DNA of 64,000 nt from contig CP036296.1 of the NCBI GenBank assembly GCA_007751255.1, positions 558,001 through 622,000 of the forward strand. The letters are read 5' to 3'. Made by a program: the position numbers and the translations under genes. The notes below the pieces were generated by a model. The model was given only the letters and a program-made list of their open reading frames with translations, ran no database searches and was not told the DNA's origin. The stretch's first letter is position 1. Every line of letters starts with the position of its first letter. Positions 1 to 64,000 of this stretch are shown here, one piece after another. This stretch comes from Engelhardtia mirabilis (GTDB lineage Bacteria > Planctomycetota > UBA1135 > GCA-002686595).

Positions 1-2739
1 GTGAGGCGTCAAACTGCGGCGATGATCGCGCAACGGCTCCTGCTCCTCGGCCCGCTCGTCGTCGGCCTCGTCTCTGTCCCCGCTTCGGCCCAGACTGACG
101 CCCAGGGCCCCCAGCCCTTGGAGTGGTATCTGCCGGCGGGCATCGCCTATGACGCGGACTTCCCTCGGCCCGAGTCCGTCCTCGGCTGGGGCGTGGGGGA
201 CTGGCACGTGCGGCACGATCAGCTCGTGGGCTGGTTCCGTGCGGTTGCTGAGGCCTCGCCGCGTTTCTCGCTCGAGACCTACGGCTACACCCACGAGCAG
301 CGGCCGCTGCTGCTCGCCACGGTGACGAGCCCCGCGAACCTGGCGCGGATCGACGAGATCCGTGAGGCGCACGTGAATGCCGTGCTCTCCGGTGACGAAG
401 CCTACGAAGGCCCGGAGGTCGTGTGGATGGGCTACAGCGTGCACGGCAACGAGTCGAGCGGCTCCAGCGCCGCCATGCTCTTCGCCTACCACCTGGCGGC
501 GGCGACGGGGCCCGAGATCGAGCGCTTCCTCGAGGACACGATCGTTCTGATCGACCCCTGTCTGAACCCGGACGGCCTCAGCCGCCACGCCCAGTGGGCC
601 AACTCCCACAAGGGGCGCAACCTTGTCGGCGATCCCGACCATCGCGAGCACCGCGAGGTTTGGCCGGGCGGGCGCACGAACCACTACTGGTTCGACTTGA
701 ACCGCGATTGGCTCCTCTTGACGCACCCCGAGTCGCGCGGGCGCCTGGCGAAGTTCCACGCGTGGATGCCCCAGGTCCTGACCGACTACCACGAGATGGG
801 GACCAATTCGACCTACTTCTTCCAGCCGGGGATCCCCAGTCGGCAGAACCCGCTCACGCCGGAGCGCAACCTCGAGTTGACGCGCGAGATCGCGACGTAC
901 CACGCGGACGCCCTCGACGAGCTGGGGAGCCTCTACTACACCGAAGAGAGCTTCGACGACTTCTACTACGGCAAGGGCTCGACCTACCCCGACCTCCACG
1001 GCGCGATCGGGATCCTGTTCGAGCAGGCCTCATCGCGCGGGCATTTCCAGGAGAACGACTTCGGCGGGATCAGCTTCCCGTTCACGATCCGCAACCAGTT
1101 CGTGACCAGCCTGTCGACCCTGGCGGCGGTGGACGGGATGCACGACTCGCTCTCCGGCTACCAGCGCGAGTTCTATCGCACGGCGCTAGAAGAGGCGGCG
1201 GCCCACGACGTGCGCGCCTACGTCTTCGGCGCGGCGGAGGATCCGGAGCGGACCTTCCGGATGGTGGACATCCTGCGGCGGCACGGTATCGAGGTGCGAC
1301 ACTTGGGGCGCGACTTGGACGCCGACGATGACGACGGCACCGCCTTCAGCGCCGACGGCTCCTACGTCGTCGACCTGCAACAGCCGCAGTTCCGGCTGAT
1401 TCGGGCCCTGTTCGAGACGCGCACGTCCTGGCCGGACAACACGTTCTACGACGTGTCGAGCTGGAACCTGCCCCTGTCCTTCAACGTGCCCTACCGGGCC
1501 CTGGACGCCGATGCCGCGATCGGCGAACTGATCGGGGCGCCGGCCGAGGAGGACTTCGCGCCGGGCGGTTCGGTGATCGGGGCCGAGCGGGTCGTGGCCT
1601 GGCTCTTCGAGTGGCACCACTACAACGCGCCCCGCGCCTTGAACCGCATGCTCGAGGCCGGCGTGCGCGCCCAGGTGGCGACGCGGCCGTTCAGCGTCGA
1701 GACCGGCGCGGGGCCGCGGGACTTCGACTACGGCACGATCGTCGTCCCGGTCGGCGTGCAGCGCCTGTCCCGCGACGAGCTGCGCGCCCTGGCCGACGCC
1801 GCGGCCGCCGACGGGCTCGAGGTCCACGCGGCCACGACCGGGCTGACCTTCGACGGGGTCGACCTGGGCAGCGGCTCGCTGAGTTCGCTCGAAGCGCCAC
1901 AGGCGCTGATGCTGGTGGGCAGCGGCGTGTCGTCCTACGAAGCCGGCGAGGTCTGGCACTACCTGGACACGCGCGTGGACATGGGTGTTTCGATGGTCGA
2001 GAAGGAAGCCTTCGGCGGCCTCGACCTGGAGCGCTACACGCACCTCTTGCTGGTCGCCGGCGCGACCGGGGGCTGGGGCGAGCGCGAAGAGAGCCGCGTG
2101 CGCGATTGGGTGCGCGGCGGCGGCGTGCTGGTGGCGACCAAGAGCTCTGGCGAGTGGGCGGCCGAGCACCTGATGGGCAACCGCGAGGACGAGCCGGACG
2201 ACGCTCCGAAGGCGAAGTCGGACGAGATCGCCGAGGGCGACGAGCCCGGCGACGACGCCACCGAGGACGAGGACGGCGAACCCGAGCCCAGCCCGCCGAT
2301 CTACGCCGACTACGAGGACCAGGCTGCGGTCAGCCGCGTGGCCGGGACGATCTTCCGCGCGCAGCTCGACACGACGCACCCGCTGTGCTTCGGGTTCGTG
2401 CGCGACGAGTTGCCGGTCTTCAAGAACTCCACTGCCGTCCTGCCCGAGAGCGAGGATCCCTTCGCGGTGCCCGTGCGCTACACGGACGCGCCCCTGGTCA
2501 GCGGCTATGCGTCCGATGAGAACGCCGAGAAGATCGCCGGCACGCCGGCCGTGCGCGCCGCTCGCCTGGGGGCCGGCACGGTCGTCGCGATGATCGACGA
2601 CCCCAACTTCCGCGGGGTCTGGTATGGCACCAACAAGCTCTACGCCAACGCGATCTTCTTTGGCGGGGCGATCAAGCGCACCGGTCCCCTGGACGACGCC
2701 GCCGACGACGGGGTCGACTCCCACGGCCACGGGCACTGA
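1..2739 (+). CDS. M14-family zinc metallopeptidase, secreted
   Basis: This is a 912-residue secreted zinc carboxypeptidase-like protein. A signal peptide is visible (basic start, hydrophobic stretch about 11-28, ASAQ near 31). The zinc site is seen as HGNE (His148, Glu151) and a downstream His264 in TDYHEMG, matching the HxxE...H ligand pattern of peptidase family M14. Conserved loops such as LNPDGLSRH and FDLNRDW lie between them. About 550 residues follow the catalytic domain, including an Asp/Glu-rich low-complexity stretch near 725-765 and a His-rich tail (HGHGH). It probably trims peptides outside the cytoplasm. The frame begins at the window edge with GTG at base 1; ATG at 22 is an equally good start, and the gene could extend upstream. 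The formyltransferase-like gene follows 17 nt later. Confidence 0.85.
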   Translation: MRRQTAAMIAQRLLLLGPLVVGLVSVPASAQTDAQGPQPLEWYLPAGIAYDADFPRPESVLGWGVGDWHVRHDQLVGWFRAVAEASPRFSLETYGYTHEQRPLLLATVTSPANLARIDEIREAHVNAVLSGDEAYEGPEVVWMGYSVHGNESSGSSAAMLFAYHLAAATGPEIERFLEDTIVLIDPCLNPDGLSRHAQWANSHKGRNLVGDPDHREHREVWPGGRTNHYWFDLNRDWLLLTHPESRGRLAKFHAWMPQVLTDYHEMGTNSTYFFQPGIPSRQNPLTPERNLELTREIATYHADALDELGSLYYTEESFDDFYYGKGSTYPDLHGAIGILFEQASSRGHFQENDFGGISFPFTIRNQFVTSLSTLAAVDGMHDSLSGYQREFYRTALEEAAAHDVRAYVFGAAEDPERTFRMVDILRRHGIEVRHLGRDLDADDDDGTAFSADGSYVVDLQQPQFRLIRALFETRTSWPDNTFYDVSSWNLPLSFNVPYRALDADAAIGELIGAPAEEDFAPGGSVIGAERVVAWLFEWHHYNAPRALNRMLEAGVRAQVATRPFSVETGAGPRDFDYGTIVVPVGVQRLSRDELRALADAAAADGLEVHAATTGLTFDGVDLGSGSLSSLEAPQALMLVGSGVSSYEAGEVWHYLDTRVDMGVSMVEKEAFGGLDLERYTHLLLVAGATGGWGEREESRVRDWVRGGGVLVATKSSGEWAAEHLMGNREDEPDDAPKAKSDEIAEGDEPGDDATEDEDGEPEPSPPIYADYEDQAAVSRVAGTIFRAQLDTTHPLCFGFVRDELPVFKNSTAVLPESEDPFAVPVRYTDAPLVSGYASDENAEKIAGTPAVRAARLGAGTVVAMIDDPNFRGVWYGTNKLYANAIFFGGAIKRTGPLDDAADDGVDSHGHGH

Positions 2740-2756
2740 CCCGCCGCCCCTCGACC

Positions 2757-3479
2757 ATGGACGCTCCGCGCTTCGCCTTCCTGGTGCTCGAGGAGCACCC
2801 CTATGGCCGCGAGATGCTGCGCCGCATCCTCGCGGCCGGCTTCGCGCCGGCGGTGGTCGTGGTCGAGTCGTCGGACGTCGCCGACGAGGAGCGCGAGAAG
2901 TTCCTGGTGCGCTGCGAGGGGCGTGAACTGGCCCCGACCATCGCCGAGCAGGCGGCGCAGGGCGGCATCCCCGTGGAGAGCCTGCCGGCCCACCGCAGCG
3001 CGGCCCTGATGGGCCTGCTCGGTGACGAGCCCCTGGACCTGATGGTCCTGGGCGGCACGCGCATCATCCGCGGCGCGATCCTCGACCACCCGGCCCACGG
3101 CGTGGTCAACAGCCACCCGGGGCTCCTGCCCGATTGCCGCGGCTCGGCTTCGCCGGCCTGGTCGGTGTTCCACGACATCCCGGTCGGTGCGTCGACGCAC
3201 TTCTGCGATCGGGGCATCGACACCGGCGACCTCTTGCTGCGGCGCGAGTTCCCGGTGCGGCGCGGCATGACCTACGAGGACCTGTGCCACGGAACCCTGG
3301 TGCTCGCCGGGGCGCTGATGGCCGAGGCCCTGACCGCCTACCGCGAAGACCGCTGGCCGCAGCTGCGCCGCCCCCAGGGGGAGTCGCCCTGGCCGACCTT
3401 CAAGAACGCGCCCGACGAGGTGCTCGAGGTGGTACGGACCAAGCTCGCCGACCAAACCTATGGCTGCTATGTCGACTGA
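2757..3479 (+). CDS. Formyltransferase-fold protein (formyl_trans_N)
   Basis: This 240-residue protein has the formyltransferase N-terminal fold shared by methionyl-tRNA formyltransferase and GAR transformylase. The catalytic triad is visible as Asn118 and His120 in VVNSHPGLLPDCRG and Asp155 in DRGIDTGDLL. It lacks the C-terminal tRNA-binding domain of Fmt (usually over 300 residues), so it is unlikely to be the housekeeping Fmt. A role in formylating an amino sugar or other small molecule is inference. It lies between an M14 peptidase and a cupin gene on the same strand. Its 3' end carries a repeated motif that recurs 112 nt downstream (see the repeat entry). Confidence 0.75.
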   Translation: MDAPRFAFLVLEEHPYGREMLRRILAAGFAPAVVVVESSDVADEEREKFLVRCEGRELAPTIAEQAAQGGIPVESLPAHRSAALMGLLGDEPLDLMVLGGTRIIRGAILDHPAHGVVNSHPGLLPDCRGSASPAWSVFHDIPVGASTHFCDRGIDTGDLLLRREFPVRRGMTYEDLCHGTLVLAGALMAEALTAYREDRWPQLRRPQGESPWPTFKNAPDEVLEVVRTKLADQTYGCYVD

Positions 3480-3591
3480 TTCGGGATTCCTCGGAGACGT
3501 CGTTCAGTCGGCCGGGGACTTCGACGCCGGATGGGGCGTCGAGTGGCGCGTCGAACTCGCGGCGCAGACCCATGGCTGCCATGCCGATTGA
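3453..3591 (+). repeat. Imperfect direct repeat at a gene junction
   Basis: A 27-nt segment (3453-3479) recurs at 3565-3591 with 22/27 identity, and all differences are transitions. Both copies end in TGA and contain ATGGCTGC-ATG in the +1 frame. Copy 1 encodes the formyltransferase tail QTYGCYVD-stop. In its +1 frame it opens a 43-codon ORF (3460-3591) starting MAAMSTD and ending QTHGCHAD-stop in copy 2. Copy 2 in turn carries the ATG of the cupin gene, which starts MAAMPID. The 43-codon ORF may be a degraded gene remnant or a small gene; nothing else supports it as coding. Confidence 0.6.
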
Positions 3592-4663
3592 CGAGCACTT
3601 CCACGGCGAGGTGGTGCTGCCCGCAGGTGACCTCGACGCCAGCCTGGCCTTCTTCACGGGCGAGCTGGGCTTCGCCCTGGACACGATCTTCCCCGCCGAC
3701 GCGCCGCGCTCGGCGATCCTCGTCGGCCACGGCCTGCGGCTGCGGCTGGAGCGCGACTTCGACGGGGCGGCGGGGACGCTGCGGCTCCGTTGCGCGCCCG
3801 GAGCGGCGCGCCGCACGGTGGCGCCGGGCGGCACCGTCGTGGAGCTGGTGGAAGTCCGCGAACCCGCGCCTCCGCGCCTCGCGCCGCGGGTGCAGATCCA
3901 CCGCGCGGCCGGCGACGACTGGGGCAGGGGCCGAGCCGGCATGGCCTACCGCGACCTCCTGCCCGGGCGCCTGGGCGGCGGCCTGATCGCCTCGCAGATC
4001 CGCATCGCGCAGGGTGGCCCGGTGCCCGACTACGTGCACTTCCACGAGATCGCGTTCCAGATGATCTACTGCCGCCGCGGCTGGGTGCGCGTGGCTTACG
4101 AGGACCAGGGCGAGCCCTTCGTGATGCAGGCCGGCGACGCGGTGTTGCAGCCGCCGCGCATTCGCCACCGGGTGCTCGAGTCCGGCGATGGACTGGAGGT
4201 GATCGAGCTGACCTGTCCGGCGGAGCACCCGACACGCGCCGACCGCTCGCTCGAGCTGCCCACGGACGAACTCGATCCCGAGCGCGACTTCGGAGGCCAG
4301 CGCTTCGCGCGGCACCTGGCGGCCGATTCCACTTTGCAAGCGTGGCGCGGCGGCGCCTTCGCGGCGCGAGACCTGGGCCTGGGCGCCGCCACCGGCGACG
4401 TGGTCCAGGCCGTTGTCGCGCGCAGCACCGGCGCCGCCACCCCGTCCGCTGCCTCCGACCGACACACCTTCCTCTTCGTCCTCGCCGGCTCGGCCGAGTT
4501 GCTACTCGACGGCAGTGGCCACGAGACCCTGTCCGAGGACGACGCCGTGTCCCTGCCCCCTGGCTGCGTCCATCGAGTCGTCGCCACCGCGCCCGACCTC
4601 GAGCTGCTCGAAGTGCGCCTCGCCGTGGACGGCGACGGCACCCTGCGCCCTCCGCGGCCGTGA
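3572..4663 (+). CDS. VOC-like / double cupin-domain protein
   Basis: This is a predicted cytoplasmic protein of 363 residues. The N-terminal part (about 8-70) looks like a glyoxalase/VOC half-domain (VLPAGDLDASLAFFTGELGF). Two cupin barrels follow: one around HFHEIAFQMIYCRRGWVRV through LQPPRIRHRV, and one around HTFLFVLAGSAELLLDG through LPPGCVHRV. The His-rich motifs suggest metal binding. The family fits a dioxygenase or isomerase on a small polar metabolite, but the substrate cannot be read from sequence. ATG 3572 is chosen because homology-like sequence begins right after it; ATG 3581 is an alternative. The start codon lies inside the repeated junction, and the PLP decarboxylase gene follows 26 nt downstream. 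Confidence 0.7.
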   Translation: MAAMPIDEHFHGEVVLPAGDLDASLAFFTGELGFALDTIFPADAPRSAILVGHGLRLRLERDFDGAAGTLRLRCAPGAARRTVAPGGTVVELVEVREPAPPRLAPRVQIHRAAGDDWGRGRAGMAYRDLLPGRLGGGLIASQIRIAQGGPVPDYVHFHEIAFQMIYCRRGWVRVAYEDQGEPFVMQAGDAVLQPPRIRHRVLESGDGLEVIELTCPAEHPTRADRSLELPTDELDPERDFGGQRFARHLAADSTLQAWRGGAFAARDLGLGAATGDVVQAVVARSTGAATPSAASDRHTFLFVLAGSAELLLDGSGHETLSEDDAVSLPPGCVHRVVATAPDLELLEVRLAVDGDGTLRPPRP

Positions 4664-4689
4664 ACTCACGCCCGCCAACCGCGACCGCC

Positions 4690-6129
4690 ATGAGCGACAT
4701 CGACGCCTACGACCCCGAGGCCTTCCGCGCGGCCGGCCACCGCTTGATCGACGGCTTGGCCGACCACCTGGTGCGTGCCGGGGGTCGCGATTGCCCGGCG
4801 ATCTCCAACGTCGCGCCCGAGCGCATGCTGGAGGAGCTGCCGGCGCGCTTCCCCGCGGGCCCCGGTGGGGACGTGGTCATGCGGCTGCTCGAGGTCGTCC
4901 GGCGCTCCACTGCCGTGCACCATCCCGGTTACGTCGGGCACCAGGTCTCAACGCCCCTGCCCCAGGCCGCGTTGGCGGAGCTGACCAGCGCGCTGATCAA
5001 CAACGGCATGGCCATCTACGAGATGGGCCAGATGCAGACGGTGATGGAGCGCCACGTGGTCGCCTGGATGTGCGGCGTGCTCGGCTTCGGCGATGGTTCC
5101 GGCGGGATCCTGACCCACGGCGGTTCCCTGGGCAACCTGACCGCCCTGCTGGCCGCGCGCCAGGCCCGCGCCGGCCACGACATCTGGACCGAGGGCACCC
5201 AGCAACCCCTGGCGCTGCTCGCCTCCGACCAGGCGCACTACTGCATCGACCGCGCGGCGCGGATCATGGGTTGGGGCGCGGGCGGCTCGATCGCGGTGCC
5301 GACCGACGGGCGCTTCCGCATGGGGATCGACGAGCTGGAGCGCAGCCACCGGCGCGCGGTCGACGAGGGCCGGCGCGTGGTGGCCGTGGTCGCGAGCTGC
5401 TGCTCCACGGCCACGGGCAGCTTCGATCCCGTGGACGCGATCGCCGACTTCTGCGCCGAGCACGACCTGTGGCTGCACGTGGACGGTGCCCACGGCGCGT
5501 CCTTCGCCCTCTCGGAGCGCACCCGCGACCGCCTGCGCGGCGTCGAACGCGCGGACTCGGTGGTCTGGGATCTGCACAAGATGATGGCCCTGCCGTCGCT
5601 CAACACGGCGGTGTTGTTCCGCGACGGGCGGCGTTCCTACGAGGCCTTCGCCCAACAGGCCAGTTACCTGTTCGACGACACCGATCCGGGCAGCGAGTGG
5701 TTCAACGTCGGGCGGCGCACCATGGAGTGCACCAAGCGCGCGCTCGGGGTCACGGCCTACTGCATGCTCGAGGCCTACGGGACGGCGCACTTCGCGCGCC
5801 ACGTCGAGCGGCTGATGGAGTTGACCCACCGGCTCGAGGCGCTGGTCGTCGCCGCGGCGGACTTCGAGCTCGCCGTCGAGCCCGAGGCCAACATCCTCTG
5901 CTTCCGGCACGTGCCCCCGGGTTTCGACCAGGATCTGGACGGACTGCAGGCCCGGATCCGTCGGCGAGTGCTGGACAATGGCCGCTACTACCTGGTGCAG
6001 ACGCGCTTGCGCGGCCGGCTCTGGCTGCGGACGAGTCTGATGAACCCGAACACGACCGAGGACGACCTCGAGGGGCTCCTGGACGAAATCCGCGCCACAG
6101 CCGCGAATCGCGGCCACCGCCTAGACTGA
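4690..6129 (+). CDS. PLP-dependent group II decarboxylase (aromatic-amino-acid/glutamate decarboxylase family)
   Basis: This 479-residue protein has the length and motifs of group II pyridoxal-5'-phosphate decarboxylases. His183 (DQAHYCIDRAA) is the ring-stacking residue, Asp265 lies in LHVDGAHGAS, and the Schiff-base lysine is Lys297 in VVWDLHKMMALPS. The family usually has D-x-HK, here DLHK. The phosphate-binding loop THGGSLGNL is present near 142-150. It probably decarboxylates an amino acid or acts on a related amine substrate; the substrate is not predictable. It is the last gene of a four-gene + strand run, next to the cupin protein, which suggests a shared small-molecule pathway (inference). 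Confidence 0.85.
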   Translation: MSDIDAYDPEAFRAAGHRLIDGLADHLVRAGGRDCPAISNVAPERMLEELPARFPAGPGGDVVMRLLEVVRRSTAVHHPGYVGHQVSTPLPQAALAELTSALINNGMAIYEMGQMQTVMERHVVAWMCGVLGFGDGSGGILTHGGSLGNLTALLAARQARAGHDIWTEGTQQPLALLASDQAHYCIDRAARIMGWGAGGSIAVPTDGRFRMGIDELERSHRRAVDEGRRVVAVVASCCSTATGSFDPVDAIADFCAEHDLWLHVDGAHGASFALSERTRDRLRGVERADSVVWDLHKMMALPSLNTAVLFRDGRRSYEAFAQQASYLFDDTDPGSEWFNVGRRTMECTKRALGVTAYCMLEAYGTAHFARHVERLMELTHRLEALVVAAADFELAVEPEANILCFRHVPPGFDQDLDGLQARIRRRVLDNGRYYLVQTRLRGRLWLRTSLMNPNTTEDDLEGLLDEIRATAANRGHRLD

Positions 6130-6156
6130 GCGTCCACCCGTTCCCCGGACCGACCC

Positions 6157-8622
6157 ATGCTCGCGGCCCTGCTGCTCTGCGCCCAACTCAACCAACCGCC
6201 CTGGGCGCCAGCGATCAACGAGCCGCCGGTGATCGGGCCCGCGGTCAATCCGGGCGACGTTCCGATGGAGAGCGTCTTCGCCGACCCCGACGCCGGGGAC
6301 GCGCACCTGGCCAGCGATTGGGAGCTGTGGACCGTGGTGCCGTTCGCCCTGGCGTGGACCTACACGGGCGCTGCCGGTTTCGCCGCTACCAACGCTGCCC
6401 TCGGCGACGGCTCGTTCGTGGGCAGCCATGCCGGCGCCGGCACGCTGTTCGACGACACGACCTACCTGCTGCGCGTGCGCCACCGCGACGACAGCGGCGA
6501 TCCGGCCACCGAGTGGAGCCCTTGGGCTTCGCGCGCCTTCACCACCGGCTCGGCCCAGGACTGGTTCCCGCTGGAGCTGAAGGACGTGCTCGACGCGCCC
6601 GGGCACCAGTGGACCCGGGCCGCGGACGGTGCGGCGGTGGACCTGCCCGGCGGGGCGGTTCCGCCGAGCCTCGCGCTCGAAGCCTCGCTCACCCTCGGGC
6701 TGCTGACGGTCACCGGCAGTGGCGGCCCAGACCTCGTCTCGAATCCCCCGCCCCTCCCAGCGGCCGGACCGGTGCGCGCGCGGCTGAACGGGGGCGCCAA
6801 CGGCTTGGTCTTGCCGGAGACGGACCTCGAGCTGCACGCCCCCGGCTGCGAAAAGCACGTCCTGCTCCTGCCCGCGGTGAACCTGCAACCCTTCGAGCAG
6901 GCGATCTTCTGGTTCTCGGACGACGGCGTGTCCTTCGAGGCCACCGCCTTCCAGACCGCGCCTGTCTTCATCCAGCCCGCGCGCCTGCCGGAGCCGCCCT
7001 GGATCGTCGAGCAGTCGGGCTTCGTGGTCGAGGAGGTCGCGACCGGACTGGCCCTGCCGGTGGACATCGCCTTCGTGCCCGCGCCCGGGCCGGCGCCGGA
7101 TGACGTCCTGTTCTACGTCTCCGAGCTGTACGGCACGATCCGCACCGTGACGCGCGACGGTAGCGTCGGGACCTACGCCGCGAACCTGCTCAACTACGAC
7201 CCGGGTGGACTCTTCCCCGGCAGTGGGGAGCAGGGCGTGACCGGCCTGGCGGTGGATCCGATCACGGGCGACGTGTTCGCGTCGATGCTGTACGACACCG
7301 GCCTGGGCACCCCTTGGAACCCGGTGCACTACCCCAAGGTCGTGCGCTTCACGAGCCTCGACGGCGGTCGCACGGCCGCGAGCCAGCAGGCGATCCTGGA
7401 CTTCGTGGGTGAGGTCCAGGGCCAGTCGCACCAGATCTCGAACCTCACCATCGCCGACGACGGGCGGCTGTTCGTGCACATGGGCGACGGCTTCGCCTCG
7501 GCCACGGCCATGGACCTGTCGTCCTTCCGCGGCAAGCTCCTGCGCGCCGAGCTCGACGGCAGCCCGGCGGCGGACAACCCCTACTTCGACGCCGGCGACG
7601 GCATCGACGCCCGCGACTACGTGTGGGCGTCCGGGGTCCGCAATCCCTTCGGCGGCGACCTGCGCTTCGCCGACGGCAACCTCTATGTGGTCGAGAACGG
7701 TCCCTGGCAGGACCGGCTGGCGCGGATCACGCCGGGCCTCGACCTGGGCTGGGACGGCAACGGCACGTCCATGGCCATCAACGCCCTGTGGAACTGGTTC
7801 CCCGCGCGCGCGCCGGTGGACATGGCCTTCGCCCAGGCGACGACCTTCGGCGGCGGCGGCTTCCCACCTGCAAAGTGGGACCGCGCCTTCGTCAGCCTGT
7901 CGGGGCCGACCTACCTGAAGGGGCCCCAGGACGGCGCGAAGCGGATCGATGAGTTCCTGCTGAACGGTGTCGGCGCGGTGGTGGGGGAGCCGGTGACGCT
8001 GGTGAGCTACGCGGGGATGGGCCACGGCTCGATCGCCGGCCTGGCCTTCGGTCCCGACGGGCTGTACTTCTCGACGCTCTATCCCGAAGCGACGGCCGCG
8101 GGGCCGACGGGGGTCGGAGCGTCGATCCTGCGCGTGCGTTACGAGGGCGTCGTCGACTGCAACGGCAACGGGCAGGCGGACGACTGCGACATCGCGTTGG
8201 GGTCGAGCGCTGACTGCAACGGCGACGGGGTGCCGGACGAGTGCCAGGTGGGGCTCGCGGTCGTGCGGTCGGGAGAGCCCGCAAACCCCGCGGCCCTCGC
8301 GGTCGGGTCGACTGGACCGCCGGTGATCGGAGGGGTTTGGCGCCCGCTGGTGGACAACGCGCTCGTGCTGCAGGGGGCGGTGACGGACGTGTTGGCCTTG
8401 ACGGCGAAGGGGCTCAACGTGCCCACGCCGTTCGGGACGCTCTTGTGTGATTTGAGCGGCGCGACCCTGTCGTTCATCACAGCGCCGGGCGTGCCCTTCG
8501 CCGTGACCGTGCCGAGCGACTGCGCGCTGATCGGCGTGGGCTTGAGCGCGCAGGCAGTCGCGGTGGGGGCGCTGGGGGAGTTGGCCCTGACCAACGCGCT
8601 CGATCTGACGATTGGATCCTGA
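6157..8622 (+). CDS. Secreted PQQ-type glucose/sorbosone dehydrogenase-like protein
   Basis: This is an 821-residue protein with a short N-terminal hydrophobic start. A fibronectin-like region lies at about 20-130. A beta-propeller of the glucose/sorbosone dehydrogenase type follows at about 290-665, with typical phrases such as VTGLAVDPITGDVF, DYVWASGVRNPFGG and GSIAGLAFGPDGLYFS. Next come two DCNGNGQADDCD / DCNGDGVPDEC motifs, the planctomycete calcium-loop-like linker. The last 120 residues carry the secreted C-terminal domain seen in other proteins here (GGVWRPLVDNAL, ending LTNALDLTIGS). It presumably acts or is displayed outside the cytoplasm. Whether it is catalytically active is not clear. 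It ends 2 nt before a large palindromic element. Confidence 0.75.
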   Translation: MLAALLLCAQLNQPPWAPAINEPPVIGPAVNPGDVPMESVFADPDAGDAHLASDWELWTVVPFALAWTYTGAAGFAATNAALGDGSFVGSHAGAGTLFDDTTYLLRVRHRDDSGDPATEWSPWASRAFTTGSAQDWFPLELKDVLDAPGHQWTRAADGAAVDLPGGAVPPSLALEASLTLGLLTVTGSGGPDLVSNPPPLPAAGPVRARLNGGANGLVLPETDLELHAPGCEKHVLLLPAVNLQPFEQAIFWFSDDGVSFEATAFQTAPVFIQPARLPEPPWIVEQSGFVVEEVATGLALPVDIAFVPAPGPAPDDVLFYVSELYGTIRTVTRDGSVGTYAANLLNYDPGGLFPGSGEQGVTGLAVDPITGDVFASMLYDTGLGTPWNPVHYPKVVRFTSLDGGRTAASQQAILDFVGEVQGQSHQISNLTIADDGRLFVHMGDGFASATAMDLSSFRGKLLRAELDGSPAADNPYFDAGDGIDARDYVWASGVRNPFGGDLRFADGNLYVVENGPWQDRLARITPGLDLGWDGNGTSMAINALWNWFPARAPVDMAFAQATTFGGGGFPPAKWDRAFVSLSGPTYLKGPQDGAKRIDEFLLNGVGAVVGEPVTLVSYAGMGHGSIAGLAFGPDGLYFSTLYPEATAAGPTGVGASILRVRYEGVVDCNGNGQADDCDIALGSSADCNGDGVPDECQVGLAVVRSGEPANPAALAVGSTGPPVIGGVWRPLVDNALVLQGAVTDVLALTAKGLNVPTPFGTLLCDLSGATLSFITAPGVPFAVTVPSDCALIGVGLSAQAVAVGALGELALTNALDLTIGS

Positions 8623-8624
8623 CT

Positions 8625-8827
8625 GTGGGCGTACGGTGCCGTGGGCGTACGGTGCCGGTGGGCGTACGGTGCCGGTGGGCGTACGGTGGGCGTACGGTGC
8701 CGGGACCATTTGTCCCAACTGCGTCCCGCGGCGCTGCGATTCGCAGCGCCGCGGGACGCAGTTGGGACAAATGGTCCCGGCACCGTACGCCCACCGGCAC
8801 CGTACGCCCACGGCACCGTACGCCCAC
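8625..8827. repeat. Large palindromic intergenic element, copy 1
   Basis: The core is a perfect 54-bp inverted repeat (8686-8739 and 8741-8794) around a single centre base at 8740. It contains nested GGGACCATTTGTCCC-like hairpins. It is flanked by repeated 16-17 nt units of GTGGGCGTACGGTGCC: five on the left, one of them truncated, and three inverted on the right. It begins just after the TGA of the upstream gene and fills most of the convergent gap. The 109-bp core is identical to the copy at 11520-11628. A REP/BIME-type element or strong bidirectional terminator are the likely explanations. Confidence 0.95.
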
Positions 8828-8846
8828 ACCTACCCACGGAATCTCG

Positions 8847-9626
8847 TCAGAAGACCACAGCGAAGCCATTCGACGCCGCCAGCAGGCTCGGCAGGCTCGC
8901 GTCGACCGTGAACCACTGCAGGCCGACGGTCCCGCTCAGCGAGCTCGGCACCGGGAGCCCCAGCGACGCGTCGCCGACTGCGTCCGTGGTGGTCGCGAGC
9001 AACAGCACCGGCGCGCCCAGGTCCAGCGCGATCAGACCGTCGCCCATCGGCAGGCTCGGTGCGAAGTCCGGCGCACCGATGGCCAGGAACGTCGCGGCGC
9101 TGGGCGGGGCCAGGTGCAGCGTCGGCCTGAAACTCGAGTTGTTCTGCCAGACGTCGGGGCCGAAGGGCTGGCTGACCAGGTACTTCGGCGGCCCCGAGTC
9201 GTAGTCGAAGGAGATCGCCGGCCGCACGGTCGAGGCCGAGGGGGTCGTGCCCAGGCCGAGGGTCACGATCTCGCCGAGGGTCTGCTGCAGCGGGAAGAAG
9301 CTCCCCGCGAAGGTCAGCACGCCGGTGTCGAGCCAGACCGCGCCGCTGCCGGAGGACACACCCGGGTCGAGGGTCAGGGCCGGCACCTTCAACCAGATCT
9401 GCGTGTCGCTCACGCTCTCGGGCACGACCGCCTGGGGGAAGCCGGGTCCGGCGAGGAGCCCGACGCTGACGCTGGCGATGCCCGCCAGGCCCGAGCCCTC
9501 GATCAGGACCAGGTCGCCCGGCGAGCCCGTCTGGGGCACCACGCGATCGACCGTCTGCAAGCCCAGCGCCGACGCGGCGCAGACGAGGTGAGGGAGCGTG
9601 AACAAGGCGAGCTGGAGTCGAAGCAT
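8847..9626 (-). CDS. Secreted protein with IPT/TIG-like region
   Basis: This 259-residue protein has a signal peptide (LALFTLPHLVCAASA). The region after it (VDRVVPQTGSPGDLVLIEGSGLAG) resembles an IPT/TIG immunoglobulin-like fold. The last 110 residues match the secreted C-terminal domain type shared by several proteins in this window (MGDGLIALDLGAPVLLL, then LSGTVGLQWFTVD, ending SNGFAVVF). No catalytic motif is visible; an exported structural or surface protein is likely. It starts at ATG 9626, divergent from the small membrane protein at 9678, and converges on the palindromic element. Confidence 0.6.
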   Translation of the reverse strand: MLRLQLALFTLPHLVCAASALGLQTVDRVVPQTGSPGDLVLIEGSGLAGIASVSVGLLAGPGFPQAVVPESVSDTQIWLKVPALTLDPGVSSGSGAVWLDTGVLTFAGSFFPLQQTLGEIVTLGLGTTPSASTVRPAISFDYDSGPPKYLVSQPFGPDVWQNNSSFRPTLHLAPPSAATFLAIGAPDFAPSLPMGDGLIALDLGAPVLLLATTTDAVGDASLGLPVPSSLSGTVGLQWFTVDASLPSLLAASNGFAVVF

Positions 9627-9677
9627 GGCGAGCTGTGAGGCGGCGGCGGGCAGGACGGCTTGGGTTAGTATGCGCCC

Positions 9678-9830
9678 ATGTCCGCATCCCTGCCGGCCGA
9701 GTTCAAGGCCTACCTCCGCGAGCGCGCGGTGGTCTGGTTGGTCGTGCTCGCGGTGGTCGTCGGCGGTCTCGTCTGGCTGGCCTGGCGCACGGCCCAGGTG
9801 CCCGAGTCGCCCTTCACCTACCAGGTCTGA
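9678..9830 (+). CDS. Small single-pass membrane protein, DUF5989-like
   Basis: This 50-residue ORF starts at ATG 9678. It has an N-terminal amphipathic part (FKAYLRERAV), one transmembrane helix (about 18-37, VVWLVVLAVVVGGLVWLAW) and a short tail ending PFTYQV. Size, layout and the terminal P-F-x-Y motif resemble DUF5989 proteins, which are often encoded next to SxtJ and SGNH-type genes. Here an SGNH-like gene follows 24 nt downstream, which supports a real gene in a two-gene unit. No function is known. The family assignment is from memory of the pattern. Confidence 0.6.
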   Translation: MSASLPAEFKAYLRERAVVWLVVLAVVVGGLVWLAWRTAQVPESPFTYQV

Positions 9831-9854
9831 GCGCCGAGGGATCGGCCGTACGAC

Positions 9855-11474
9855 GTGAGCAACCTCGATCCGCTGGCCCAGACGCCCCTGTGGAGGCGCG
9901 CCCTCTACGCCCTGCTGCCGACCCTGGTCCTGCTCGGCCTGGTCGAGGTGATCGTGCGCGCGGCCCTGCCCGACGCCAGCGGCGTCGACCTCTCCCGCGG
10001 CTTCGGTGACGCGGCGCGCTACCTGGTGCGCGAGCCCGACGGCGGCTACCGCACGGCCATGTTCGTGCGTGACGTCGACGAGAAGGTGATCCCGCCCAAG
10101 AGCGAGACCCTGCGGGTCGTGATGCTCGGCGGCTCGAACACCGAGGGCTTCCCCAGCGGCTGGCTCGGGGAGCGGCTGACCGAGGCCGGCGCGACCCTGG
10201 GCAAGACGGTGGAAGTGATCAACCTGGGGCGCCGCGGCTACGGCTCCGGTCGGGTGCGCGTACTGCTACCCCAGGCCCTCGAGCTGGAACCGGACCTCTT
10301 GGTGGTCTACTCGGGCCACAACGAGTTCGTCGAGGCCAGCTTCCGCATGGACCTGGAGCAGGCCAGCGGCGAGGTCGAGGGCGGCTCCCTGGCCGCGGTC
10401 GATCGCATCGCGCGCAACTTGGCCAGCTACCGCTCCCTGCAAGGCTGGTTCGGCGATCGCGCCGGCCTCGAGCAGGCCGAGCGCCGTCCCCAGGAGCAGA
10501 CCTTCGAGCACGAGAAGTTCCTCGGCCTCGAGTGGGAGCAGACCGTCGCCAAGTTCGAGGAGTACCGCAAGAACCTCGAGACCATGGTCGCCGACGCCCG
10601 GGCCGCCGGCGTGCCGATCCTGCTCTGCACGGTGGCCGGCAACGACTTCGCCGCGCCCTTCGTGTCGACGCCGCCGGCCGGCTTGAGCGAGGCTGAGATC
10701 GCCAAGCTGAACCAGGCCCTGACCGAGGCGCGCAAGGCCCAGCCGCGGTCCCTGTCGTACCTGATCCCGCGCGTGCCCGAGGAGCGCCTGCACTTCGAGG
10801 ACTGGCTCAAGAAGGACGGCCCGACCCTCACGCCGGAGGAAACGCCGGTCTTCACCGCCCACCGCTCGCCCTTCGACCTGGCGCCCTTCTGGTGGTCGCG
10901 ACCGCACACCTGGTCGAAGCGCGTGCGGCCCTTCCTGACCTACCTGCGCGCCCTGCGCGTGCGTGGCTTGTCGGAGGCGGACCAGGCCGCCGCGCGGGCG
11001 TCGATCGAGCCACTCCAGCGCGCCCTCGCCATCGCCCCCGACCACCCCGAGGCCCTCTACCGCCTGGGCCTGGTGGACTACGCCGTCGGCGACCGCGAGC
11101 GCGGGGCCAAGCTCATGCGCCGCGGCTCCGCCACCGACCGCGCCCCGCGCAAGGGCACTCAGTACTCGAACGACATCGTGCGCGAGGTCTCGGCGCGCCT
11201 CGGCGTGCCCCTGGCCGACGTGGAGCAGACCATCCGCGCCCGCTGCCCCGACGGCCTGATCGGCTTCGAGCTGATGCGCGACGAGTGCCACTTCCACCAG
11301 GCACCGCGCTACGTGGTCATGCTCGACGTGGCCGAGGCGGTGGTGCCGGTGCTCTTCCCCGCGCTGGGGGACGAGGCGCGAGCCGAGGCCAAGAAGGCCT
11401 GGGGGCAAGCGCTGCTGGACCTGATCCGCAACGCCACCACCGCCGGCGAACGCGAGCTGGTGCGCGGGGGCTGA
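9855..11474 (+). CDS. Membrane-anchored SGNH/GDSL-type hydrolase with TPR-like segment
   Basis: This 539-residue protein starts at GTG 9855. A transmembrane anchor lies at about 16-36. The SGNH hydrolase blocks are visible: nucleophile Ser94 in MLGGSNTEG, GHNE in VVYSGHNEF, and a late D-x-x-H-like motif (DECHFHQ, near 475). A TPR-like segment (ALAIAPDHPEALYRLGLVDYAVGD) lies just before this last block. The family removes or transfers acyl groups on sugars or lipids; alginate acetylation-type proteins are related. The preceding small membrane protein probably works with it. Its stop abuts palindromic element copy 2. Confidence 0.7.
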   Translation: MSNLDPLAQTPLWRRALYALLPTLVLLGLVEVIVRAALPDASGVDLSRGFGDAARYLVREPDGGYRTAMFVRDVDEKVIPPKSETLRVVMLGGSNTEGFPSGWLGERLTEAGATLGKTVEVINLGRRGYGSGRVRVLLPQALELEPDLLVVYSGHNEFVEASFRMDLEQASGEVEGGSLAAVDRIARNLASYRSLQGWFGDRAGLEQAERRPQEQTFEHEKFLGLEWEQTVAKFEEYRKNLETMVADARAAGVPILLCTVAGNDFAAPFVSTPPAGLSEAEIAKLNQALTEARKAQPRSLSYLIPRVPEERLHFEDWLKKDGPTLTPEETPVFTAHRSPFDLAPFWWSRPHTWSKRVRPFLTYLRALRVRGLSEADQAAARASIEPLQRALAIAPDHPEALYRLGLVDYAVGDRERGAKLMRRGSATDRAPRKGTQYSNDIVREVSARLGVPLADVEQTIRARCPDGLIGFELMRDECHFHQAPRYVVMLDVAEAVVPVLFPALGDEARAEAKKAWGQALLDLIRNATTAGERELVRGG

Positions 11475-11478
11475 AGGT

Positions 11479-11644
11479 GTGGGAGTACGGTGCCGTGGGC
11501 GTACTGGGCGTACGGTGCCGTGGGCGTACGGTGCCGGGACCATTTGTCCCAACTGCGTCCCGCGGCGCTGCGATTCGCAGCGCCGCGGGACGCAGTTGGG
11601 ACAAATGGTCCCGGCACCGTACGCCCACGGCACCGTACGCCCAC
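11479..11644. repeat. Large palindromic intergenic element, copy 2
   Basis: This is a perfect 69-bp inverted repeat (11505-11573 and 11575-11643) around base 11574. It is made of the same core as copy 1 plus one extra GTGGGCGTACGGTGCC-type unit per side. An additional left unit carries one change (GTGGGAGTACGG). The element fills the whole convergent gap and touches the TAG stop of the minus-strand ATP-grasp gene. The 109-bp core is base-for-base identical to copy 1, 2.8 kb away. Confidence 0.95.
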
Positions 11645-12670
11645 CTACCCCATCCAGGGTGCCTCGTACCGCAGCCCCAGGTTCACGATCTTCTGCAGCA
11701 GCTGCGGGTACCCGTACCCCACGCGCTCGAACGACTCGGCGAAGTCCTCGCCGAAGCACAGATCCGGGTTCGGGTTCGCCTCGAGGATCCAGACCCGCTC
11801 GCGCTCGTCCATTCGCATGTCGATGCGCGCATAGCCCGACAGGCCGAGGGCCTTGTAGATGCGTCGCGCCAAGCGGGTGATCTCGTCGGTCTTGGCGGCA
11901 TCCAGCTCCGCCGGCGCGGTGCGCAGGCCGATCTTCTTCTGGTAGGCGGTGTCCCACTTGACCCGCGAGGTGAAGACGTTCGGCGCCCCCGGTCGCAGGT
12001 CGTCCATGAACAGCTCGAAGATCGGCGAGGTCTCGAGGCGCTGGTTGCCGAGCACGCCGATGGTCATCTCGCGGCCCTCGATGTACTCCTCGCACAGGGC
12101 GCCGGTGCCGACGTTGCGGTGGATGAAGTCGACGCGCTCGCGCAGTTGCTCGGCGTCGCGCACGACCGAGGCCTCGGAGATGCCGACCGAGGCGTGCTCG
12201 CTGCGCGACTTGACGAAGAGCGGGAAGTCCAGGTCCTTGGGCAGGCGCGCCAGGGCCTTGCCCCGCGGCACCACCATGAAGTGCGGCGCGCGGATGCGGT
12301 GGTAGGACAGGATCTTCTTGCAGAGCGACTTGTCGTTGGCGAGCAGCAAGCCGCGCGGGTTGCAGCCGGTGTAGGGCTGCTTCTGCAGCTCGAGCCAACT
12401 GACCACGGCCGAGTCGTAGAGGCCGACGCCGTGGAAGTGCGTGAGCAGGTTGAAGGCCACGTGGGGGCGGTGCTCCCGCAGGGCGTGGCGCAGGACGCTC
12501 AGGTCGTCGTCGATGCCGACCATGGTCACCGTGTGGCCCAGGTTCTCGAGGGTCGAGACCACGTCGAACTCCTGCTTGAACTGGTTGGCCACGTCGGGCG
12601 CGAGGCCCTCGAGCGAGTCGGGCGGGACCAGGTCGGCGTGCAGCGCGACGAGAATGCGGAGCTTCTTCAC
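11645..12670 (-). CDS. ATP-grasp ligase, D-alanine-D-alanine ligase-like
   Basis: This 341-residue protein starts at GTG 12670. It has a Rossmann-like start (KKLRILVALHADLVPP) and an ATP-grasp fold. The nucleotide-binding strand is FPLFVKSRSEHASVGIS, the acidic segment is LCEEYIEGREMTIGVLG, and the metal-binding end is WILEANPNPDLCFG. It resembles D-Ala-D-Ala ligase, but the host Ddl is usually near cell-division genes, so a role ligating another amino acid or peptide is likely. It is 12 nt downstream of the zinc-peptidase gene, which implies co-transcription: one makes and one cuts a peptide-like bond (inference). Confidence 0.8.
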   Translation of the reverse strand: MKKLRILVALHADLVPPDSLEGLAPDVANQFKQEFDVVSTLENLGHTVTMVGIDDDLSVLRHALREHRPHVAFNLLTHFHGVGLYDSAVVSWLELQKQPYTGCNPRGLLLANDKSLCKKILSYHRIRAPHFMVVPRGKALARLPKDLDFPLFVKSRSEHASVGISEASVVRDAEQLRERVDFIHRNVGTGALCEEYIEGREMTIGVLGNQRLETSPIFELFMDDLRPGAPNVFTSRVKWDTAYQKKIGLRTAPAELDAAKTDEITRLARRIYKALGLSGYARIDMRMDERERVWILEANPNPDLCFGEDFAESFERVGYGYPQLLQKIVNLGLRYEAPWMG

Positions 12671-12682
12671 GGTTGGTCCGGG

Positions 12683-13711
12683 CTAGCGTTGGTAGCGCGG
12701 GTGCGCGCCGTAGAGGAACTGACTCGACAGGGAGGTCAACACCACCGCCGCGTCGACCAGGGCGTCGGCCTCGGTCGACGGCAGGCGCAGCTCGCGCAGG
12801 TGACTGCGCTCGATCATCTCGCGCAGGGCGTGGTCCAGGAGGTAGCGGTGCTGGCCCGTGGCGGCCGCCACCCGGCGCACCAGGTTGCGCCGGTTGCGGC
12901 GCAGGAAGGTGCTCGCCCGCGGACCCTTGTCGAGAGCCGGGAAGACGCGCTCGAGTTGGCCGGCGAAGGCCGGAGTGCCCTCCTGGGCATAGAACTCGCG
13001 CTTCTGGGCGTAGTACTCGCGCAGGGTCGTACGCACCGAAGCGACGTTGTCCTCGCGCGCGCGGGTACGCAGGGCCGGGGGCTTGTCCGCGATCTCGGCC
13101 ATCAGGACGTCCACGTACTCGAGCTTGGCCAGGGCCGGCCAGTCGGCGTAGCGCGTGCGCCAACGGGAACCCGAGCCCAGCCAAACCGCGAACGTCTCGG
13201 CCCAATCCTCGAGCGGGTGGCTCTGGCTGTACCAGTAGTCGAGGTTCAGCACGTGGGCCCGGCTGGTGGGGTCCGGCGTGTAGCTCGACTCGTAGGCGTC
13301 ACCGGGCCGTCCGAACGTCTCGCGCCAACTGCGCCGGCGCCGCAGGTGGTAGGCGTTGTCGATGGCGTGGGCGGCCTCGTGGCGCAGGATCCGCAGGCAC
13401 TCGTCCTGGCTGCCGCCTTCCACCTGCAACATCTGGCTGCGCTCCAGGCGCACCAGGCGCTCGTGGGCCAGGTAGAAGGGAATCGCGAAGCCGGTGGCGC
13501 CGTCGGGCGTGAACCAGTCAGTGGAGAGCCAGACGTAGGGCTTGAAGCGCAGGCCGCGTCGGGCGAGCTCCTCGTGCAGTCGCTCGACACGGCCTTCGAG
13601 CTCGGAACCCTCGATCGCCAGGCCCAGGTCGCACAATCGCCAGTCGAGCAGCTCTGCGTCGGGCAGCGTCGCCCAGCGCCCGCGGCTGGTCGTGGTCCGT
13701 TTGCGCGCCAT
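12683..13711 (-). CDS. Putative zinc-binding metallopeptidase
   Basis: This is a cytoplasmic 342-residue protein. The zinc peptidase motif HEAAH is at 111-115 (RILRHEAAHAIDN), with a downstream acidic candidate ligand in HPLEDWAETFAVWLGS. No signal peptide or membrane segment is seen. The pattern matches the group annotated as putative zinc-binding metallopeptidases, often found beside ATP-grasp genes as here. The substrate is unknown. ATG 13711 is the start; the kinase gene ends 20 nt upstream of it, so the whole 16.9-11.6 kb minus-strand run may be read together. Confidence 0.7.
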   Translation of the reverse strand: MARKRTTTSRGRWATLPDAELLDWRLCDLGLAIEGSELEGRVERLHEELARRGLRFKPYVWLSTDWFTPDGATGFAIPFYLAHERLVRLERSQMLQVEGGSQDECLRILRHEAAHAIDNAYHLRRRRSWRETFGRPGDAYESSYTPDPTSRAHVLNLDYWYSQSHPLEDWAETFAVWLGSGSRWRTRYADWPALAKLEYVDVLMAEIADKPPALRTRAREDNVASVRTTLREYYAQKREFYAQEGTPAFAGQLERVFPALDKGPRASTFLRRNRRNLVRRVAAATGQHRYLLDHALREMIERSHLRELRLPSTEADALVDAAVVLTSLSSQFLYGAHPRYQR

Positions 13712-13731
13712 GGAGAGAGTCTAGGGCAGAG

Positions 13732-16335
13732 TCACTCGATCACCCGCTCGGCCCACAGGTCTCGGTTCCCGCGGGCGGTCCCTGAGGCGAGGCGCAGACC
13801 GGCGGCGGCGACCGTCTGCGTTGATGACGCGGCCGGTCCGCTGACCTCCAGGCAGTGCTGATAGAGCTCGTCGAGTTCGACGGCCGCGTCGACGGCGGCC
13901 GCGCTGCCCGGATCCGCCAGGCCGCGCGCCTCGAGTGCCCGCGCCCGCGCGTAGACCGTGCGGCGATGATCCGGTCCGAGCTGCGCGCTGCGACCGACGG
14001 CCGCGCGCTCGAAGTTGACGCTGGCCTCGTCGAACTGCCCCAGCTCGATCTGCACCAGCCCCAACGACGCGACTGCGTCGAGAGTCTCGCTGTGATCGGG
14101 CCCCCAAAGGCGCTCGTTCATCTCCAAGCAGGCGATGCTGATGCGCTCCGACTCCTCCAGCTCGCCCAGCTCGTAGACGGCGCCCCCGAGGTTGTAGAGC
14201 AGGGTGGCCACGGTCGGGTGGTCACCGTCGAGCTCGATTTGGAGGATCGCGATGGCCTCCTCGAACAGCTCGCGGGCCTCGGCGTTGCGTCCCTTGCCGA
14301 ACAGGAAGGTGCCGAGGTTGCTGGCGGCGACTCCGGCTTGGACCGAGAGCGGCCCATAGGCCCCGACGATCAGCTCGCGGGCCGAGCGGTAGGCGGCCTC
14401 GGTGGCCTCGTCGTCCCCGAGCACGCGCGTAGCGCGCGCCAGGTGGCTCGCCGCGGTGGCGGCCATGGGTGAGAACTCGGGACCGAACTCGACGAAGCGG
14501 TCCCTCGCGGCCTGGGCGTAGGGGATCGACTCCGTCAACTGCCCGGACTCCTGCAGGGCCCAGGCCAGGTCGCTGTCGATCGCGGCGAGCTCGGGATAGG
14601 TGTCGTCCAGGTAGCCGTGGGCCAAGCCACGCAGTTCGAGCAGGTCCTGGGCCGCCGCGGCGTGGTCCCCGCGCCGCCCGCGCAGGGTGGCGAGCAGGCG
14701 ACTGGCGCGCACCCACTCGAAGGCCCGCTCGGGCAAGAGGTCGGCGAAGATCTGGCGCGCGCCCTCGATGTGCTCCTGGGCCGACTCGTAGCGGCCCTGG
14801 CCGTAGTAGCTGAGCCCGATCAACAGGCGCGTGTCGGCCTCGAGCACCGATTGGCCGGGAAAGGCGCGCATGACCTCGCTCGCCGCGCGGTCGAGCATCT
14901 CGCCCACCGTCGACTCGCTCGAGGTCGTCGTGGTGACGCCCAGGGGGTTCGCGCCGCGCAGCATGGTGTTCAGGAAGCGGTTGAGCATCTCGGCCCGCTC
15001 CAGGCGCTCCTCGGCCTGGGCGCGTGCGGCCTCGGCGTCGGCCCGCGCGGCCACGGCGCTGGCGCGCTCGGTCTCCAGCTCGATCCCCCGGGCCTCGAGC
15101 TCGCGTCCGCGCTCGACGCTCTTGTAGAGACCCCAGCCAGTGCCGGCGGAACCCAGTAGCAGCAGCGTCGCCGCGACCGCGCCGCCCACCACCCAGGCCC
15201 GATTGCGACGCACGAACTTGCGCGCCGCGTAGGTCGCGCTCGGCGGACCCGCGTGCAGGGGTTGGTGATCCAGGTAGCGCCCGAGCTCGTCGGCCAGGTC
15301 CTGGGCCGAGGCGTAGCGGCGGTCGGGCTCCTTCGCCATGGCGCGCGCCGTGACCCAGTCGAGCTCGCGCGACAGGCTCGGCACCAGGCGACTGGGGGGC
15401 TCGGGGTCGCGCTCGCAGACCTCCTTGGCCAGGGCCGTCCACGAGCTGGAGTCACTGATCCAAGGCGAGCGACCGGTGAGCAGGTGGTAGAGCAGGACCC
15501 CCAGGGCGTGGACGTCGGTGCGCACGTCGATGCCCTCGCTCAGACCGAGGACTTGCTCGGGACTCATGTAGCCCAGGGTTCCCAGCAGCTCGCCCCCGGC
15601 CGTGAGCGAGAGGTCCGTCTCCCCGGTCGCGCGCGCGATGCCGAAGTCGATCACCCGCACGCGCCCCTCGAGGTCCACCAGGCAGTTGTCCGGCTTCAGG
15701 TCCCGGTGGATCACGCCGCGCAGGTGACCGTGTTGGACGGCGACGCAGGCCTCGCGCAACAGCAGCAGTCGCCGCCGCAGGGGCAGCTCGCGGGCGAAGG
15801 CCGTCAGGGGTCGCGCGCCCTCGATCAACTCCATCGCGAACCACGGCCGCGGTGGCCCGCCCTCGGGGCCCTCGAGCACGCCGGAGGCCAGGACCTTGGC
15901 GATGCCCGGGTGCGACAGCCGCGCCAGGACCTGGGACTCCTCCTCGAAGCGCCGCCGCGAACGCTCGGTGCCCAGACCCGAGCGCAGGGCCTTCAAGGCC
16001 ACCGAGCGCGCCGGGCTCTCCTGCCGCGCCTCCCAGACCTCACCCATGCCGCCGGCGCCGATCGGGCGCACCAGCTCGAAGCCGCCGATGTGCGCGCCCG
16101 GCTGCAGCACCACGTGGGTCTCGTGGCGGTGGGCCAGGTCGACCAGGGTCTCGGCCGAGGGCGGCTCCAGGAAGCGCTCGTCGGTGGCGTGGGCGGCGAG
16201 CATGCGCTCGGCCTCGCGGGCGAGGTCGGGGTCGTCGCGAAGGGCCGACCGCACCGCATCGACGCGCGCCTCGGCCGGCAGGGCCAGGGCGGCCTCGAAC
16301 GCCTCGCGCACGCGGCGGAAGCCGCTACTGTCCAT
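13732..16335 (-). CDS. Membrane serine/threonine protein kinase with TPR sensor domain
   Basis: This 867-residue protein carries a Hanks-type kinase domain at about 86-355. Seen are the G-loop IGAGGMGEV (92-100), the ATP lysine Lys115 (VALK), HRDLKPDN with Asp212, the DFG at 230-232, and GYMSPEQ. A transmembrane helix lies at about 381-403. A coiled-coil stretch and repeated TPR-type helices fill about 410-840. The start at ATG 16335 overlaps the end of the ECF sigma gene by 11 nt, so the two are translationally coupled. Planctomycetes commonly pair such kinases with ECF sigma factors; phosphorylation of the sigma factor or its partners is a plausible role but not shown. Confidence 0.93.
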   Translation of the reverse strand: MDSSGFRRVREAFEAALALPAEARVDAVRSALRDDPDLAREAERMLAAHATDERFLEPPSAETLVDLAHRHETHVVLQPGAHIGGFELVRPIGAGGMGEVWEARQESPARSVALKALRSGLGTERSRRRFEEESQVLARLSHPGIAKVLASGVLEGPEGGPPRPWFAMELIEGARPLTAFARELPLRRRLLLLREACVAVQHGHLRGVIHRDLKPDNCLVDLEGRVRVIDFGIARATGETDLSLTAGGELLGTLGYMSPEQVLGLSEGIDVRTDVHALGVLLYHLLTGRSPWISDSSSWTALAKEVCERDPEPPSRLVPSLSRELDWVTARAMAKEPDRRYASAQDLADELGRYLDHQPLHAGPPSATYAARKFVRRNRAWVVGGAVAATLLLLGSAGTGWGLYKSVERGRELEARGIELETERASAVAARADAEAARAQAEERLERAEMLNRFLNTMLRGANPLGVTTTTSSESTVGEMLDRAASEVMRAFPGQSVLEADTRLLIGLSYYGQGRYESAQEHIEGARQIFADLLPERAFEWVRASRLLATLRGRRGDHAAAAQDLLELRGLAHGYLDDTYPELAAIDSDLAWALQESGQLTESIPYAQAARDRFVEFGPEFSPMAATAASHLARATRVLGDDEATEAAYRSARELIVGAYGPLSVQAGVAASNLGTFLFGKGRNAEARELFEEAIAILQIELDGDHPTVATLLYNLGGAVYELGELEESERISIACLEMNERLWGPDHSETLDAVASLGLVQIELGQFDEASVNFERAAVGRSAQLGPDHRRTVYARARALEARGLADPGSAAAVDAAVELDELYQHCLEVSGPAASSTQTVAAAGLRLASGTARGNRDLWAERVIE

Positions 16336-16918
16336 CGGCCCCCGGCGCGCCCTTTGGGCCGGCACCGTCGGGGCCCAGGCGCGAGGCCAGCCAGGCCCGG
16401 GCCGACTGCCATCCCCGCTCGACCGTGGCATGTCCCAGTTGCATCACGTCGGCGGTCTCCGCGATGGAGAGGCCGCCGAAGAAGCGTAGCTCGACGATGC
16501 GCGCCAGGCGGGCGTCGAGTTCGGCCAGGCGATCGAGCTCGTCGTTCAGTTCGAGCACGTCGGGCACGCGGTCCGCGTAGACCGCCAGGGCCTCGTCCAG
16601 GAGCACCCGCTGCCGCGAGTCGGGCCGCTTGGCCGCCGACTTGGCGCGGGCGTGGTCCACGAGGACCGAGCGCATGGCCTTGGCCGCAATGGCCAGGAAG
16701 TGGCCGCGATCACCGGGGTCCGAGCCCGCGTGGTCGAGCTTGAGCCAGGCCTCGTGGATCAGGGCCGTGGCCTGCAGGGTGTGCCCGGCCCCGGAGCCGA
16801 GCATGCGCCGCGCCCGGTCGTGCAGGTCGCCGTAGACGACCTCGAAGAGCGCTTCGCCGGCGCTCTCGTCCCCACCCTTCAAGCGCTGCAGTAGGACCGT
16901 GACGTCGCCGTGTCTCAC
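16325..16918 (-). CDS. ECF sigma factor, planctomycete/acidobacterial type
   Basis: This 197-residue RNA polymerase sigma factor has region 2 (ALFEVVYGDLHDRARRML through LIHEAWLKLDHA and HFLAIAAKAMRSVLVDHARA) and region 4 (LARIVELRFFGGLSIAETADVMQL). This is the subfamily that is expanded in Planctomycetota and genetically linked to serine/threonine kinases. GTG 16918 is preferred because a GGAG lies 6 nt upstream; a TTG at 16936 has no such site. No anti-sigma gene is adjacent on this side, and the overlapping kinase is the probable regulator. It lies divergent from the first FG-GAP gene, a candidate target (inference). Confidence 0.9.
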   Translation of the reverse strand: MRHGDVTVLLQRLKGGDESAGEALFEVVYGDLHDRARRMLGSGAGHTLQATALIHEAWLKLDHAGSDPGDRGHFLAIAAKAMRSVLVDHARAKSAAKRPDSRQRVLLDEALAVYADRVPDVLELNDELDRLAELDARLARIVELRFFGGLSIAETADVMQLGHATVERGWQSARAWLASRLGPDGAGPKGAPGADGQ

Positions 16919-16999
16919 GCGTGACTCCGCTCGCAATCGTGGGTGAGGCCCCGGCTTCCGTCAAGCCGGGGCCGCGAGTGGAGCCCATGACCGGGGATT

Positions 17000-17028
17000 G
17001 GTGAGGGAGCGCGGGGCCGCAATCCGTG
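17000..17028 (+). promoter_or_regulatory. Conserved upstream element of FG-GAP gene 1
   Basis: A 29-nt block starting GGTGAGGGAG and ending GGCCGCAATCCGTG-like sequence matches 24/29 bases of the block at 18969-18997. Both blocks end exactly 96 nt before the ATG of their FG-GAP gene. Conservation at fixed distance suggests a promoter or shared 5' leader. It could also be simple residue of the gene duplication. Confidence 0.5.
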
Positions 17029-17123
17029 GGCATCAGCGAGCGACGACCGCGCAGGTCGGTCGCGCGCCCATTCCTGAACACACCCGCGTCGAGCACGGCG
17101 CGGCCGCCCCAACGGCTCCCGCC

Positions 17124-18791
17124 ATGCAATTCCGAAGCTTCGCCCCCCTGGCCGCCGGCCTGCTCGTCGCCAGCGGCCACGCCGCGGCCCAGACCTTTGA
17201 CCTCGCGACCCTCTCACCCGCCGACACCGGCGTCAGCAACCTGGTCGGCTCGGCCTGCGACGTCAGCGGCACGGCTGTGATCCTGGGTGGAGCCGGCCAC
17301 TCCGACGGCGGCGTCGCGGGCACGGGCGGGGCCTGGATCTTCGAGCGGAACGCCGGCGGCGCCTGGGCCGAGTCGGCCGAGCTGGTGCCCTCCGACGCCA
17401 TGGTCTTCGGCCGCTTCGGCTTCGCCGTGGCGATCGACGGCGACGTGGCCATGGTGGGCGCCCACGACGACAGCAGCGTCCTGAGCGGCGCCGGCTCGGT
17501 CTACGTGTACACCCGCCAGCCCGATCAGACCTGGCTCGAGACCGACAAGCTGGCGGCCAGCGACGCCACCGTCTTCGCCCAGTTCGGCCACTCGGTCGCG
17601 ATCGACGGGGACTTCGCCGTGATCGGCGCACCCACGGCCAAGTCGCCCTTCGGCACCAGCGGTGCCGGCTACGTCTTCCAGCGCCAGATGGACGACTCCT
17701 GGCTCCAGGTCGCCAAGCTGTTCGACAGCGACGCCCCGAGCGGCGTGGAGCTCGGCTTCGACGCCTCGATCTCCGGCACCCGGGTGGTGCTCGGCGCCCA
17801 CAAGCAGGGCGACACGGCGCCCGTGGCGGGGGCGGCCCACGTGTTCGAGCGCCAGAACGACGGCTCCTGGCCGCGGGTCGCCAAGCTGCTCGCCAGCGAC
17901 GGCGCGGCGATCGACTACTTCGGCTACTCCGTGTCGGTCTCCGGCGACAACATCGTCTGTGGCGCCTGGCAGGACGACGACTTCGGCACCGGCACCGGCT
18001 CGGCCTACGTCTTCGAGCGCCAGCCCGACACGAGCTGGACCGAGGTCGCCAAGCTGCTGCCTCCGGTAGTCCAGTCCAACGGGCACTTCGGGCAGTCGGT
18101 GTGGGTCGACGGGGACTACGCCCTGATCGGCGAGATCCACGAGATCGTCGGCTTCTACATCGATGCCGGCGGCGCCCACGGCTACGAGCGCGGAGCCGGC
18201 GACTGGGCGCATAGCGAGTCGTTCTACTACCAGGTTCCGGGCAACGACCAGAACTTCGGCCACTGCCTCGCAGTCGATGACGGAACGATCGTGATCGGCT
18301 CGTCCGAGAACGACCAGGTCGCCACCAACGGCGGACTGGCCAAGCTCTACTACTCCTACGGAGCCACGAGCGACCCGGCGCCGGTGGTCCAGGGCAACGG
18401 CAGCGACGGCTGCGACGGTCCGCAGGTGATCGGCCTGGCCCGTCCGGCCCAGATCGACTCGGCCGACTTCGGCTTCACTTGCACCAACGCGCCGGCCTCG
18501 AGCACGGGCTTCCTGCTGGTCGGCAACGTGGCCGACATCGCGGGCTCGGACCTCCTGGGGTTGGGGGTCACCCTGCACGTGAACGTGCTGTTGTCGACGC
18601 CGACGCTGCTGCTGGACTTCTTCAGCGATGCCTCGGGCGACGGCTTCGCGCCGGCGCCCTTGCCGAACTCGCCGAGTCTGGTGGGAGCCGTGCTGCACGC
18701 CCAGGGCGTGTGGGTCTGGACGAGCTGCACTCTGCCGCCGCTCAACCTGTCGAGCTCGAACCTGGTGAGCTTCACGATCTCGGCGCCCTGA
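17124..18791 (+). CDS. Secreted FG-GAP repeat protein, paralogue 1
   Basis: This 555-residue protein has a signal peptide (LAAGLLVASGHAAAQ). About seven FG-GAP/integrin-alpha-like propeller repeats follow, each carrying a phrase like FGFAVAIDGDVAMVGA (about 30-440). The C-terminal domain (about 455-555) has TNAPASSTGFLLVGNV and ends NLVSFTISAP. It is predicted to be exported and displayed or released, with calcium-binding blades; the ligand is unknown. It is about two-thirds identical to the gene at 19093, with the C-terminal region much closer. It is divergent from the ECF sigma gene. Start ATG 17124 fits the signal peptide. Confidence 0.85.
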   Translation: MQFRSFAPLAAGLLVASGHAAAQTFDLATLSPADTGVSNLVGSACDVSGTAVILGGAGHSDGGVAGTGGAWIFERNAGGAWAESAELVPSDAMVFGRFGFAVAIDGDVAMVGAHDDSSVLSGAGSVYVYTRQPDQTWLETDKLAASDATVFAQFGHSVAIDGDFAVIGAPTAKSPFGTSGAGYVFQRQMDDSWLQVAKLFDSDAPSGVELGFDASISGTRVVLGAHKQGDTAPVAGAAHVFERQNDGSWPRVAKLLASDGAAIDYFGYSVSVSGDNIVCGAWQDDDFGTGTGSAYVFERQPDTSWTEVAKLLPPVVQSNGHFGQSVWVDGDYALIGEIHEIVGFYIDAGGAHGYERGAGDWAHSESFYYQVPGNDQNFGHCLAVDDGTIVIGSSENDQVATNGGLAKLYYSYGATSDPAPVVQGNGSDGCDGPQVIGLARPAQIDSADFGFTCTNAPASSTGFLLVGNVADIAGSDLLGLGVTLHVNVLLSTPTLLLDFFSDASGDGFAPAPLPNSPSLVGAVLHAQGVWVWTSCTLPPLNLSSSNLVSFTISAP

Positions 18792-18793
18792 AG

Positions 18794-18813
18794 TCGGGGC
18801 CCCGTGGCCCCGA
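18794..18813 (+). terminator. Hairpin terminator after FG-GAP gene 1
   Basis: An 8-bp perfect stem TCGGGGCC / GGCCCCGA with a 4-nt loop (CCGT) begins 2 nt after the stop codon. No T-run follows, as is common in high-GC genomes. Confidence 0.6.
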
Positions 18814-18968
18814 GGGGGAGGCCGAGGGGAAGCGCCGCAAGGCGGGCGGGCCGGCGTCGCGCGAGCGGTGTCGGCCCCTTGTCGTGCCCGGCGCCTGGGT
18901 CGCAATGCCCGGTCGGTGCCGGGCTTGCGCCCAATAGGAGCCAGATTCGGGCCGATTCGCCGTGGGGC

Positions 18969-18997
18969 GGTGAGGGAGGCACCGGCCGCAATCCGTG
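18969..18997 (+). promoter_or_regulatory. Conserved upstream element of FG-GAP gene 2
   Basis: This is the second copy of the 29-nt block found at 17000-17028. The outer 10 and 14 bases are identical and the centre differs. Its end is 96 nt before ATG 19093, the same spacing as in paralogue 1. Confidence 0.5.
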
Positions 18998-19092
18998 CTC
19001 AACACCGAGCACCGGTCCGCAGGGCCCGGCGCCCACTTCCCCTCGAGCAATCCCGCGCCCGCGAGGCGCGGCCGGAACAGACAGGACCCCCC

Positions 19093-20763
19093 ATGCAGCT
19101 TCGACTCCTCGTCCCACTGGCCCTCGGCCTGGCCTGCGGAGCCGGCGCCGCCGCGGCCCAGAGCTACACCCTCGCCACCCTCTCGCCCCAGGACACCAGC
19201 GCTGACGACCTGATCGGCTCCGCCTGCGACGTGAGCGGGACCACGGCGATCGTCGGTGGCTACGGCCACGACGACGGTGGAACCCCGGGCACCGGTGCCG
19301 CTTGGATCTTCGACCGCGTGGCCGGCGGCGACTGGAGTGAGTCGGTCGAGCTGCAGCCCGCCGACGGACTGCTCTCGACCCGCTTCGGCTGGGCCGTGGC
19401 GATCGACGGCGACGTGGCCATGGTCGGCGCCTACCGCGACGACACGCTCTTCAACGACGCCGGATCGGTCTACGTCTACACCCGGCAGGGCAGTGGCACA
19501 TGGCTGCAGACGGGCAAGTTGGCCGCGAGCGACGCCACCGCCGGCGCCGAGTTCGGGCACGCCGTGAGCATCGACGGCAACTTCGCCGTGGTCGGCGCGC
19601 CGGGTGCGAAGTCGGGCTTCGAGACCTCCGGGGCGGGCTACGTCTTCGAGCGCCAGCCCGACGACTCCTGGCTCGAGATCGCCAAGCTCGCCAGCGACGA
19701 CAACCTCGGCAACGACGAGCTGGGCTTCGACGCGTCGATCTCGGGTAGCCGCGTGGTGCTCGGCGCCCACCTGCAGGACGACAACGGAAACTCCTCGGGC
19801 GCGGCCTATGTCTACGAGCGCCAGAACGATGGCACCTGGCTCGAGACCGCCAAGCTCCTGGCCAGCGACGGCGTCGCGAGCGACTACTTCGGCTACTCGG
19901 TCGCGGTCTCCGGCGACAACATCGTCTGCGGCGCCTGGCTCGACGACGACTTCGGTAGTGGCACCGGCTCGGCCTACGTCTTCGAGCTGCAAGCCGGGAA
20001 CACCTGGCTCGAGGTCGCCAAGCTGCTCCCGGGCATCAATCAGTCCAACGGTCACTTCGGTCAGTCGGTCGCGATCGACGGCGACTACGCCCTGATCGGG
20101 GCGATTCACCAGATCGTCAACTTCAAGCTCGACGCGGGCGCCGCCTACGGCTTCCGCCGCGACGGGGGAGGGGGCTGGCCGCTGGTGCAGTCGTACTTCT
20201 ACGACGACATCAAGAGCGACCAGAACTTCGGTCATTGCGTCGCGCTGGACGACGGCGTCGCGGTCATCGGCTCGTCCGACAACGACGAGTTCGCCTTCAA
20301 CGGCGGCCTGGCCCAGGTCTTCTACACCTACGAAGGTTCGAGCGACCCGGCGCCGGTGGTCCAGGGGGCCGGAACCCCCGGCTGCAACGGTCCCCAGGTG
20401 ATCGGCCTGGCCCTTCCGGCCCAGATCGACACGGCCGGCTTCGGCTTCACATGCACCAACGCGCCGGCCTCGAGCACGGGCTTCCTGCTGGTCGGCAACG
20501 TGGCCGACATCACCGGCTCGGACATCCTCGGGTTGGGGGTGACGCTGCACGTGAACGTGCTGCTGTCGACGCCGACCCTGTTGCTCGACTTCGCGAGCGA
20601 CGCGTCGGGCAACGGCCTCGCCCCGGTGCCCCTGCCGAACTCGCCGAGTCTCGTCGGCGCAGTTCTGCACGCCCAAGCGGTCTGGGCCTGGAGCAGTTGC
20701 GTCCTGCCGCCCCTGAACCTGTCGAGCTCGAACCTGGTGAGCTTCACGATCTCCGCGCCCTGA
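19093..20763 (+). CDS. Secreted FG-GAP repeat protein, paralogue 2
   Basis: This 556-residue paralogue of the preceding gene has the same architecture: signal peptide (LALGLACGAGAAAAQ), about seven FG-GAP repeats (FGWAVAIDGDVAMVGA and relatives) and the same C-terminal domain ending NLVSFTISAP. The 3' third is nearly identical to paralogue 1, including a 59-nt perfect match (20453-20511 with 18481-18539), while the repeats have diverged. This suggests strong constraint or gene conversion on the C-terminal domain. It probably arose by tandem duplication including the promoter region. Confidence 0.85.
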   Translation: MQLRLLVPLALGLACGAGAAAAQSYTLATLSPQDTSADDLIGSACDVSGTTAIVGGYGHDDGGTPGTGAAWIFDRVAGGDWSESVELQPADGLLSTRFGWAVAIDGDVAMVGAYRDDTLFNDAGSVYVYTRQGSGTWLQTGKLAASDATAGAEFGHAVSIDGNFAVVGAPGAKSGFETSGAGYVFERQPDDSWLEIAKLASDDNLGNDELGFDASISGSRVVLGAHLQDDNGNSSGAAYVYERQNDGTWLETAKLLASDGVASDYFGYSVAVSGDNIVCGAWLDDDFGSGTGSAYVFELQAGNTWLEVAKLLPGINQSNGHFGQSVAIDGDYALIGAIHQIVNFKLDAGAAYGFRRDGGGGWPLVQSYFYDDIKSDQNFGHCVALDDGVAVIGSSDNDEFAFNGGLAQVFYTYEGSSDPAPVVQGAGTPGCNGPQVIGLALPAQIDTAGFGFTCTNAPASSTGFLLVGNVADITGSDILGLGVTLHVNVLLSTPTLLLDFASDASGNGLAPVPLPNSPSLVGAVLHAQAVWAWSSCVLPPLNLSSSNLVSFTISAP

Positions 20764-20783
20764 TCGGGGGCAGCGGGCTTCCG

Positions 20784-20834
20784 ACCCGCGGCGCGGGTCA
20801 ACCGAGGCCGGTACCGCTCGTGCGGTGCCGGCCT
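20784..20834 (+). terminator. Double hairpin in a 419-nt gene-free gap
   Basis: Two stem-loops follow FG-GAP gene 2. The first is ACCCGC/GCGGGT with a 3-nt loop (20784-20798). The second is a 13-bp stem with one G-T pair, AGGCCGGTACCGC against GCGGTGCCGGCCT, with a 4-nt loop (20805-20834). The rest of 20764-21182 shows no ORF with good coding character. It must hold the promoter and 5' leader of the protease gene, but no clear box is visible. Confidence 0.6.
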
Positions 20835-21182
20835 TCGGCCGTTCGTTGCGATCCCCCCGGCTTCGAAGGTCGTCCTTGGTAGGGGGGCGGACTCGGTAGC
20901 GACAAGCACCCCGGGCGGTGCCAACGCGCGACGGAGCGCGTGTGTTCCGCGAAGGATCGCCGGCCCTGGGGACGGCGGTCCCACGCTTGGCGCTGGCCTG
21001 GCTTTTTCGGGAGTCAGCGGCGATTTCGTGAACGGGCGGTAACGCTGGCGATTGCTAGCGTTGCAGAGCCTCGCGCGCGAGCGCCGCGGAACCGCCGCGG
21101 GCTCGACGCAAGGAACCGAAGATGCTCGACCCTTGGCCGCTGCCCGGCCTCGGGTCGATCCTGCCCACCCCCAAGAGGACCC

Positions 21183-23732
21183 ATGCAACTCCCCAGCCAA
21201 CGCGCAGGCTTCGCCCTGTGCGCAGCTCCTCTGTTCTTCGCAGCGACCGCAACCGCGATGCAACAGAATGCGACTGTCGACCAAGGCAGCCCGCTCCGCA
21301 TCGTTCCCGAGCAGAAGGCGGTCGACAGCCGCCCGACCTTCCGACCTGGGGAACTGATCATCAAGCACCACAGCCAAGCGCAGGAGCTGGCGGTGCGTGG
21401 GTTCGAGACCGAGTTCGGGCTGCGGCGCCTGCGTTCCAACGCTTCGATCGGCGCGGTGCTCTACGAGCTCCCGGAGTGGTGGACCGTGGCCGACGCCCTG
21501 CGCGCCCTGCGCGACGATCCGCGGGTCGAGTACGTCGAGCCGAACTTCCTGTCGTACCTCCACAACATCCCCAACGACGGCTTCTACGACAATTACTCGG
21601 GCGTCGCCAACGACCTGCAGAAGTGGGTCTACAACGGCATCGGTGCGGACAGCAACCTCGACGCGGAGGGGGCTTGGGACATCACCACCGGCCGTAGCGA
21701 CGTGGTCATCGCGGTGATCGACACCGGCTGCGAGCTCAACCACCCGGACCTCGCGCCGAACATCTGGACCAACCCGGGTGAGATCGCCGGGAACGGTGTG
21801 GACGACGATGGCAACGGCTTCGTCGACGACGTGAACGGTTGGGACTTCCGCAACAACGACAACAACCCCAACCCGGACTACGGCGACGGCTTCGACAACG
21901 ACGGCAACGGCGCCGCGGACGACGGCACCTTCCACGGGACCTTCTCGGCCTCCTGCGCCGCGGCCCGTGGCAACGACGGCAACGGCATGGCCGGCGCGGC
22001 GTGGAACTGCAAGATCATGCCGGTGAAGATCTTCACCGATGACGGCGGGGCTTCGACCTTCGACATCGCCGACGCGATCACCTACGCGGCCAACAACGGT
22101 GCGGACGTGGCCAACATGTCCTTCGGCGGCGGCTTCTCGAGCACGGTGCAGAGCGCCGTCAACTACTCCTGGGGCCAGGGGGTGGTGCAGGTCGCTTCCG
22201 CTGGCAACAGCAACTCGAGCTCGAGTGAGTACCCGGCCTCCCTGGCCCACGTGATCTCGGTCGGGGCCAGCGATTCGGGCTCGGTGCTCGGCGGCGGTTC
22301 CGGTGACCTCGACGGTCGCGCCTACTTCTCCCAGTACGGCACCGCCGCGGTCGACGTGGTCGCGCCCGGTCACCTGCTGGTCGGAGCCGCGGTCGGCACC
22401 GTGGCCGGCGGCGACGCGGGCCAGGACTACTGGATCCTCTCCTCGGGCACTTCGTTCTCAGGTCCGATCGTGGCCGGTCTCGCCGGCTTGATCGTCTCGC
22501 GCTCCAAGGACCTGGGCGCGAACCTGACCAACGACGACATCGAAGCGATCATCCAGGACACGGCCAACAACCTGCCCGATGACACGGGCGACTCGCCCAA
22601 CGGCGGCTCCACCTGGGACAACCACGGTCGCGTCGACTTCCTGGCGGCGATCAATGCCGTGACCGGGGGCGGTGGGCCGACCAACAACCCGCCGGTGGCC
22701 AACGCCGGTGCGAACCAGTCCGGCACCGTCGGCAACGCGGTCAGCTTCAACGGCACGGGGTCCTTCGACCCCGACGGTGACCCGTTGACCAGCTACACCT
22801 GGAACTTCGGGGACGGCTCCGGCGGCTCGGGCGCGACCACCAGCCACACCTACTCCTCGGCGGGCAGCTACACGGTGACCCTGACCGTCAGCGACGGCCA
22901 ACTCACCGACAGCGACACCGCCACGGTGAACATCACCAGCCCGCCGACGGGCGGCCCGCAGGTCTACATGGCCAGCGTGGGCTCGAACGCGGTCACGGGG
23001 CTAGGCACCGTCGCCAACGAGGACATCGTCAGTTGGGACCCGGCCACGGGTGCGATGGCCTTGGTCTTCGACGGCTCGGACGTGGGCCTGGCCTCGGCGG
23101 CGATCGACGCCCTGCACGTGATGAGCAACGGTGACTTCATCATCAGCCTCACCGCGAGCTTCTCGATCCCCGGCGTGGTCGGTGGGCCCAGTGGCACGAC
23201 CGTCGACGACTCGGACCTGGTGATCTTCACCCCCTCGAGCCTCGGTGCGAACACCGCCGGGGTCTGGACCTTCCTGATGGACGGCTCCGACATCGGCCTG
23301 ACCACCAATGGCGAAGACGTCGACGGGGTCTGCATGGACGCTAACGAGGACCTGCTCTTGTCCACGGTGGGTTCCGCGTCGGTGAACGGCCTCTCCGGCA
23401 TCCAGGACGAGGACGTCTTCCGCTTCGTCTGGGTGACCCTGGGTTCGTCGACCTCGGGCAACTCCGTGATGCACCTGGACGGCTCCGACGTGGGCCTGTC
23501 GACCAGCTCGAGCGAGGACGTGACCGCCATCCACCAGGACGGCAACACGGCCTACATCTCGACGCTCGGCGCCTTCGGCGTCACGGGGCTCTCGGGCGGT
23601 GACGAGGACCTGTTCCGCTTCACGGGGAGCTTCGGCTCGGCCACCTCCGGCAGCTTCTCGGCCTACTTCGACGGCAGCGCCCAGGGCCTGCCCGCCGGCT
23701 GGGACGTGAACGCCGCCAGCCTGGTGCAGTGA
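21183..23732 (+). CDS. Secreted subtilisin-family (S8) serine protease with PKD domain and C-terminal repeats
   Basis: This 849-residue protein has a signal peptide (CAAPLFFAATATA) and an I9-like propeptide (about 50-125). The S8 catalytic domain carries Asp180 (VIAVIDTGCELNHPDL), His251 (TFHGTFSAS) and Ser424 (SSGTSFSGP). Asp/Asn-rich loops (NGVDDDGNGFVDDV) between Asp and His look like calcium sites. A PKD domain follows at about 502-582 (FDPDGDPLTSYTWNFGDGSG). The last 250 residues hold four degenerate repeats marked by DGSDVGL-like phrases. It is presumably an extracellular protease. It lies directly downstream of the two FG-GAP genes; a 14-bp hairpin ends it. Confidence 0.92.
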   Translation: MQLPSQRAGFALCAAPLFFAATATAMQQNATVDQGSPLRIVPEQKAVDSRPTFRPGELIIKHHSQAQELAVRGFETEFGLRRLRSNASIGAVLYELPEWWTVADALRALRDDPRVEYVEPNFLSYLHNIPNDGFYDNYSGVANDLQKWVYNGIGADSNLDAEGAWDITTGRSDVVIAVIDTGCELNHPDLAPNIWTNPGEIAGNGVDDDGNGFVDDVNGWDFRNNDNNPNPDYGDGFDNDGNGAADDGTFHGTFSASCAAARGNDGNGMAGAAWNCKIMPVKIFTDDGGASTFDIADAITYAANNGADVANMSFGGGFSSTVQSAVNYSWGQGVVQVASAGNSNSSSSEYPASLAHVISVGASDSGSVLGGGSGDLDGRAYFSQYGTAAVDVVAPGHLLVGAAVGTVAGGDAGQDYWILSSGTSFSGPIVAGLAGLIVSRSKDLGANLTNDDIEAIIQDTANNLPDDTGDSPNGGSTWDNHGRVDFLAAINAVTGGGGPTNNPPVANAGANQSGTVGNAVSFNGTGSFDPDGDPLTSYTWNFGDGSGGSGATTSHTYSSAGSYTVTLTVSDGQLTDSDTATVNITSPPTGGPQVYMASVGSNAVTGLGTVANEDIVSWDPATGAMALVFDGSDVGLASAAIDALHVMSNGDFIISLTASFSIPGVVGGPSGTTVDDSDLVIFTPSSLGANTAGVWTFLMDGSDIGLTTNGEDVDGVCMDANEDLLLSTVGSASVNGLSGIQDEDVFRFVWVTLGSSTSGNSVMHLDGSDVGLSTSSSEDVTAIHQDGNTAYISTLGAFGVTGLSGGDEDLFRFTGSFGSATSGSFSAYFDGSAQGLPAGWDVNAASLVQ

Positions 23733-23772
23733 GCCGCGCTCGACTTCGAGCTTGATCGATAGGCTCGGCATA

Positions 23773-23806
23773 CGGCCCGGTCCGCGCGACATCGCGGGCC
23801 GGGCCG
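23773..23806 (+). terminator. Hairpin terminator after the protease gene
   Basis: A 14-bp stem (23773-23786 against 23793-23806, 13 of 14 pairs Watson-Crick, the other G-T) has a 6-nt loop CGACAT. It lies 40 nt after the protease stop codon and is followed by CTTCGTGTG rather than a T-run. Confidence 0.7.
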
Positions 23807-24021
23807 CTTCGTGTGTGGGGCGAGTCGCCGGGCCGCGCTTCTCCCCGGGCGGGGCTTCGCTGTGCGGCAGATCCGCTCGCGGCTCGCCGCTCGCGTCGTC
23901 CAGCGCGCTCGCGGATCCCAGCGCGTGGTGCTCGCAACACGCGGGTAGTGCGACGCCCGACTACAGCCGGCTTCGTCTACCGGACCGCCCAGGTTAGATT
24001 CGCCCGCGCGGAGGACTGACC

Positions 24022-24429
24022 ATGATCGACCCCGACCATTCGACGACGAGCTGGTTCCTGTGGATCGTGGGCGTGGCCTTCCTGCTCGGGTCGGCCGTGC
24101 CCCTGTTCCTGGTGCCATTGAAATGGGGTCGGGCCTTCGGCTGGAGGCTGCCGACGGAGCAAGCCTTCACCGTCTACCTCGGCCGCTGCTTGGGTGGGGT
24201 GGCGTTGGTCCTGTCGGCCGCGACCTTCCGGGCGGCCCCCGACCCTGAGTCGCACCTGGAGTCGCTCGAGATCCTGCTCGGCTCCGCGGCGGCGCTGCTC
24301 CTGGTTCACGTCTGGGGAGCCCTGCGCCGCGAGCAGCCCTGGCAGGAGAACGTCGAGCTCCTGATGTATGCAACCATCGTCGGGTACGGTGGTTACCTCT
24401 ACGCAGGTTTGCCGGGAGCGCTGCTCTAA
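24022..24429 (+). CDS. Small four-helix membrane protein, unknown function
   Basis: This 135-residue protein is not recognised. Four hydrophobic segments are visible: about 12-32 (FLWIVGVAFLLGSAVPLFLV), 53-68 (LGRCLGGVALVLSAATF), 84-100 (ILLGSAAALLLVHVWGA) and 114-130 (LMYATIVGYGGYLYAGL). It has no signal peptide cleavage site and no catalytic motif. The layout resembles DoxX-like or DUF-type small membrane proteins. A similar four-helix protein is encoded at 26810-27220 on the other strand, but obvious sequence similarity is not seen. Confidence 0.6.
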   Translation: MIDPDHSTTSWFLWIVGVAFLLGSAVPLFLVPLKWGRAFGWRLPTEQAFTVYLGRCLGGVALVLSAATFRAAPDPESHLESLEILLGSAAALLLVHVWGALRREQPWQENVELLMYATIVGYGGYLYAGLPGALL

Positions 24430-24509
24430 GCCCCCCCGAGAGGTGAGTTGGGTGAGACCCGGATTCACGGTGTGACCGCGATCGGCCGGCCGGGCTAGGG
24501 TTGACGTCT

Positions 24510-24531
24510 GATGTGAGATCGATCTCACATC
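24510..24531. promoter_or_regulatory. Perfect 22-bp palindromic operator candidate
   Basis: The half-site GATGTGAGATC is followed directly by its exact reverse complement. It contains TGTGA and TCACA separated by 8 nt, like a CRP/FNR- or GntR-type site but with non-canonical spacing (CRP uses 6). A TTGACG hexamer (24501-24506) sits just upstream, and the ATG of the secreted-protein gene is 66 nt downstream. The position is right for a repressor or activator site. It stands out by its relative AT richness in this GC-rich sequence. Confidence 0.65.
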
Positions 24532-24597
24532 GTTTCTGCTGACTCGAGTGAGCCTGCCCCGCCCCCAGCGCCGCCCGATCCACCAACGAGGCCACCG

Positions 24598-25482
24598 ATG
24601 AACCTGACCACCAAGCTGACCCTGTCCACCTCGCTGATCCTGTGCTCGGGAGCTCCCGCGGCCGACGCGCAGGAGGTGACCGCGACCCACGCCACGGTCA
24701 TGCCCCTGGTGCTCGAGCCCTTCCAGGGCAGCATCGTCTTCGCGACGGTGCTGGCCCCCGCCGCGGGCGAGAACATCGTCCGGACCCAACTGGTGACCGA
24801 CTGGACCACCAACGGAGTCCAGTCCGCGGCGCTGTTCGGCATGCACCTGTCCGCCAACCACGAGCAGGGGCATGTGGAGTGGAGCGTCACCGGCGGAGAT
24901 CTCGGCTGGGGCGCGCCCGCCGGCACCTACTCGACCGCCGTGGTTACCGGCGCGCTCAACGGAACGGTCGCGGCCGGCTTCCTGCCGCTCACGACCTTCG
25001 ACCTCGCCATGGAAGCCGCCGGCGGCGGTGGGCTGTGGGGGATCCTGAGCCCCGACACGAAGATCATCTACTACCACGGTCCGCGCATGGACGCCGACCA
25101 GCCGGCGGTCTCCCTGGTCTCGGGCGGTGTGCAGTCCCTGGCGCTCAACGCCGGCCCGACGGTCGGCCCGGGCCTGGCCTACATCGTGCTCGGCAGCGCG
25201 ACGGCGACGGCGCCGGGGTTGGAGCTGAGCGGTGTCCACATTCCCCTGGCGGTCGACGCCTACACGAACTTCACCCTGACCAGCGCCAACCAGGGCCCGT
25301 TGGTCGGGACCCTCGGCGTCCTCGACGGCGCCGGTCGGGGTACGGCGCAGATCTCGATTCCCGCCGCTACCGATCCCGGCCTCGCGGGCACGACCCTGTA
25401 CCACTCGATGCTGCTGCTCGATCTGCCGGCGGGGGCCTTGCTCTCCGCCAGCGAGGCCGTTGCACTCACCCTCGCGCCCTGA
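24598..25482 (+). CDS. Secreted protein of unknown function with shared C-terminal domain
   Basis: This 294-residue protein has a signal peptide (LTLSTSLILCSGAPAADAQ). The central part (about 30-180) has beta-rich, Ala/Gly-rich sequence without known motifs. The final 110 residues (AYIVLGSATATAPGLELSG through LGVLDGAGRGTAQISIP) match the C-terminal domain in the 45458 gene product (LYLILGSASGQAPGF through LGFLDEAGRAEATLVLP). It is probably surface-located. It is the gene most likely controlled by the 22-bp palindrome upstream. Confidence 0.6.
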   Translation: MNLTTKLTLSTSLILCSGAPAADAQEVTATHATVMPLVLEPFQGSIVFATVLAPAAGENIVRTQLVTDWTTNGVQSAALFGMHLSANHEQGHVEWSVTGGDLGWGAPAGTYSTAVVTGALNGTVAAGFLPLTTFDLAMEAAGGGGLWGILSPDTKIIYYHGPRMDADQPAVSLVSGGVQSLALNAGPTVGPGLAYIVLGSATATAPGLELSGVHIPLAVDAYTNFTLTSANQGPLVGTLGVLDGAGRGTAQISIPAATDPGLAGTTLYHSMLLLDLPAGALLSASEAVALTLAP

Positions 25483-25527
25483 TCGTCGATTTCCTCGGCA
25501 GGGCTCGACCGGCCGGCGACGGCACCC

Positions 25528-26787
25528 ATGACTGCAGCTCGTACCGATGCTCGTACCCAAGCTCGCTCCGCGCCTTTGACCACCGGGGCGCGGGTCGACT
25601 TGGAGCGCGTGCGCAGTCAGTGCGAGCGCATCCGCGCCGAGTTCCGCCGGCTGTACGACTGGATTCCCCTGCGGCCCCTGACCGGTGAGGCCGTGGCGCG
25701 TTGGGCGGAGCTCAAGGGCCCGCTCTGCCGGCGCGTCCTGGCCGCGGTTCAGCACCGGGGCGAGCCGGCCGAGCTGGCGCGCATCCTGCCCGGCGTCGAC
25801 GGCCTGGAGTTGTTCGTCGCCGCCCTCGAACGCCGCGGCTGCCCGCCCGAGCTGTGCCAAGCCGCGCGCGGGGCGGTGGCCGCCTTCGCCGAGCTGATCC
25901 ACGAGGGCGGCGGGAGCCAGCGCCGCTTGGTGGCCGCCCTGCGTGAGGCGGCGGCGATTGGCCCGGGCGCAGCCGAGGGCGGTGCCGACGGGACGGCCGT
26001 GCGCGCGCGGATGCACGAGGCCGCGAGCACGTTGACGGGCTCAGCCTGCGACGCCATGGTCGTGGTCACGATCCTCTACCGCTCACGCGAGCGGTCCGGC
26101 GACCTCGATTCGATCGGCGCCCTGGGCCAGCTCGGCTATCGCGCGCGACCGGACGCGGCGCCGCTGATGGCGAAGCACTATGCACCGGTCGGGGTCGAGG
26201 ACGAGACGGAGCTCGCGGGCCCGGCCGACAGCCTGCACCAGCGCTTCGGCACCCCCGACCTGGCCATCACGCGGGCGCGCATCGACGAGCGCCGGGTACT
26301 CACCACCTACGACGGGCGCCACATGGGCGAGCGGCCGATCGATGTGTGGAGCGGTCCCGTGCGGAACCGCGGGGTCTCACGGCTCGAGCCCGGCGGGGAC
26401 AACGGCTACGGCACCCTGGCGGCGGTGCGCACACCGGTCCGCACGCTGGTGCACGACCTCTGGGTCGAAGCGCCCCTGGCCAACTCCAGCGTTCTGCGCG
26501 CCGGCGCCTACCGCGCCACCCCCGACGCCTTCGGGACGATCGACTACAAGCAGTGGTACGACCGGTTGCCGGGCGAGCCGCGCATCCTGCTGCCGGGGGC
26601 CGACCTGCTGGCCGGACTCGAGCGCATCCACCCGCGCCACGTCGAGGTCCTGGACCACTGCTTCGAAGCTGGCGACCTGCGGCGGGAGGGCTTCGTCTGC
26701 CACCGCTGCGTCGTCGAGTTCCCGATCTGGATGGCGATCTACCGCCTGACGCTCGAGTTTCCGCCGACGGTCGAGCCCCGCGGCTGA
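25528..26787 (+). CDS. Hypothetical cytoplasmic protein (419 residues)
   Basis: This protein is not recognised. It has no signal peptide and no membrane helix. The N-terminal 150 residues are helical and Arg/Ala-rich (VDLERVRSQCERIRAEFRRLYDWIP). The C-terminal half is mixed (HQRFGTPDLAITRARIDERRVLTTYDGRHMGERPIDVW and FGTIDYKQWYDRL). One CHRC pair near the end (EGFVCHRCVVEFPIW) could bind metal. Codon use matches its neighbours. It ends 22 nt from the convergent membrane-protein gene without a visible terminator between them. Confidence 0.55.
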   Translation: MTAARTDARTQARSAPLTTGARVDLERVRSQCERIRAEFRRLYDWIPLRPLTGEAVARWAELKGPLCRRVLAAVQHRGEPAELARILPGVDGLELFVAALERRGCPPELCQAARGAVAAFAELIHEGGGSQRRLVAALREAAAIGPGAAEGGADGTAVRARMHEAASTLTGSACDAMVVVTILYRSRERSGDLDSIGALGQLGYRARPDAAPLMAKHYAPVGVEDETELAGPADSLHQRFGTPDLAITRARIDERRVLTTYDGRHMGERPIDVWSGPVRNRGVSRLEPGGDNGYGTLAAVRTPVRTLVHDLWVEAPLANSSVLRAGAYRATPDAFGTIDYKQWYDRLPGEPRILLPGADLLAGLERIHPRHVEVLDHCFEAGDLRREGFVCHRCVVEFPIWMAIYRLTLEFPPTVEPRG

Positions 26788-26809
26788 CCGGGCGTGCAGC
26801 CCACTGCTG

Positions 26810-27220
26810 TCACGAGGTCGAGCGCAGCAGGAACAGCCCGAAGAACACCGACCACAGCCCGTCGCCGAGCACCATCGCCAGGGCGATCTTGGTGGCCCGG
26901 CCCTGGTGGTGCAGCACGGCGAAGGCGGCCAGGACCGTCAGCTTGCCGATGATCCCGAGCCGCACCAGCCCCGCACCGCTGCCCGGATCCAGGGCGACCA
27001 GGGCGTAGGCGACCCCGAAGACCAGGATGCCGAGGGAGACGAGTTGCTGTTGGGCGCGGCTGAGGGAGTCGTCGCGCGCGAAGCCGAAGAGGATCCGCAC
27101 GCCCAGGGTCGGCTTGAACAGCGCCGGCAGGGCCAGGGCGAAGTTCCAGGCGGCCATGACCCAGAAGAACGCCGACCAGGTGGCCTCGGTCCATTCGAGG
27201 GGGTTGAGGTGGTTCAGCAT
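26810..27220 (-). CDS. Small DoxX-like membrane protein, last gene of the oxidative operon
   Basis: This 136-residue protein has four predicted transmembrane helices: about 15-35 (WSAFFWVMAAWNFALALPAL), 58-76 (QQLVSLGILVFGVAYALVAL), 86-103 (LVRLGIIGKLTVLAAFAVL) and 111-133. The pattern is like DoxX or DUF4345-type proteins. No catalytic residues are evident. The gene starts 9 nt after the DyP peroxidase stop, so it is probably co-translated and may provide a membrane partner for the oxidoreductases. Confidence 0.55.
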   Translation of the reverse strand: MLNHLNPLEWTEATWSAFFWVMAAWNFALALPALFKPTLGVRILFGFARDDSLSRAQQQLVSLGILVFGVAYALVALDPGSGAGLVRLGIIGKLTVLAAFAVLHHQGRATKIALAMVLGDGLWSVFFGLFLLRSTS

Positions 27221-27229
27221 GGGGCTTGG

Positions 27230-28627
27230 TCAGGGAGCGAGCACGTCGAGGATCGCTCTTCGGCCGGGCAGCAGGAAGTAGCCGCCGCCGCGAACCGTGA
27301 CCCAACCCTTCACCCCGGCCAGGCGCCGCCGCAGGGCCCGAGGCCCGCTGCCCTGGGGGATCGTCAGGTGCCCCGCGTCGCCCGGGATCTGGTCGCCGCC
27401 GGCGATCGCGTCGACCTCGTCGAACAGGTCGGCGAACTTGGGGTGGGCCAGCCACGACTGCTGGACGAACTCGAACTGACGCGCGATGTCGCCGCACAGG
27501 GTCATGAAGAGCAGGCCCCGCTCGGCCTCGGCGTCGCCGCCGGCGGGCAGGGCCGCGCGCAGGGCTTGCGGGTACCAGTCCAGCGGAGCGTCGGCGCCGT
27601 ACATGCGCCCGCGCCGATGCAGCCGGTGTAGGGCCACGATGTCGCGTGAGCGTTGAGCGTCCGCGGTGAGCGCGTCGCGCGGGTTCGAGCGGCGCACGTG
27701 GGCGCCCCGCGGGCAGTGCTCGCCATGGGGATCGTCGCCGAAGCTCGGGCCGGCGAGGATCGCGGCCTCGTCGGCGGCCGGCTCGGGGCTCGGGCTCGAG
27801 CCGCGGATCGGCATGCCATTGGGCCAGCGACCCACGGCCTTGGAGGCCAGCCACAGGGCCGAGTCCGCATCGCCCTCGGCGCATTCGAGCCAGAAGCGCC
27901 AGAAGCCGGCCACGTCCTGCTCAAGCTGACGGGCCACCAAGTACGACCCGTTCGCGGCCAGGGTCGGCACCTCTCGGACGCGCTCGACCGCGTCGCGATG
28001 ACCCAACAGCACCTCCCCCGGCGGCAGGCTGTCGAGCCCCGGTCGATCGCGCCCGTCGCCGTCCCAGGCGATCCGCGTGCGCGCGATCCCGTCGCGGAAG
28101 CCGAAGGGCTCACGTCCGTGGTCCGGCAGGTGGATCGCGAGCTCGTGCAGGGGCCGCCAGCCGGGAGCCAGGCGATCGACGAGCGCAGCCGCCCGCGCCC
28201 GGGCCGAATCCGGGGTGGGGGCGTAGATCAAGAGCAGGGCGTGGGCCGCGCGGTCGCCCCAGCTCCAGCCCGCCGGATCGTTGCGGCCACGGTCGCCCAG
28301 GGCGCGGCTGCGGCGCGGCGTGACCATGCCCTGGCGGAAGGGCCGCTCGAGCTGCTCCAGTTGATCGCCGGGGGCGTCGAGGGCGCGCAGGCCCGCGGCG
28401 CTCAGGGCCAGGTGCAGCCGCGGCTCTGCGCTGCGCTCCCGTCGCCCGAACCAGACCTCGTCCTCGTAGACGAGGCCGCACAGGCCCTCGCGCGCGGCGG
28501 CCACGTCGCCCGTGGCCTCGAGCCACAGGGCGATCGACGCCGGCTGGTCCCCGTGGCCGGTGAAGACCAGGGATTGGATGTCGTCGGTCTCGACGTTCAC
28601 GCGCGGCGTCTCGCCTACCGCCGCCAT
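27230..28627 (-). CDS. DyP-type heme peroxidase
   Basis: This 465-residue dye-decolorizing peroxidase carries the GxxDG motif as GFRDG with distal Asp179, and the proximal heme ligand region HCPRGAHVRRSNPRD with His310, as in the canonical CPFGAHIRR motif. No Tat signal is present, so a cytoplasmic location or membrane association through the partner protein is likely. Length fits the large B/C/D-type DyPs. Its ATG shares one base with the upstream stop (TGATG), showing tight coupling to the membrane protein gene. The family oxidises bulky substrates with H2O2; the natural substrate is unknown. Confidence 0.88.
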   Translation of the reverse strand: MAAVGETPRVNVETDDIQSLVFTGHGDQPASIALWLEATGDVAAAREGLCGLVYEDEVWFGRRERSAEPRLHLALSAAGLRALDAPGDQLEQLERPFRQGMVTPRRSRALGDRGRNDPAGWSWGDRAAHALLLIYAPTPDSARARAAALVDRLAPGWRPLHELAIHLPDHGREPFGFRDGIARTRIAWDGDGRDRPGLDSLPPGEVLLGHRDAVERVREVPTLAANGSYLVARQLEQDVAGFWRFWLECAEGDADSALWLASKAVGRWPNGMPIRGSSPSPEPAADEAAILAGPSFGDDPHGEHCPRGAHVRRSNPRDALTADAQRSRDIVALHRLHRRGRMYGADAPLDWYPQALRAALPAGGDAEAERGLLFMTLCGDIARQFEFVQQSWLAHPKFADLFDEVDAIAGGDQIPGDAGHLTIPQGSGPRALRRRLAGVKGWVTVRGGGYFLLPGRRAILDVLAP

Positions 28628-30048
28628 CAGATCCGCCGCGCCCAGGCGCGGGCCTCCTGGTCGGACAGCTCGTCGGCGAACAGGCCGTCGCGGATCGCGG
28701 CGTGGTTCAACACGTCGTTGCAGGTCAGGTCGGGGTAGGCGCTGTACCAGACCGAGGCGTCGGTCTGGTAGGTGCGGATCAGCTGCTTCCAGCCCGGACG
28801 GAAACTGGGCGGGTCGTCTTGCAGGTACAGCCAGCGCGTCTTCGGACAGCCGGCGAGGCGCGACGAGATCGGCACCACGGCGCGGTGGTTGCCGCCGATG
28901 CCGACGAAGTGATCGATGTAGGCGTCGAAGCTGCCCTCGTAGTCACTCATGAAGATCATCGAGCGGCCGCCGTCGACCTGCAGGATCCGGGCGTAGTGGA
29001 TGTTGCGGGCGCCGGCCAGGGCGCCGTCGGCCCAGAAGTGCCGCGTGCCGCGCTCGGCGCCGAACAGGATCACGCGCAGCAGCACACGCGAGAGCCAGTT
29101 GTCGCGCACCGGGAACCAGACCGTGAGCTCGTTGCGCGGACGCTCGTCCTCGGCCTGCTCCAGGGCCTGGAGCTCGGCCTCAGTCGGACCGGGTGCCTCG
29201 AGGGGGCGCTCCCACAGCTCCAGGCCGCGCACGACGAGGAAGGCGACGGCGGTCGGGATCGCACCCCACAGCCACCAGATCCAGGCGCCCATGCGGGTCA
29301 GCGCGCGCTTGGGCCCCGGCTCCATGCGCCGCACGGCGTCCATCAGGTCGTAGCCGAGCACGCCGATGATCGGGAACAAGGTCAGCACCAGGGCCAGGTC
29401 GACGAGCTTCAGCGTGCGCTGGGATCGGGTCGGCCGCGGCAGCCGGCCCAGGGGGAACTCGGGGCCGGTCCACTCGGTCCGGGCGATGGCGCGCAGCTCG
29501 CGCCGCGCGGCCTCGGCGTCCAGGCTCTCCCAACGACCGCTGGCCTCCTCGCGGTCCACGCGCTCGGCCAGGGCGTCGCGCAGCCGCCGCTCGGCCTGGA
29601 TCTCCTGCACGGTGCGGCCCACGGCGCCGATGTAGAGCGCGTCGTCGCGCACGCGGTGCTGCAGCAGGAAGGGCGGCAGGTCCATCGGGCGGCCGGAGGG
29701 CGCCGTGCTCCCGAGCATGTCGATCAGCACGTCGCCGGCCCGTCGGGTCAAGTCGGCCAGGTGCTCGTCCAGGGGCCGGTCGTGGATCACGTTCAGGAGC
29801 AGGCGCAGGCCTTGCCCCGTGCGCTCGTCCGCGGGCACCACGACCAGCCGCAGGAAGTGCAGGTCGCTGACCTCACCGAGCCTTTGCACCAGGTCGGGCT
29901 CCAACCTGCGCACACGATCGCGCGCGGCCGCCGGGTCCTCGCCGGGGCCGGCCCCCGAATCCAGGGGCAGCACCGTCGTCAGGCTCCGCGGCCCGCGCCA
30001 GCGCCCCCGCAGGCGATCGTTCCAGCGCTCTGCACCCGCCTGCCCCAC
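28627..30048 (-). CDS. Unrecognised membrane protein coupled to P450 and DyP genes
   Basis: This 473-residue protein starts at GTG 30048, 2 nt after the P450 stop. The N-terminal 200 residues are soluble and helical. Two transmembrane helices follow at about 213-230 (LALVLTLFPIIGVLGYDL) and 256-272 (IWWLWGAIPTAVAFLVV). The C-terminal half is globular, with striking conserved-looking phrases (ARILQVDGGRSMIFMSDYEGS, YIDHFVGIGGN, YSAYPDLTCNDVLNHAAIRDG). No family is recognised. Overlap with DyP and near-contact with P450 suggest it anchors both to the membrane or shuttles substrate (inference). Confidence 0.6.
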   Translation of the reverse strand: MGQAGAERWNDRLRGRWRGPRSLTTVLPLDSGAGPGEDPAAARDRVRRLEPDLVQRLGEVSDLHFLRLVVVPADERTGQGLRLLLNVIHDRPLDEHLADLTRRAGDVLIDMLGSTAPSGRPMDLPPFLLQHRVRDDALYIGAVGRTVQEIQAERRLRDALAERVDREEASGRWESLDAEAARRELRAIARTEWTGPEFPLGRLPRPTRSQRTLKLVDLALVLTLFPIIGVLGYDLMDAVRRMEPGPKRALTRMGAWIWWLWGAIPTAVAFLVVRGLELWERPLEAPGPTEAELQALEQAEDERPRNELTVWFPVRDNWLSRVLLRVILFGAERGTRHFWADGALAGARNIHYARILQVDGGRSMIFMSDYEGSFDAYIDHFVGIGGNHRAVVPISSRLAGCPKTRWLYLQDDPPSFRPGWKQLIRTYQTDASVWYSAYPDLTCNDVLNHAAIRDGLFADELSDQEARAWARRI

Positions 30049-30050
30049 GC

Positions 30051-31253
30051 TCAGACCTCGATGTTGAAGAAGGAGAGCGCGCGCAGGTCGCCCCGCTCGG
30101 CCAGGGCGTCGAGCTGGAGCACGGTGACCAGGATCGACAGGTCCTTCACCGGACAGGCGTGGAAGCCCGTCGACCAGGACAGCACCGCGTCGACCTCCGA
30201 CTGCGGCCGATCCAAGCGGAACTCGTCCGGCTCGGCGAAGACCGCCGGGTCACGGTTGATGGCCACGAAGGGGTAGGCGATCTCCTCGCCGGGGTAGAGC
30301 CGCACCCGCTTGCCGCGGATGACCACCTCCTCGGGCCGCTCGAGGATGCGGTGCACGCTGGTCACGGTGGGGTACAGGCGCTGGGTCTCGATCACGAAGC
30401 GCACGCGCTCGTCGTGGGTCAGCCCGCTCCAGTCCACGTCGTACCGGCGCGCGTACTCGAGGCACTTGATCACGATCGTGCCCAGGCTGAACATCGCCGC
30501 GAACAGCACCATGTCGATCCGCAGCTCGTCGATCCCCAGGTCCTGCAGGGGTCGGTAGGCGTCGCGGCGCATGCGCTCGCGGGTGCCGAGCAGGCCCAGG
30601 ACGAAGGGCGCGTAGTAGCCGAACAGGGTGTGCTCGCCGAAGCGGAAGAAGTAGGCGCGCGTGACGGCCTCGGCCTGGGCCGCCGGCAGGTCCTGGCCCG
30701 ACAGCAGGCGCACCATGATCCGGGTCGAGGTGCCGCGCACGCCGAACATCGACGCCATCTGCGGCGACGCCTTCCAGTCGGCCAGGATGTCCGCGCAGCG
30801 CGCCTGCAGGGTCGGGTAGTCGGGCGAGGTCAGCCAGTCGCTGACGATCTCCCGATTCATGTGCTCGCGCAGCACCCGGCGCGCGGGCTGGGAGGTCGTG
30901 ATCGGCCCCGCGTTGGTGACGAACACCCCGGGATCCCCCGCGACCATCGGCACGCCCATGAAGCGGCTGCCGCGCAGGCGGATGTGGGGGATCTCCTCCA
31001 GCGCCCGGGCGTGGCCGGTGACCATGACCGCCTTGCCGAACAGGAAGTCACCGCCGAAGAGGCGGTGGTTGATCGACATCGCGTAGTTCTGGACGTTCGC
31101 GAAGACCATCGCGAAGTCGAAGACCTGGGTCAGCTCGAGCAGCACCCAACGCAGCGGGCGCAGGGGCTGGCGGTAGGCGAAGAGCTTGAGCTGCATCGCC
31201 AGCCACATGAACGGCGGGGTGACGACGTGGGCGGCGCGGCGGATCGGGTCCAA
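30051..31253 (-). CDS. Cytochrome P450, atypical
   Basis: This 400-residue protein has the core P450 signatures. ExxR is at Glu289-Arg292 (ETQRLYP), and the INRDPAVFAEPDEFRLDRP segment is present. The heme thiolate is Cys367 in WSTGFHACPVKDL. Deviations are notable. The usual Phe seven residues before Cys is Trp360, and the Gly after Cys-x is Val. The I-helix (LFAAMFSLGTIV, about 250-261) lacks the normal acid-threonine pair used for O2 activation. Such features occur in P450s that use peroxides rather than O2 (allene oxide synthase or peroxygenase types). It is encoded next to a DyP peroxidase. The start is TTG 31253; Met17 is an alternative. Confidence 0.75.
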   Translation of the reverse strand: MDPIRRAAHVVTPPFMWLAMQLKLFAYRQPLRPLRWVLLELTQVFDFAMVFANVQNYAMSINHRLFGGDFLFGKAVMVTGHARALEEIPHIRLRGSRFMGVPMVAGDPGVFVTNAGPITTSQPARRVLREHMNREIVSDWLTSPDYPTLQARCADILADWKASPQMASMFGVRGTSTRIMVRLLSGQDLPAAQAEAVTRAYFFRFGEHTLFGYYAPFVLGLLGTRERMRRDAYRPLQDLGIDELRIDMVLFAAMFSLGTIVIKCLEYARRYDVDWSGLTHDERVRFVIETQRLYPTVTSVHRILERPEEVVIRGKRVRLYPGEEIAYPFVAINRDPAVFAEPDEFRLDRPQSEVDAVLSWSTGFHACPVKDLSILVTVLQLDALAERGDLRALSFFNIEV

Positions 31254-31280
31254 GGTGGGGGGCTTCGCGTGCCCTTCTGG

Positions 31281-32249
31281 TCAGGGCGATGGGGATTCCG
31301 GTGCGGAGGGATCGTCACGGCTGACGTCGCCCTCTGCAACACTCACTCCGGTTGAGGCCGAGCGGATCGGTGCCGCGGTACGGGAGGGAGGCCGCAGCTC
31401 GACCGAGCGCAGACCCTGGGCGCGCTCGGCGCACTCGACCAGCCAGAGCGCCAGGTCCCTGCGAACGGCAGTGACGATCGGCGAGGGCAGCACCACGTGG
31501 CCACAACTGTCGAGTACGTGAAGGGACCAGCCGGGGCGACGCCGGCTGAGCTCGCCGAAGAAGCGCCGCTGCTCTTCGAGGTCGATCAGGCGGTCGCGCG
31601 CACCCAGCCAGACCCTGGCCGGCGCCTCGAGCCGGGCGAAGCGGTCGGCGAACTTCCGTGAGCGGAGCCAACCGGTGCGGCGACGAACTTGCCCGGCGGT
31701 CATGCGCCGCAGCCCTGCGAAGAACCCGTGGTCCACTCCGTCGCCGGTGGGGCCGAAGGCGAGCCTCCCCAGTCGACCGATCACCGCGCGATAGAGGAAG
31801 GTCGGGGTCACGGCCATGGCCAGGCTCGCCAGCCGAGTTCGCCCGGCCGGTAGGGCGGAGAAGGGGCTGAAGAGCACGCAGCCGTCGACGCGGGCTCCGA
31901 GCGCAGGCGCGACCACCGCCGCCAGGAGGTTGCCGAAGGATTGGCCCCACACCAGGCAGGACTCAGCCCCGCGGCGCTGCAAGTGCCCTCGGACAAGGTC
32001 GCTGCAGGTGCCGACCAAGGCCTCGAGGCTGGCGTGTCGCTCGGCGCTGAAGTCCACCACGACCAATTCGATCGTCGGCGCACCCGCGGCGATCGCCTGC
32101 TCGACGGCCGGCTGGGCCAGGTGCAGACAGCTACTTCCGTCGCCTTCCATGCCGGGGAACAGGAACAGGGGCAGGCCCTCGCCGGTGGAGCGCAGCACCA
32201 CGCCGTTCGCAGCGTCCACATCCGTCCAGATCAAGGGTTCCGAGTGCAT
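31281..32249 (-). CDS. Alpha/beta hydrolase
   Basis: This 322-residue protein has the alpha/beta hydrolase triad: Ser104 in LVWGQSFGNLL, Asp in WLGARDRLID (near 225) and His in LDSCGHVVLP (near 255). The oxyanion region is LFLFPGMEGDG. The C-terminal 40 residues are a disordered Ser/Pro tail. ATG 32249 has an AGGAGG ribosome site 5 nt upstream. It lies between the GMC fusion and P450 genes; an esterase, thioesterase or lactonase step on the same substrate is plausible. Confidence 0.75.
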   Translation of the reverse strand: MHSEPLIWTDVDAANGVVLRSTGEGLPLFLFPGMEGDGSSCLHLAQPAVEQAIAAGAPTIELVVVDFSAERHASLEALVGTCSDLVRGHLQRRGAESCLVWGQSFGNLLAAVVAPALGARVDGCVLFSPFSALPAGRTRLASLAMAVTPTFLYRAVIGRLGRLAFGPTGDGVDHGFFAGLRRMTAGQVRRRTGWLRSRKFADRFARLEAPARVWLGARDRLIDLEEQRRFFGELSRRRPGWSLHVLDSCGHVVLPSPIVTAVRRDLALWLVECAERAQGLRSVELRPPSRTAAPIRSASTGVSVAEGDVSRDDPSAPESPSP

Positions 32250-32267
32250 GGCGGCCTCCTGGCCTGG

Positions 32268-35200
32268 CTAGGCGGGCGAGAAGCGATCCAGGTGAGCGAG
32301 GATCGCGGGGTAGACGTCGCGCGAGGCGTGGGCCCCGAAAATGCAGTCGATGTGCCCGTAGCCGTCGATTAGGTGGTAGCTGTAGCGGTCCGGGCCAAAG
32401 CGCTCGACCAGGGCATCGTGGGTGCGACGGGTCGTGGCCGGCTCGAAGCAGGCGTTCTCGGAGCCGTGGATGAAGGTGATCGGCAGGTCGAGCCGGTCCA
32501 GGTGTGGCAGGTACCGCTCGGAGCCGTTGGCGCCGACCAGGTGGCCGGCTCGCACCATCCGCGCCAGGTGCGCGAAGGCGTCGATGTTGGCGACCCCGAA
32601 CATCTCGCGCAGGGCCTCGTGGGTCGCTCGGTTGAGCCGGTCGTGCTCGTAGAGCGGGCCGTAGAGGAAGGCGATGCGATGGCAGACCGACGAGGAGCAC
32701 CACTCCTCGGCCTCGAGCGGCTGCAGGCGCAAGAGCTTGCTGAACAGGCTGGCGCGCCAGGTGGGGTGCTCGCCCGCATAGGCCGTCAGGCTGTCGACGC
32801 CCATCAGGTCGAGCACGCCCGGCAGGTGCAGGCCGCTCTTCAAGCGGGTCATCAGCGGCGCCACCACGTGGGCCGCGGTCTGGGAGGTGACCACCGAGTG
32901 GACCCCGGTCATGCCGCTCAACAGCGCCATGAACAGGGTCGTGCCACCGAAACAGTGGCCGACCACGTCGATCTGGTCGAAGTCGGTGACCCGGCGCAGG
33001 TGGGCGATCGCGGCCGGGTAGTCGTGGTCGGCGATCTCGTCCCCGCTGAAGCGCTCGTGCGCGGCGGGCACCTCGATGCTGGTGCGGTTCTCGAGCAGCC
33101 ACACGTCGTGCCCGGCCGCGCACAGGGCCTCGACCAGGTTCTGCTCGATCGTATCGATCGTGAAGATGCGACTGGAGACGCCCAGACCGTGCAGCAGCAG
33201 GAGCGGCCGGCGGTCCCCGGCCCGATAGCGCAGCAGTCGCAGCTCCACCCCGTCGGCGGTCACGAGCGGGTGCACCTCGGGCACGGGGGCGGCGATCGCC
33301 CGACGCTCCCGCGGCGGCACGTCGACCGTCAGATTCGCACTCGTACCGAGCGCACTCGGGTCCTTGCGCGTCACCGTGTTCGCACTGTCACCGGCGAAGA
33401 AGGGCGCGTACACGTCCAGCAGGGAACCGGCGAAGAGCCCCCCGAAGCGCGCCAGGGCGCCCAACCCTTCGAGCTTCGACGAAGCCCCGGTGGCCTTCAT
33501 CGTCCTCAGTTGCCGGGCGAAGTCGAGGGGCTCGATCACCAGCTGCCCCGCGCCCCGGCGCGCGCCCGCGGCGTCGTCGACGTGGAAGAACAGGGTCGTC
33601 GTGTCGGCCACCACGTCGATCCCGGCGTCGTCGCGGACTTCCTTCCAACCGGTGAAGCGAAGGCTCTCGCCCTCGATCGTCTCGAGGTTCATGGAGTACT
33701 CCATGCGCCGCCGACGCACCCGGTCGTCGTCCGGAACGAAGAGCCGGAAGCGACCATCGTGCACGGTCATCGGCCCGTCCGAGAGCACCGGCGCCAGGGC
33801 GGTGCCGAACATCGTGGCCGTAGCCAGGGGGTCGCGGGAGAAGGCGCGGATGTCGTCGACGCCGACCGTGAGGGTGAATTCGAAGGCCGCGTCCACGTCC
33901 TTGCCCCGGGCGGCCGCCGCGGGTCCGGCCTCGGCCTCGGGATCGAGGTCGATCCAGCCGCGCATGGTCTCGGTGAACTCGACGCCCACGGGCCGCGGCC
34001 CGGCGGCGCCGACGGGTGTCGTCGCGTCGACCCCGCGGACGATCTGGCTCGCGTCCCAGCCCGCGTCCTGGGCCATGATCTCGCAGGCGCGCTCCGCCAG
34101 GGCCGAGATGGTCAGGAGCGGGTTCACGCCCAGGGGGCGCGGGATGATCGAGCCGTCGAGGACGTAGAGGCCCTCGTGCACCGCGCCCTCGGCGCCATCT
34201 CCGCGGAACACCCGACCTGCGTGGTCCACGACGCCGCGGCTGGCGTCGGCGCCCATGGGGCAGCCGCCCAGGGGGTGCACCGTCACCAGGCGCTCGCCCA
34301 GCATCTCGGTGCTGCCCGGGTTGCGCACGTAGGTCGCCCCCAGGGGCACGGAGGCCTGGTACAGGGTGCGGTCGACCTCTTCGAAGATCGGCTGGTCGGC
34401 ATAGTCCTCCCAGTGCACGCGCACGTGGTCGCCGTCGAGCTCGAGGCGTCCGGCCCCGTCGTCGTGGCTCATGACCAGGAAGGTCTGGGTGTGATCGAGG
34501 GCCTTGCCCCCGATTCCCCACTGCCGCAATCGCTCGCCGATCGAGTCCATGAAGCCGGAGTCGGTGTCCTCGCCGTCCAGCTTCGCCGCCACGGCCAGGG
34601 CCCCGCCGAGGAAGTCCCGCGCCAGACCCGGCAACGACCCCTCCTCGATGACCATGTCGTGCGCGACGCCCTCGCGATCGCGCAGGTCGATGATCCCGGT
34701 GATGCAGGGGCCCACCGGGTGCTCGGGGTCGGGTTCGTCGTCGCCCGCGCCCACGCCGTCGATGCGCTCGTCGGCGTTGTAGGCGAAGGCCAGCACGTCC
34801 CCGTTGCCCGTGAAGCGCGCGCCCAGGCGCGGCGAGAGGGAGAGGCCCCGGGCGGCCGAGCGCAGCAGGATCTCGGTGCTGCCCAGGGCCCCCGCGCCGA
34901 GCACGACCCGGCCGGCTCGCACGAACAGCTCCTGATCGCCGAACAGCTCACGCCCCGCGCACAGGGCGTCGAAGTGCACCACCCACCCGTCGCCCTGGCG
35001 CTCCACGTGGCGCACGGAGGCCTCGGTGAAGATCTCCGCCCCGTGGCGCACGGCGTCGGGCAGGTAGTTCTGGGTCAGGGTGCCCTTGGAGCCCGTGTTG
35101 CAGCCGGTGACGCAGTCGCCGCACAGGTTGCAGGCCACCTGGGTCACCCCCGCGGCGTTGACGCGGTCCTCGAAGGCCACGTTGATCGGCGGACGGTAGA

Positions 35201-35732
35201 AGCAGTGGCCCGCGCCCAGGGCCTCGGCCGAGCGTTCGAGGGCGCTGAGCTTCTTCAACTCGGGCGCGCCCGCCGGGTAGGGGGTGGGCTGCAGCATGGC
35301 CTCGGCCCGCTGGAAGCCGCGTTCCAACCCTTCACCGCCGTCCTCCACCAGGGCGTCCGGCCAGGCGTCGCCCTCGAAGACCTCCGGCGTGGGCCGTAGG
35401 GCCACGTTGGCGTTGATCAGGGACGTGCCGCCCAGGCCGTTGCCCTGGAACACGTTCACGTCGTCGTTGACGCGGAAGTCGTAGAGCCCGTTGGGATTGC
35501 CGAGCCGCGCCGAGGCCTCGCGCGTGGTGAGGGTGAAGGACAACTCGTCCTTGGCCGCCCCGAGGGTCGTCGGGAAGCGATCGAACTCGCGCCCGCGCTC
35601 GAGCACGCAGACCGATTGGCCCGCACGGGCCAGTCGGCAGGCCGCAATGGCGGCGCCGTAGCCGGAACCGACCACGACCACGTCGTAACGGGGCTCGAGC
35701 GTGGCGATGTCGCGGGAGAGTCGGGTGGTCAT
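32268..35732 (-). CDS. GMC oxidoreductase fused to alpha/beta hydrolase with Cys nucleophile
   Basis: This 1154-residue multidomain enzyme starts at ATG 35732, 4 nt after the upstream stop. Residues 16-560 form an FAD-dependent GMC oxidoreductase: GSGYGAA (22-28), GNGLGGTSLINANV, and the C-terminal GMC motif VHPLGGCPMGAD (485-496). A four-Cys cluster CNLCGDCVTGC (Cys201, 204, 207, 211) suggests an Fe-S or structural metal site, as in cholesterol-oxidase-like GMC proteins. Residues about 585-740 form a beta-rich middle domain. Residues about 815-1154 are an alpha/beta hydrolase whose nucleophile elbow reads GHCFGG with Cys927, as in PHA synthases. A candidate His lies in DGYGHIDCIFG. It probably oxidises an alcohol or sterol-like lipid, then hydrolyses or transfers the product. 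Confidence 0.85.
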   Translation of the reverse strand: MTTRLSRDIATLEPRYDVVVVGSGYGAAIAACRLARAGQSVCVLERGREFDRFPTTLGAAKDELSFTLTTREASARLGNPNGLYDFRVNDDVNVFQGNGLGGTSLINANVALRPTPEVFEGDAWPDALVEDGGEGLERGFQRAEAMLQPTPYPAGAPELKKLSALERSAEALGAGHCFYRPPINVAFEDRVNAAGVTQVACNLCGDCVTGCNTGSKGTLTQNYLPDAVRHGAEIFTEASVRHVERQGDGWVVHFDALCAGRELFGDQELFVRAGRVVLGAGALGSTEILLRSAARGLSLSPRLGARFTGNGDVLAFAYNADERIDGVGAGDDEPDPEHPVGPCITGIIDLRDREGVAHDMVIEEGSLPGLARDFLGGALAVAAKLDGEDTDSGFMDSIGERLRQWGIGGKALDHTQTFLVMSHDDGAGRLELDGDHVRVHWEDYADQPIFEEVDRTLYQASVPLGATYVRNPGSTEMLGERLVTVHPLGGCPMGADASRGVVDHAGRVFRGDGAEGAVHEGLYVLDGSIIPRPLGVNPLLTISALAERACEIMAQDAGWDASQIVRGVDATTPVGAAGPRPVGVEFTETMRGWIDLDPEAEAGPAAAARGKDVDAAFEFTLTVGVDDIRAFSRDPLATATMFGTALAPVLSDGPMTVHDGRFRLFVPDDDRVRRRRMEYSMNLETIEGESLRFTGWKEVRDDAGIDVVADTTTLFFHVDDAAGARRGAGQLVIEPLDFARQLRTMKATGASSKLEGLGALARFGGLFAGSLLDVYAPFFAGDSANTVTRKDPSALGTSANLTVDVPPRERRAIAAPVPEVHPLVTADGVELRLLRYRAGDRRPLLLLHGLGVSSRIFTIDTIEQNLVEALCAAGHDVWLLENRTSIEVPAAHERFSGDEIADHDYPAAIAHLRRVTDFDQIDVVGHCFGGTTLFMALLSGMTGVHSVVTSQTAAHVVAPLMTRLKSGLHLPGVLDLMGVDSLTAYAGEHPTWRASLFSKLLRLQPLEAEEWCSSSVCHRIAFLYGPLYEHDRLNRATHEALREMFGVANIDAFAHLARMVRAGHLVGANGSERYLPHLDRLDLPITFIHGSENACFEPATTRRTHDALVERFGPDRYSYHLIDGYGHIDCIFGAHASRDVYPAILAHLDRFSPA

Positions 35733-35736
35733 GGGG

Positions 35737-36537
35737 TCAGCTTCCCGGGGCGACGCGCAGCACGCCGTCCATGTAGTGCTCGAGGTTCCAGGTCCCCGAG
35801 AGGCGTTCACCTTGCTCGGTCGCCTGGGTGTGGAACTTGTACCAGTAGCGCGCCGACTGCCAGATCGCCTCGGGGCACGAGCTGCGACTGGCGAGGCCGG
35901 GGGTCAGTTCGAAACCGCTGCTGCCCACGACGTGCTCGGCGAAGACGGCCGAGGGAACGCCCACTTCGTGCAGCAGGGGGTTGGGCGAGGCACCCACGCC
36001 CCATGAGAAGGCCAGCCAGGTGACGACCAGGTCGAGCGCATCGATCAGGCCACGGTCGTGGCTGAAGGTCTTGATCGCCGCCCTCAGCTCCGACTGGGCC
36101 ACGGGCAGGCGTATCAGGGCGATGTTGGGGTAGGCCTTGCGGTCGGCGAAATCCTCGAGCCGCGCCTCGACCACGCCGTTGTTGTCGATCGCCTGCGAAG
36201 TCGCGCTCCCGGCCACCGGCACGTGGAACAGGGGAGTCTTGCCCGCATTCTTGTAGAGCTTGCCGGGCATCAGCGCCACGTGGGACCAGTTGCCGGGCGT
36301 CAGGGTCGAGCGCGCGTGGGACTGGGCGATGCGGATCCGCAAGGAGATGGTGTCCGTCCCGCCGAGCAGCAAGAGGTGTCCGCCGTCGTGATCGGGTTGC
36401 GCCTGGCACCACGCGACGTTGTCTTGCATCCGGTCGCCCTTCTTGGCGCCGGCCCTCTTCACCGTCGCGACAGCGCGCTTCGCCTCGACGAAGTCCTCGT
36501 TCGGCTTCGAGGACGTGGATCGTTGGAGGTGCATCAT
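35737..36537 (-). CDS. Permuted NlpC/P60-like protein (weak assignment)
   Basis: This 266-residue protein is likely cytoplasmic; no signal peptide is seen. A His segment (NWSHVALMPGKLYKN) precedes a Cys segment (SRSSCPEAIWQSARYW). This is the H-then-C order of circularly permuted NlpC/P60 or YiiX-like proteins, some of which handle lipid acyl groups. The assignment rests on these two motifs only. It is the first gene of the tight seven-gene run and lies 4 nt upstream of the GMC fusion. Confidence 0.4.
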   Translation of the reverse strand: MMHLQRSTSSKPNEDFVEAKRAVATVKRAGAKKGDRMQDNVAWCQAQPDHDGGHLLLLGGTDTISLRIRIAQSHARSTLTPGNWSHVALMPGKLYKNAGKTPLFHVPVAGSATSQAIDNNGVVEARLEDFADRKAYPNIALIRLPVAQSELRAAIKTFSHDRGLIDALDLVVTWLAFSWGVGASPNPLLHEVGVPSAVFAEHVVGSSGFELTPGLASRSSCPEAIWQSARYWYKFHTQATEQGERLSGTWNLEHYMDGVLRVAPGS

Positions 36538-36620
36538 GGTCTTGGAGCTAGGGGCAGAGTTGGAGATCCAGGGCAGCGTCTGGAATCTCGTGCAGAGTTG
36601 TGGACCTGAGGCCAGTCGTA

Positions 36621-36694
36621 GATCGAAGGCCGGCTTTGGATCGAGGGCCCGTTGTGGATCGAAGGCCCGTTGTGGATCGAAGGCAGAGCCGTTG
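36621..36694 (+). repeat. 18-bp tandem repeat in a 174-nt intergenic gap
   Basis: Four consecutive units begin with GATCGA (36621, 36639, 36657, 36675). The first three run 18 nt each, with central units GATCGAGGGCCCGTTGTG and GATCGAAGGCCCGTTGTG differing by one base, and the last is degenerate. They lie between the phosphatase stop and the start of the NlpC-like gene. They could hold operator sites for the downstream operon or be a non-functional minisatellite. Confidence 0.85.
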
Positions 36695-36711
36695 GCTCGG
36701 ACCGAAGTGGA

Positions 36712-38250
36712 TCAGGGCTGCGGCATGGGCATGTGACTGGTGAACACGGGCACCGGCGGCCCCGGTGCAACGTCGGCGGCCACGGGGAAGTAGCGCACGC
36801 TGGCGTGGATGCGGGCGCCGACGCGACGGAAGGTCAACAGGCCGAGCTGGTCCCCCCGCTGCCCTTCGAATTCCTGCTCCGGGCGAATTCCGATTCCGTC
36901 CGGCCGGAACTTCGGCCGTCGGCAGGCCCAGGTCTTGCTGACGATGTCCTGGGCGAAGTGTCGGGGTGGCGCGGCGGGGTGGGAGTGGCGCGGCCAAGGG
37001 TCGCGGGTCCCGAACAGCCCGCGGGCCCAGTTGGTCCCCTCCTTCCACCAGTCCGTCGCCACGTTCGTGACCAGGGCCATGGGCGACACGATCACCTCGT
37101 AGAGGTTGGCACCGCCGCTGGAGCGGACGGCCTCGGTCACCCGACCCCAGTGCACGTCGCCAGTGAGGCACACGATCGGATTCCGCGCGGCCAACAGGGG
37201 GCGCACAAGCTCGCCGTAGTCCTTGTAGTTGGGCAGGGTCCAATCGGCCACGCGGCCCTGCGCCCCGCCCACGGCCTCGTCGAACATCGGCTGGCCGGTG
37301 ACCAAGAGCCCCACGCGACCCTTGCGGTTGAGCTCCTCGACCCAAGCGCCGAGCTCGTCGCCCAACCCGACCGGTGCGGACCGCTCGCAATTCATCTGGC
37401 GCTCGGTGCGCGTGTCGGCCAAGAAGATCGACAGCGGGTGCACGTCGATGGTCGTCGACGCACTCAGCGGCAAGGTGTCCGGCTGCGAGGCCTGAAAACC
37501 GGCGTACTGCTCCGCAGCCGCCGCCTTCCACGCCTTGCGCCCGGCCTTCGTGTAGCTGTTCTCGATGAACGGCGAGGCCTCGGGGAAGTTGTTCCAGTAT
37601 TCGTGGTCGTCGGGCAGGCACAGACTCGGTCCGAACTGGAGAGCCGGCGCCAGGCCGCTTTGGTGGATCCAGTTGCGCGTGTACTCACCCTCGAAGATCT
37701 CGGCCAGACGCGCGCGGTCCTTGGGCAGGTCGCGCAGGGTCGGTAGATCGAGGTAGACCTGATCGCCCATGAGCAGCGAGAGCTGGGGTCGCCCGGGCCG
37801 GACCGCCAGACTGATCCGGTTGAGTGTCTTCTCGAGGTTGGGGGGCTGGCTCTCCTTCACGTGGAAGCAGGAGCCCAGCACCAGGTGGAACGGGTCCTTG
37901 CCGTCGGTCAGGGTCTGCTGCGGCAGGGCGCGGGTCCGCAGGCTGGCCACGTCGTCGCCCGCGCGCACCTCGACCTTCACGTCCTCGTGCGAGGCCTGGC
38001 CGTCGAAATCGAACACCCCACTGAAGGCGCGGTCGGGCGCGGCGCCTTCCGCGAAGCCGGCCCGCACGCTCCGCAGGTGGCGCACCGCTCTTGGTTGCGT
38101 CGGCACCCCGTCCACGAACCACTCGAGCTGCGGGGTCGTGCGGCGCTGGAATGCGCCGACCCAGACGCGGATCGTCCCCGGCGGCGCGCCCTTGGCGTGC
38201 AGCACCAGCGTCGCGACACCCGCGACTCTTCTCTTTGCGGTGGTGGGCAA
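36712..38250 (-). CDS. PhoD-like alkaline phosphatase / metallophosphoesterase
   Basis: This 512-residue protein has PhoD-family metal-binding motifs in order: LVLGSCFHV (124-131), LMGDQVYLD (160-168), LPDDHEYW (212-219), FLADTRTER (276-284) and LTGDVHWG (362-369). PhoD enzymes hydrolyse phosphomono- and diesters using Ca/Fe. Unlike classical PhoD no Tat signal is visible, so it may be cytoplasmic. The preferred start is TTG 38250, with AGGAG 9 nt upstream; an upstream TTG at 38331 would add 27 residues. It precedes the oxidative operon, separated by a 174-nt gap holding tandem repeats. Confidence 0.8.
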   Translation of the reverse strand: MPTTAKRRVAGVATLVLHAKGAPPGTIRVWVGAFQRRTTPQLEWFVDGVPTQPRAVRHLRSVRAGFAEGAAPDRAFSGVFDFDGQASHEDVKVEVRAGDDVASLRTRALPQQTLTDGKDPFHLVLGSCFHVKESQPPNLEKTLNRISLAVRPGRPQLSLLMGDQVYLDLPTLRDLPKDRARLAEIFEGEYTRNWIHQSGLAPALQFGPSLCLPDDHEYWNNFPEASPFIENSYTKAGRKAWKAAAAEQYAGFQASQPDTLPLSASTTIDVHPLSIFLADTRTERQMNCERSAPVGLGDELGAWVEELNRKGRVGLLVTGQPMFDEAVGGAQGRVADWTLPNYKDYGELVRPLLAARNPIVCLTGDVHWGRVTEAVRSSGGANLYEVIVSPMALVTNVATDWWKEGTNWARGLFGTRDPWPRHSHPAAPPRHFAQDIVSKTWACRRPKFRPDGIGIRPEQEFEGQRGDQLGLLTFRRVGARIHASVRYFPVAADVAPGPPVPVFTSHMPMPQP

Positions 38251-38408
38251 CGTGGTTCGCTCCTGGCGCCGGTAGGAGGGGGACTGGCGAGCCCGATCGG
38301 GCCTCTTCGCGGTCGCCCTGCCATGAACCAACGGAGATCGAGGGCCGGGCGAACCCTCCGGACGGCAATCGCGTGCTGCCGGCGCACCAAGGCGCCGGTG
38401 CCCGGGCC

Positions 38409-38467
38409 GCCTTCAGCGGCGCATGACGAATCGCCTCGCGCGGCCTTCAGCGGCGCTTGACAAATCG
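38409..38467 (-). repeat. Duplicated 3' tail of the CpeT-family gene
   Basis: A 25-nt segment (38443-38467) encoding the last codons of the CpeT-like gene and its stop is repeated at 38409-38433, immediately downstream, with 23/25 identity and a 34-nt offset. The real gene ends RFVKRR-stop. The copy would read RFVMRR-stop but is out of frame and untranslated. The remainder of 38251-38442 shows no gene. Confidence 0.75.
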
Positions 38468-39112
38468 ATAGCCGCCGGCCGCCGCGCCCCACACCTGTTC
38501 CCCGTTGGCGTCGAAGCCCCGATCCCAGCTGGACAGGGAGGTGGCGGTGATCGTCACCTCACTGGTGGCGTAGACCGCGTCGCCCAGGCTGCTGGCGCAG
38601 TCCTGACCGCGGGTCGAGCCGACCCAGCCCGTGGGGGTGCGCCGCAGCCAGATCGAGCAACCCTCGCGCCGTATCAGGTCCCGGGGCCCGAGCCCCGCCA
38701 GCCGCGCGGGGTCGCGCCAGGCGCCGGCCAGGGCCAGGGGGTCGCCGGGCAGCTCGTAGACGTCGCTACGCACGCCGGCGCCGTCGCGCACCAGGTGGTA
38801 GACGCGTTGGCGGTAGGGCCGGTCGAGGGCGGTCGCGGCGGCCTGCTCCACGTAGAGCCAGGGGCCGTCGCTGCGGTCGGTCCAGATGCGGACCGTCTCC
38901 AGGTGGATGTCGAGGTAGTCATCCGGCGCCTGGGCCGCCTGGTCGGCGCTGTCGAAGGAGCCGACCATCCAGTGGGCCAGCTCGACCGCCTTGTCGAGCA
39001 CCGCTGGACTCCCCCCGCCCGGCCCCGCGCAGCCGGTGGCGGCCGCGGCCACGCCCAGAACGAGAGCCAGCGCGAATCCCCGGGCCCCCGGGCTGGTCGA
39101 TCGTCGAGTCAT
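38447..39112 (-). CDS. CpeT/CpcT-family (DUF1001-like) lipoprotein
   Basis: This 221-residue lipoprotein has a lipobox (VLGVAAAATGC). The mature part matches the CpeT/CpcT pattern: WMVGSFDSADQA, DIHLETVRIW, GPWLYVEQAAA, YRQRVYHL, then GCSIWLRRT and GSTRGQDCASSLGDAVYATSEV. In cyanobacteria this family attaches bilins to phycobiliproteins; nothing here suggests photosynthesis, so another ligand-binding role is likely. ATG 39112 places the signal peptide correctly. It is divergent from the 39394 gene across a 281-nt gap in which no clear promoter is recognised. Confidence 0.75.
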   Translation of the reverse strand: MTRRSTSPGARGFALALVLGVAAAATGCAGPGGGSPAVLDKAVELAHWMVGSFDSADQAAQAPDDYLDIHLETVRIWTDRSDGPWLYVEQAAATALDRPYRQRVYHLVRDGAGVRSDVYELPGDPLALAGAWRDPARLAGLGPRDLIRREGCSIWLRRTPTGWVGSTRGQDCASSLGDAVYATSEVTITATSLSSWDRGFDANGEQVWGAAAGGYRFVKRR

Positions 39113-39393
39113 GAGGCCCGCGAGCTTAGCCCGGCAATCCCGTCGGCGGACTCTCGGAGCGATTCCGGGGAGCGTGCCGCTGGAACCGAACGGTCGATCT
39201 GCCCAAAAGAGCGTGTGGATCGAGCCCTTCACCCGCGACGCGGGATCCCGGCGAGTGTGACGCCCGATCCCGCTCCCCGGACGCAAGTGCCGGTAGAAAA
39301 CCGGTTTCCGATTTGCGGACCACGAATCGGTGTCGACCCGCGTGCGCTTCAGGTCCGCCGCGCCGCTCCCAGTCGTAGAGACAACCTGACCCC

Positions 39394-39786
39394 ATGAGGC
39401 GCCGAGTGGTGCCTCCGCCCCAATCCGAATGGAGGCCTGAAGTGAAGAAAGCCTACGAACTCCAAGAAGCCGACAAGCTGCGCCCGCTGATCCAGTCCAT
39501 CGCGCACGAGCTCGACGAGCGCTTCATGGCAGTCAAGCGGCTCGAGCGGCGCCTCCGACGAATCGAGCGAGAGGGTGGTGACGGCACCCAATCGACGATC
39601 GCCGTGGCCGCGCTCGCCGAGCACCGACGCAACCTGCGACTGAGCGTCGCCGAACTCGAGCTGCTCGGCGCCGAGGTCGAGCCCGGCCTTCCGGTGACCG
39701 TGCGACTCCCCGGCCCGGACGGCAGCTTCGAGACCGGCTACCGGGTCTCGGCCCAGGACGGCGCGGTTGCGGAACAAGCGGCCTGA
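39394..39786 (+). CDS. Small coiled-coil protein, DUF2203-like
   Basis: This 130-residue cytoplasmic protein has a helical start (AYELQEADKLRPLIQSIAHELDERFMAVKRLERRLRRIE), a second helix, then a short beta end (PVTVRLPGPDGSFETGYRV). The order resembles DUF2203, whose members have a two-helix region and a C-terminal strand pair, but the typical C-terminal Trp/His motif is missing. Function is unknown. A strong hairpin follows the stop. Confidence 0.5.
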   Translation: MRRRVVPPPQSEWRPEVKKAYELQEADKLRPLIQSIAHELDERFMAVKRLERRLRRIEREGGDGTQSTIAVAALAEHRRNLRLSVAELELLGAEVEPGLPVTVRLPGPDGSFETGYRVSAQDGAVAEQAA

Positions 39787-39809
39787 GCCGGATCGGTAGA
39801 CACAAGAGC

Positions 39810-39842
39810 GCGGGGCGAGTGGACCAGGTCCACTCGCCCCGC
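39810..39842. terminator. Bidirectional hairpin terminator between convergent genes
   Basis: A 15-bp perfect stem, GCGGGGCGAGTGGAC with its exact complement, has a 3-nt loop (CAG). It lies 23 nt after the plus-strand stop and 37 nt from the minus-strand stop. No T-run is present in either direction. Confidence 0.8.
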
Positions 39843-39879
39843 TGCCATTCGGCGGCGCCCGCCAGCGGACGCCACGGCG

Positions 39880-42600
39880 TCAGAGCTTGTAGGCCTCGTC
39901 CACCGGCTTGAGCGGGCGCTTCATGTGCAGCGGACGGCGCAGGCCGCCGGGGCCGGGGGCCGGCACGCACATGCCTTTCCACTCCTCGTAGACCGCGCGG
40001 CTCTTGGCCGTGTCCACGAACACGTCGCCGTAGCGGTCGCCCGCGTTCGCGACCTCGAGGCGCACCTTCTGGTGCCAGCAGTGCATGCCGCTGGCCGGGT
40101 CGGGCTGCACCGGGAAGGTCAGGTTCTGGTTCACGCCGGCCTCGTGCCAGTGGACCTTCGAGGTGTCGGAGTCGCGCGAGGCGAAGGGGCCGACCTGCTT
40201 CTTCTGGCGGAACAGGAAGGCGCCCGCGCGGGGCTTGGTCAGGTCGACCGTGGCCGTGGCCATGGAGTTGCCGATGCCGTCGTGCAGGCGCCAGCGCCCC
40301 ACGTGGTGTGAGCAGGCCACGATGCCGGGGTGGATGCCCTCGGTGACCCACACGCGCGGCACGAAGTAGCCGATGCGCGTGTTGACGCGGATCAGGTCGC
40401 CGGTCTCCACGCCGAAGGCGCGGGCGTCCTCGGGGTGCACCCACAGGGGGTTGGTGTGGCTGATCTCCTGCAGCCACTTGGAGTTGGCCGAGCGCGTGTG
40501 GATCAGGGTCGGCAGGCGGAAGGTGGGGAGCAGCGCCCGCTCGCCGGCCTCCAGGTCCATCTGGCTCCAGTGCACCTGGCTGCGCTGGTAGGTGGGCACT
40601 TCGCCGTCCGGGAAGCCCCACTCGCGCATGGTCGACGAGTAGAACTCGAGCCGCTTGGACTGGGTCGGGAAGCCCGCGGCGCGGCTGCCGTCCTCGAGCT
40701 CGAGGCCGCCCTTGTCGACCTTCGTGGCGTAGCGCTCCTGACCGGCGTAGGGCACGGCGAAGGCGCCGTAGCGCTTCATGTAGCCCAGGGGCGTGGTGTC
40801 CTCGGCCGCCGCGGCATCGGGCAGGCCGGGCACGCCCGCGAACACGTCCGACCAGTACTCGTCCATGCCGATCGGTCGGCCGGGGTTCTGCTTGGACTCG
40901 AAGTACTTGCGGATGCCGAGCGAGCCGTCGGGATCGATGCGCCAGGTCAGGGCGATCCAGAACTCCGACTCCTCCCAGACCTCGCCGGGGTTGGTGCCGC
41001 GCGTCGTGTCGCTCTCGCGCCCCTCGAGCCGCGCGTACTCGCGACCCACGGGTTGACGGAAGCCGATCCAGGTGCCCGCGTGGGTTTCCTGGCTCATCAG
41101 GTCGTGGCGCTCCGGACCCAGGCCCATGGGCAACACGTAGTCGGCCCATTGGGCCGTCTCGTTCCAGGTCGGCGTCAACGCGACGTGGCAGCCGATGCGG
41201 CCCTCCTCCTCGAACATCTCGACCCAGGAGCAACCGTCGGGGTTGGTCCAGACCGGGTTGTAGACGCGGGTGAAGTAGACGTCGATCTTGGAGTCCTGCT
41301 CGCGCAGCAAGTGCGGCAGCAGGAAGCTCATCTCGTAGTGGGCGAGGGGCCACTCCTTGGGCCAGTGGCGCTCGTTCCAGCGCGTGATGGGCGGCGGCAT
41401 CTCGCTGGGGTGCGGGTGCGCCTTGTCCCAGGAGTTGGGGTTCAGGCCGCCCTTGGTGCCGACCGAGCCCGAGAGCACGTGCAGCAGCATCAGCGCCCGC
41501 GCCACCTGCCAACCGCCCAGGTTGCCGGCGGCGGTGTTGCGCCACAGGTGGCTGGCGAAGTGACTGCCGGCCTTGGCGATCTGGTCCGCGAGGTACTCGA
41601 CCGTGCCGGGCAGGATCGAGCACTCCTTCACGGCGTACTGCGGCGTGTAGTGGGCGTAGAGGTCCTTGAGCTTCTCGATGAAGCGCTCGTAGGTCCCCGG
41701 ACCGCCCTCGTCGTTGGCCTCGAGGTAGGCCTGCCAGTTGGTCCAGCGCCGCACGAAGGCGTGGTCGACGCGGTCGGACTCGAGCAAGAGGCGCGCGACC
41801 GCCAGCAGCATCGCCGCCTCACTGCCGGGCCAGGGCGAGATCCAGCGGTCCGCGTGGGTGCTGGTGTTCGACAGGCGCGTGTCGACCACGGCGATCTCGG
41901 TGCCGCGCTCCTTGGCCTCGATGATGCGCTGGGCGTGGGGGTTGAAGTAGTGACCGGTCTCCAGGTGCGCCGACAGCAGCAGGATGAACTCCGCGCCGCC
42001 GTGGTCGGGCGAGGGCCGATCGGCACCGAACCACAGGCTGTAGCCCAGGCGCGCCGAAGCGCTGCACACGTTGGTGTGGCTGTTGTGCCCGTCGATGCCC
42101 CAGGCCTCGAGCATCCGCAGCACGAAGTGGTCCTCGCCGGGACGCCCCACGTGGTAGCTGACCTCGTTGTGGCGGTCCTCGTCGAACGCCTTGCGGATGC
42201 GTCCGCCAATGTCGTCCAGGGCCTCTTCCCAGGTCGTCTCCTCCCACTGGCCGCCGCCGCGCGGGCCCACGCGCTTCATCGGCTTCAGGATGCGCTCGGG
42301 ATCCTGGACCTGGTTGATCGTCGCTGGCCCCTTGGCGCAGGTGCGGCCGCGGGAGCCCGGGTGGGCCGGGTTGCCCTCGAACTTGACCGTCTCGCCGGTG
42401 CCCTTATCGACGAAGGCCAGCAGCCCGCAGGCGGACTCGCAGTTGAAGCAGATCGTCGGGACGCAGCGGTAGTGCTTCTCGACGCGCTCCGGCCAGGCCT
42501 TGGGGTCCAACTCGACCCAATCGTCCCACTGGTCGGGCGGGGGCCCCACGGCCAGGTCCCAGGGGGAGGTGCGGGCGTGGGGATGGGTCGAGTCGGACAT
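39880..42600 (-). CDS. Molybdopterin oxidoreductase catalytic subunit (CISM/PsrA-like)
   Basis: This 906-residue protein has the N-terminal [4Fe-4S] motif Cys51, Cys54, Cys58 (CFNCESACG) and Cys88 (GRTCAKG). The bis-MGD domains follow. The likely Mo ligand is Cys179 in HTNVCSASARLGYS, in the position used in polysulfide, thiosulfate and tetrathionate reductases. No Tat signal is present, so unlike PsrA it probably stays on the cytoplasmic side. Its membrane partner is probably the FeS-NrfD fusion at 43645-45198. The substrate cannot be set from sequence. Confidence 0.88.
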   Translation of the reverse strand: MSDSTHPHARTSPWDLAVGPPPDQWDDWVELDPKAWPERVEKHYRCVPTICFNCESACGLLAFVDKGTGETVKFEGNPAHPGSRGRTCAKGPATINQVQDPERILKPMKRVGPRGGGQWEETTWEEALDDIGGRIRKAFDEDRHNEVSYHVGRPGEDHFVLRMLEAWGIDGHNSHTNVCSASARLGYSLWFGADRPSPDHGGAEFILLLSAHLETGHYFNPHAQRIIEAKERGTEIAVVDTRLSNTSTHADRWISPWPGSEAAMLLAVARLLLESDRVDHAFVRRWTNWQAYLEANDEGGPGTYERFIEKLKDLYAHYTPQYAVKECSILPGTVEYLADQIAKAGSHFASHLWRNTAAGNLGGWQVARALMLLHVLSGSVGTKGGLNPNSWDKAHPHPSEMPPPITRWNERHWPKEWPLAHYEMSFLLPHLLREQDSKIDVYFTRVYNPVWTNPDGCSWVEMFEEEGRIGCHVALTPTWNETAQWADYVLPMGLGPERHDLMSQETHAGTWIGFRQPVGREYARLEGRESDTTRGTNPGEVWEESEFWIALTWRIDPDGSLGIRKYFESKQNPGRPIGMDEYWSDVFAGVPGLPDAAAAEDTTPLGYMKRYGAFAVPYAGQERYATKVDKGGLELEDGSRAAGFPTQSKRLEFYSSTMREWGFPDGEVPTYQRSQVHWSQMDLEAGERALLPTFRLPTLIHTRSANSKWLQEISHTNPLWVHPEDARAFGVETGDLIRVNTRIGYFVPRVWVTEGIHPGIVACSHHVGRWRLHDGIGNSMATATVDLTKPRAGAFLFRQKKQVGPFASRDSDTSKVHWHEAGVNQNLTFPVQPDPASGMHCWHQKVRLEVANAGDRYGDVFVDTAKSRAVYEEWKGMCVPAPGPGGLRRPLHMKRPLKPVDEAYKL

Positions 42601-42682
42601 GGTGGCGTGGGGGCTCGGCGGGGCGCGGACTCAGGGCTGGCACAGGTTAGCGGCGGCGCGTCCGTCCGCCCGGCTCTGTCCG

Positions 42683-43252
42683 CTACTCGGTGCGCTTGAC
42701 GATGTGCCAGCCGTAGGGGCTGGCCTTGGCGTCGAAGCCGGCCACGCCGAACTCGCCGACGTCCAGGCGCCAGCCGACGTTGCCGAAGGCCGGGACCATG
42801 CCGCCGCGGTTGTAGGTCGTCGGCGGGCGGCCGCCGCCGGGGACCATGGTGTAGATGCCGGGGTAGGAGTCGTCGGTGTGCTCCTTCACGAGGGCGTCGA
42901 AGTCGGCTCCGGCGAGGATCTGGGCCCAGAGGTCGGCGGCGAGGGCCTCGGCCTCTTGCTTGCTGCGCGAGGCGCGCGTCCCCGCGCCTGCGAAGGACAC
43001 CAGCAGGTGCTGGACCTGAACGCGCTCCGCGTCGTGCTCGGGACTCGCGGTCAGGGCGGCCACGTGGGCCCGCAGATCCGCCACGGGGTCGCCGGTGGAG
43101 GGGGTCATCGTCGGGTCGAGGTGGACGACGGTCGCGGCGTCGCCGCCGATCGTCTCGACGGGTTGATCGGAGTGGGTCTCCGGCGTGGCGTCGGTGGTGC
43201 AGGCGGGCAGCAGGAGCAGGGCGGGGAAAGCCAGGGCGAGGAGTGATCGCAT
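42683..43252 (-). CDS. PpiC-type peptidyl-prolyl isomerase lipoprotein
   Basis: This 189-residue lipoprotein has lipobox LLLLPAC. The C-terminal half shows the parvulin fold: VQVQHLLVSFAGAG, ILAGADFDALVKEHTDD, GGMVPAFGNVGWRLDVGEFG and SPYGWHIVKRTE. It probably assists folding of exported proteins. It sits between the two subunits of the molybdoenzyme on the same strand, 82 nt upstream of the catalytic gene, so a maturation role for that system is possible but unproven. Confidence 0.8.
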   Translation of the reverse strand: MRSLLALAFPALLLLPACTTDATPETHSDQPVETIGGDAATVVHLDPTMTPSTGDPVADLRAHVAALTASPEHDAERVQVQHLLVSFAGAGTRASRSKQEAEALAADLWAQILAGADFDALVKEHTDDSYPGIYTMVPGGGRPPTTYNRGGMVPAFGNVGWRLDVGEFGVAGFDAKASPYGWHIVKRTE

Positions 43253-43312
43253 GGTGGGCAGGTCTGCGGTTGGGGGGGGCGGTCCGTGAAGGGGGGGGCT
43301 AGCCTAACGCCA

Positions 43313-43573
43313 GTGAGCGACGGATCTTGGCACGTCTACCTGCTGCGCTGCGCCGACGGCAGCCTGTACGCGGGGATCACCACCGATCCCGAGCGACGCC
43401 TGGCCGAGCACAACGGCGAGCGCCCGGGCGGGGCACGCTATACCCGCGCCCGGCGCCCGGTCGAGCTGGTGCGGAGCGAGACCTGCGGGGACCGCAGCGA
43501 GGCCAGTCGGCTGGAGGCTCGATTGAAGGGCTTGACGCGACCCCAGAAGGAGGCCTGGGCCCAGGGGGACTGA
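43313..43573 (+). CDS. GIY-YIG nuclease-domain protein
   Basis: This 86-residue single-domain GIY-YIG protein shows HVYLLRCADGSLYAGITTDPERRLAEHN, with Arg in the second motif, and ends LEARLKGLTRPQKEAW, as in the YhbQ/UPF0213 group. Family members act on DNA, but most are uncharacterised. GTG 43313 is chosen because the domain begins at once; GTG 43286 would add nine residues. It is the only plus-strand gene inside the molybdoenzyme locus. Confidence 0.85.
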   Translation: MSDGSWHVYLLRCADGSLYAGITTDPERRLAEHNGERPGGARYTRARRPVELVRSETCGDRSEASRLEARLKGLTRPQKEAWAQGD

Positions 43574-43574
43574 G

Positions 43575-43629
43575 CCGCGGGGTAGGCGGCGGTTTTGTGC
43601 CTGGCACCGTACGAACGCCTACCCCGCGG
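43575..43629. terminator. Hairpin in convergent gap, related to the large palindromes
   Basis: A perfect 13-bp inverted repeat (CCGCGGGGTAGGC and complement, 43575-43587 and 43617-43629) encloses a 29-nt loop. The loop holds a smaller palindrome GTGCCTGGCAC followed by CGTACG. The string GGCACCGTACG also occurs in the two large palindromic elements. It starts 2 nt after the GIY-YIG stop and faces the minus-strand NrfD gene. Confidence 0.7.
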
Positions 43630-43644
43630 GATCACGACCTCGCG

Positions 43645-45198
43645 TCAGGAGATCGGCAGGGCCTGGCCGGCGCGCACGAACAGGTCCTCTTCGACCCACA
43701 GCCCCGCCAAGGCGATCGCCGCCGCCACCGGCCAGACCGACGCCGGACCGAGCACCAGCAACACCACTGGCAGAACCACACCGGCACCGATGCCGAGGGC
43801 CCAGTGGTGCACGGCGTAGGGGCCGTGGGTGAGCAGGTGCGATGCGCGGGCGTACTCCGACTCGCGGCCCTTCGGCGCGAGCTTGGGCTCCGCCAGGGTC
43901 AGGGCGAAGTGGACGCCCAGCCCCAGCGCCAGAACCGTCCGCAGCCCCCCGATCGCCTCGGGGTTCCAGTCCAGGACCGGGGCGGCCATCAGCACCGCCG
44001 CGCCGCCGCCGACGATGCCCTGGGCCAAGAGGTGCGGCGCGTAGAGCCGCTTCATCCACAGGACGCGACCCTTGGCCTGGGCGAACAGGAAGGCCGTGTA
44101 GCCGGCCGTGGCCGCGCCGGTCAGCAGCCCGAGCAGGGAGTAGGCGCTGGCCACGATCGGGTTGTCGAGGCCGAGCAGCCAGCCCAGGGCGCCCAGGCTC
44201 AACAGACCCCCGTAGGCGGTCAGGGCCAGCGTCCCCTTGGCCAGCCAGGAGTCCCAGTTCGGGCGGGCCAGGATGTACCAGAAGCGCTCGGGCCGCTTGA
44301 GGTCGGTGATGAGCAGCAGCGAGGTCAGCGCGAGGAAGGCCAGGGCCACCAGCGTCGGCAGGCCGAACAGGGCCCTTGAGGCGACCGCCGTCTGCCCCGT
44401 CAACAGAAAGGCCAGGGCCGCCGCCGGCACCGCGCCCGCCGAGATCGACTTGGTGAACAGGTAGCCGGTGATCTTCCAACCCCACAGCTGCTCGCGCGGC
44501 ACGTCGTAGGTCGTGCGCGCCTGGCCATTGGTGGAGTCCGCGTGCGCGCGCGCCTCGAGCGCCTCCCAGGCCTGGGCGTCGGCCCGCTCGCCCGTCGGCG
44601 CGTTGGACCAGATGAAGCCCTCGGAGATGTTCGTGCGGCCCGGGTCGAGCCCCACCGCCGCGGCCTCGCGGTACAGCACGTTGGGCTTGGTGCCCGCCTC
44701 GACCTTGCGCGCGGTCAGCTCGCCCGTGGCCTTCATCTGCGACACGCGGCTGTTCGGATCGTCGAAGTCACCGGGGATGATCGCCTCGGTGGGGCAGACC
44801 ACCGCGCAGGCCGGCGCCAGGCCGCGCTCGGTGCGGTGCGCGCAGAAGTGGCACTTCTCCGCCGTGCCCGTGTCGTCGTTGATGTAGAGCGCGTCGTAGG
44901 GGCAGGCGTGCATGCAGCTCTTGCAGCCGATGCAGGCCTTGGGGTCCACGTCGACGATGCCGTCGTCGCGCTTGGACAGGGCGCCCGTGGGGCAGATCGT
45001 CATGCAGGGCGCGTCGGTGCACTGGTTGCACCGCAGCACCGAGAAGTTGCGCTTGACCGCGGGGAACTGCCCCTCCTCGGTGTACTTGACCCAGGTGCGG
45101 AAGCTCCCCAGGGGCACGTCGTTCTCGGACTTGCAAGCGACGGTGCAGGCGTGGCAGCCGATGCACCGGGAGTGGTCGATGACGAATCCGAGTTGCAC
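43645..45198 (-). CDS. Fused four-cluster ferredoxin / NrfD membrane subunit
   Basis: This 517-residue protein joins an electron-transfer and a membrane subunit. The N-terminal 140 residues have sixteen Cys in four groups (12-15-18-22, 57-60-65-69, 89-92-95-99, 116-119-131-135), enough for four [4Fe-4S] clusters. After a linker, about 240-517 hold eight hydrophobic helices of the NrfD/PsrC type (ITGYLFTKSISAGAVPAAALAF and following). NrfD subunits exchange electrons with quinones. GTG 45198 is chosen because the ferredoxin domain begins there (MQLGFVIDHSRCIGCHAC); TTG 45264 is possible. It is the presumed partner of the molybdoenzyme at 39880. Confidence 0.88.
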   Translation of the reverse strand: MQLGFVIDHSRCIGCHACTVACKSENDVPLGSFRTWVKYTEEGQFPAVKRNFSVLRCNQCTDAPCMTICPTGALSKRDDGIVDVDPKACIGCKSCMHACPYDALYINDDTGTAEKCHFCAHRTERGLAPACAVVCPTEAIIPGDFDDPNSRVSQMKATGELTARKVEAGTKPNVLYREAAAVGLDPGRTNISEGFIWSNAPTGERADAQAWEALEARAHADSTNGQARTTYDVPREQLWGWKITGYLFTKSISAGAVPAAALAFLLTGQTAVASRALFGLPTLVALAFLALTSLLLITDLKRPERFWYILARPNWDSWLAKGTLALTAYGGLLSLGALGWLLGLDNPIVASAYSLLGLLTGAATAGYTAFLFAQAKGRVLWMKRLYAPHLLAQGIVGGGAAVLMAAPVLDWNPEAIGGLRTVLALGLGVHFALTLAEPKLAPKGRESEYARASHLLTHGPYAVHHWALGIGAGVVLPVVLLVLGPASVWPVAAAIALAGLWVEEDLFVRAGQALPIS

Positions 45199-45457
45199 GT
45201 GGGGGAGGGAGCGGGGCCGGTGCGGAGCCAGGTGCGGTCGGCACCTGCGGGACGGGGGCGCCAAGCCTAACCGGACGGCCCGGTGATCGATCCAGGGCGG
45301 GGGTATCGGTCGCAGGTCCCCGCTGCGATCCCCGCCGGCCTAGACTCCAGTCCTGACCCGATCGTCGGCCCGCGCGGCGATCCTGAGGGTGCGGCCCCCT
45401 TGCCCGCGCCCTCTCTTTTGGGCCGAGCACCATCGGCCCCCCTCACTTTCCACAGCC

Positions 45458-48187
45458 ATGCTCGACCTTCGACCCGCCCTCCTCCTCGCCCTCCCCCTGC
45501 TGACGGCAAGTCCCTCGGCCGCCCAGTGCACGGTCCAGGAGCTCCACCCAGCCAGCGGGGACTCCTACGTCTTCGGCGGCTCGCTGGCCCTCCAGGGCGA
45601 CGACCTCTTCGTCGGCGACCCGGAGCACCTCTCCCAGGGGGTCTTCACCGGCGCCGTCCACCGCTTCGAGCGCATCGGTGGAGCGTGGGTCGAGGCCCAG
45701 TTGCTGACCGGCAGCGACCTCAGCTTCGCCGACAACCTCGGCGTCAGCCTCGCCCTCGACAGCGACCGGCTCGCGGTCGGTGCCTCGGGGAGCCTCTTGG
45801 ACCCCTTCTCCCCGGGCGCCGTCCACATCTTCGACCGCACGCCCGGCGGTTGGGTGGAGAGCGCGGTGCTGACCGCCAGCGACGCGGAGCACAAGGCTCA
45901 GTTCGGCTCGAGCGTGGCCCTGCTCGGCGATCGCCTGCTGGTCGGCGCGCGCCAGCACCAGGGCGCGGTGGGCGCCTACGCCGGCGCGGCCTACCTGTTC
46001 GAGCTCGGTGCGGGTGGCTGGAACGAGGTGACGAAGCTGCAGCCTGGCGGCGCGGCGCCGTTGAGCCTGTTCGGCGAGAGCGTCGCTCTCGCGGGCGATC
46101 GGGCCCTGGTCGGCGCCATCGGCACCGGCGCCGGCTCCGGCAGCGGCTTCGGCGCCGTGTTCGAGTTCCAGCCCCAGGCGGGCGTGTGGACCCAGACTCA
46201 AGTGCTGACGCCCGTCCCCTCGACGGTCACGGCCCAGACCTTCGGCGCCGAGATCGCGGTCGACGCCGATCAGCTCCTGATCAGCGCCCCGCACAGCGAC
46301 GGTCCGTTCCTCGACGTGGGGGCCGTCTACACCTTCGACCTGGTCGGCGGCGCTTGGACGCCGGGCGAGCTGATCCAAGCGCCCACACCCACGTACGCCG
46401 GCCTGTTCGGCACGAAGTTGGCCGTCGACGGTGACACCGCGCTGATCGACGACGTCGTGTTCGACCGCTCCCAGGCAGGTTGGCTTCCGCGCTACTCGCT
46501 CGGCGTCTCCTTCGGTCCGGCGGGCATCCGCTCGAACGCACTCCAGGGCGAGGAGATGTTCCTGGGTGGCAACAAGCAGGCGGGAGGCTCATCTCCCCCC
46601 GGCGTCGTGTTCGTCTTCGACGGCGCCGCCCCGACCCAGGCGACGTTGGTCGCCGATCTGGACCAGATCGCGATCGACCTCGGTGGGAAGCAGGAGCTCT
46701 CCCTCACGACCTGCCCGCCTCGCGTGGGTCAGCTCTACCTGATCCTGGGCTCGGCCAGCGGTCAGGCGCCCGGCTTCCTCGTCGACGGCTTGCAGGTGCC
46801 CTTGCAGCCCGACGTCTACAGCCTCTTCGCCCTGGCCCAGGTCTCGTCGCCGACCTTCGCGGGCTTCCTGGGCTTCCTCGACGAAGCGGGCCGCGCCGAG
46901 GCGACGCTGGTCCTGCCGCCCTTGGACCTGCCCGCGGCCACGGGGCTGACCCTGGATCACGCCGCGCTGGTGTTCGGCGCCGGCGGCGCGCTCGAGGTGG
47001 TGAGCAACGCCGTGAGCGTGGACTTGATCCAGTCCAACGCCACGCCCTGGTTGGTCGACCCCTCGGGCAGTGGCGACTTCACAACCATCGACGAGGCCAT
47101 CGCGGCGCCCCAGGTGCAGCACGGCGACAGCCTGCTCGTGGTTCCCGGGACCTATCCCGGCTTCGCGTTGGACAAGGCCCTGGACATCCTCGCGCCGCTC
47201 GGCGGCCAGGTCAGCGTCGGGGACGTCACGATCAGCGACGTGCCCCGCTTCTCCCTGGCCGGCTTGGCCATGCGCTCGCTCACCGTCAACGAGGTGCCCG
47301 GGCACGCCGTGATCTCCGAGTGCGTGGTGTCCGCGACGGAGTTCGATCCCCAGACCTTCGCCTTCTACGGCGTGGCCCACGCCCGGGTCGACGACTGCGC
47401 CCAACTCGCCATCGGCGACTCGACCTTCGCGGGTGGCGACGCGTGCTACCCGGACGGTCCTTCGGATGCGTTCTCAGGGCTCGTGATCACGGGCTCGACG
47501 GTCTCGATCGTCGGCAGCACCTTCCACGGCGGTCAGGCCGCTCCCTCCGGCTGTGAGTTCCACTACCCGACGTCCGGCGCGGGCATCGTCGCCCTGGGCG
47601 GAAGCGACGTGACCGTCACCGCCTGCGACGCCTACGGGGGGTCGGGCACGTCGATCGAAAGCGACAGCCCGGCGATCTTCGTCGACAGCTCCACGGTGCG
47701 GGTGCTCGGCTCGTCGACGCACCGCCTGCAATCTCCCCTCTCGCCCATCGTGATCGTCGGCAGCGGTTCGCTGGCGACGGTCAGCGGCGTGACCCTCGAC
47801 CCGCCGACCCTGCCCGCCGGGGTCGTCACGCCGGTGCCGGCCGAGCCCTACCTGCGCGTCGACGGCATCGCCGCGCCCGGCGGCACGGTTCAGGTCCAGG
47901 CCTTCGGGCCGGCCGGACTCGCGCTGGTGGTCCAGGGTCAGCCGGGCGGCGCCTCGCCCCTGGGGACCTCGCCCACCGGAACGCCCCTGTGGATCGACCC
48001 GAGTTCCCCGAGCGTGAGCGTGGCACTGGTCACCGTCGGCCAGGACGCCGCGGTCTCCTTCCCCCTGCCGTCGTTGGCGGATCCCGCCCTCTCGGGCACG
48101 ACCACGACCCTGCAGGGCTGGGCGCCGTCGCAAGGCGGTCTCGGGCCCTACACGACCAACCCGGTCGAGATTCTGCTGCGCTGGTAA
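45458..48187 (+). CDS. Secreted FG-GAP / beta-helix multidomain protein
   Basis: This 909-residue protein has a signal peptide (LLLALPLLTASPSAAQ). FG-GAP propeller repeats come first (about 25-380, e.g. FGSSVALLGDRLLVGA). Next is the shared ~105-residue domain (about 435-530, LYLILGSASGQAPGF). A right-handed beta-helix follows (about 533-790, starting DPSGSGDFTTIDEAIAAP, pectate-lyase/NosD-like), then a terminal Ig-like or sorting region ending TNPVEILLRW. It is likely a large surface protein; polysaccharide binding is possible given the beta-helix. It is divergent from the NrfD gene; the 259-nt gap shows no clear promoter box. Confidence 0.82.
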   Translation: MLDLRPALLLALPLLTASPSAAQCTVQELHPASGDSYVFGGSLALQGDDLFVGDPEHLSQGVFTGAVHRFERIGGAWVEAQLLTGSDLSFADNLGVSLALDSDRLAVGASGSLLDPFSPGAVHIFDRTPGGWVESAVLTASDAEHKAQFGSSVALLGDRLLVGARQHQGAVGAYAGAAYLFELGAGGWNEVTKLQPGGAAPLSLFGESVALAGDRALVGAIGTGAGSGSGFGAVFEFQPQAGVWTQTQVLTPVPSTVTAQTFGAEIAVDADQLLISAPHSDGPFLDVGAVYTFDLVGGAWTPGELIQAPTPTYAGLFGTKLAVDGDTALIDDVVFDRSQAGWLPRYSLGVSFGPAGIRSNALQGEEMFLGGNKQAGGSSPPGVVFVFDGAAPTQATLVADLDQIAIDLGGKQELSLTTCPPRVGQLYLILGSASGQAPGFLVDGLQVPLQPDVYSLFALAQVSSPTFAGFLGFLDEAGRAEATLVLPPLDLPAATGLTLDHAALVFGAGGALEVVSNAVSVDLIQSNATPWLVDPSGSGDFTTIDEAIAAPQVQHGDSLLVVPGTYPGFALDKALDILAPLGGQVSVGDVTISDVPRFSLAGLAMRSLTVNEVPGHAVISECVVSATEFDPQTFAFYGVAHARVDDCAQLAIGDSTFAGGDACYPDGPSDAFSGLVITGSTVSIVGSTFHGGQAAPSGCEFHYPTSGAGIVALGGSDVTVTACDAYGGSGTSIESDSPAIFVDSSTVRVLGSSTHRLQSPLSPIVIVGSGSLATVSGVTLDPPTLPAGVVTPVPAEPYLRVDGIAAPGGTVQVQAFGPAGLALVVQGQPGGASPLGTSPTGTPLWIDPSSPSVSVALVTVGQDAAVSFPLPSLADPALSGTTTTLQGWAPSQGGLGPYTTNPVEILLRW

Positions 48188-48191
48188 GGGC

Positions 48192-48455
48192 TCAGAAGAC
48201 GAGCGCCAACACCAGCAGGATCAGCAACACGCCGGCGATCAGTCGCAGCGGCAGGCCGGGGCCCGTCTTCAGGCGGCGCTCCGGCTCGCTGCCGTCCCAG
48301 GGCAGGTCGAGGCCGTCGTAGAGGGTCTCGTCGGACCAGCCGGTCTCCGCGTCCGAGCCGCACTCGGGGCAGGCCAGGGCGTCCGAACGCACGTCGGCGC
48401 CGCAGTTGGGGCAGGCGAAGGTGGCGACCTGGCGGCGTCGGCGTGCGCGGCTCAT
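48192..48455 (-). CDS. Zinc-ribbon protein with C-terminal membrane anchor
   Basis: This 87-residue protein has two CxxC pairs (CPNCGADVRSDALACPECGSD, about 15-35) forming a zinc ribbon, a short acidic linker and a terminal hydrophobic helix (LRLIAGVLLILLVLALVF). The ribbon would face the cytoplasm as a tail-anchored protein. It converges with the preceding gene with only 4 nt between stops. Confidence 0.75.
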   Translation of the reverse strand: MSRARRRRQVATFACPNCGADVRSDALACPECGSDAETGWSDETLYDGLDLPWDGSEPERRLKTGPGLPLRLIAGVLLILLVLALVF

Positions 48456-48483
48456 GGGCCGAGCTTAGACGACCGCCGCGCGA

Positions 48484-49194
48484 TCAGCGCGGGAACAGCC
48501 GGCGCACCTCTTCGACCATGGCGTCGGCGTCGCCGGCGTCGACGGTCATCAGCTTGGCCAGGCGCACGAGGTCGCCGCGGCGCACCGGCCGAATGCCGTC
48601 GACCGCGCTGTGGAGGGCGTCGCCTGCGGCCTTGAGGCGGCGGCGGGCCTCGATCGTCGCGTGCTCGGAGTTCTCGAGCTGCTTGCGCAGGCGCAGGGCC
48701 TCGCGGGACCAGTCCTTCGAGGCTTCCTGGGTGTCCTCCGCGTGCATGCGGGTCTCCGAGAGCTCACGCAGGGCCGTCTCGCTCATCTGACGGGCCCGAT
48801 TGAGCTCGGTCTCGAGCCGCTCGTTGCGGCGCTTGAGCGCCGCGCGCTCGACCCGCTCGGCGGCCAGCTTGTCGCGTTCCTCCTGTAGCAGGCGCATCTG
48901 CACCTCGAGCGACATGCGGCGCTGCTCGGTGTCCGCGAGGCGCTCGCTCAAGGGCTCCAGCTCGGCGATCCGGCGCTGCAGGGCGGCGATCGTCTGCTGC
49001 TCGGGACCCGCGGCGCCGGATCCGACCGGGACCGCGGTCCACGGGGCAGGCAGGGGCGCGGGGGGCTCGGTAGAGTGGACCGGCTGGCGCTCGACGTGTG
49101 TGTCCGAGTCGTACAGATCCAGGGGCTGCTTCAACTCGGGGCGCTGACCACGCTCCGTCTGCCCGTCACCGGCTTCGTGCCACTCGTTCGCCAC
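48484..49194 (-). CDS. Coiled-coil protein of unknown function
   Basis: This 236-residue soluble protein is Pro/Ala-rich at 1-70 and then a long coiled coil (about 70-190, e.g. LQRRIAELEPLSERLADTEQRRMSLEVQ). A short helical C-terminal domain follows (VRRGDLVRLAKLMTVDAGDADAMVEEVRRLF). GTG 49194 is chosen because AAGGGGAGG lies 7 nt upstream. It is probably a structural or scaffolding protein. No homologue is recognised. The gap 49195-49392 upstream holds no gene. Confidence 0.65.
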   Translation of the reverse strand: MANEWHEAGDGQTERGQRPELKQPLDLYDSDTHVERQPVHSTEPPAPLPAPWTAVPVGSGAAGPEQQTIAALQRRIAELEPLSERLADTEQRRMSLEVQMRLLQEERDKLAAERVERAALKRRNERLETELNRARQMSETALRELSETRMHAEDTQEASKDWSREALRLRKQLENSEHATIEARRRLKAAGDALHSAVDGIRPVRRGDLVRLAKLMTVDAGDADAMVEEVRRLFPR

Positions 49195-49392
49195 GGCTGT
49201 GCCTCCCCTTGGTGGTGATGGGCTAGCGAGACAGTTCTCCACGGTCGAACCACCGAACCGTGCGAGGTCCTCGCGGTGCCCCACTTCAGGCAGACCTATC
49301 GACTGTCGCATTACCCAGCGCTCACGAAATCCCGAGTTCACCGTTCGGTGAGCGCAGCAGACCGACGGAAAGTCTTTCGCGCTCGGCGACGC

Positions 49393-49626
49393 TCACGCCA
49401 AGGGCGGGAAGTAGCCGCGCTTGCGCCGGCTGCGGTCCTGCGTGCGGATCTGTTCCAGGAGGCGTCGGGCCGCCGCACGGTCAGCGGCATCGGCATCGAG
49501 CTCCTGCTGCTCGTCGACCATCAGGAGCAGTTCGGCGGGCAGCTCCGCGCCGCAGAACTCACAGGTCGGGACGCGCCGGTTGAAGACGCCCCGAGTGCAA
49601 GCGGGGCAGCGGAATGCGAGGGCCAT
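49393..49626 (-). CDS. Small zinc-ribbon protein
   Basis: This 77-residue protein has CPAC near the start (FRCPACTRGVFNRRVPTCEFCGAELP) and a matching CEFC, forming a zinc ribbon. A charged helical tail (ELDADAADRAAARRLLEQIRTQDR) follows. Function is unknown; a regulatory or nucleic-acid-binding accessory role is possible. ATG 49626 gives an immediate domain start. It follows the histidine kinase gene by 62 nt on the same strand. Confidence 0.65.
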   Translation of the reverse strand: MALAFRCPACTRGVFNRRVPTCEFCGAELPAELLLMVDEQQELDADAADRAAARRLLEQIRTQDRSRRKRGYFPPLA

Positions 49627-49688
49627 GCACCGCAGGCTAGCTCGGGCCCCCGCGAGTTGTCGCCCCCGCATCCGAGGGAGGCCGGATC

Positions 49689-51584
49689 TCAGGCCGCGAG
49701 CGAAGTCGCCGGACCCGGATCCAGGGGCAGCTCGAGCACGAAGGTCGAGCCCAGGCCGACACCGGGGCTCGACGCGCACAGGCGCCCATGCAGCTCACCC
49801 GCGGCGTTCGCCGCCGAGTGCAGCCCGAAGCCGAGGCCGTCCGGCTTGGTGGTGAAGCCGTGCTGGAAGATCGTCCGCAGCCGCTCGTGCTCGATCCCGC
49901 AGCCACCGTCGCTGACCGCGATGCGCGCGCCCGTCGGTGTGTGCGAGATCGTGATCTCGATCCAGCGTTGCCCGCACTCGGTGTCCGGGTAGGACTCGAC
50001 GGCGTTCCTGATCAGGTGCACCAGGATCTGCAGCAGCTTGTGCCCGTCCGACCGCGCCGCGAGCGGCTCCCAGTGGCCGCGCCGCACTTCGACGTCACCA
50101 TCCTCGCCGATGGCGATCCGCAGGGCCGTCCGCGTCCGTTCCACGAGGTCGACTTGTTCCTCGAAGCCACCGGGCTCGGCCAGTTGCTGCTGGTCGAAGA
50201 TCAGCGCCCCGATCTCCGCAATCTGCTCGCACAGGGCGACACACTCGATCTCGGCCGAGTCGCGCGCGCTCTCCATCTCGGCGGCCAGGACGCGCAGGAA
50301 GTTCGGCATCTGACTCCCGCCCGGGTCGGACTGTATCCAGCGCGGCAGGTCGTCGCCCAAGGCTGAAATGCGGCTTGCCAGGGAGGTCAGGTCCTCGGTC
50401 GAGATGCGCGCCACCTTGCCGCGGATCACGTCCGCGGAGACGTTCACGCTGTTGAGCATGTTGCCCACGTTGTGCAGCACGTTCGTGGCCACCTCGGACA
50501 TGCCCGCTCGACGCGAGGCCTCGATCGCTTGGCGCTGGAAGTCTTGCTGGCGAGTGTAGAGCGACGTGAACTCGCGCGAGAGGTCGCCGAGCTCGTCGCT
50601 TCGATCCAGGGCCAAGGCATCGGCCTGGGCGGTGCCCTCGCGGACCTTCACCACCCGGCGGCTGAAGGACAGGAGCGGGCGGACGACGCCCCGGTGCAGC
50701 ACCACGTAGAGGATCAACAGCACCAGCAGTTGCCCGGCGAAGCCGAGCAGGAAGGCCACGTCGAAGGCGTAGACCCCATGGGCGCTGACGTTGCGAGGGA
50801 TCAGGGCGCTCAGCAGCAGCACATCCTGCCCGTGGATGTCGCGCATCAGCGTCGAACCGCTGAGCTCCTCGTTGCTGAGCGAGTCGAAGACCGCGTCTTC
50901 GCCCGCCTGAAGCAGCGCGAGCGTTGCTTCGAGCTGGGGGTCCGCGCTGGCCCTGTCGATCCCGACCAGTGAGAAGTTCACGTTGGTCTGCAGCCGCATC
51001 TGGGCGATGACGTCACCGTCGATGGCCCGGGCCAGGACCAGGGTGCCCCGGGGCGAGGCCCCCGGCTCCGCCGCGGGAAGTGGCCTGGCGCTGACCATCA
51101 GTGGACCCCATTCGCTGAGCAGGAAACCCTCGATGGGGCGCGGTCGGCGCGGGTCGAAGGCCAGGGGGTGGCTGCGGCCCTGCGCCGACTCGGGAATCGC
51201 CTCGAGCGAGACGTCGCCGAATCCCACCGGCGCTGCGCGCAGTGAGCGAACCACCCGACCCTGGGCGTCGAGCACCTGGACCAGCGCGAGGTCGTTCTGG
51301 CGCAAGGCCTCGATCGTGAGCTCGTCGGACGACCGGGCTCGGTCGTTGGCATCGACGATCGATGCGATCGCCTCGCGGCGGGCCCAGTTGGCAGCGGTCG
51401 CCGCCAGATGCCTGACTTCGTGCTCGAGGGCGTCCTCGGGCAGGCGCAGGTCGCTCCGGGCCAGCTCCAGCTCGAGCTCTTCGAAGCTGCCGGTGATCGC
51501 GTGTTCGAGGACCGTGGACTGCAGGTACGTCAGCAGCAGAACGATCCCGAACAGGGTCAGCGAGACTCGGGTCTTGATCGACAT
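49689..51584 (-). CDS. Membrane sensor histidine kinase (CHASE4-like, HAMP)
   Basis: This 631-residue protein has two transmembrane helices (about 8-24 and 276-297) flanking a 250-residue extracellular sensor of CHASE4 type (DALEHEVRHLAATAANWARREA). A HAMP region follows (about 298-350). Dimerisation and phosphoacceptor helices carry His371 (SEVATNVLHNVGNMLNSV). An HATPase_c domain holds the N box (LIRNAVESYPD), G1 box (VSDGGCGIEH) and G2 box (GLGFGLHSA). The V-L-H-N-V-G-N-M-L-N motif is typical of this kinase group. The REC-GGDEF-EAL gene lies 19 nt upstream and is the likely cognate partner. Confidence 0.9.
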   Translation of the reverse strand: MSIKTRVSLTLFGIVLLLTYLQSTVLEHAITGSFEELELELARSDLRLPEDALEHEVRHLAATAANWARREAIASIVDANDRARSSDELTIEALRQNDLALVQVLDAQGRVVRSLRAAPVGFGDVSLEAIPESAQGRSHPLAFDPRRPRPIEGFLLSEWGPLMVSARPLPAAEPGASPRGTLVLARAIDGDVIAQMRLQTNVNFSLVGIDRASADPQLEATLALLQAGEDAVFDSLSNEELSGSTLMRDIHGQDVLLLSALIPRNVSAHGVYAFDVAFLLGFAGQLLVLLILYVVLHRGVVRPLLSFSRRVVKVREGTAQADALALDRSDELGDLSREFTSLYTRQQDFQRQAIEASRRAGMSEVATNVLHNVGNMLNSVNVSADVIRGKVARISTEDLTSLASRISALGDDLPRWIQSDPGGSQMPNFLRVLAAEMESARDSAEIECVALCEQIAEIGALIFDQQQLAEPGGFEEQVDLVERTRTALRIAIGEDGDVEVRRGHWEPLAARSDGHKLLQILVHLIRNAVESYPDTECGQRWIEITISHTPTGARIAVSDGGCGIEHERLRTIFQHGFTTKPDGLGFGLHSAANAAGELHGRLCASSPGVGLGSTFVLELPLDPGPATSLAA

Positions 51585-51603
51585 CCGCCGGAGTCCGATC
51601 CCG

Positions 51604-53541
51604 TCAGCCGGCCCTGCGGGTCGACGGCTTGCCCTCGATGTACGCTTCGACCAGGTCCGCGTCGAGCGGGTGGGAGAAGTGGTAGCCCTGACCGTAGTCG
51701 CAGCCGAGGGCCTGGAGGATCTCCAGTTGCTCGGCGGTCTCGACGCCCTCGGCGATCAGCTTGAGGCCCCTGGCGTGGGCCATCTGCACGATGGCCTGGA
51801 TCGTCGCCTGGTTGGCCTCGCCGCTGGGCAGACTGCTCAGGAAGCTCGGGTCGAGCTTGAGGGCCGAGAAGGGCAGGCAGTTGAGGTAGGACAGGGACGA
51901 GAGGCCGGTTCCGAACTCGTCTACGTGGAACTGAACGCCGCGCTCCTCGAGATCGCGCAGGACCATCGCTCCGTGCCCGAAGGAGTCCATCAAGAGCGTC
52001 TCGGTCAGCTCGAGGTTGATGTCGCCCCGCTGCAGGCCGTGATTGCGCAGCGCCGACTGCACGCGGTCCGCGAAGTCCGAAGCTGCGAGTTGCTTTTTCG
52101 AGACGTTGATGTTGACCGAGAGGGCGTGGCTGAGGCCGCGACTACGCCACTCGGCCACCTGGGCGCAGGCGCGCTCGAGGACCCAGTTCCCGAGCGGCAG
52201 GATCAGACCCGTCTCCTCCGCGATCGGGACGAACTCCCTGGGCGGGATGACCACCTGGCGGTCGTTGCGCCAGCGCACCAGCGCCTCGAAGCCGAGCACG
52301 GCTCCGGTGTCGAGCTCGATGATCGGCTGGTACTGCAGGAACAGCTCGTCCTGCTCGATGCTGCGGCGCAGGTCGGACTCGATGCGCTGGCGGGCCACCG
52401 CCTGGCGGCGCAGCTCGTCGTCGAAGATCGCGACGCACGCCTTGCCACCGCGCTTGGCGCGGTAGAGGGCCGTGTCCGCGTCGCGCAAGAGGTCGACCGC
52501 GCTCCCGGCGCGGCCCCGGCCATTGACCACGCCGACGCTGACGCTGGGTCGCAGGTCGTGGCCGTCGATCTCGAACGGCGCGCCGACCGTGTCGATCAGG
52601 CGTTGGGCGACGATGCTGGAGTCGCGCTCGTCGGTCATGCCCTCGAGCAGCACCACGAACTCGTCGCCACCGAGCCGCGCGGCGACGTTCTCGTCCACCG
52701 GCGAGGCGCTGTCCGACTTGCGAATGCAGGCCTGGATGCGTGCCGCGACCTCGATCAGGAGCCGGTCGCCCACGTCGTGGCCGAGGCTATCGTTGACGAC
52801 CTTGAAGTCGTCGAGGTCGAGGAACAGCACCGCATAGTTCAAGTCCGCCTCGCGGCTGGCGCGGGCCACCACGTGCTCGAGGCGATCGGAGAGCAGGGCG
52901 CGGTTGGGGAGGTCGGTCAGCGAGTCGTACAGGCTGCCGCGGATCAGCCGCTCTTCGGCTCCGCGGCGCTGCTCGATCTCGTCGGCCAGCCGCCGGTTGG
53001 CGGATTCCAGGGCGATCAGCCGATCGTCGGCTTCGCGCGTGCGGTTCCACTTGCCGACCAGGGCGTGGGCCATCTGGCAGGCGGCGATCGCGTCGAAGGG
53101 CTTCTTGAGCACCAGCAGTTGGTCGGAGGATCCCAGGCGCTCGTACATCTCGGACCAGGAGTGATCCGAGAAGGCCGTGCACAGGATGATCTGTAGGTCG
53201 GCATCGGCCTGCCACAGGCGTTCGATCGTCTCCAGGCCGTCCCAACCGGGCGGCATCCGCATGTCGACGAAGGCCACCGCGAAGCGGTCGTCGGCGGCCA
53301 CGGCCTGTTGCACCGCGCGCAGGGCGTCCTCGCCCTGGAAGGCGGAGTCGAACAGCATTGCCGCGGCGACGGGGTTGGCGCGCGGTGACGCGCTCGGCTC
53401 GCCGAGCACCAGGGACCGCAGGTCGTCCAAGGCCGGATTCAGCTCGGTGCCCTGTAGGGCCTTCTTGATGTCCTCGTGGATCGCCGGATTGTCGTCGACG
53501 ATGAGGATCCGAATGGGGCGCTGGGCCGGCAGGGCGTGCAT
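51604..53541 (-). CDS. Response regulator with GGDEF and EAL domains
   Basis: This 645-residue c-di-GMP enzyme has an N-terminal receiver domain (acidic pair Asp16-Asp17, phosphoacceptor Asp93 in AFVDMRMPPGWDG, Lys147 in VLKKPF). It contains a ~40-residue insertion before the phosphoacceptor. A coiled linker leads to the diguanylate cyclase domain with an intact GGDEF (291-295). An inhibitory-site-like RKSD (274-277) lies before it but is displaced by an insertion. The EAL domain has EALVRW (419-424), NINVSKKQL, LELTETLLMDS, LKLDPSF and AEGVET; the usual DDFGTG reads DEFGTG (541-546). Both synthesis and hydrolysis are therefore possible. It is paired with the downstream histidine kinase. Confidence 0.92.
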   Translation of the reverse strand: MHALPAQRPIRILIVDDNPAIHEDIKKALQGTELNPALDDLRSLVLGEPSASPRANPVAAAMLFDSAFQGEDALRAVQQAVAADDRFAVAFVDMRMPPGWDGLETIERLWQADADLQIILCTAFSDHSWSEMYERLGSSDQLLVLKKPFDAIAACQMAHALVGKWNRTREADDRLIALESANRRLADEIEQRRGAEERLIRGSLYDSLTDLPNRALLSDRLEHVVARASREADLNYAVLFLDLDDFKVVNDSLGHDVGDRLLIEVAARIQACIRKSDSASPVDENVAARLGGDEFVVLLEGMTDERDSSIVAQRLIDTVGAPFEIDGHDLRPSVSVGVVNGRGRAGSAVDLLRDADTALYRAKRGGKACVAIFDDELRRQAVARQRIESDLRRSIEQDELFLQYQPIIELDTGAVLGFEALVRWRNDRQVVIPPREFVPIAEETGLILPLGNWVLERACAQVAEWRSRGLSHALSVNINVSKKQLAASDFADRVQSALRNHGLQRGDINLELTETLLMDSFGHGAMVLRDLEERGVQFHVDEFGTGLSSLSYLNCLPFSALKLDPSFLSSLPSGEANQATIQAIVQMAHARGLKLIAEGVETAEQLEILQALGCDYGQGYHFSHPLDADLVEAYIEGKPSTRRAG

Positions 53542-53782
53542 TGATGGGGATTGGGCAGTGGGCTTGGTCCGGGGTCGGCCGCGCTCTGGCGAGGTATCGG
53601 CGCCGGCCTCGACCGACCTGGAGCGAGGGTCGGTTTTGCGAGGCGGAAGACTCTTCCCGGTCCTGACGGCCCCCGCGGGAGCTCGAGAGGCCGATGGCCT
53701 CGGCCTGGGATCGCGGCCGGCGATCTCTCCCTTGCACGACCCCTGCCTCTTCGTGCTCTCCGCGGCCTGGACGGGTCGCCGC

Positions 53783-54259
53783 TCAGGCCGCTTCGCGCTC
53801 GCTCGACTCAGCCGCCAGGCGCGCGGCGTTGCGCGCGCGCAGGGGCTCGGTGGCCTCGTTGATGACCTGGCACAGGTCCTGGAGCTGATCGCCGCGGCGC
53901 AGTCGACAGAGCTCGACCTCGCTGCCGTTCTTCAGACCCTTGAGGTACTGATCGAAGCGGTACAGGGGTCCTGCGATGCGGAAGGTGGCGGAGATGCCGA
54001 CCAGCAGGATCAACGGCAATAGCAACAGACTGGAGGCGGCCAGGGTCTGGACCAGGACGCCCGGAGTCTCCTCGGCCAGGACCGGTCCCCCCGCGGGCAT
54101 GCGCGCCGCGAGTTGGGCCAGGTAGGAGCCCATCAGCAGGGTCTGGAAGAGCTGGGCCAGGAGGGCGATGCCGGCGAAGATCGCGATCAGCCGCAGCTGG
54201 AAGCGCGTCTTGATCAGGCGCTGGCGCCGCTTGACGAAGGGTCGGGGTTGGGTCGTCAT
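53783..54259 (-). CDS. HAMP-like two-helix membrane protein
   Basis: This 158-residue protein has two transmembrane helices (about 22-45 and 70-97) and a cytoplasmic HAMP-like end (ISATFRIAGPLYRFDQYLKGLKNG, then GDQLQDLCQVINEA). No output domain follows, so it may relay a signal to a partner. Its ATG overlaps the stop of the HEAT gene (ATGA), so the two are translationally coupled. It is the last gene of the pilin operon. The 241-nt region 53542-53782 downstream holds no gene that can be supported. Confidence 0.65.
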   Translation of the reverse strand: MTTQPRPFVKRRQRLIKTRFQLRLIAIFAGIALLAQLFQTLLMGSYLAQLAARMPAGGPVLAEETPGVLVQTLAASSLLLLPLILLVGISATFRIAGPLYRFDQYLKGLKNGSEVELCRLRRGDQLQDLCQVINEATEPLRARNAARLAAESSEREAA

Positions 54260-55575
54260 GGGGTCTTGTCGGGCTGGGCGAGCACGCGCTCGCGCCACAG
54301 ACGGGGATCGGGGCCTAGCTGGCGTCCGGTGAGGTCGCGCAGGGTCTTCCAGGCCAGGTCGCGCACTCCGGCGTGTTCGTGGTCGAGGCAATCCACCAGG
54401 CGCGGTACGGCGCTGGTGGCTTCGAGCTGAGCCAGGGCGCTGCAGGCCAGCAGCACCAGCTCGGGATCGTCGCGATCGAGCGCCGGGATCAGGCCCTGGG
54501 CCACACGATCGACGAACAAGCGGCGCGCCGACAGCTCGCGGATGGCGTTGCCCGCATCCGCCGCGTCGCGGCCGGTCACGCGCCGAAAGGTGTCCTGGGA
54601 CTCGTCCCGCCACCACTTCAACTCGCGCGAGTGCCACGCTCGCCAGGCCTCGACGTCGTCGCGCAGCCGCTGCCGGGTGATGGACTCGAGGGCGACACGG
54701 GCGGCTTTGGCGATGACCCGATCCGGGCTCTCGAGGAGGTCGATCAGCGCCGGGACGGCGTCGTCGTCGCGCGCGCCGGCGGCTGCGCGCGTGGCCAGGG
54801 TCACCGTGGCGACGGAGTTGTGGCCGTCCAGCAGGGCGCGGATGGTGCGCCGTTGCAGCTCGTCGAGCTGCAGCCGGCGGGACTCGCCCAGCCGGGCCAG
54901 CTCGAGCAGGATCAGCTCGTCGTAGCTCGCGTTGACGTGCAGCTCCGCGGCCAACAGGCGCTCCGCGTCGTCGGCCGACGCCATGGCGCGGACCAGCGGT
55001 GCCGCCAGGGACGGGTGGGCCTGACGCAGGACCGAGCCCAGTTGCGGGGAGACCTCGGGGTCGCGGGCCGCGATCTCGGCCAGGGCCGCGCTGAAGACTT
55101 GGCGTTGGTCGATCCCGACGGTCACCTGCTGCGAGTCGACGGGTGCCATGCGGGCCAAGAGGGCGACGTCGCGGCCCTCGCCGGCCGCGCCCAGGATCCC
55201 CATGGCCGCCATGCGCCGATCGACCGGCGTCGGTCCGGTGGCCAGGGACTCGAGGAACGGGCGCAGCTCGCCCAGGGGCGTGCGCACCAACGTCGTGCGC
55301 ACCAGTATCCGGCGCGGTTCGTCCAGGGGCTCGCCGGCGCGGGTCGTCCCCTCGCACAGGGCCTCGAACAGGTCCGGCAGGATCGGACCGGCCAGGGCGT
55401 GCAGCGCGCCGCGCAACTTGCCGGCGTCGAAGTCGCTCTCCAAGGACTGCTCGAGCACCTCGTCCACGGTCCTCGGCTGCTGCTCGTCCGCGGACGGCGC
55501 CGCGTTCCCACGGTTGCCCACACCCGCAGTTGCGAGCAGGGCCAGGGCCGTGGGGAGCAGCAGTCGTAGTTCCAT
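54256..55575 (-). CDS. Secreted HEAT-repeat protein
   Basis: This 439-residue protein has a signal peptide (LLLPTALALLATAGVG) and HEAT-like helical repeats throughout. Clear examples are ARDDDAVPALIDLLESPDRVIAKAARVALESI and DRDDPELVLLACSALAQLEATSAVPRLVDCLDHEHAGVRDLAW. It probably scaffolds periplasmic or envelope protein contacts. Between the PilX-like and HAMP-like genes, it likely serves the pilus or secretion machine (inference). Confidence 0.7.
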   Translation of the reverse strand: MELRLLLPTALALLATAGVGNRGNAAPSADEQQPRTVDEVLEQSLESDFDAGKLRGALHALAGPILPDLFEALCEGTTRAGEPLDEPRRILVRTTLVRTPLGELRPFLESLATGPTPVDRRMAAMGILGAAGEGRDVALLARMAPVDSQQVTVGIDQRQVFSAALAEIAARDPEVSPQLGSVLRQAHPSLAAPLVRAMASADDAERLLAAELHVNASYDELILLELARLGESRRLQLDELQRRTIRALLDGHNSVATVTLATRAAAGARDDDAVPALIDLLESPDRVIAKAARVALESITRQRLRDDVEAWRAWHSRELKWWRDESQDTFRRVTGRDAADAGNAIRELSARRLFVDRVAQGLIPALDRDDPELVLLACSALAQLEATSAVPRLVDCLDHEHAGVRDLAWKTLRDLTGRQLGPDPRLWRERVLAQPDKTP

Positions 55576-55605
55576 GGTGCGGGTGGGCGAGCGGTCGCCC
55601 CGGAC

Positions 55606-57537
55606 CTACTGGGCGGCGTTGATCAGCCGCAGGTCCGCGGTGCTGAGCGGCACGCTGCGCGTGGTCACCGCCAACATGACGGGCACCGAAAGGGGCGAGT
55701 GGTCGACCAGGATCTGGCGCAGGACGGCGTCCTCGACCGCGGAGGACTCGATCGCGTTGCTGAGTACCGAGTCGGCCAGAGGGAAGTTCGCCCAGGCGAG
55801 CTTGTAGAGGTCTGCGCCCCCCAGGCGATCGGCCCGGACAGCCTGGGCGAGCACGGCCTGCCGCATCGGCGAGCTGGCGACGAAGATCTCGGTCAGCTCG
55901 CTCGACGAGAGGCTTGGGGGGCGATTCAAGGCCGAGGTGAGTTCACCAGCCGTGAGCGGCGCCGCTTCGACCAGGTAGTCGGTCAGCTCCGCGTTGCCGA
56001 TGCCCGCATCGGCGACCCAGTCCGCGGGCGTGCCGGTCGGCGTGACCATCGGCGGGGTCGTCTTGGCGTCGTCCTCGACCCTGGCCTCCGTCATGCGTTC
56101 CCCGTCTCGCGAACCGCTGGTGACCTCGCTGACGTCGGTCCAGTCGAAGTCCTTCTCCCAGCCCGAGTAGCTGGAGGGCGTACCCACGTCGTTCAGGTAG
56201 TCGACGTCGAGCCACTGGTCCTCGTGGGCAGCGGAGGGACTGCGGCAGGCGGAGGGGTCGATACCCAGGGCCTTGAACGGGTCGGAGCTCGAGGCCGCCA
56301 GGGGCCCGGGCACGTCGACGACGCGCCAGTTGGCCAGTCGCGGCAGGGAGCTCTCACCCTCGGCGATGGCCAGGTCGTAGTGCAACTGCGCGCCGGGTTC
56401 GAGGCTCAGCGTGTCGGCCACGACGGCTCCGAAGAACTCCGCGCCGGCCGCCAGCGAGACCGCCGAGGAGGGCGCGTAGACAGAGCCGTGGAACACGACC
56501 GACGAGCCCAGCGACACGGCCCCGTAGGTGCCGGCGGCGGACTTGGACATCTGCACGCTGACCTGGGTCGGGTCGGCGCTGGAGTTGGTCAGGAGCGCGC
56601 CATCGGGCACGGTCAGGTCTCCGCTCACGAAGAGCTCGACCGGCCCGTCGGTCACGTCGAACTCGATCTCGGCGCCGCTGGCCAGGGTCAGGTCGCCGGT
56701 CACGATCGTCGCGGGCCCGACCACGACGATGGTCGCGCCCGCGCCAACGCTGATGTTCTCCAGCCCGCGCGTGCCGGCCGGGACGACCAGCGGTACCGGC
56801 AGGACGTGGTTCACGCCCGCGGCCATCAGCGGTGCAGGCGCGTCGGGTGCCGGAAGGGCGACCACGGAGCTGCGCGCGGCGGTGCTGCCGCTGACCGTCA
56901 CCGTTCCGGTCTGACCCACCCTCTCGCCGATCCCCGGGACCACGTCGCCACGGATCGTTATCCCACCGCGACCACCATCGAGGGTCACCGCGCCCGCGCT
57001 GCCCACGTTGGCCTCCGCGTTGTTCTGACCGCTGGCGAGCTGTTCGGCGTAGGTGCCCTGGCTGGAGTCGTAGCTGTCGATCAGCGTCCCAGACTGCACG
57101 GTCAGGTCTTCGGTTCCGAAGATGCCGAGGGAGCCGACGCTCACGTCGGCCCGCTCGACGACCATGCCCAGGCAGATGCGCGCCGAGCCGGCCATGGCCG
57201 TGGCCTCGAGCTCGATCAGGTCCCCGCCCTTGTCGGTCGCCTCGACCCAGAACAGGCCCTCGCCGAAGATCGCCGGCTGGGTCTCGCTGCCGACGTTGCC
57301 GGTCTTGGCCATGCCCAGGCCCACGTAGGCCTCGGCCAGGCCGGCCTCGGCCAGGTACATGGCGCGCTTTAGATCGGCCGAGTGGGTCTGACGTTTGGTG
57401 ATCGAGTGCGAGAGCTGTAGGAACACCGCGCTCATCGAGGCCACCGACATGACCGCCACCAGCGAGACCACCAGCGCCCCGCCGCGGCGCGATTCGGCGG
57501 CATTGCGGAAGTTCCGTTCCCAGATCTGTGTACCCAT
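55606..57537 (-). CDS. PilX-like pilus/pseudopilus assembly protein
   Basis: This 643-residue protein has a basic start, a membrane helix (about 20-42, GALVVSLVAVMSVASMSAVFLQ) and a PilX-like segment (LKRAMYLAEAGLAEAYVGLG). A long beta-rich Gly/Ser-rich region resembling polymer-forming or DUF7305-type domains follows (about 140-400). The last 130 residues hold short repeats ending in serine-proline or hydrophobic phrases (LVEAAPLTAGELTSALNRP, FVASSPMRQAVLAQAV, LVDHSPLSVPVMLAV). ATG 57537 has GGGGGAAGAG upstream; a TTG at 57561 is less likely. It probably caps or primes a type II/IV filament. Confidence 0.65.
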   Translation of the reverse strand: MGTQIWERNFRNAAESRRGGALVVSLVAVMSVASMSAVFLQLSHSITKRQTHSADLKRAMYLAEAGLAEAYVGLGMAKTGNVGSETQPAIFGEGLFWVEATDKGGDLIELEATAMAGSARICLGMVVERADVSVGSLGIFGTEDLTVQSGTLIDSYDSSQGTYAEQLASGQNNAEANVGSAGAVTLDGGRGGITIRGDVVPGIGERVGQTGTVTVSGSTAARSSVVALPAPDAPAPLMAAGVNHVLPVPLVVPAGTRGLENISVGAGATIVVVGPATIVTGDLTLASGAEIEFDVTDGPVELFVSGDLTVPDGALLTNSSADPTQVSVQMSKSAAGTYGAVSLGSSVVFHGSVYAPSSAVSLAAGAEFFGAVVADTLSLEPGAQLHYDLAIAEGESSLPRLANWRVVDVPGPLAASSSDPFKALGIDPSACRSPSAAHEDQWLDVDYLNDVGTPSSYSGWEKDFDWTDVSEVTSGSRDGERMTEARVEDDAKTTPPMVTPTGTPADWVADAGIGNAELTDYLVEAAPLTAGELTSALNRPPSLSSSELTEIFVASSPMRQAVLAQAVRADRLGGADLYKLAWANFPLADSVLSNAIESSAVEDAVLRQILVDHSPLSVPVMLAVTTRSVPLSTADLRLINAAQ

Positions 57538-57557
57538 ATCGATCTCTTCCCCCTCGT

Positions 57558-58160
57558 TCAATCAGGTCGGTTGCGCACGGTGACCGTCGTTTCGACGGTG
57601 CGCGTGGCGCTCTCGGGATCTGTCGGATCGGCGCCCAAGCTGATGCGAATCGTCACGCTGTTCTTGTAGAGCACGAACGAAAGCCCCTGCTCGTCCACCA
57701 AGTCGTTGCCGTTGTCGTCGATGCCGTTGGACAACTCACCCTCGAGGAAGGGGCGCACCAAGTCACTCCAGATCAGGCGTCGCTCGTCGTCCTCGTCGGG
57801 GTTCTGCTTCCAGACCACGCGGCCGTCCTCCTCGAGGCCGATCGACTCCGGGTCGCCCCAGACGATGGCCCCGTTCTCGTCGAGACCCAGACTGACGCTG
57901 TAGGCCACCGCCGAGGTGTGGAAGGGGTTCTCGAACGACGGGAACAGGGTCTCCTTGTCGGAGCCGACGATCGCCAGGGAGATGCGATCGAGGACCAGGT
58001 TGGCCTGGTCGTTCAGCAGCATGGCCTCGGTCTGCGACGAGTTCGTCGAGCGCATCATCCGCATCAGGACGGCGCCCTTCACGACCAGGATCGTGAGCAG
58101 GGTCAGGGCGATCATGACCTCCATCAAGGAGAAGCCCGAACGGGAATGCATCCTGCGCAC
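57558..58160 (-). CDS. Prepilin-like protein (minor pilin)
   Basis: This 200-residue protein has a prepilin N-terminus: SGFSLMEVMIALTLLTILVVKGAVL, with cleavage after Gly and a conserved Glu at position +5. GTG 58160 is chosen because AGGAG lies 9 nt upstream; ATG 58151 is an alternative. The globular part contains an acidic NGIDDNGNDLVDE loop that may bind calcium. It overlaps no gene but sits 5 nt after the preceding stop. Confidence 0.8.
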   Translation of the reverse strand: MRRMHSRSGFSLMEVMIALTLLTILVVKGAVLMRMMRSTNSSQTEAMLLNDQANLVLDRISLAIVGSDKETLFPSFENPFHTSAVAYSVSLGLDENGAIVWGDPESIGLEEDGRVVWKQNPDEDDERRLIWSDLVRPFLEGELSNGIDDNGNDLVDEQGLSFVLYKNSVTIRISLGADPTDPESATRTVETTVTVRNRPD

Positions 58161-58165
58161 GGGGA

Positions 58166-58849
58166 TCAGCTCCTGCGGAAACGACAGAAGATCGTCTGGA
58201 TCGCGTACTCACGGTCACCGTGCTGTCCACGCCAGCGGATCGAGACCCGCACGGGCAGGATCACGTAGTCGTCCGAGTGGTCTTCCTCGTCGATGATGCT
58301 GTCGCCGTTGAGGTCGCGCGGCGTGTCGAGCTGGGCGTTCGCGACGTCCTCGCGCAGCGCCAGGGTCGTGCCGAGCACCTCGACCTTCTGGGGCTGACCC
58401 CGGGTCGGGGGCGGTGCGTCTACGTCGACCTCGGACAGGACCTCGATCTCGATGCAGGGGAAGAAGATCTCCCCGACCAAGCCGTCGACGCTGTCCTCGG
58501 TGGGCGGCAGTGCCACCACGGCGAAGCGGTTGCCGGGCGCCGAGCCGATGCCGTTGGGGTCATCGTTCGGGTCGGCGTTGTAGAGCGCGAAGATCTGCTC
58601 GAACTCCTCGTTCTGCATGATCTCGACCATCGAGCGCGCCGCGTTGGCAGCGATCCCGTTCTCCGAGTTGACGGTGCGCTGCTGCGCCACGCCGGCGACC
58701 GTGGTGGCGAAGATCAGGAAGGCGGTCAGCATCACGCCCATCGAGATCACCAACTCCACGATGGTGAAGCCGGCGCGCCGGGGCGGGCTGGATCGACGGG
58801 GGGAGCTTTCGACCCGCATTGCGGGTCGGCCGATGGCGAGAGATGTCAT
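58166..58849 (-). CDS. Prepilin-like protein, first gene of the pilin operon
   Basis: This 227-residue protein has a long basic leader and a prepilin motif RAGFTIVELVISMGVMLTAFLIFATTV. The mature region has Asp-rich stretches (NADPNDDPNG and NGDSIIDEEDHSDD). It is likely a pseudopilin or minor pilin. Its gene is the 5' end of the minus-strand run down to 53783. The 153-nt gap to the next upstream gene has no recognisable promoter. Confidence 0.8.
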   Translation of the reverse strand: MTSLAIGRPAMRVESSPRRSSPPRRAGFTIVELVISMGVMLTAFLIFATTVAGVAQQRTVNSENGIAANAARSMVEIMQNEEFEQIFALYNADPNDDPNGIGSAPGNRFAVVALPPTEDSVDGLVGEIFFPCIEIEVLSEVDVDAPPPTRGQPQKVEVLGTTLALREDVANAQLDTPRDLNGDSIIDEEDHSDDYVILPVRVSIRWRGQHGDREYAIQTIFCRFRRS

Positions 58850-59002
58850 GGATCCGTCGGGCGCGTGGGGGGAGCGCGTGCCTTCCGGAGCCCTTGTCGC
58901 CAGGCCTCTCGAGCCGACTACAGGTCAAACGTAAGAACTCGGTGGGTGCCGCGTGGTTGCCCTGGAAAAGGCATCGCGTTCGGCCCGGGATTCGACCCGA
59001 GC

Positions 59003-60166
59003 TCAGGAGCCGGGTTTCTCCTCGCTCGCGCGACGCTTGGCCGTTCGTTTGCGAGAGGGCGTCCCTTCGGCCTCGGGCGCGTCGGGGGTCTCGACCTCGT
59101 CGACGAGCTGCGCCGAATCCGCCGGCTCCGGCTCCGGTGGGCGAACCGGGGCCGTCACCTGGACCTGCGCCAGACCCTCGCCCTGATCCTCCGCCACGGC
59201 TCGCGTTCGGAAGGCGGTCTGGAAGACCTCGGCCAACTTGTCGAGGGCGACCTTCGAGAACAGGCCCGTGAGGCCCGCGAAGGCGTAGATCCCGACCAGG
59301 TTGAGGTTCGCCGACCCGCCGTCCGAGAGCCCCGAGGGGGCCAGGATCCCGACTCGCAGCACCAGGTAGACGATCACCGCCAGGGCCGCGCCCTGGATCG
59401 GTAGGAACAGGTAGTAGATCAGCCAACTCCGCTGCAGCCGGCGGTAGCCCACGTACTTGGCGAAGGACGTGAGCAGGTGGGCCAGGCCGCCCAGGGCGCC
59501 CATCCACATCACCATCTCGATCACCAGGGCTTCGCTGGGCAGGATCCGCGCGTCGCCGAACAGGCCCAGCGTGCGAGTCGCGACGTCGGACTCGGCTGCG
59601 CGCACCGCCGCGTGGGCTGCGCTGTAGGCGGCGTCCGGGGCAACGGCGGGCGGTTGACTCGAGTCGTCGGGGAAGTCGGGGGGCGCGAGGGCCCGCATCG
59701 CGCGCTCCTCCAGCGCCCGCGCCGCGCGCAGCGCGTCGACGCTCGACTCGAGCGCTTCCACCTGTGCCAGGGGCACCCGCGCGGTCGCGTCGTGCCAGCG
59801 GCCGAGGATCATCGACAGCACGGCCAAGGTCGCGACCAACATCGCGCCCGCTGCGACGAGCGTGATCCCCGGGGGCACCGGTCGCACCGAGAGGGGTCCA
59901 GCCGGGTCCAGCCCGGCGAGCTCGTCCGCCAGCTCGGTCAGTCGGCCGACCGACGCGTCGCGCTGGGTCTCGGTCAGACGACTCCACTGCTCCGCCGCGA
60001 GGGTCGTCCGGCCGCCGAGGTCCACGCCGACGATCGAGGCCACCGACGCGCGCATGCGGTCCCGGGCGCCGGCGGCGTGGGCCGACAGGCGGTTCAGGTG
60101 TTCCTCGATCCGCCGCAGCTGCGCCTCGACCTCGGCCAGGTCGACGCGATCCAATCCGTCCTTCAA
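59003..60166 (-). CDS. Membrane protein with N-terminal coiled coil
   Basis: This 387-residue protein is not recognised. A coiled coil (about 8-90) is followed by a transmembrane helix (about 101-121). After a central soluble region rich in Ala there are three more helices: EMVMWMGALGGLAHLLTS, YLFLPIQGAALAVIVYLVL, and a third in the conserved-looking LNLVGIYAFAGLTGLFSKVALDKLAEVFQ. The Pro/Lys-rich tail is disordered. The start is TTG 60166, with a purine-rich site upstream. It is divergent from the hydroxy-acid oxidase gene, 97 nt away. A role in envelope organisation is a guess. Confidence 0.55.
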   Translation of the reverse strand: MKDGLDRVDLAEVEAQLRRIEEHLNRLSAHAAGARDRMRASVASIVGVDLGGRTTLAAEQWSRLTETQRDASVGRLTELADELAGLDPAGPLSVRPVPPGITLVAAGAMLVATLAVLSMILGRWHDATARVPLAQVEALESSVDALRAARALEERAMRALAPPDFPDDSSQPPAVAPDAAYSAAHAAVRAAESDVATRTLGLFGDARILPSEALVIEMVMWMGALGGLAHLLTSFAKYVGYRRLQRSWLIYYLFLPIQGAALAVIVYLVLRVGILAPSGLSDGGSANLNLVGIYAFAGLTGLFSKVALDKLAEVFQTAFRTRAVAEDQGEGLAQVQVTAPVRPPEPEPADSAQLVDEVETPDAPEAEGTPSRKRTAKRRASEEKPGS

Positions 60167-60263
60167 GCTTCCTGTCCTCCCCTGCGATCCGGTCCCGGGG
60201 CATCCGGCCGGTGCGTCGGGGCCTAGTATGCCGCGACCCACGGAAACGGGCGACGGGACCACG

Positions 60264-61325
60264 ATGACCCAACCGAACACGAGCGCGTCGATGCAGGCAC
60301 TTCTCAACCTGCGCGAGTTGGAGCGCGCCGCCGCGGCCAGCCTCGCGCCCGAGGTGTGGGCCTACCTGCAGGGCGGCTCGGACGACATGGTGACCCTGGG
60401 CGAGAACGTGGCGGCCTTCGGGCGGCGCTTCCTGCGGCCCCGGCGGCTGGTGGACGTGAGCGCCCCCGACACGTCGCTGGAGCTCTTCGGCGAGCGCCTG
60501 GCCTCGCCGATCCTGCTGGCGCCGGTGGGATTCCAGGGCATTTTCCACCCCGAGGGCGAGCTGGCCAGCGCCCGGGCCGCGGCCGCGCGCGGCCAGCGCA
60601 TGATCGTCTCGACGGTCTCGACCTACTCGGTGGCGGAGGTCGTCGCGGCCAGCGGGCAGGTGCCCTGGTTCCAGCTCTACACGACGCCCGTCCGCGCGAC
60701 GACCCAGGCCCTGATCGGGCGCGCCGAGGACGCGGGCTGTCAGGTGCTGTGCCTGACCGTCGACGCGCCGGTGTTCGGCAACCGCGAGTCCCACGGCACG
60801 ACCCTGCTGGAGCTCAACGCCTCCAGCCGCAAGGGCAACCTCGAAGGCCTCGACGGTGCCAGCGCGGTGGTCGACGCGAGCTTGACCTGGGAATTCGTCG
60901 ATTGGCTGCGCGAGCGGACGCGGATGCGGATCGTGCTGAAGGGCATCGTCACGGCCGAGGACGCGACGCTGGCCCGCGAGCGCGGGGTCGACGGCCTGAT
61001 CGTCTCCAACCACGGTGGACGCCAGCTCGACCGGGGACGGGCCTCGATCGACTGCCTGGCCGAGGTCGTGTCGGCCGTGGAGGGACACATGCCGGTGCTC
61101 TTGGACGGTGGGATCCGACGCGGCACCGACGCGATCATGGCGCTGGCCCTGGGGGCCGCCGCCGTCTGTGTCGGACGCCCCTTCGTTTGGGGCCTGGCCG
61201 CCGGCGGGCAGGCCGGGGTGGAGCGCGCGCTCGAGGTCCTGCAAGCCGAGTTGGTGCGCGGCCTGCAGTTGGTGGGGGCGCCGACCCTGGATCGACTGGA
61301 CGCCAGCTTCGTCGGTCCGCGCTGA
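60264..61325 (+). CDS. FMN-dependent alpha-hydroxy-acid oxidase/dehydrogenase
   Basis: This 353-residue protein has family motifs: FRPR-like substrate arch (FLRPRRLVDVS), Tyr139 (FQLYTTP), Lys226 (RIVLKGIV) and the active-site SNHGGRQLD with His250 and Arg253. The FMN phosphate site (LLDGGIRRGTD, CVGRPF) is also visible. It oxidises an L-2-hydroxy acid (lactate, glycolate or mandelate) to the 2-oxo acid. No signal peptide is present. ATG 60264 is chosen; an in-frame upstream ATG at 60228 is possible. It is adjacent to a sigma/anti-sigma unit but separated from it by 68 nt. Confidence 0.88.
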   Translation: MTQPNTSASMQALLNLRELERAAAASLAPEVWAYLQGGSDDMVTLGENVAAFGRRFLRPRRLVDVSAPDTSLELFGERLASPILLAPVGFQGIFHPEGELASARAAAARGQRMIVSTVSTYSVAEVVAASGQVPWFQLYTTPVRATTQALIGRAEDAGCQVLCLTVDAPVFGNRESHGTTLLELNASSRKGNLEGLDGASAVVDASLTWEFVDWLRERTRMRIVLKGIVTAEDATLARERGVDGLIVSNHGGRQLDRGRASIDCLAEVVSAVEGHMPVLLDGGIRRGTDAIMALALGAAAVCVGRPFVWGLAAGGQAGVERALEVLQAELVRGLQLVGAPTLDRLDASFVGPR

Positions 61326-61393
61326 ACAGGCGATCCGAGAGACTACGATTCGCGCCTCCCCGGCCAGGGTTTCTCGGGCCGAGCTGAAACTCC

Positions 61394-61996
61394 ATGCTCC
61401 CTGACGACGCGAACCCGATCGACGCCACCGCCCGCGCAGACGCGGCCCTGGTGTCTCGGGTCATGGCTGGTGATGTCGAAGCGAGGGCCGAGTTCGAACT
61501 GCGGGCACGCTGCGTGCCCCGGATCGCGAATTGGCTCAATCGACGAATGTCCAGCCCCCTGACCGATGCCGACGTGGACGACGTGGCGCAGAGCGCGCTG
61601 CTCGTCTTGTGGCGCAAGCTGCCCGAGTACGAGGGTCGCGCGCGAATCGAGACCTGGGCCTTCACCGTGGTTCGCTTCGAGCTCCTCAACGCCGCCCGAC
61701 GCCGCCAGCGCTCGCGCCTTACCGGCGCGATCGACGTGGCCGAGATCGATCGCCCCCTGGAGGCTGAAGCGGACCTCTACGACGACGACGATCGCGCCCG
61801 GCTCGGATCGGCCCTCGCCCGCCTGGACGAGTCGAAGCGCACGATCGTCGAGCTGAAGCACCTGGAAGGCTTGACCTTTCCCGAGATCGGAGAGCGATTG
61901 CAGATCTCCGAGAACACCGCCCGGACCCGATACTACCGCGGCCTCCGACAACTCAAAGCCGCGCTCGAGCCCGGTGCCGAAGCCGACCCCCACTGA
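61394..61996 (+). CDS. ECF sigma factor
   Basis: This 200-residue sigma factor has region 2 (DVDDVAQSALLVLWRKLPEYEGRARIETWAFTVVRFELLNAARR) and region 4 (RTIVELKHLEGLTFPEIGERLQISENTARTRYYRGLRQLKAAL). The stop and the next gene's ATG are 1 nt apart, the usual pattern for a sigma/anti-sigma pair. Confidence 0.9.
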   Translation: MLPDDANPIDATARADAALVSRVMAGDVEARAEFELRARCVPRIANWLNRRMSSPLTDADVDDVAQSALLVLWRKLPEYEGRARIETWAFTVVRFELLNAARRRQRSRLTGAIDVAEIDRPLEAEADLYDDDDRARLGSALARLDESKRTIVELKHLEGLTFPEIGERLQISENTARTRYYRGLRQLKAALEPGAEADPH

Positions 61997-61997
61997 A

Positions 61998-62744
61998 ATG
62001 CTGAACCCAGCCGACGAGAAGTTGCTCGGAGAGATCCTCACGGGCCTGCGCCGGGAGGACGAACCCGAGGTGGCCCGCCGGCTCGCGGCCTCGCCCGAGC
62101 TGGCGGCCGAGTTGGCCGAGCTGCGATCGATGCAGGCGGGCCTCGACGAGCTGGGGGACGAGGTCCACCTGGCCCTGGCGGCAGCGTCCGAATCCGCGGA
62201 CGACGCCCGTGAAGCCGAACTGGTGGCCCGCACCCTCGGCGGACTGCCCCTGCCGATTCGCGCTGCGGCGGGGGGGAGGCACGAAGACGACGGTGCGGAC
62301 CTCCCGCGCCTCGCCGATCAACGCGGGGGAGTCCGGCCCTCGCCCCCGCGCACCCTGCGGCTGCTGGCGGCCCTGGCGGCCGCGGCGATCGTGCTGTGGT
62401 TCGGCGCGGGCCTGATGCTCGGGGGCGACGAGCGCCCGGCGGACGTGATGCTCGGTGGGGAGTTCGAGATCGAGGCCATCTTCGCCGAGGAGCACGCGGT
62501 GAACCCGATCGGGTTCGAGTGGGAATCCGTCGCAGGAGCCGCTGGCAGCTACGACGTCGCGATCTATCCTCGGGACGGCACCGAACCCGTCCTGCGGGCG
62601 ATGCTGACCGAGCCGCAATGGATCCTCGAGCCCGATCAGTTGAGCCGCCTGCCGGAGGACTTCAGGCTCGAAGTCCACGGGCTGAGCGTCGGAGGAGGAG
62701 CCAGTCTGGCCGGCTGGCTCGAGTTCCGCTCGTCGTCGCGCTGA
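61998..62744 (+). CDS. Membrane anti-sigma-factor-like protein
   Basis: This 248-residue protein has a helical N-terminus (ADEKLLGEILTGLRREDEPEVARRLAASPELAAELAEL) as expected for sigma binding. A transmembrane helix follows (about 120-140, LLAALAAAAIVLWFGAGLML), then an extracellular beta-rich domain (EAIFAEEHAVNPIGFEWESVAG onward). It probably sequesters the sigma factor encoded just upstream and releases it on an envelope signal. GTG 61974 would overlap the sigma gene; ATG 61998 is preferred. Confidence 0.75.
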   Translation: MLNPADEKLLGEILTGLRREDEPEVARRLAASPELAAELAELRSMQAGLDELGDEVHLALAAASESADDAREAELVARTLGGLPLPIRAAAGGRHEDDGADLPRLADQRGGVRPSPPRTLRLLAALAAAAIVLWFGAGLMLGGDERPADVMLGGEFEIEAIFAEEHAVNPIGFEWESVAGAAGSYDVAIYPRDGTEPVLRAMLTEPQWILEPDQLSRLPEDFRLEVHGLSVGGGASLAGWLEFRSSSR

Positions 62745-64000
62745 TCCTGATCCTCGCGGCCGTGCCCCGGGCCCTGCCGGCAGCTCCCAGGCAGGACTCG
62801 GCCTCCGCCGAGACCCAGCCCTTCGGCGATCCGATCGCGGCGCTCGAAGCCTACGACTTCGGCTCGCCGCCACCACCCCAGCGTCAGCTCCAGTTGGTGA
62901 TCGAGGTCGATCGGGCCTTGGCCGAGGGCGCGACGCTCCTCACCGAGGCCTACGAGAGCTACGCCTACCTCGTCTACGTCTGTGACACGGGGAAGCTCGA
63001 CTACCCCGAGGATTGGCTCGGGCTGATCGAGCGCGCCACTCTCGCCTACGCGCGCCACGGCAACGGGACCTACCGGCGCTACTTGGAGTCGCTGCTCTTC
63101 GGGAAGGAGGGGCGGAGCTACGAGCTGCGCCGCTTGATCGCAATGAGCGACGCCCTGATCGAGGCCTACGGCGCGACCGACCCCTTGGCGTTGAAGTTGG
63201 CTTGCAAGGCCGCAGACCACGCGCGCGCAGTCGGCGATGTCGAGGATGCGCTGAGCCGAATCGACGCGGTGTTGGCCCTCGATCCGGGAGCGGCCATCCT
63301 GGCCGACGCGTACTCCCTGCGGGGCCAGACCCTGCTGGGGATCGGGCTCCCGGACGTCGCCGCTCTGGACGTGGCGAGGGCCTTCGAGCAGGCCGAGTCA
63401 GCCCTCGAACAGTCGATCGAGGCGGGGGCGCCCGACGACCAGGCGCTGGGCACCGTGTTGTTCCGCGCCGCGGACTTCTACGTGCTGATCCAGCGCTACG
63501 ACGAAGCCCTCGCGGCCGTGGAGCGACTCGAGGGCCTGAAGAGTTCGGATGGCACTCGGATCGCCCTGGCCAACCTGCAGCGGGGCATTGCGATCCTGGA
63601 GCGCAATCGACGAGCGTTGGCGCGAGGCGAAGCGCGTCCGGCCGATGAGCTGGAATGGGCCCGAACTGCGTTGGAGCTCGCGTCGCGGATGGCGGAGGCC
63701 TACCCCACCACGGGAGTGCTCGCGTCCATCCTGCTGGGTGACATCGCGCTCCTGCGCGGCGACCTGGACCTCTGTCGCCGCTCGCTGGACCGCGCGCGGG
63801 TGCTCCTCGGCCGTCGGTTCGACGCCGACAGCGGCAACGGCAATCGCGCCCGACTGATCGGCTTGCTCGAGGTTGGAGAGGCTCAACTGGCCCTCGAGTC
63901 GGGCGACCCGACCAAAGTGAGCCAGGCCCTGGTTCGATTGGAGCAGGCGTACGACCAACTCCTCGCCAGCTGGGCCTCGACGCCCTTGCGGCCAGGGGGG
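62618..64000 (+). CDS. Secreted TPR-repeat protein, 3' end beyond the window
   Basis: This open frame continues to the last base, so the C-terminus is missing. A hydrophobic signal or anchor (VPLVVALILILAAVPRALPA) begins near 62722, followed by helical TPR-type repeats. Examples are ALSRIDAVLALDPGAAILADAYSLRGQ and FYVLIQRYDEALAAVERLEGL. The start is uncertain. ATG 62618 overlaps the anti-sigma gene by 127 nt and puts about 30 residues before the hydrophobic segment; a CTG at 62714 would fit the signal peptide better. In related loci such TPR proteins often end in a CHAT peptidase domain; this one cannot be checked here. Confidence 0.65.
   Translation, partial: MDPRARSVEPPAGGLQARSPRAERRRRSQSGRLARVPLVVALILILAAVPRALPAAPRQDSASAETQPFGDPIAALEAYDFGSPPPPQRQLQLVIEVDRALAEGATLLTEAYESYAYLVYVCDTGKLDYPEDWLGLIERATLAYARHGNGTYRRYLESLLFGKEGRSYELRRLIAMSDALIEAYGATDPLALKLACKAADHARAVGDVEDALSRIDAVLALDPGAAILADAYSLRGQTLLGIGLPDVAALDVARAFEQAESALEQSIEAGAPDDQALGTVLFRAADFYVLIQRYDEALAAVERLEGLKSSDGTRIALANLQRGIAILERNRRALARGEARPADELEWARTALELASRMAEAYPTTGVLASILLGDIALLRGDLDLCRRSLDRARVLLGRRFDADSGNGNRARLIGLLEVGEAQLALESGDPTKVSQALVRLEQAYDQLLASWASTPLRPGG

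Follow-up and report, generated by a model that had tools for sequence, protein, structure and literature searches.

The chromosome of Engelhardtia mirabilis carries a dispersed family of giant palindromes that is probably an orphan REPIN-like family: one that would have been spread in the past by a RAYT transposase, has grown into giant palindromes whose arms are matched by fold-back copying, and is tolerated, or used, at the 3' ends of genes. The family numbers 81 clusters genome-wide—many more than the two copies from which it was first proposed—and pattern controls for the search gave no matches. Seventy-eight clusters have both ends intact, 48 of the kind first seen in the window (type A) and 30 of a second kind (type B); the other three lack two intact ends and were left out of the arm comparisons. 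A model of the repeat unit, R1, makes at least 117 unit matches (130 candidates scored). The best exact arms are at least 40 bp long in 66 of 80 cases and reach 83 bp, and outside the family no palindrome has arms longer than 32 bp. No recognized report of this family was found in the literature covered, which leaves out preprints and most subscription papers; among the matches listed for its sequence strings, the papers looked by title like primer tables.

Two type A elements lie in the window, the 64-kb stretch of the chromosome analyzed here (Table 1). The first-pass annotation placed them at 8625-8827 and 11479-11644, and both are present, the first over 8624-8828. Their arms are built from tandem copies of GTGGGCGTACGGTGCC, whose number varies, as had been described, from copy to copy and from side to side. 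Allowing up to three mismatches, this unit matches 17 times in the window, 14 of them inside the two elements; shuffled windows average 1.63 matches, and none of 100 reaches 17. Of the two perfect inverted repeats claimed around a single base, that of 69 bp stands, and that given as 54 bp measures 56 bp. Both elements do lie between convergent genes, beginning 1–4 nt after a stop codon. The 109-bp core is identical in the two when read from the sequence (the computed comparison covers 114 nt, at 98%), but identity of cores does not hold generally across the family. As RNA, element 1 folds at -220.1 kcal/mol (z -22.2) and element 2 at -172.7 kcal/mol (z -19.5). Between 8000 and 12500, no Rfam model matches over its gathering score; only microRNA models appear, below their cut-offs, as is expected of any perfect hairpin.

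Table 1. Palindromic elements of the window and the genes beside them
Feature	Position	Strand	Remarks
Gene ending just before element 1 (821 aa)	6157..8622	+	stop ends 8622
Element 1, type A giant palindrome, tandem GTGGGCGTACGGTGCC arm units	8624..8828	no strand	direct sequence reading, inverted-repeat and motif searches, RNA fold
Arm units of element 1	left 8625, 8641, 8658, 8675 (partial), 8686; right 8779, 8796, 8812		
Perfect 56-bp inverted repeat of element 1	8684..8796		arms 8684-8739 / 8741-8796 around base 8740
Outer perfect 52-bp pair of element 1	8624-8675 / 8777-8828		
Opposing gene ending just after element 1	8847..9626	-	start uncertain: 9605 or 9626
Gene ending just before element 2 (539 aa)	9855..11474	+	stop ends 11474
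Element 2, type A giant palindrome, fewer arm units than element 1	11479..11644	no strand	
Arm units of element 2	left 11479, 11495 (partial), 11504, 11520; right 11613, 11629		
Perfect 69-bp inverted repeat of element 2	11505..11643		arms 11505-11573 / 11575-11643 around base 11574
109-bp core common to both elements	8686-8794 (element 1); 11520-11628 (element 2)		
Opposing gene, stop codon abuts element 2 (341 aa)	11645..12670	-	
Single type B hairpin (REP-like singlet), convergent gap	43571..43633	-	R1 score 81.4 bits; itself among the model's 24 sequences

Each arm is about 30 nt long and comprises an outer stem, the motif GTACGGTGSC with a lineage-specific stretch, and an inner stem; two inverted copies enclose a spacer. 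This arm zone is conserved between elements (88% and 95% alike) around a free core. Like REPs, the family has a short palindromic unit present in many intergenic copies, and like REPINs, it forms inverted doublets that fold as one hairpin, accompanied by singlets. The singlets are type B hairpins of about 50 nt, of which 26 were kept by motif from 52 loose matches, many of the rest lying inside genes; no type A singlets were noticed in the genome pattern search. An alignment of 24 of the 26 has a covarying arm stem: cells with stem changes on both sides outnumber those in shuffles, whereas the stem pairs changed on both sides, 9 in number, do not exceed shuffles (7.7; 60 of 500 reach 9). The family lacks the unpaired terminal GTAG or CGTC tag; in type B, TAGG sits inside the paired stem, and type A arms begin TGGGAC or alike. 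The elements are best read, from their architecture and placement, as putative REP doublets of the REPIN kind. Family, architecture and placement thus support the REP/BIME-like character originally suggested.

Placement is strongly biased. Gap orientation, available for 79 of the 81 clusters from home-made gene calls (87% coding), is convergent for 37, tandem for 30 and divergent for 12. Only 29 of 242 background gaps (12%), taken from 19 hand-spread stretches, one of them chosen for its SbcD candidate, are convergent (p 2e-14). The enrichment in convergent gaps, for which the first-pass annotation proposed a test, is strong, if not exclusive. Sixty-five of the 81 elements start within 50 nt of a neighbor's stop codon, and 25 of the 30 in tandem gaps are nearer the upstream stop. 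Other genomes follow the same trend in their totals, which alone were used because one group, PLA3, also contains loci of a second genome. A tRNA scan near the divergent cases (12 loci) placed one tRNA-Val about 370 nt from an element, and that case may really be tandem. Position at 3' ends and in convergent gaps, together with extremely stable RNA folds, would suit bidirectional terminators or 3'-end stabilizers selected by the host, with pairing maintained by compensatory selection on the RNA hairpin and not by copying. That 40 kb of the window hold no more T-tract terminators than shuffled sequence does (1 versus 4.8, and 5 versus 5.9) also speaks for this alternative, which we nevertheless consider rather unlikely. 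It leaves the 12 divergent cases unexplained, and sequence reading finds no T-tract following the GC-rich hairpin of element 1 or 2 (a scan of 1–20000 gives one site, elsewhere). Moreover, intrinsic terminators need far shorter arms than these palindromes possess.

The arms of one element evolve in concert. Within an element, the arms are about 95% alike, and between elements the cores are about 60% alike; for the core arms, the figures are 96% and 94% within elements versus 60% and 64% between them. In 29 distinct 97-mers, 98.4% of positions are paired, compared with 75% once right arms are reassigned among elements. In the genome pattern search, arm substitutions are identical on both arms in 16 elements and confined to a single arm in only one (6591487). 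Since some 4% of core positions fail to match within an element and cores differ by some 40% between elements, a rough steady-state argument suggests that mismatches are removed about 25 times faster than they appear. Compensatory selection on an RNA hairpin, passing through G-U intermediates, predicts more wobble-type cells (TG, GT, CA) than the 8 found among 22 unpaired ones. Nor does it explain near-identical neighbors with unrelated flanks. The five most similar type A pairs are the five whose members lie less than 3 kb apart; four of these share no flank, and with the segmental pair left out, none of 5000 permutations reaches this likeness. Cores approach identity only in type A copies separated by no more than about 3 kb, and type B has no near-neighbor effect. 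Nearby type A pairs show signs of the copying between copies proposed at the outset.

The Y1 gene to which the first-pass annotation had looked was not found in this genome: PF01797, the RAYT/Y1 family, has no matches in this assembly, estimated to be 90.5% complete, and the link to RAYTs comes from relatives. Two of these, G017 and G006, also carry giant palindromes, some in G006 being doublets nested in doublets, and each relative has its own lineage-specific arm sequences. Among the matches listed is also a copy in the chromosome of a cultured relative, Planctomycetes bacterium Pla163. Palindromes do trouble assemblers, and one in G017 runs to its contig end; even so, we give virtually no weight to an assembly artifact, against which stand the dozens of copies within one 6.9-Mb contig, their cores differing and their flanks unique, and the recurrence of this kind of element in independent assemblies. 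In G006, the RAYT gene of locus L191 has the arm sequence of its own genome on either side, in inverted orientation (flank scores 24 and 22, against shuffled maxima of 13 and 12), as expected of a RAYT-linked REP. Among 16 RAYT loci compared with the arms of their own genomes, L191 alone exceeds shuffles on each side; L204, L205 and L207 do so on a single flank, which for L205 is the element itself. At L205, in G017, GTACGTACGGAGCCG occurs on both sides, which is suggestive of a bracketed RAYT there too. Across the relatives, TACGGTGSC occurs at none of 30 RAYT loci, and TACGGAGYC or TACGGTGSC makes 8 matches in 5 of the 30, a weak excess over the 3.9 of mononucleotide shuffles. Setting one flank against the other is more telling: a shared flank repeat exceeds shuffles in 11 of the 27 loci with usable flanks, 7 of the 11 with a TACSGA-like motif.

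The bracketed Y1 gene in G006 argues against MITE-like elements that another family's transposase would mobilize and for which gene ends would be safe landing sites; so does the variation of cores between copies, which is unlike a young MITE. Dispersed copies with common ends and unrelated flanks, the lack of Y1 matches in this genome, and four non-duplicated near pairs that resemble local copying all fit such elements, which we regard as improbable overall. Still harder to credit is amplification of the elements as binding sites that a DNA-binding, uptake or nucleoid protein requires: a conserved arm zone around a free core fits, as does the uneven density of type A along the chromosome (33 of 48 lie at contig positions 5.0–6.9 and 0–1.0 Mb), but the arms are lineage-specific in each relative, and the elements sit at 3' ends.

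Several described systems come close. REPINs (PMC3116915) likewise place two conserved units in inverted orientation on either side of a spacer that is less conserved, occur as singlets too, pair within the spacer with compensatory changes, have two alternative folds and are linked to RAYTs. They differ in that the family here has nearly perfect arms of up to 83 bp, because its spacer is also self-complementary, has homogenized near neighbors, lacks the GTAG tag, and resides in a genome in which no RAYT was found. GTAG and CGTC REPs occur in prokaryotes including planctomycetes and, according to PMC3733652, are also intergenic, mostly in convergent and unidirectional gaps near 3' ends, and form dimers foldable separately or as one large stem-loop; the CGTC kind, too, is without a dedicated transposase. 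Their stems are 5–13 bp with an unpaired GTAG or CGTC tag, and the present family has neither. TnpA-Y1 class 3 elements, found mainly in Planctomycetes with the foot CnGA (PMC6006769), are also high-copy secondary structures, and CnGA lies inside the RAYT-flanking motifs of the relatives (TACCGAG and TACGGAG). However, the RAYTs examined here carry Y---N (YIDxN), the class 2 signature, and the Engelhardtia mirabilis arm reads CGGT. Template-switch hairpins share perfect stems and paired changes, explained there by arm-to-arm copying; they concern RNA genes and animal mitochondrial genes (PMC8794818, PMC6649704) rather than a dispersed bacterial repeat.

We infer the following history for this REPIN-like family. 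A RAYT-type single-strand transposase, no longer detectably encoded here, would have spread it across the chromosome. In this lineage the doublet spacer has become self-complementary too, making each doublet one giant, nearly perfect palindrome. A strand folding back during replication may copy one arm onto the other by template switching, keeping them matched, and elements lying within a few kilobases of each other may exchange sequence as well; extra arm units may come from slippage. Elements would persist at 3' ends where they do little harm, and where an RNA hairpin could end or protect transcripts from both sides. More tentatively, and quite possibly wrongly, REP doublets may outlive their transposase as self-repairing giant palindromes, persisting and spreading locally without it. 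Fold-back copying would erase mismatches much faster than they arise, extend the palindrome into the spacer, and carry sequence from one element to another when both lie a few kilobases apart in the same replication fork. Nesting of doublets, as in G006, would offer another way for giant palindromes to form. There is precedent for the placement and folds in PMC3733652 and PMC3116915, and for the copying process in PMC8794818.

In bacterial chromosomes, long perfect palindromes are commonly regarded as unstable. Absence of the palindrome nuclease SbcCD was considered as a possible reason for their stability here: the SbcD model reaches only 25.4 bits in this genome (cut-off 77.65), yet that threshold is cleared in just 3 of 41 genomes. 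A 442-aa metallophosphoesterase adjoins an 1106-aa protein with weak AAA/SMC matches, so that a divergent pair may do the job; PF13476 has eight matches in the genome. With drifting cores and matched arms, these dozens of palindromes offer a natural measure of arm homogenization, and an apparently RAYT-less lineage beside RAYT-bearing relatives makes it possible to test how far REP doublets depend on their transposase.

The two giant palindromes of the window proved real in sequence, repeat and motif searches. They have in common the 109-bp core described in the first-pass annotation, and the count of their 16-17-nt arm units differs from arm to arm, as stated there. One of the perfect inverted repeats around one base spans the reported 69 bp; the other is 56 bp long, not 54 bp. 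Both elements do lie between convergent genes, 1-4 nt (rather than 2-5 nt) past the stop codon. Two neighbouring paralogous genes elsewhere in the window carry internal 168-nt repeats.

These palindromes belong to a family. The assembly comprises 6.95 Mb in two contigs, and a 79-nt core query returned at least 37 matches of 72-100% identity (40 of 59 candidates scored), many being both strands of one place. The arm pattern of the window elements, termed 'type A', has 51 forward and 50 reverse matches at up to three mismatches; a second arm sequence, 'type B' (GTACGGTGCCAGGCAC...), forms 27 exact pairs; controls gave none for either. The generic pair GTACGGTGSC-N68..98-GSCACCGTAC has 86 matches, some elements being counted more than once. 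In 1.61 Mb read for a census, largely around hits, we found 80 clusters (single family places) and one variant, 81 in all, which bears out the suggested REP/BIME-like family of more than two copies. Both ends are present in 78 (48 type A, 30 type B). The best exact arms in the 80 clusters are 14-83 bp, and at least 40 bp in 66; the longest non-family palindrome arm is 32 bp, with the variant just named (63 bp) assigned to the family. Type A is denser at 5.0-6.9 and 0-1.0 Mb of the large contig (33/48), and type B is spread out. GC skew there is mainly positive as far as ~3.3 Mb and mainly negative between 3.5 and 6.5 Mb, a pattern that would put the replication origin near the contig ends.

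Other features were met in the same reading. A separate ~155-bp repeat with inverted ends (TCCTGGATCAGNAATTCGGCGTCAC...) and a conserved interior, present in at least five copies in the 1.61 Mb, looks like a small MITE-like family. A metallophosphoesterase gene adjoining a large ATPase gene is possibly a divergent Mre11/Rad50-like pair; the former scores far under the SbcD model cut-off, as do most relatives.

Locations of elements and other features (L numbers, single loci read; G000:C1, large contig of the E. mirabilis assembly)
Feature	Locus or window position	G000:C1 position
Type A element 1	window 8624-8828	
Type A element 2	window 11479-11644	
Paralogous genes with 168-nt repeats	window 17118-20562	
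Type A element deviating in one arm only		6591487
Fully paired type B singlet	L080:18683-18745	
Metallophosphoesterase and ATPase genes	L233:10308-14953	~830307-834952
~155-bp repeat	L221	2926757
~155-bp repeat	L071	3135340
~155-bp repeat	L244	3413589
~155-bp repeat	L084	5846174
~155-bp repeat	L087	5992206

With orientations from our own gene caller and a background of 19 stretches picked without regard to elements, the proposed enrichment in convergent gaps was upheld: these hold 37/79 elements, against 29/242 background gaps (p 2e-14). In tandem gaps the upstream stop is closer than the downstream start for 25 of 30 elements (medians 13 and 74 nt). Divergent gaps hold 12, one of them ~370 nt from a tRNA. 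Overall, 65/81 elements begin within 50 nt of a neighbouring gene's stop codon. In other records, planctomycete with few exceptions, 19 elements are convergent, 16 tandem, 5 divergent, 2 intragenic and 6 at edges, and the background gaps at those loci number 46, 142 and 43 (convergent, tandem, divergent); at loci centred on elements, the convergent share is 11/22 in one relative, G017, and 13/20 in another, G006. Insertion at gene ends might produce the same placement by doing least harm there. T-tract terminators in 40 kb of the window are not commoner than in shuffles. The 3'-end bias, together with a very stable predicted RNA hairpin, suggests termination or 3' protection, acting in both directions.

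Type B also occurs singly, as a hairpin of ~50 nt that is variable in its outer stem, with TAGGCG/CGCCTA, a pair of small internal loops and a tip reading GTGCCAGGCAC. Of 26 such 'singlets' kept, 11 are convergent, 11 tandem and 1 divergent; 1 falls within a called gene and 2 at edges. In a 24-row alignment 84.2% of cells are paired (shuffles, 76.0%; slid partners, 34-48%) and both sides have changed in 51 cells (shuffles, 26.6), values reached by 0/500 shuffles in each case; pairs changed on both sides do not exceed shuffles (9 versus 7.7). The model built from this alignment finds at least 117 units in E. mirabilis (130 candidates scored), and elsewhere one locus in 1 of 40 relatives. In one singlet all bases of the usual internal loop pair (GTTCGTC/GACGAAC), as though correction had made an imperfect hairpin perfect. 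By inspection, the arms of 'doublets' (two inverted units around a spacer or core) also form such hairpins: many type A elements have TGGGAC...GTCCCA, and other genomes have GACCCCGG...CCGGGGTC and GGCGTGGT...ACCACGCC, although some genomes lack a clear arm stem. A doublet can therefore be predicted to form either one hairpin per arm or a single giant hairpin, alternatives also described for REPINs (REP doublets; PMC3116915).

The arms of an element remain matched as their sequence drifts. Sixteen elements have an identical deviation from the type A pattern in both arms, and one deviates in a single arm. Within elements, the variable core is 96% (A) and 94% (B) identical between arms on average (minimum 60% and 74%); across elements, these figures are 60% and 64%. 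Among 29 distinct 97-mers of type A, Watson-Crick pairs fill 98.4% of cells, with changes on both sides in 29/47 pairs, and pairing falls to 75% (maximum 81%, 300 deals) when right arms are dealt to other elements. Only 8/22 unpaired cells are of wobble type; leaving out the three innermost pairs, 18/1276 cells are unpaired. Compensatory selection might keep the arms paired, but alone it explains neither this low wobble share nor the likeness of near neighbours. Among type A pairs, the five less than 3 kb apart, the window's included, rank highest in likeness (97-100%); one of them is a one-sided segmental duplication, and the other four have no common flanking sequence. Without the segmental pair, mean identity under 3 kb is 98.2% (4 pairs), against 75.8% over all pairs (0/5000 permutations) and 76.9% for the 33 pairs 10-100 kb apart. 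The effect is absent among 30 type B elements. Template switching, by which one arm is copied from its partner (PMC8794818), together with sequence exchange among nearby elements, would explain both the low wobble share and the likeness of near neighbours.

Exact matches to the GTACGGTGSC pair were found in 7 of 41 genomes, with 86 in E. mirabilis and 1-7 in each of six more, and, across the phylum, in 5 of 294, the four besides E. mirabilis having 1-6; a single genome gave one control match. Among the matches listed in the named collection (at least 66 stretches), long-stem ones are planctomycete records and one unclassified MAG, and most others are stemless. A sister pair, TACGGAGYC, occurs in 13/41 genomes (31 in G006, 25 in G017, 1 in E. 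mirabilis). Of the 22 elements read in G017, most are near-perfect palindromes whose cores differ (exact arms, median 49 bp); the phenomenon thus recurs in a second genus. In most of 20 G006 elements (L334-L353) the spacer is partly unpaired but the outer flanks are mirrored, and exact arms reach 113 bp. The mirrored flank contains another motif pair in four, and in L353 two further pairs enclose the inner one, in three layers. These are doublets nested in doublets, above all L353, L347, L348 and L350.

The REP-associated Y1 transposase (RAYT) anticipated for the genome was not found: a PF01797 profile search gave no match, and 20 of 41 genomes have one. Of eight RAYT frames read, seven contain HFH and six YIDxNP. 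At L191 in G006, CCATACCGAGCCAGGCTCGCG flanks the RAYT on both sides in inverted order and agrees with a dispersed arm of G006 at 27/30 bases (flank scores 24 and 22; shuffled maxima 13 and 12). At L205 in G017, GTACGTACGGAGCCG lies on both sides, the downstream copy within a palindrome reaching the contig end. A TACSGA-like motif, slightly altered in some, recurs in both flanks of a RAYT in G009, G012, G015, G023 (direct order) and G028; at these loci the flanks in G009, G012 and G023 do not match the dispersed arms of their own genome beyond shuffles. Another relative, G025, has 53 Y1_Tnp matches; the one read (L183) stands between inverted copies of another palindromic repeat, GTCGATCAAATAGGGGTC. 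From these flanks and profile results, the RAYT link is good in G006, suggestive in others and absent in E. mirabilis.

GTAG and CGTC REPs have an unpaired tag, which this family lacks, and we assign it to neither; nor, as no RAYT was found in the genome, do we class it as a complete REPIN-RAYT system. Its architecture and placement, arm sequences particular to each lineage and the RAYT locus in G006 point to a REPIN-like family as the best reading of the E. mirabilis palindromes. It is their size and perfection that distinguish them.
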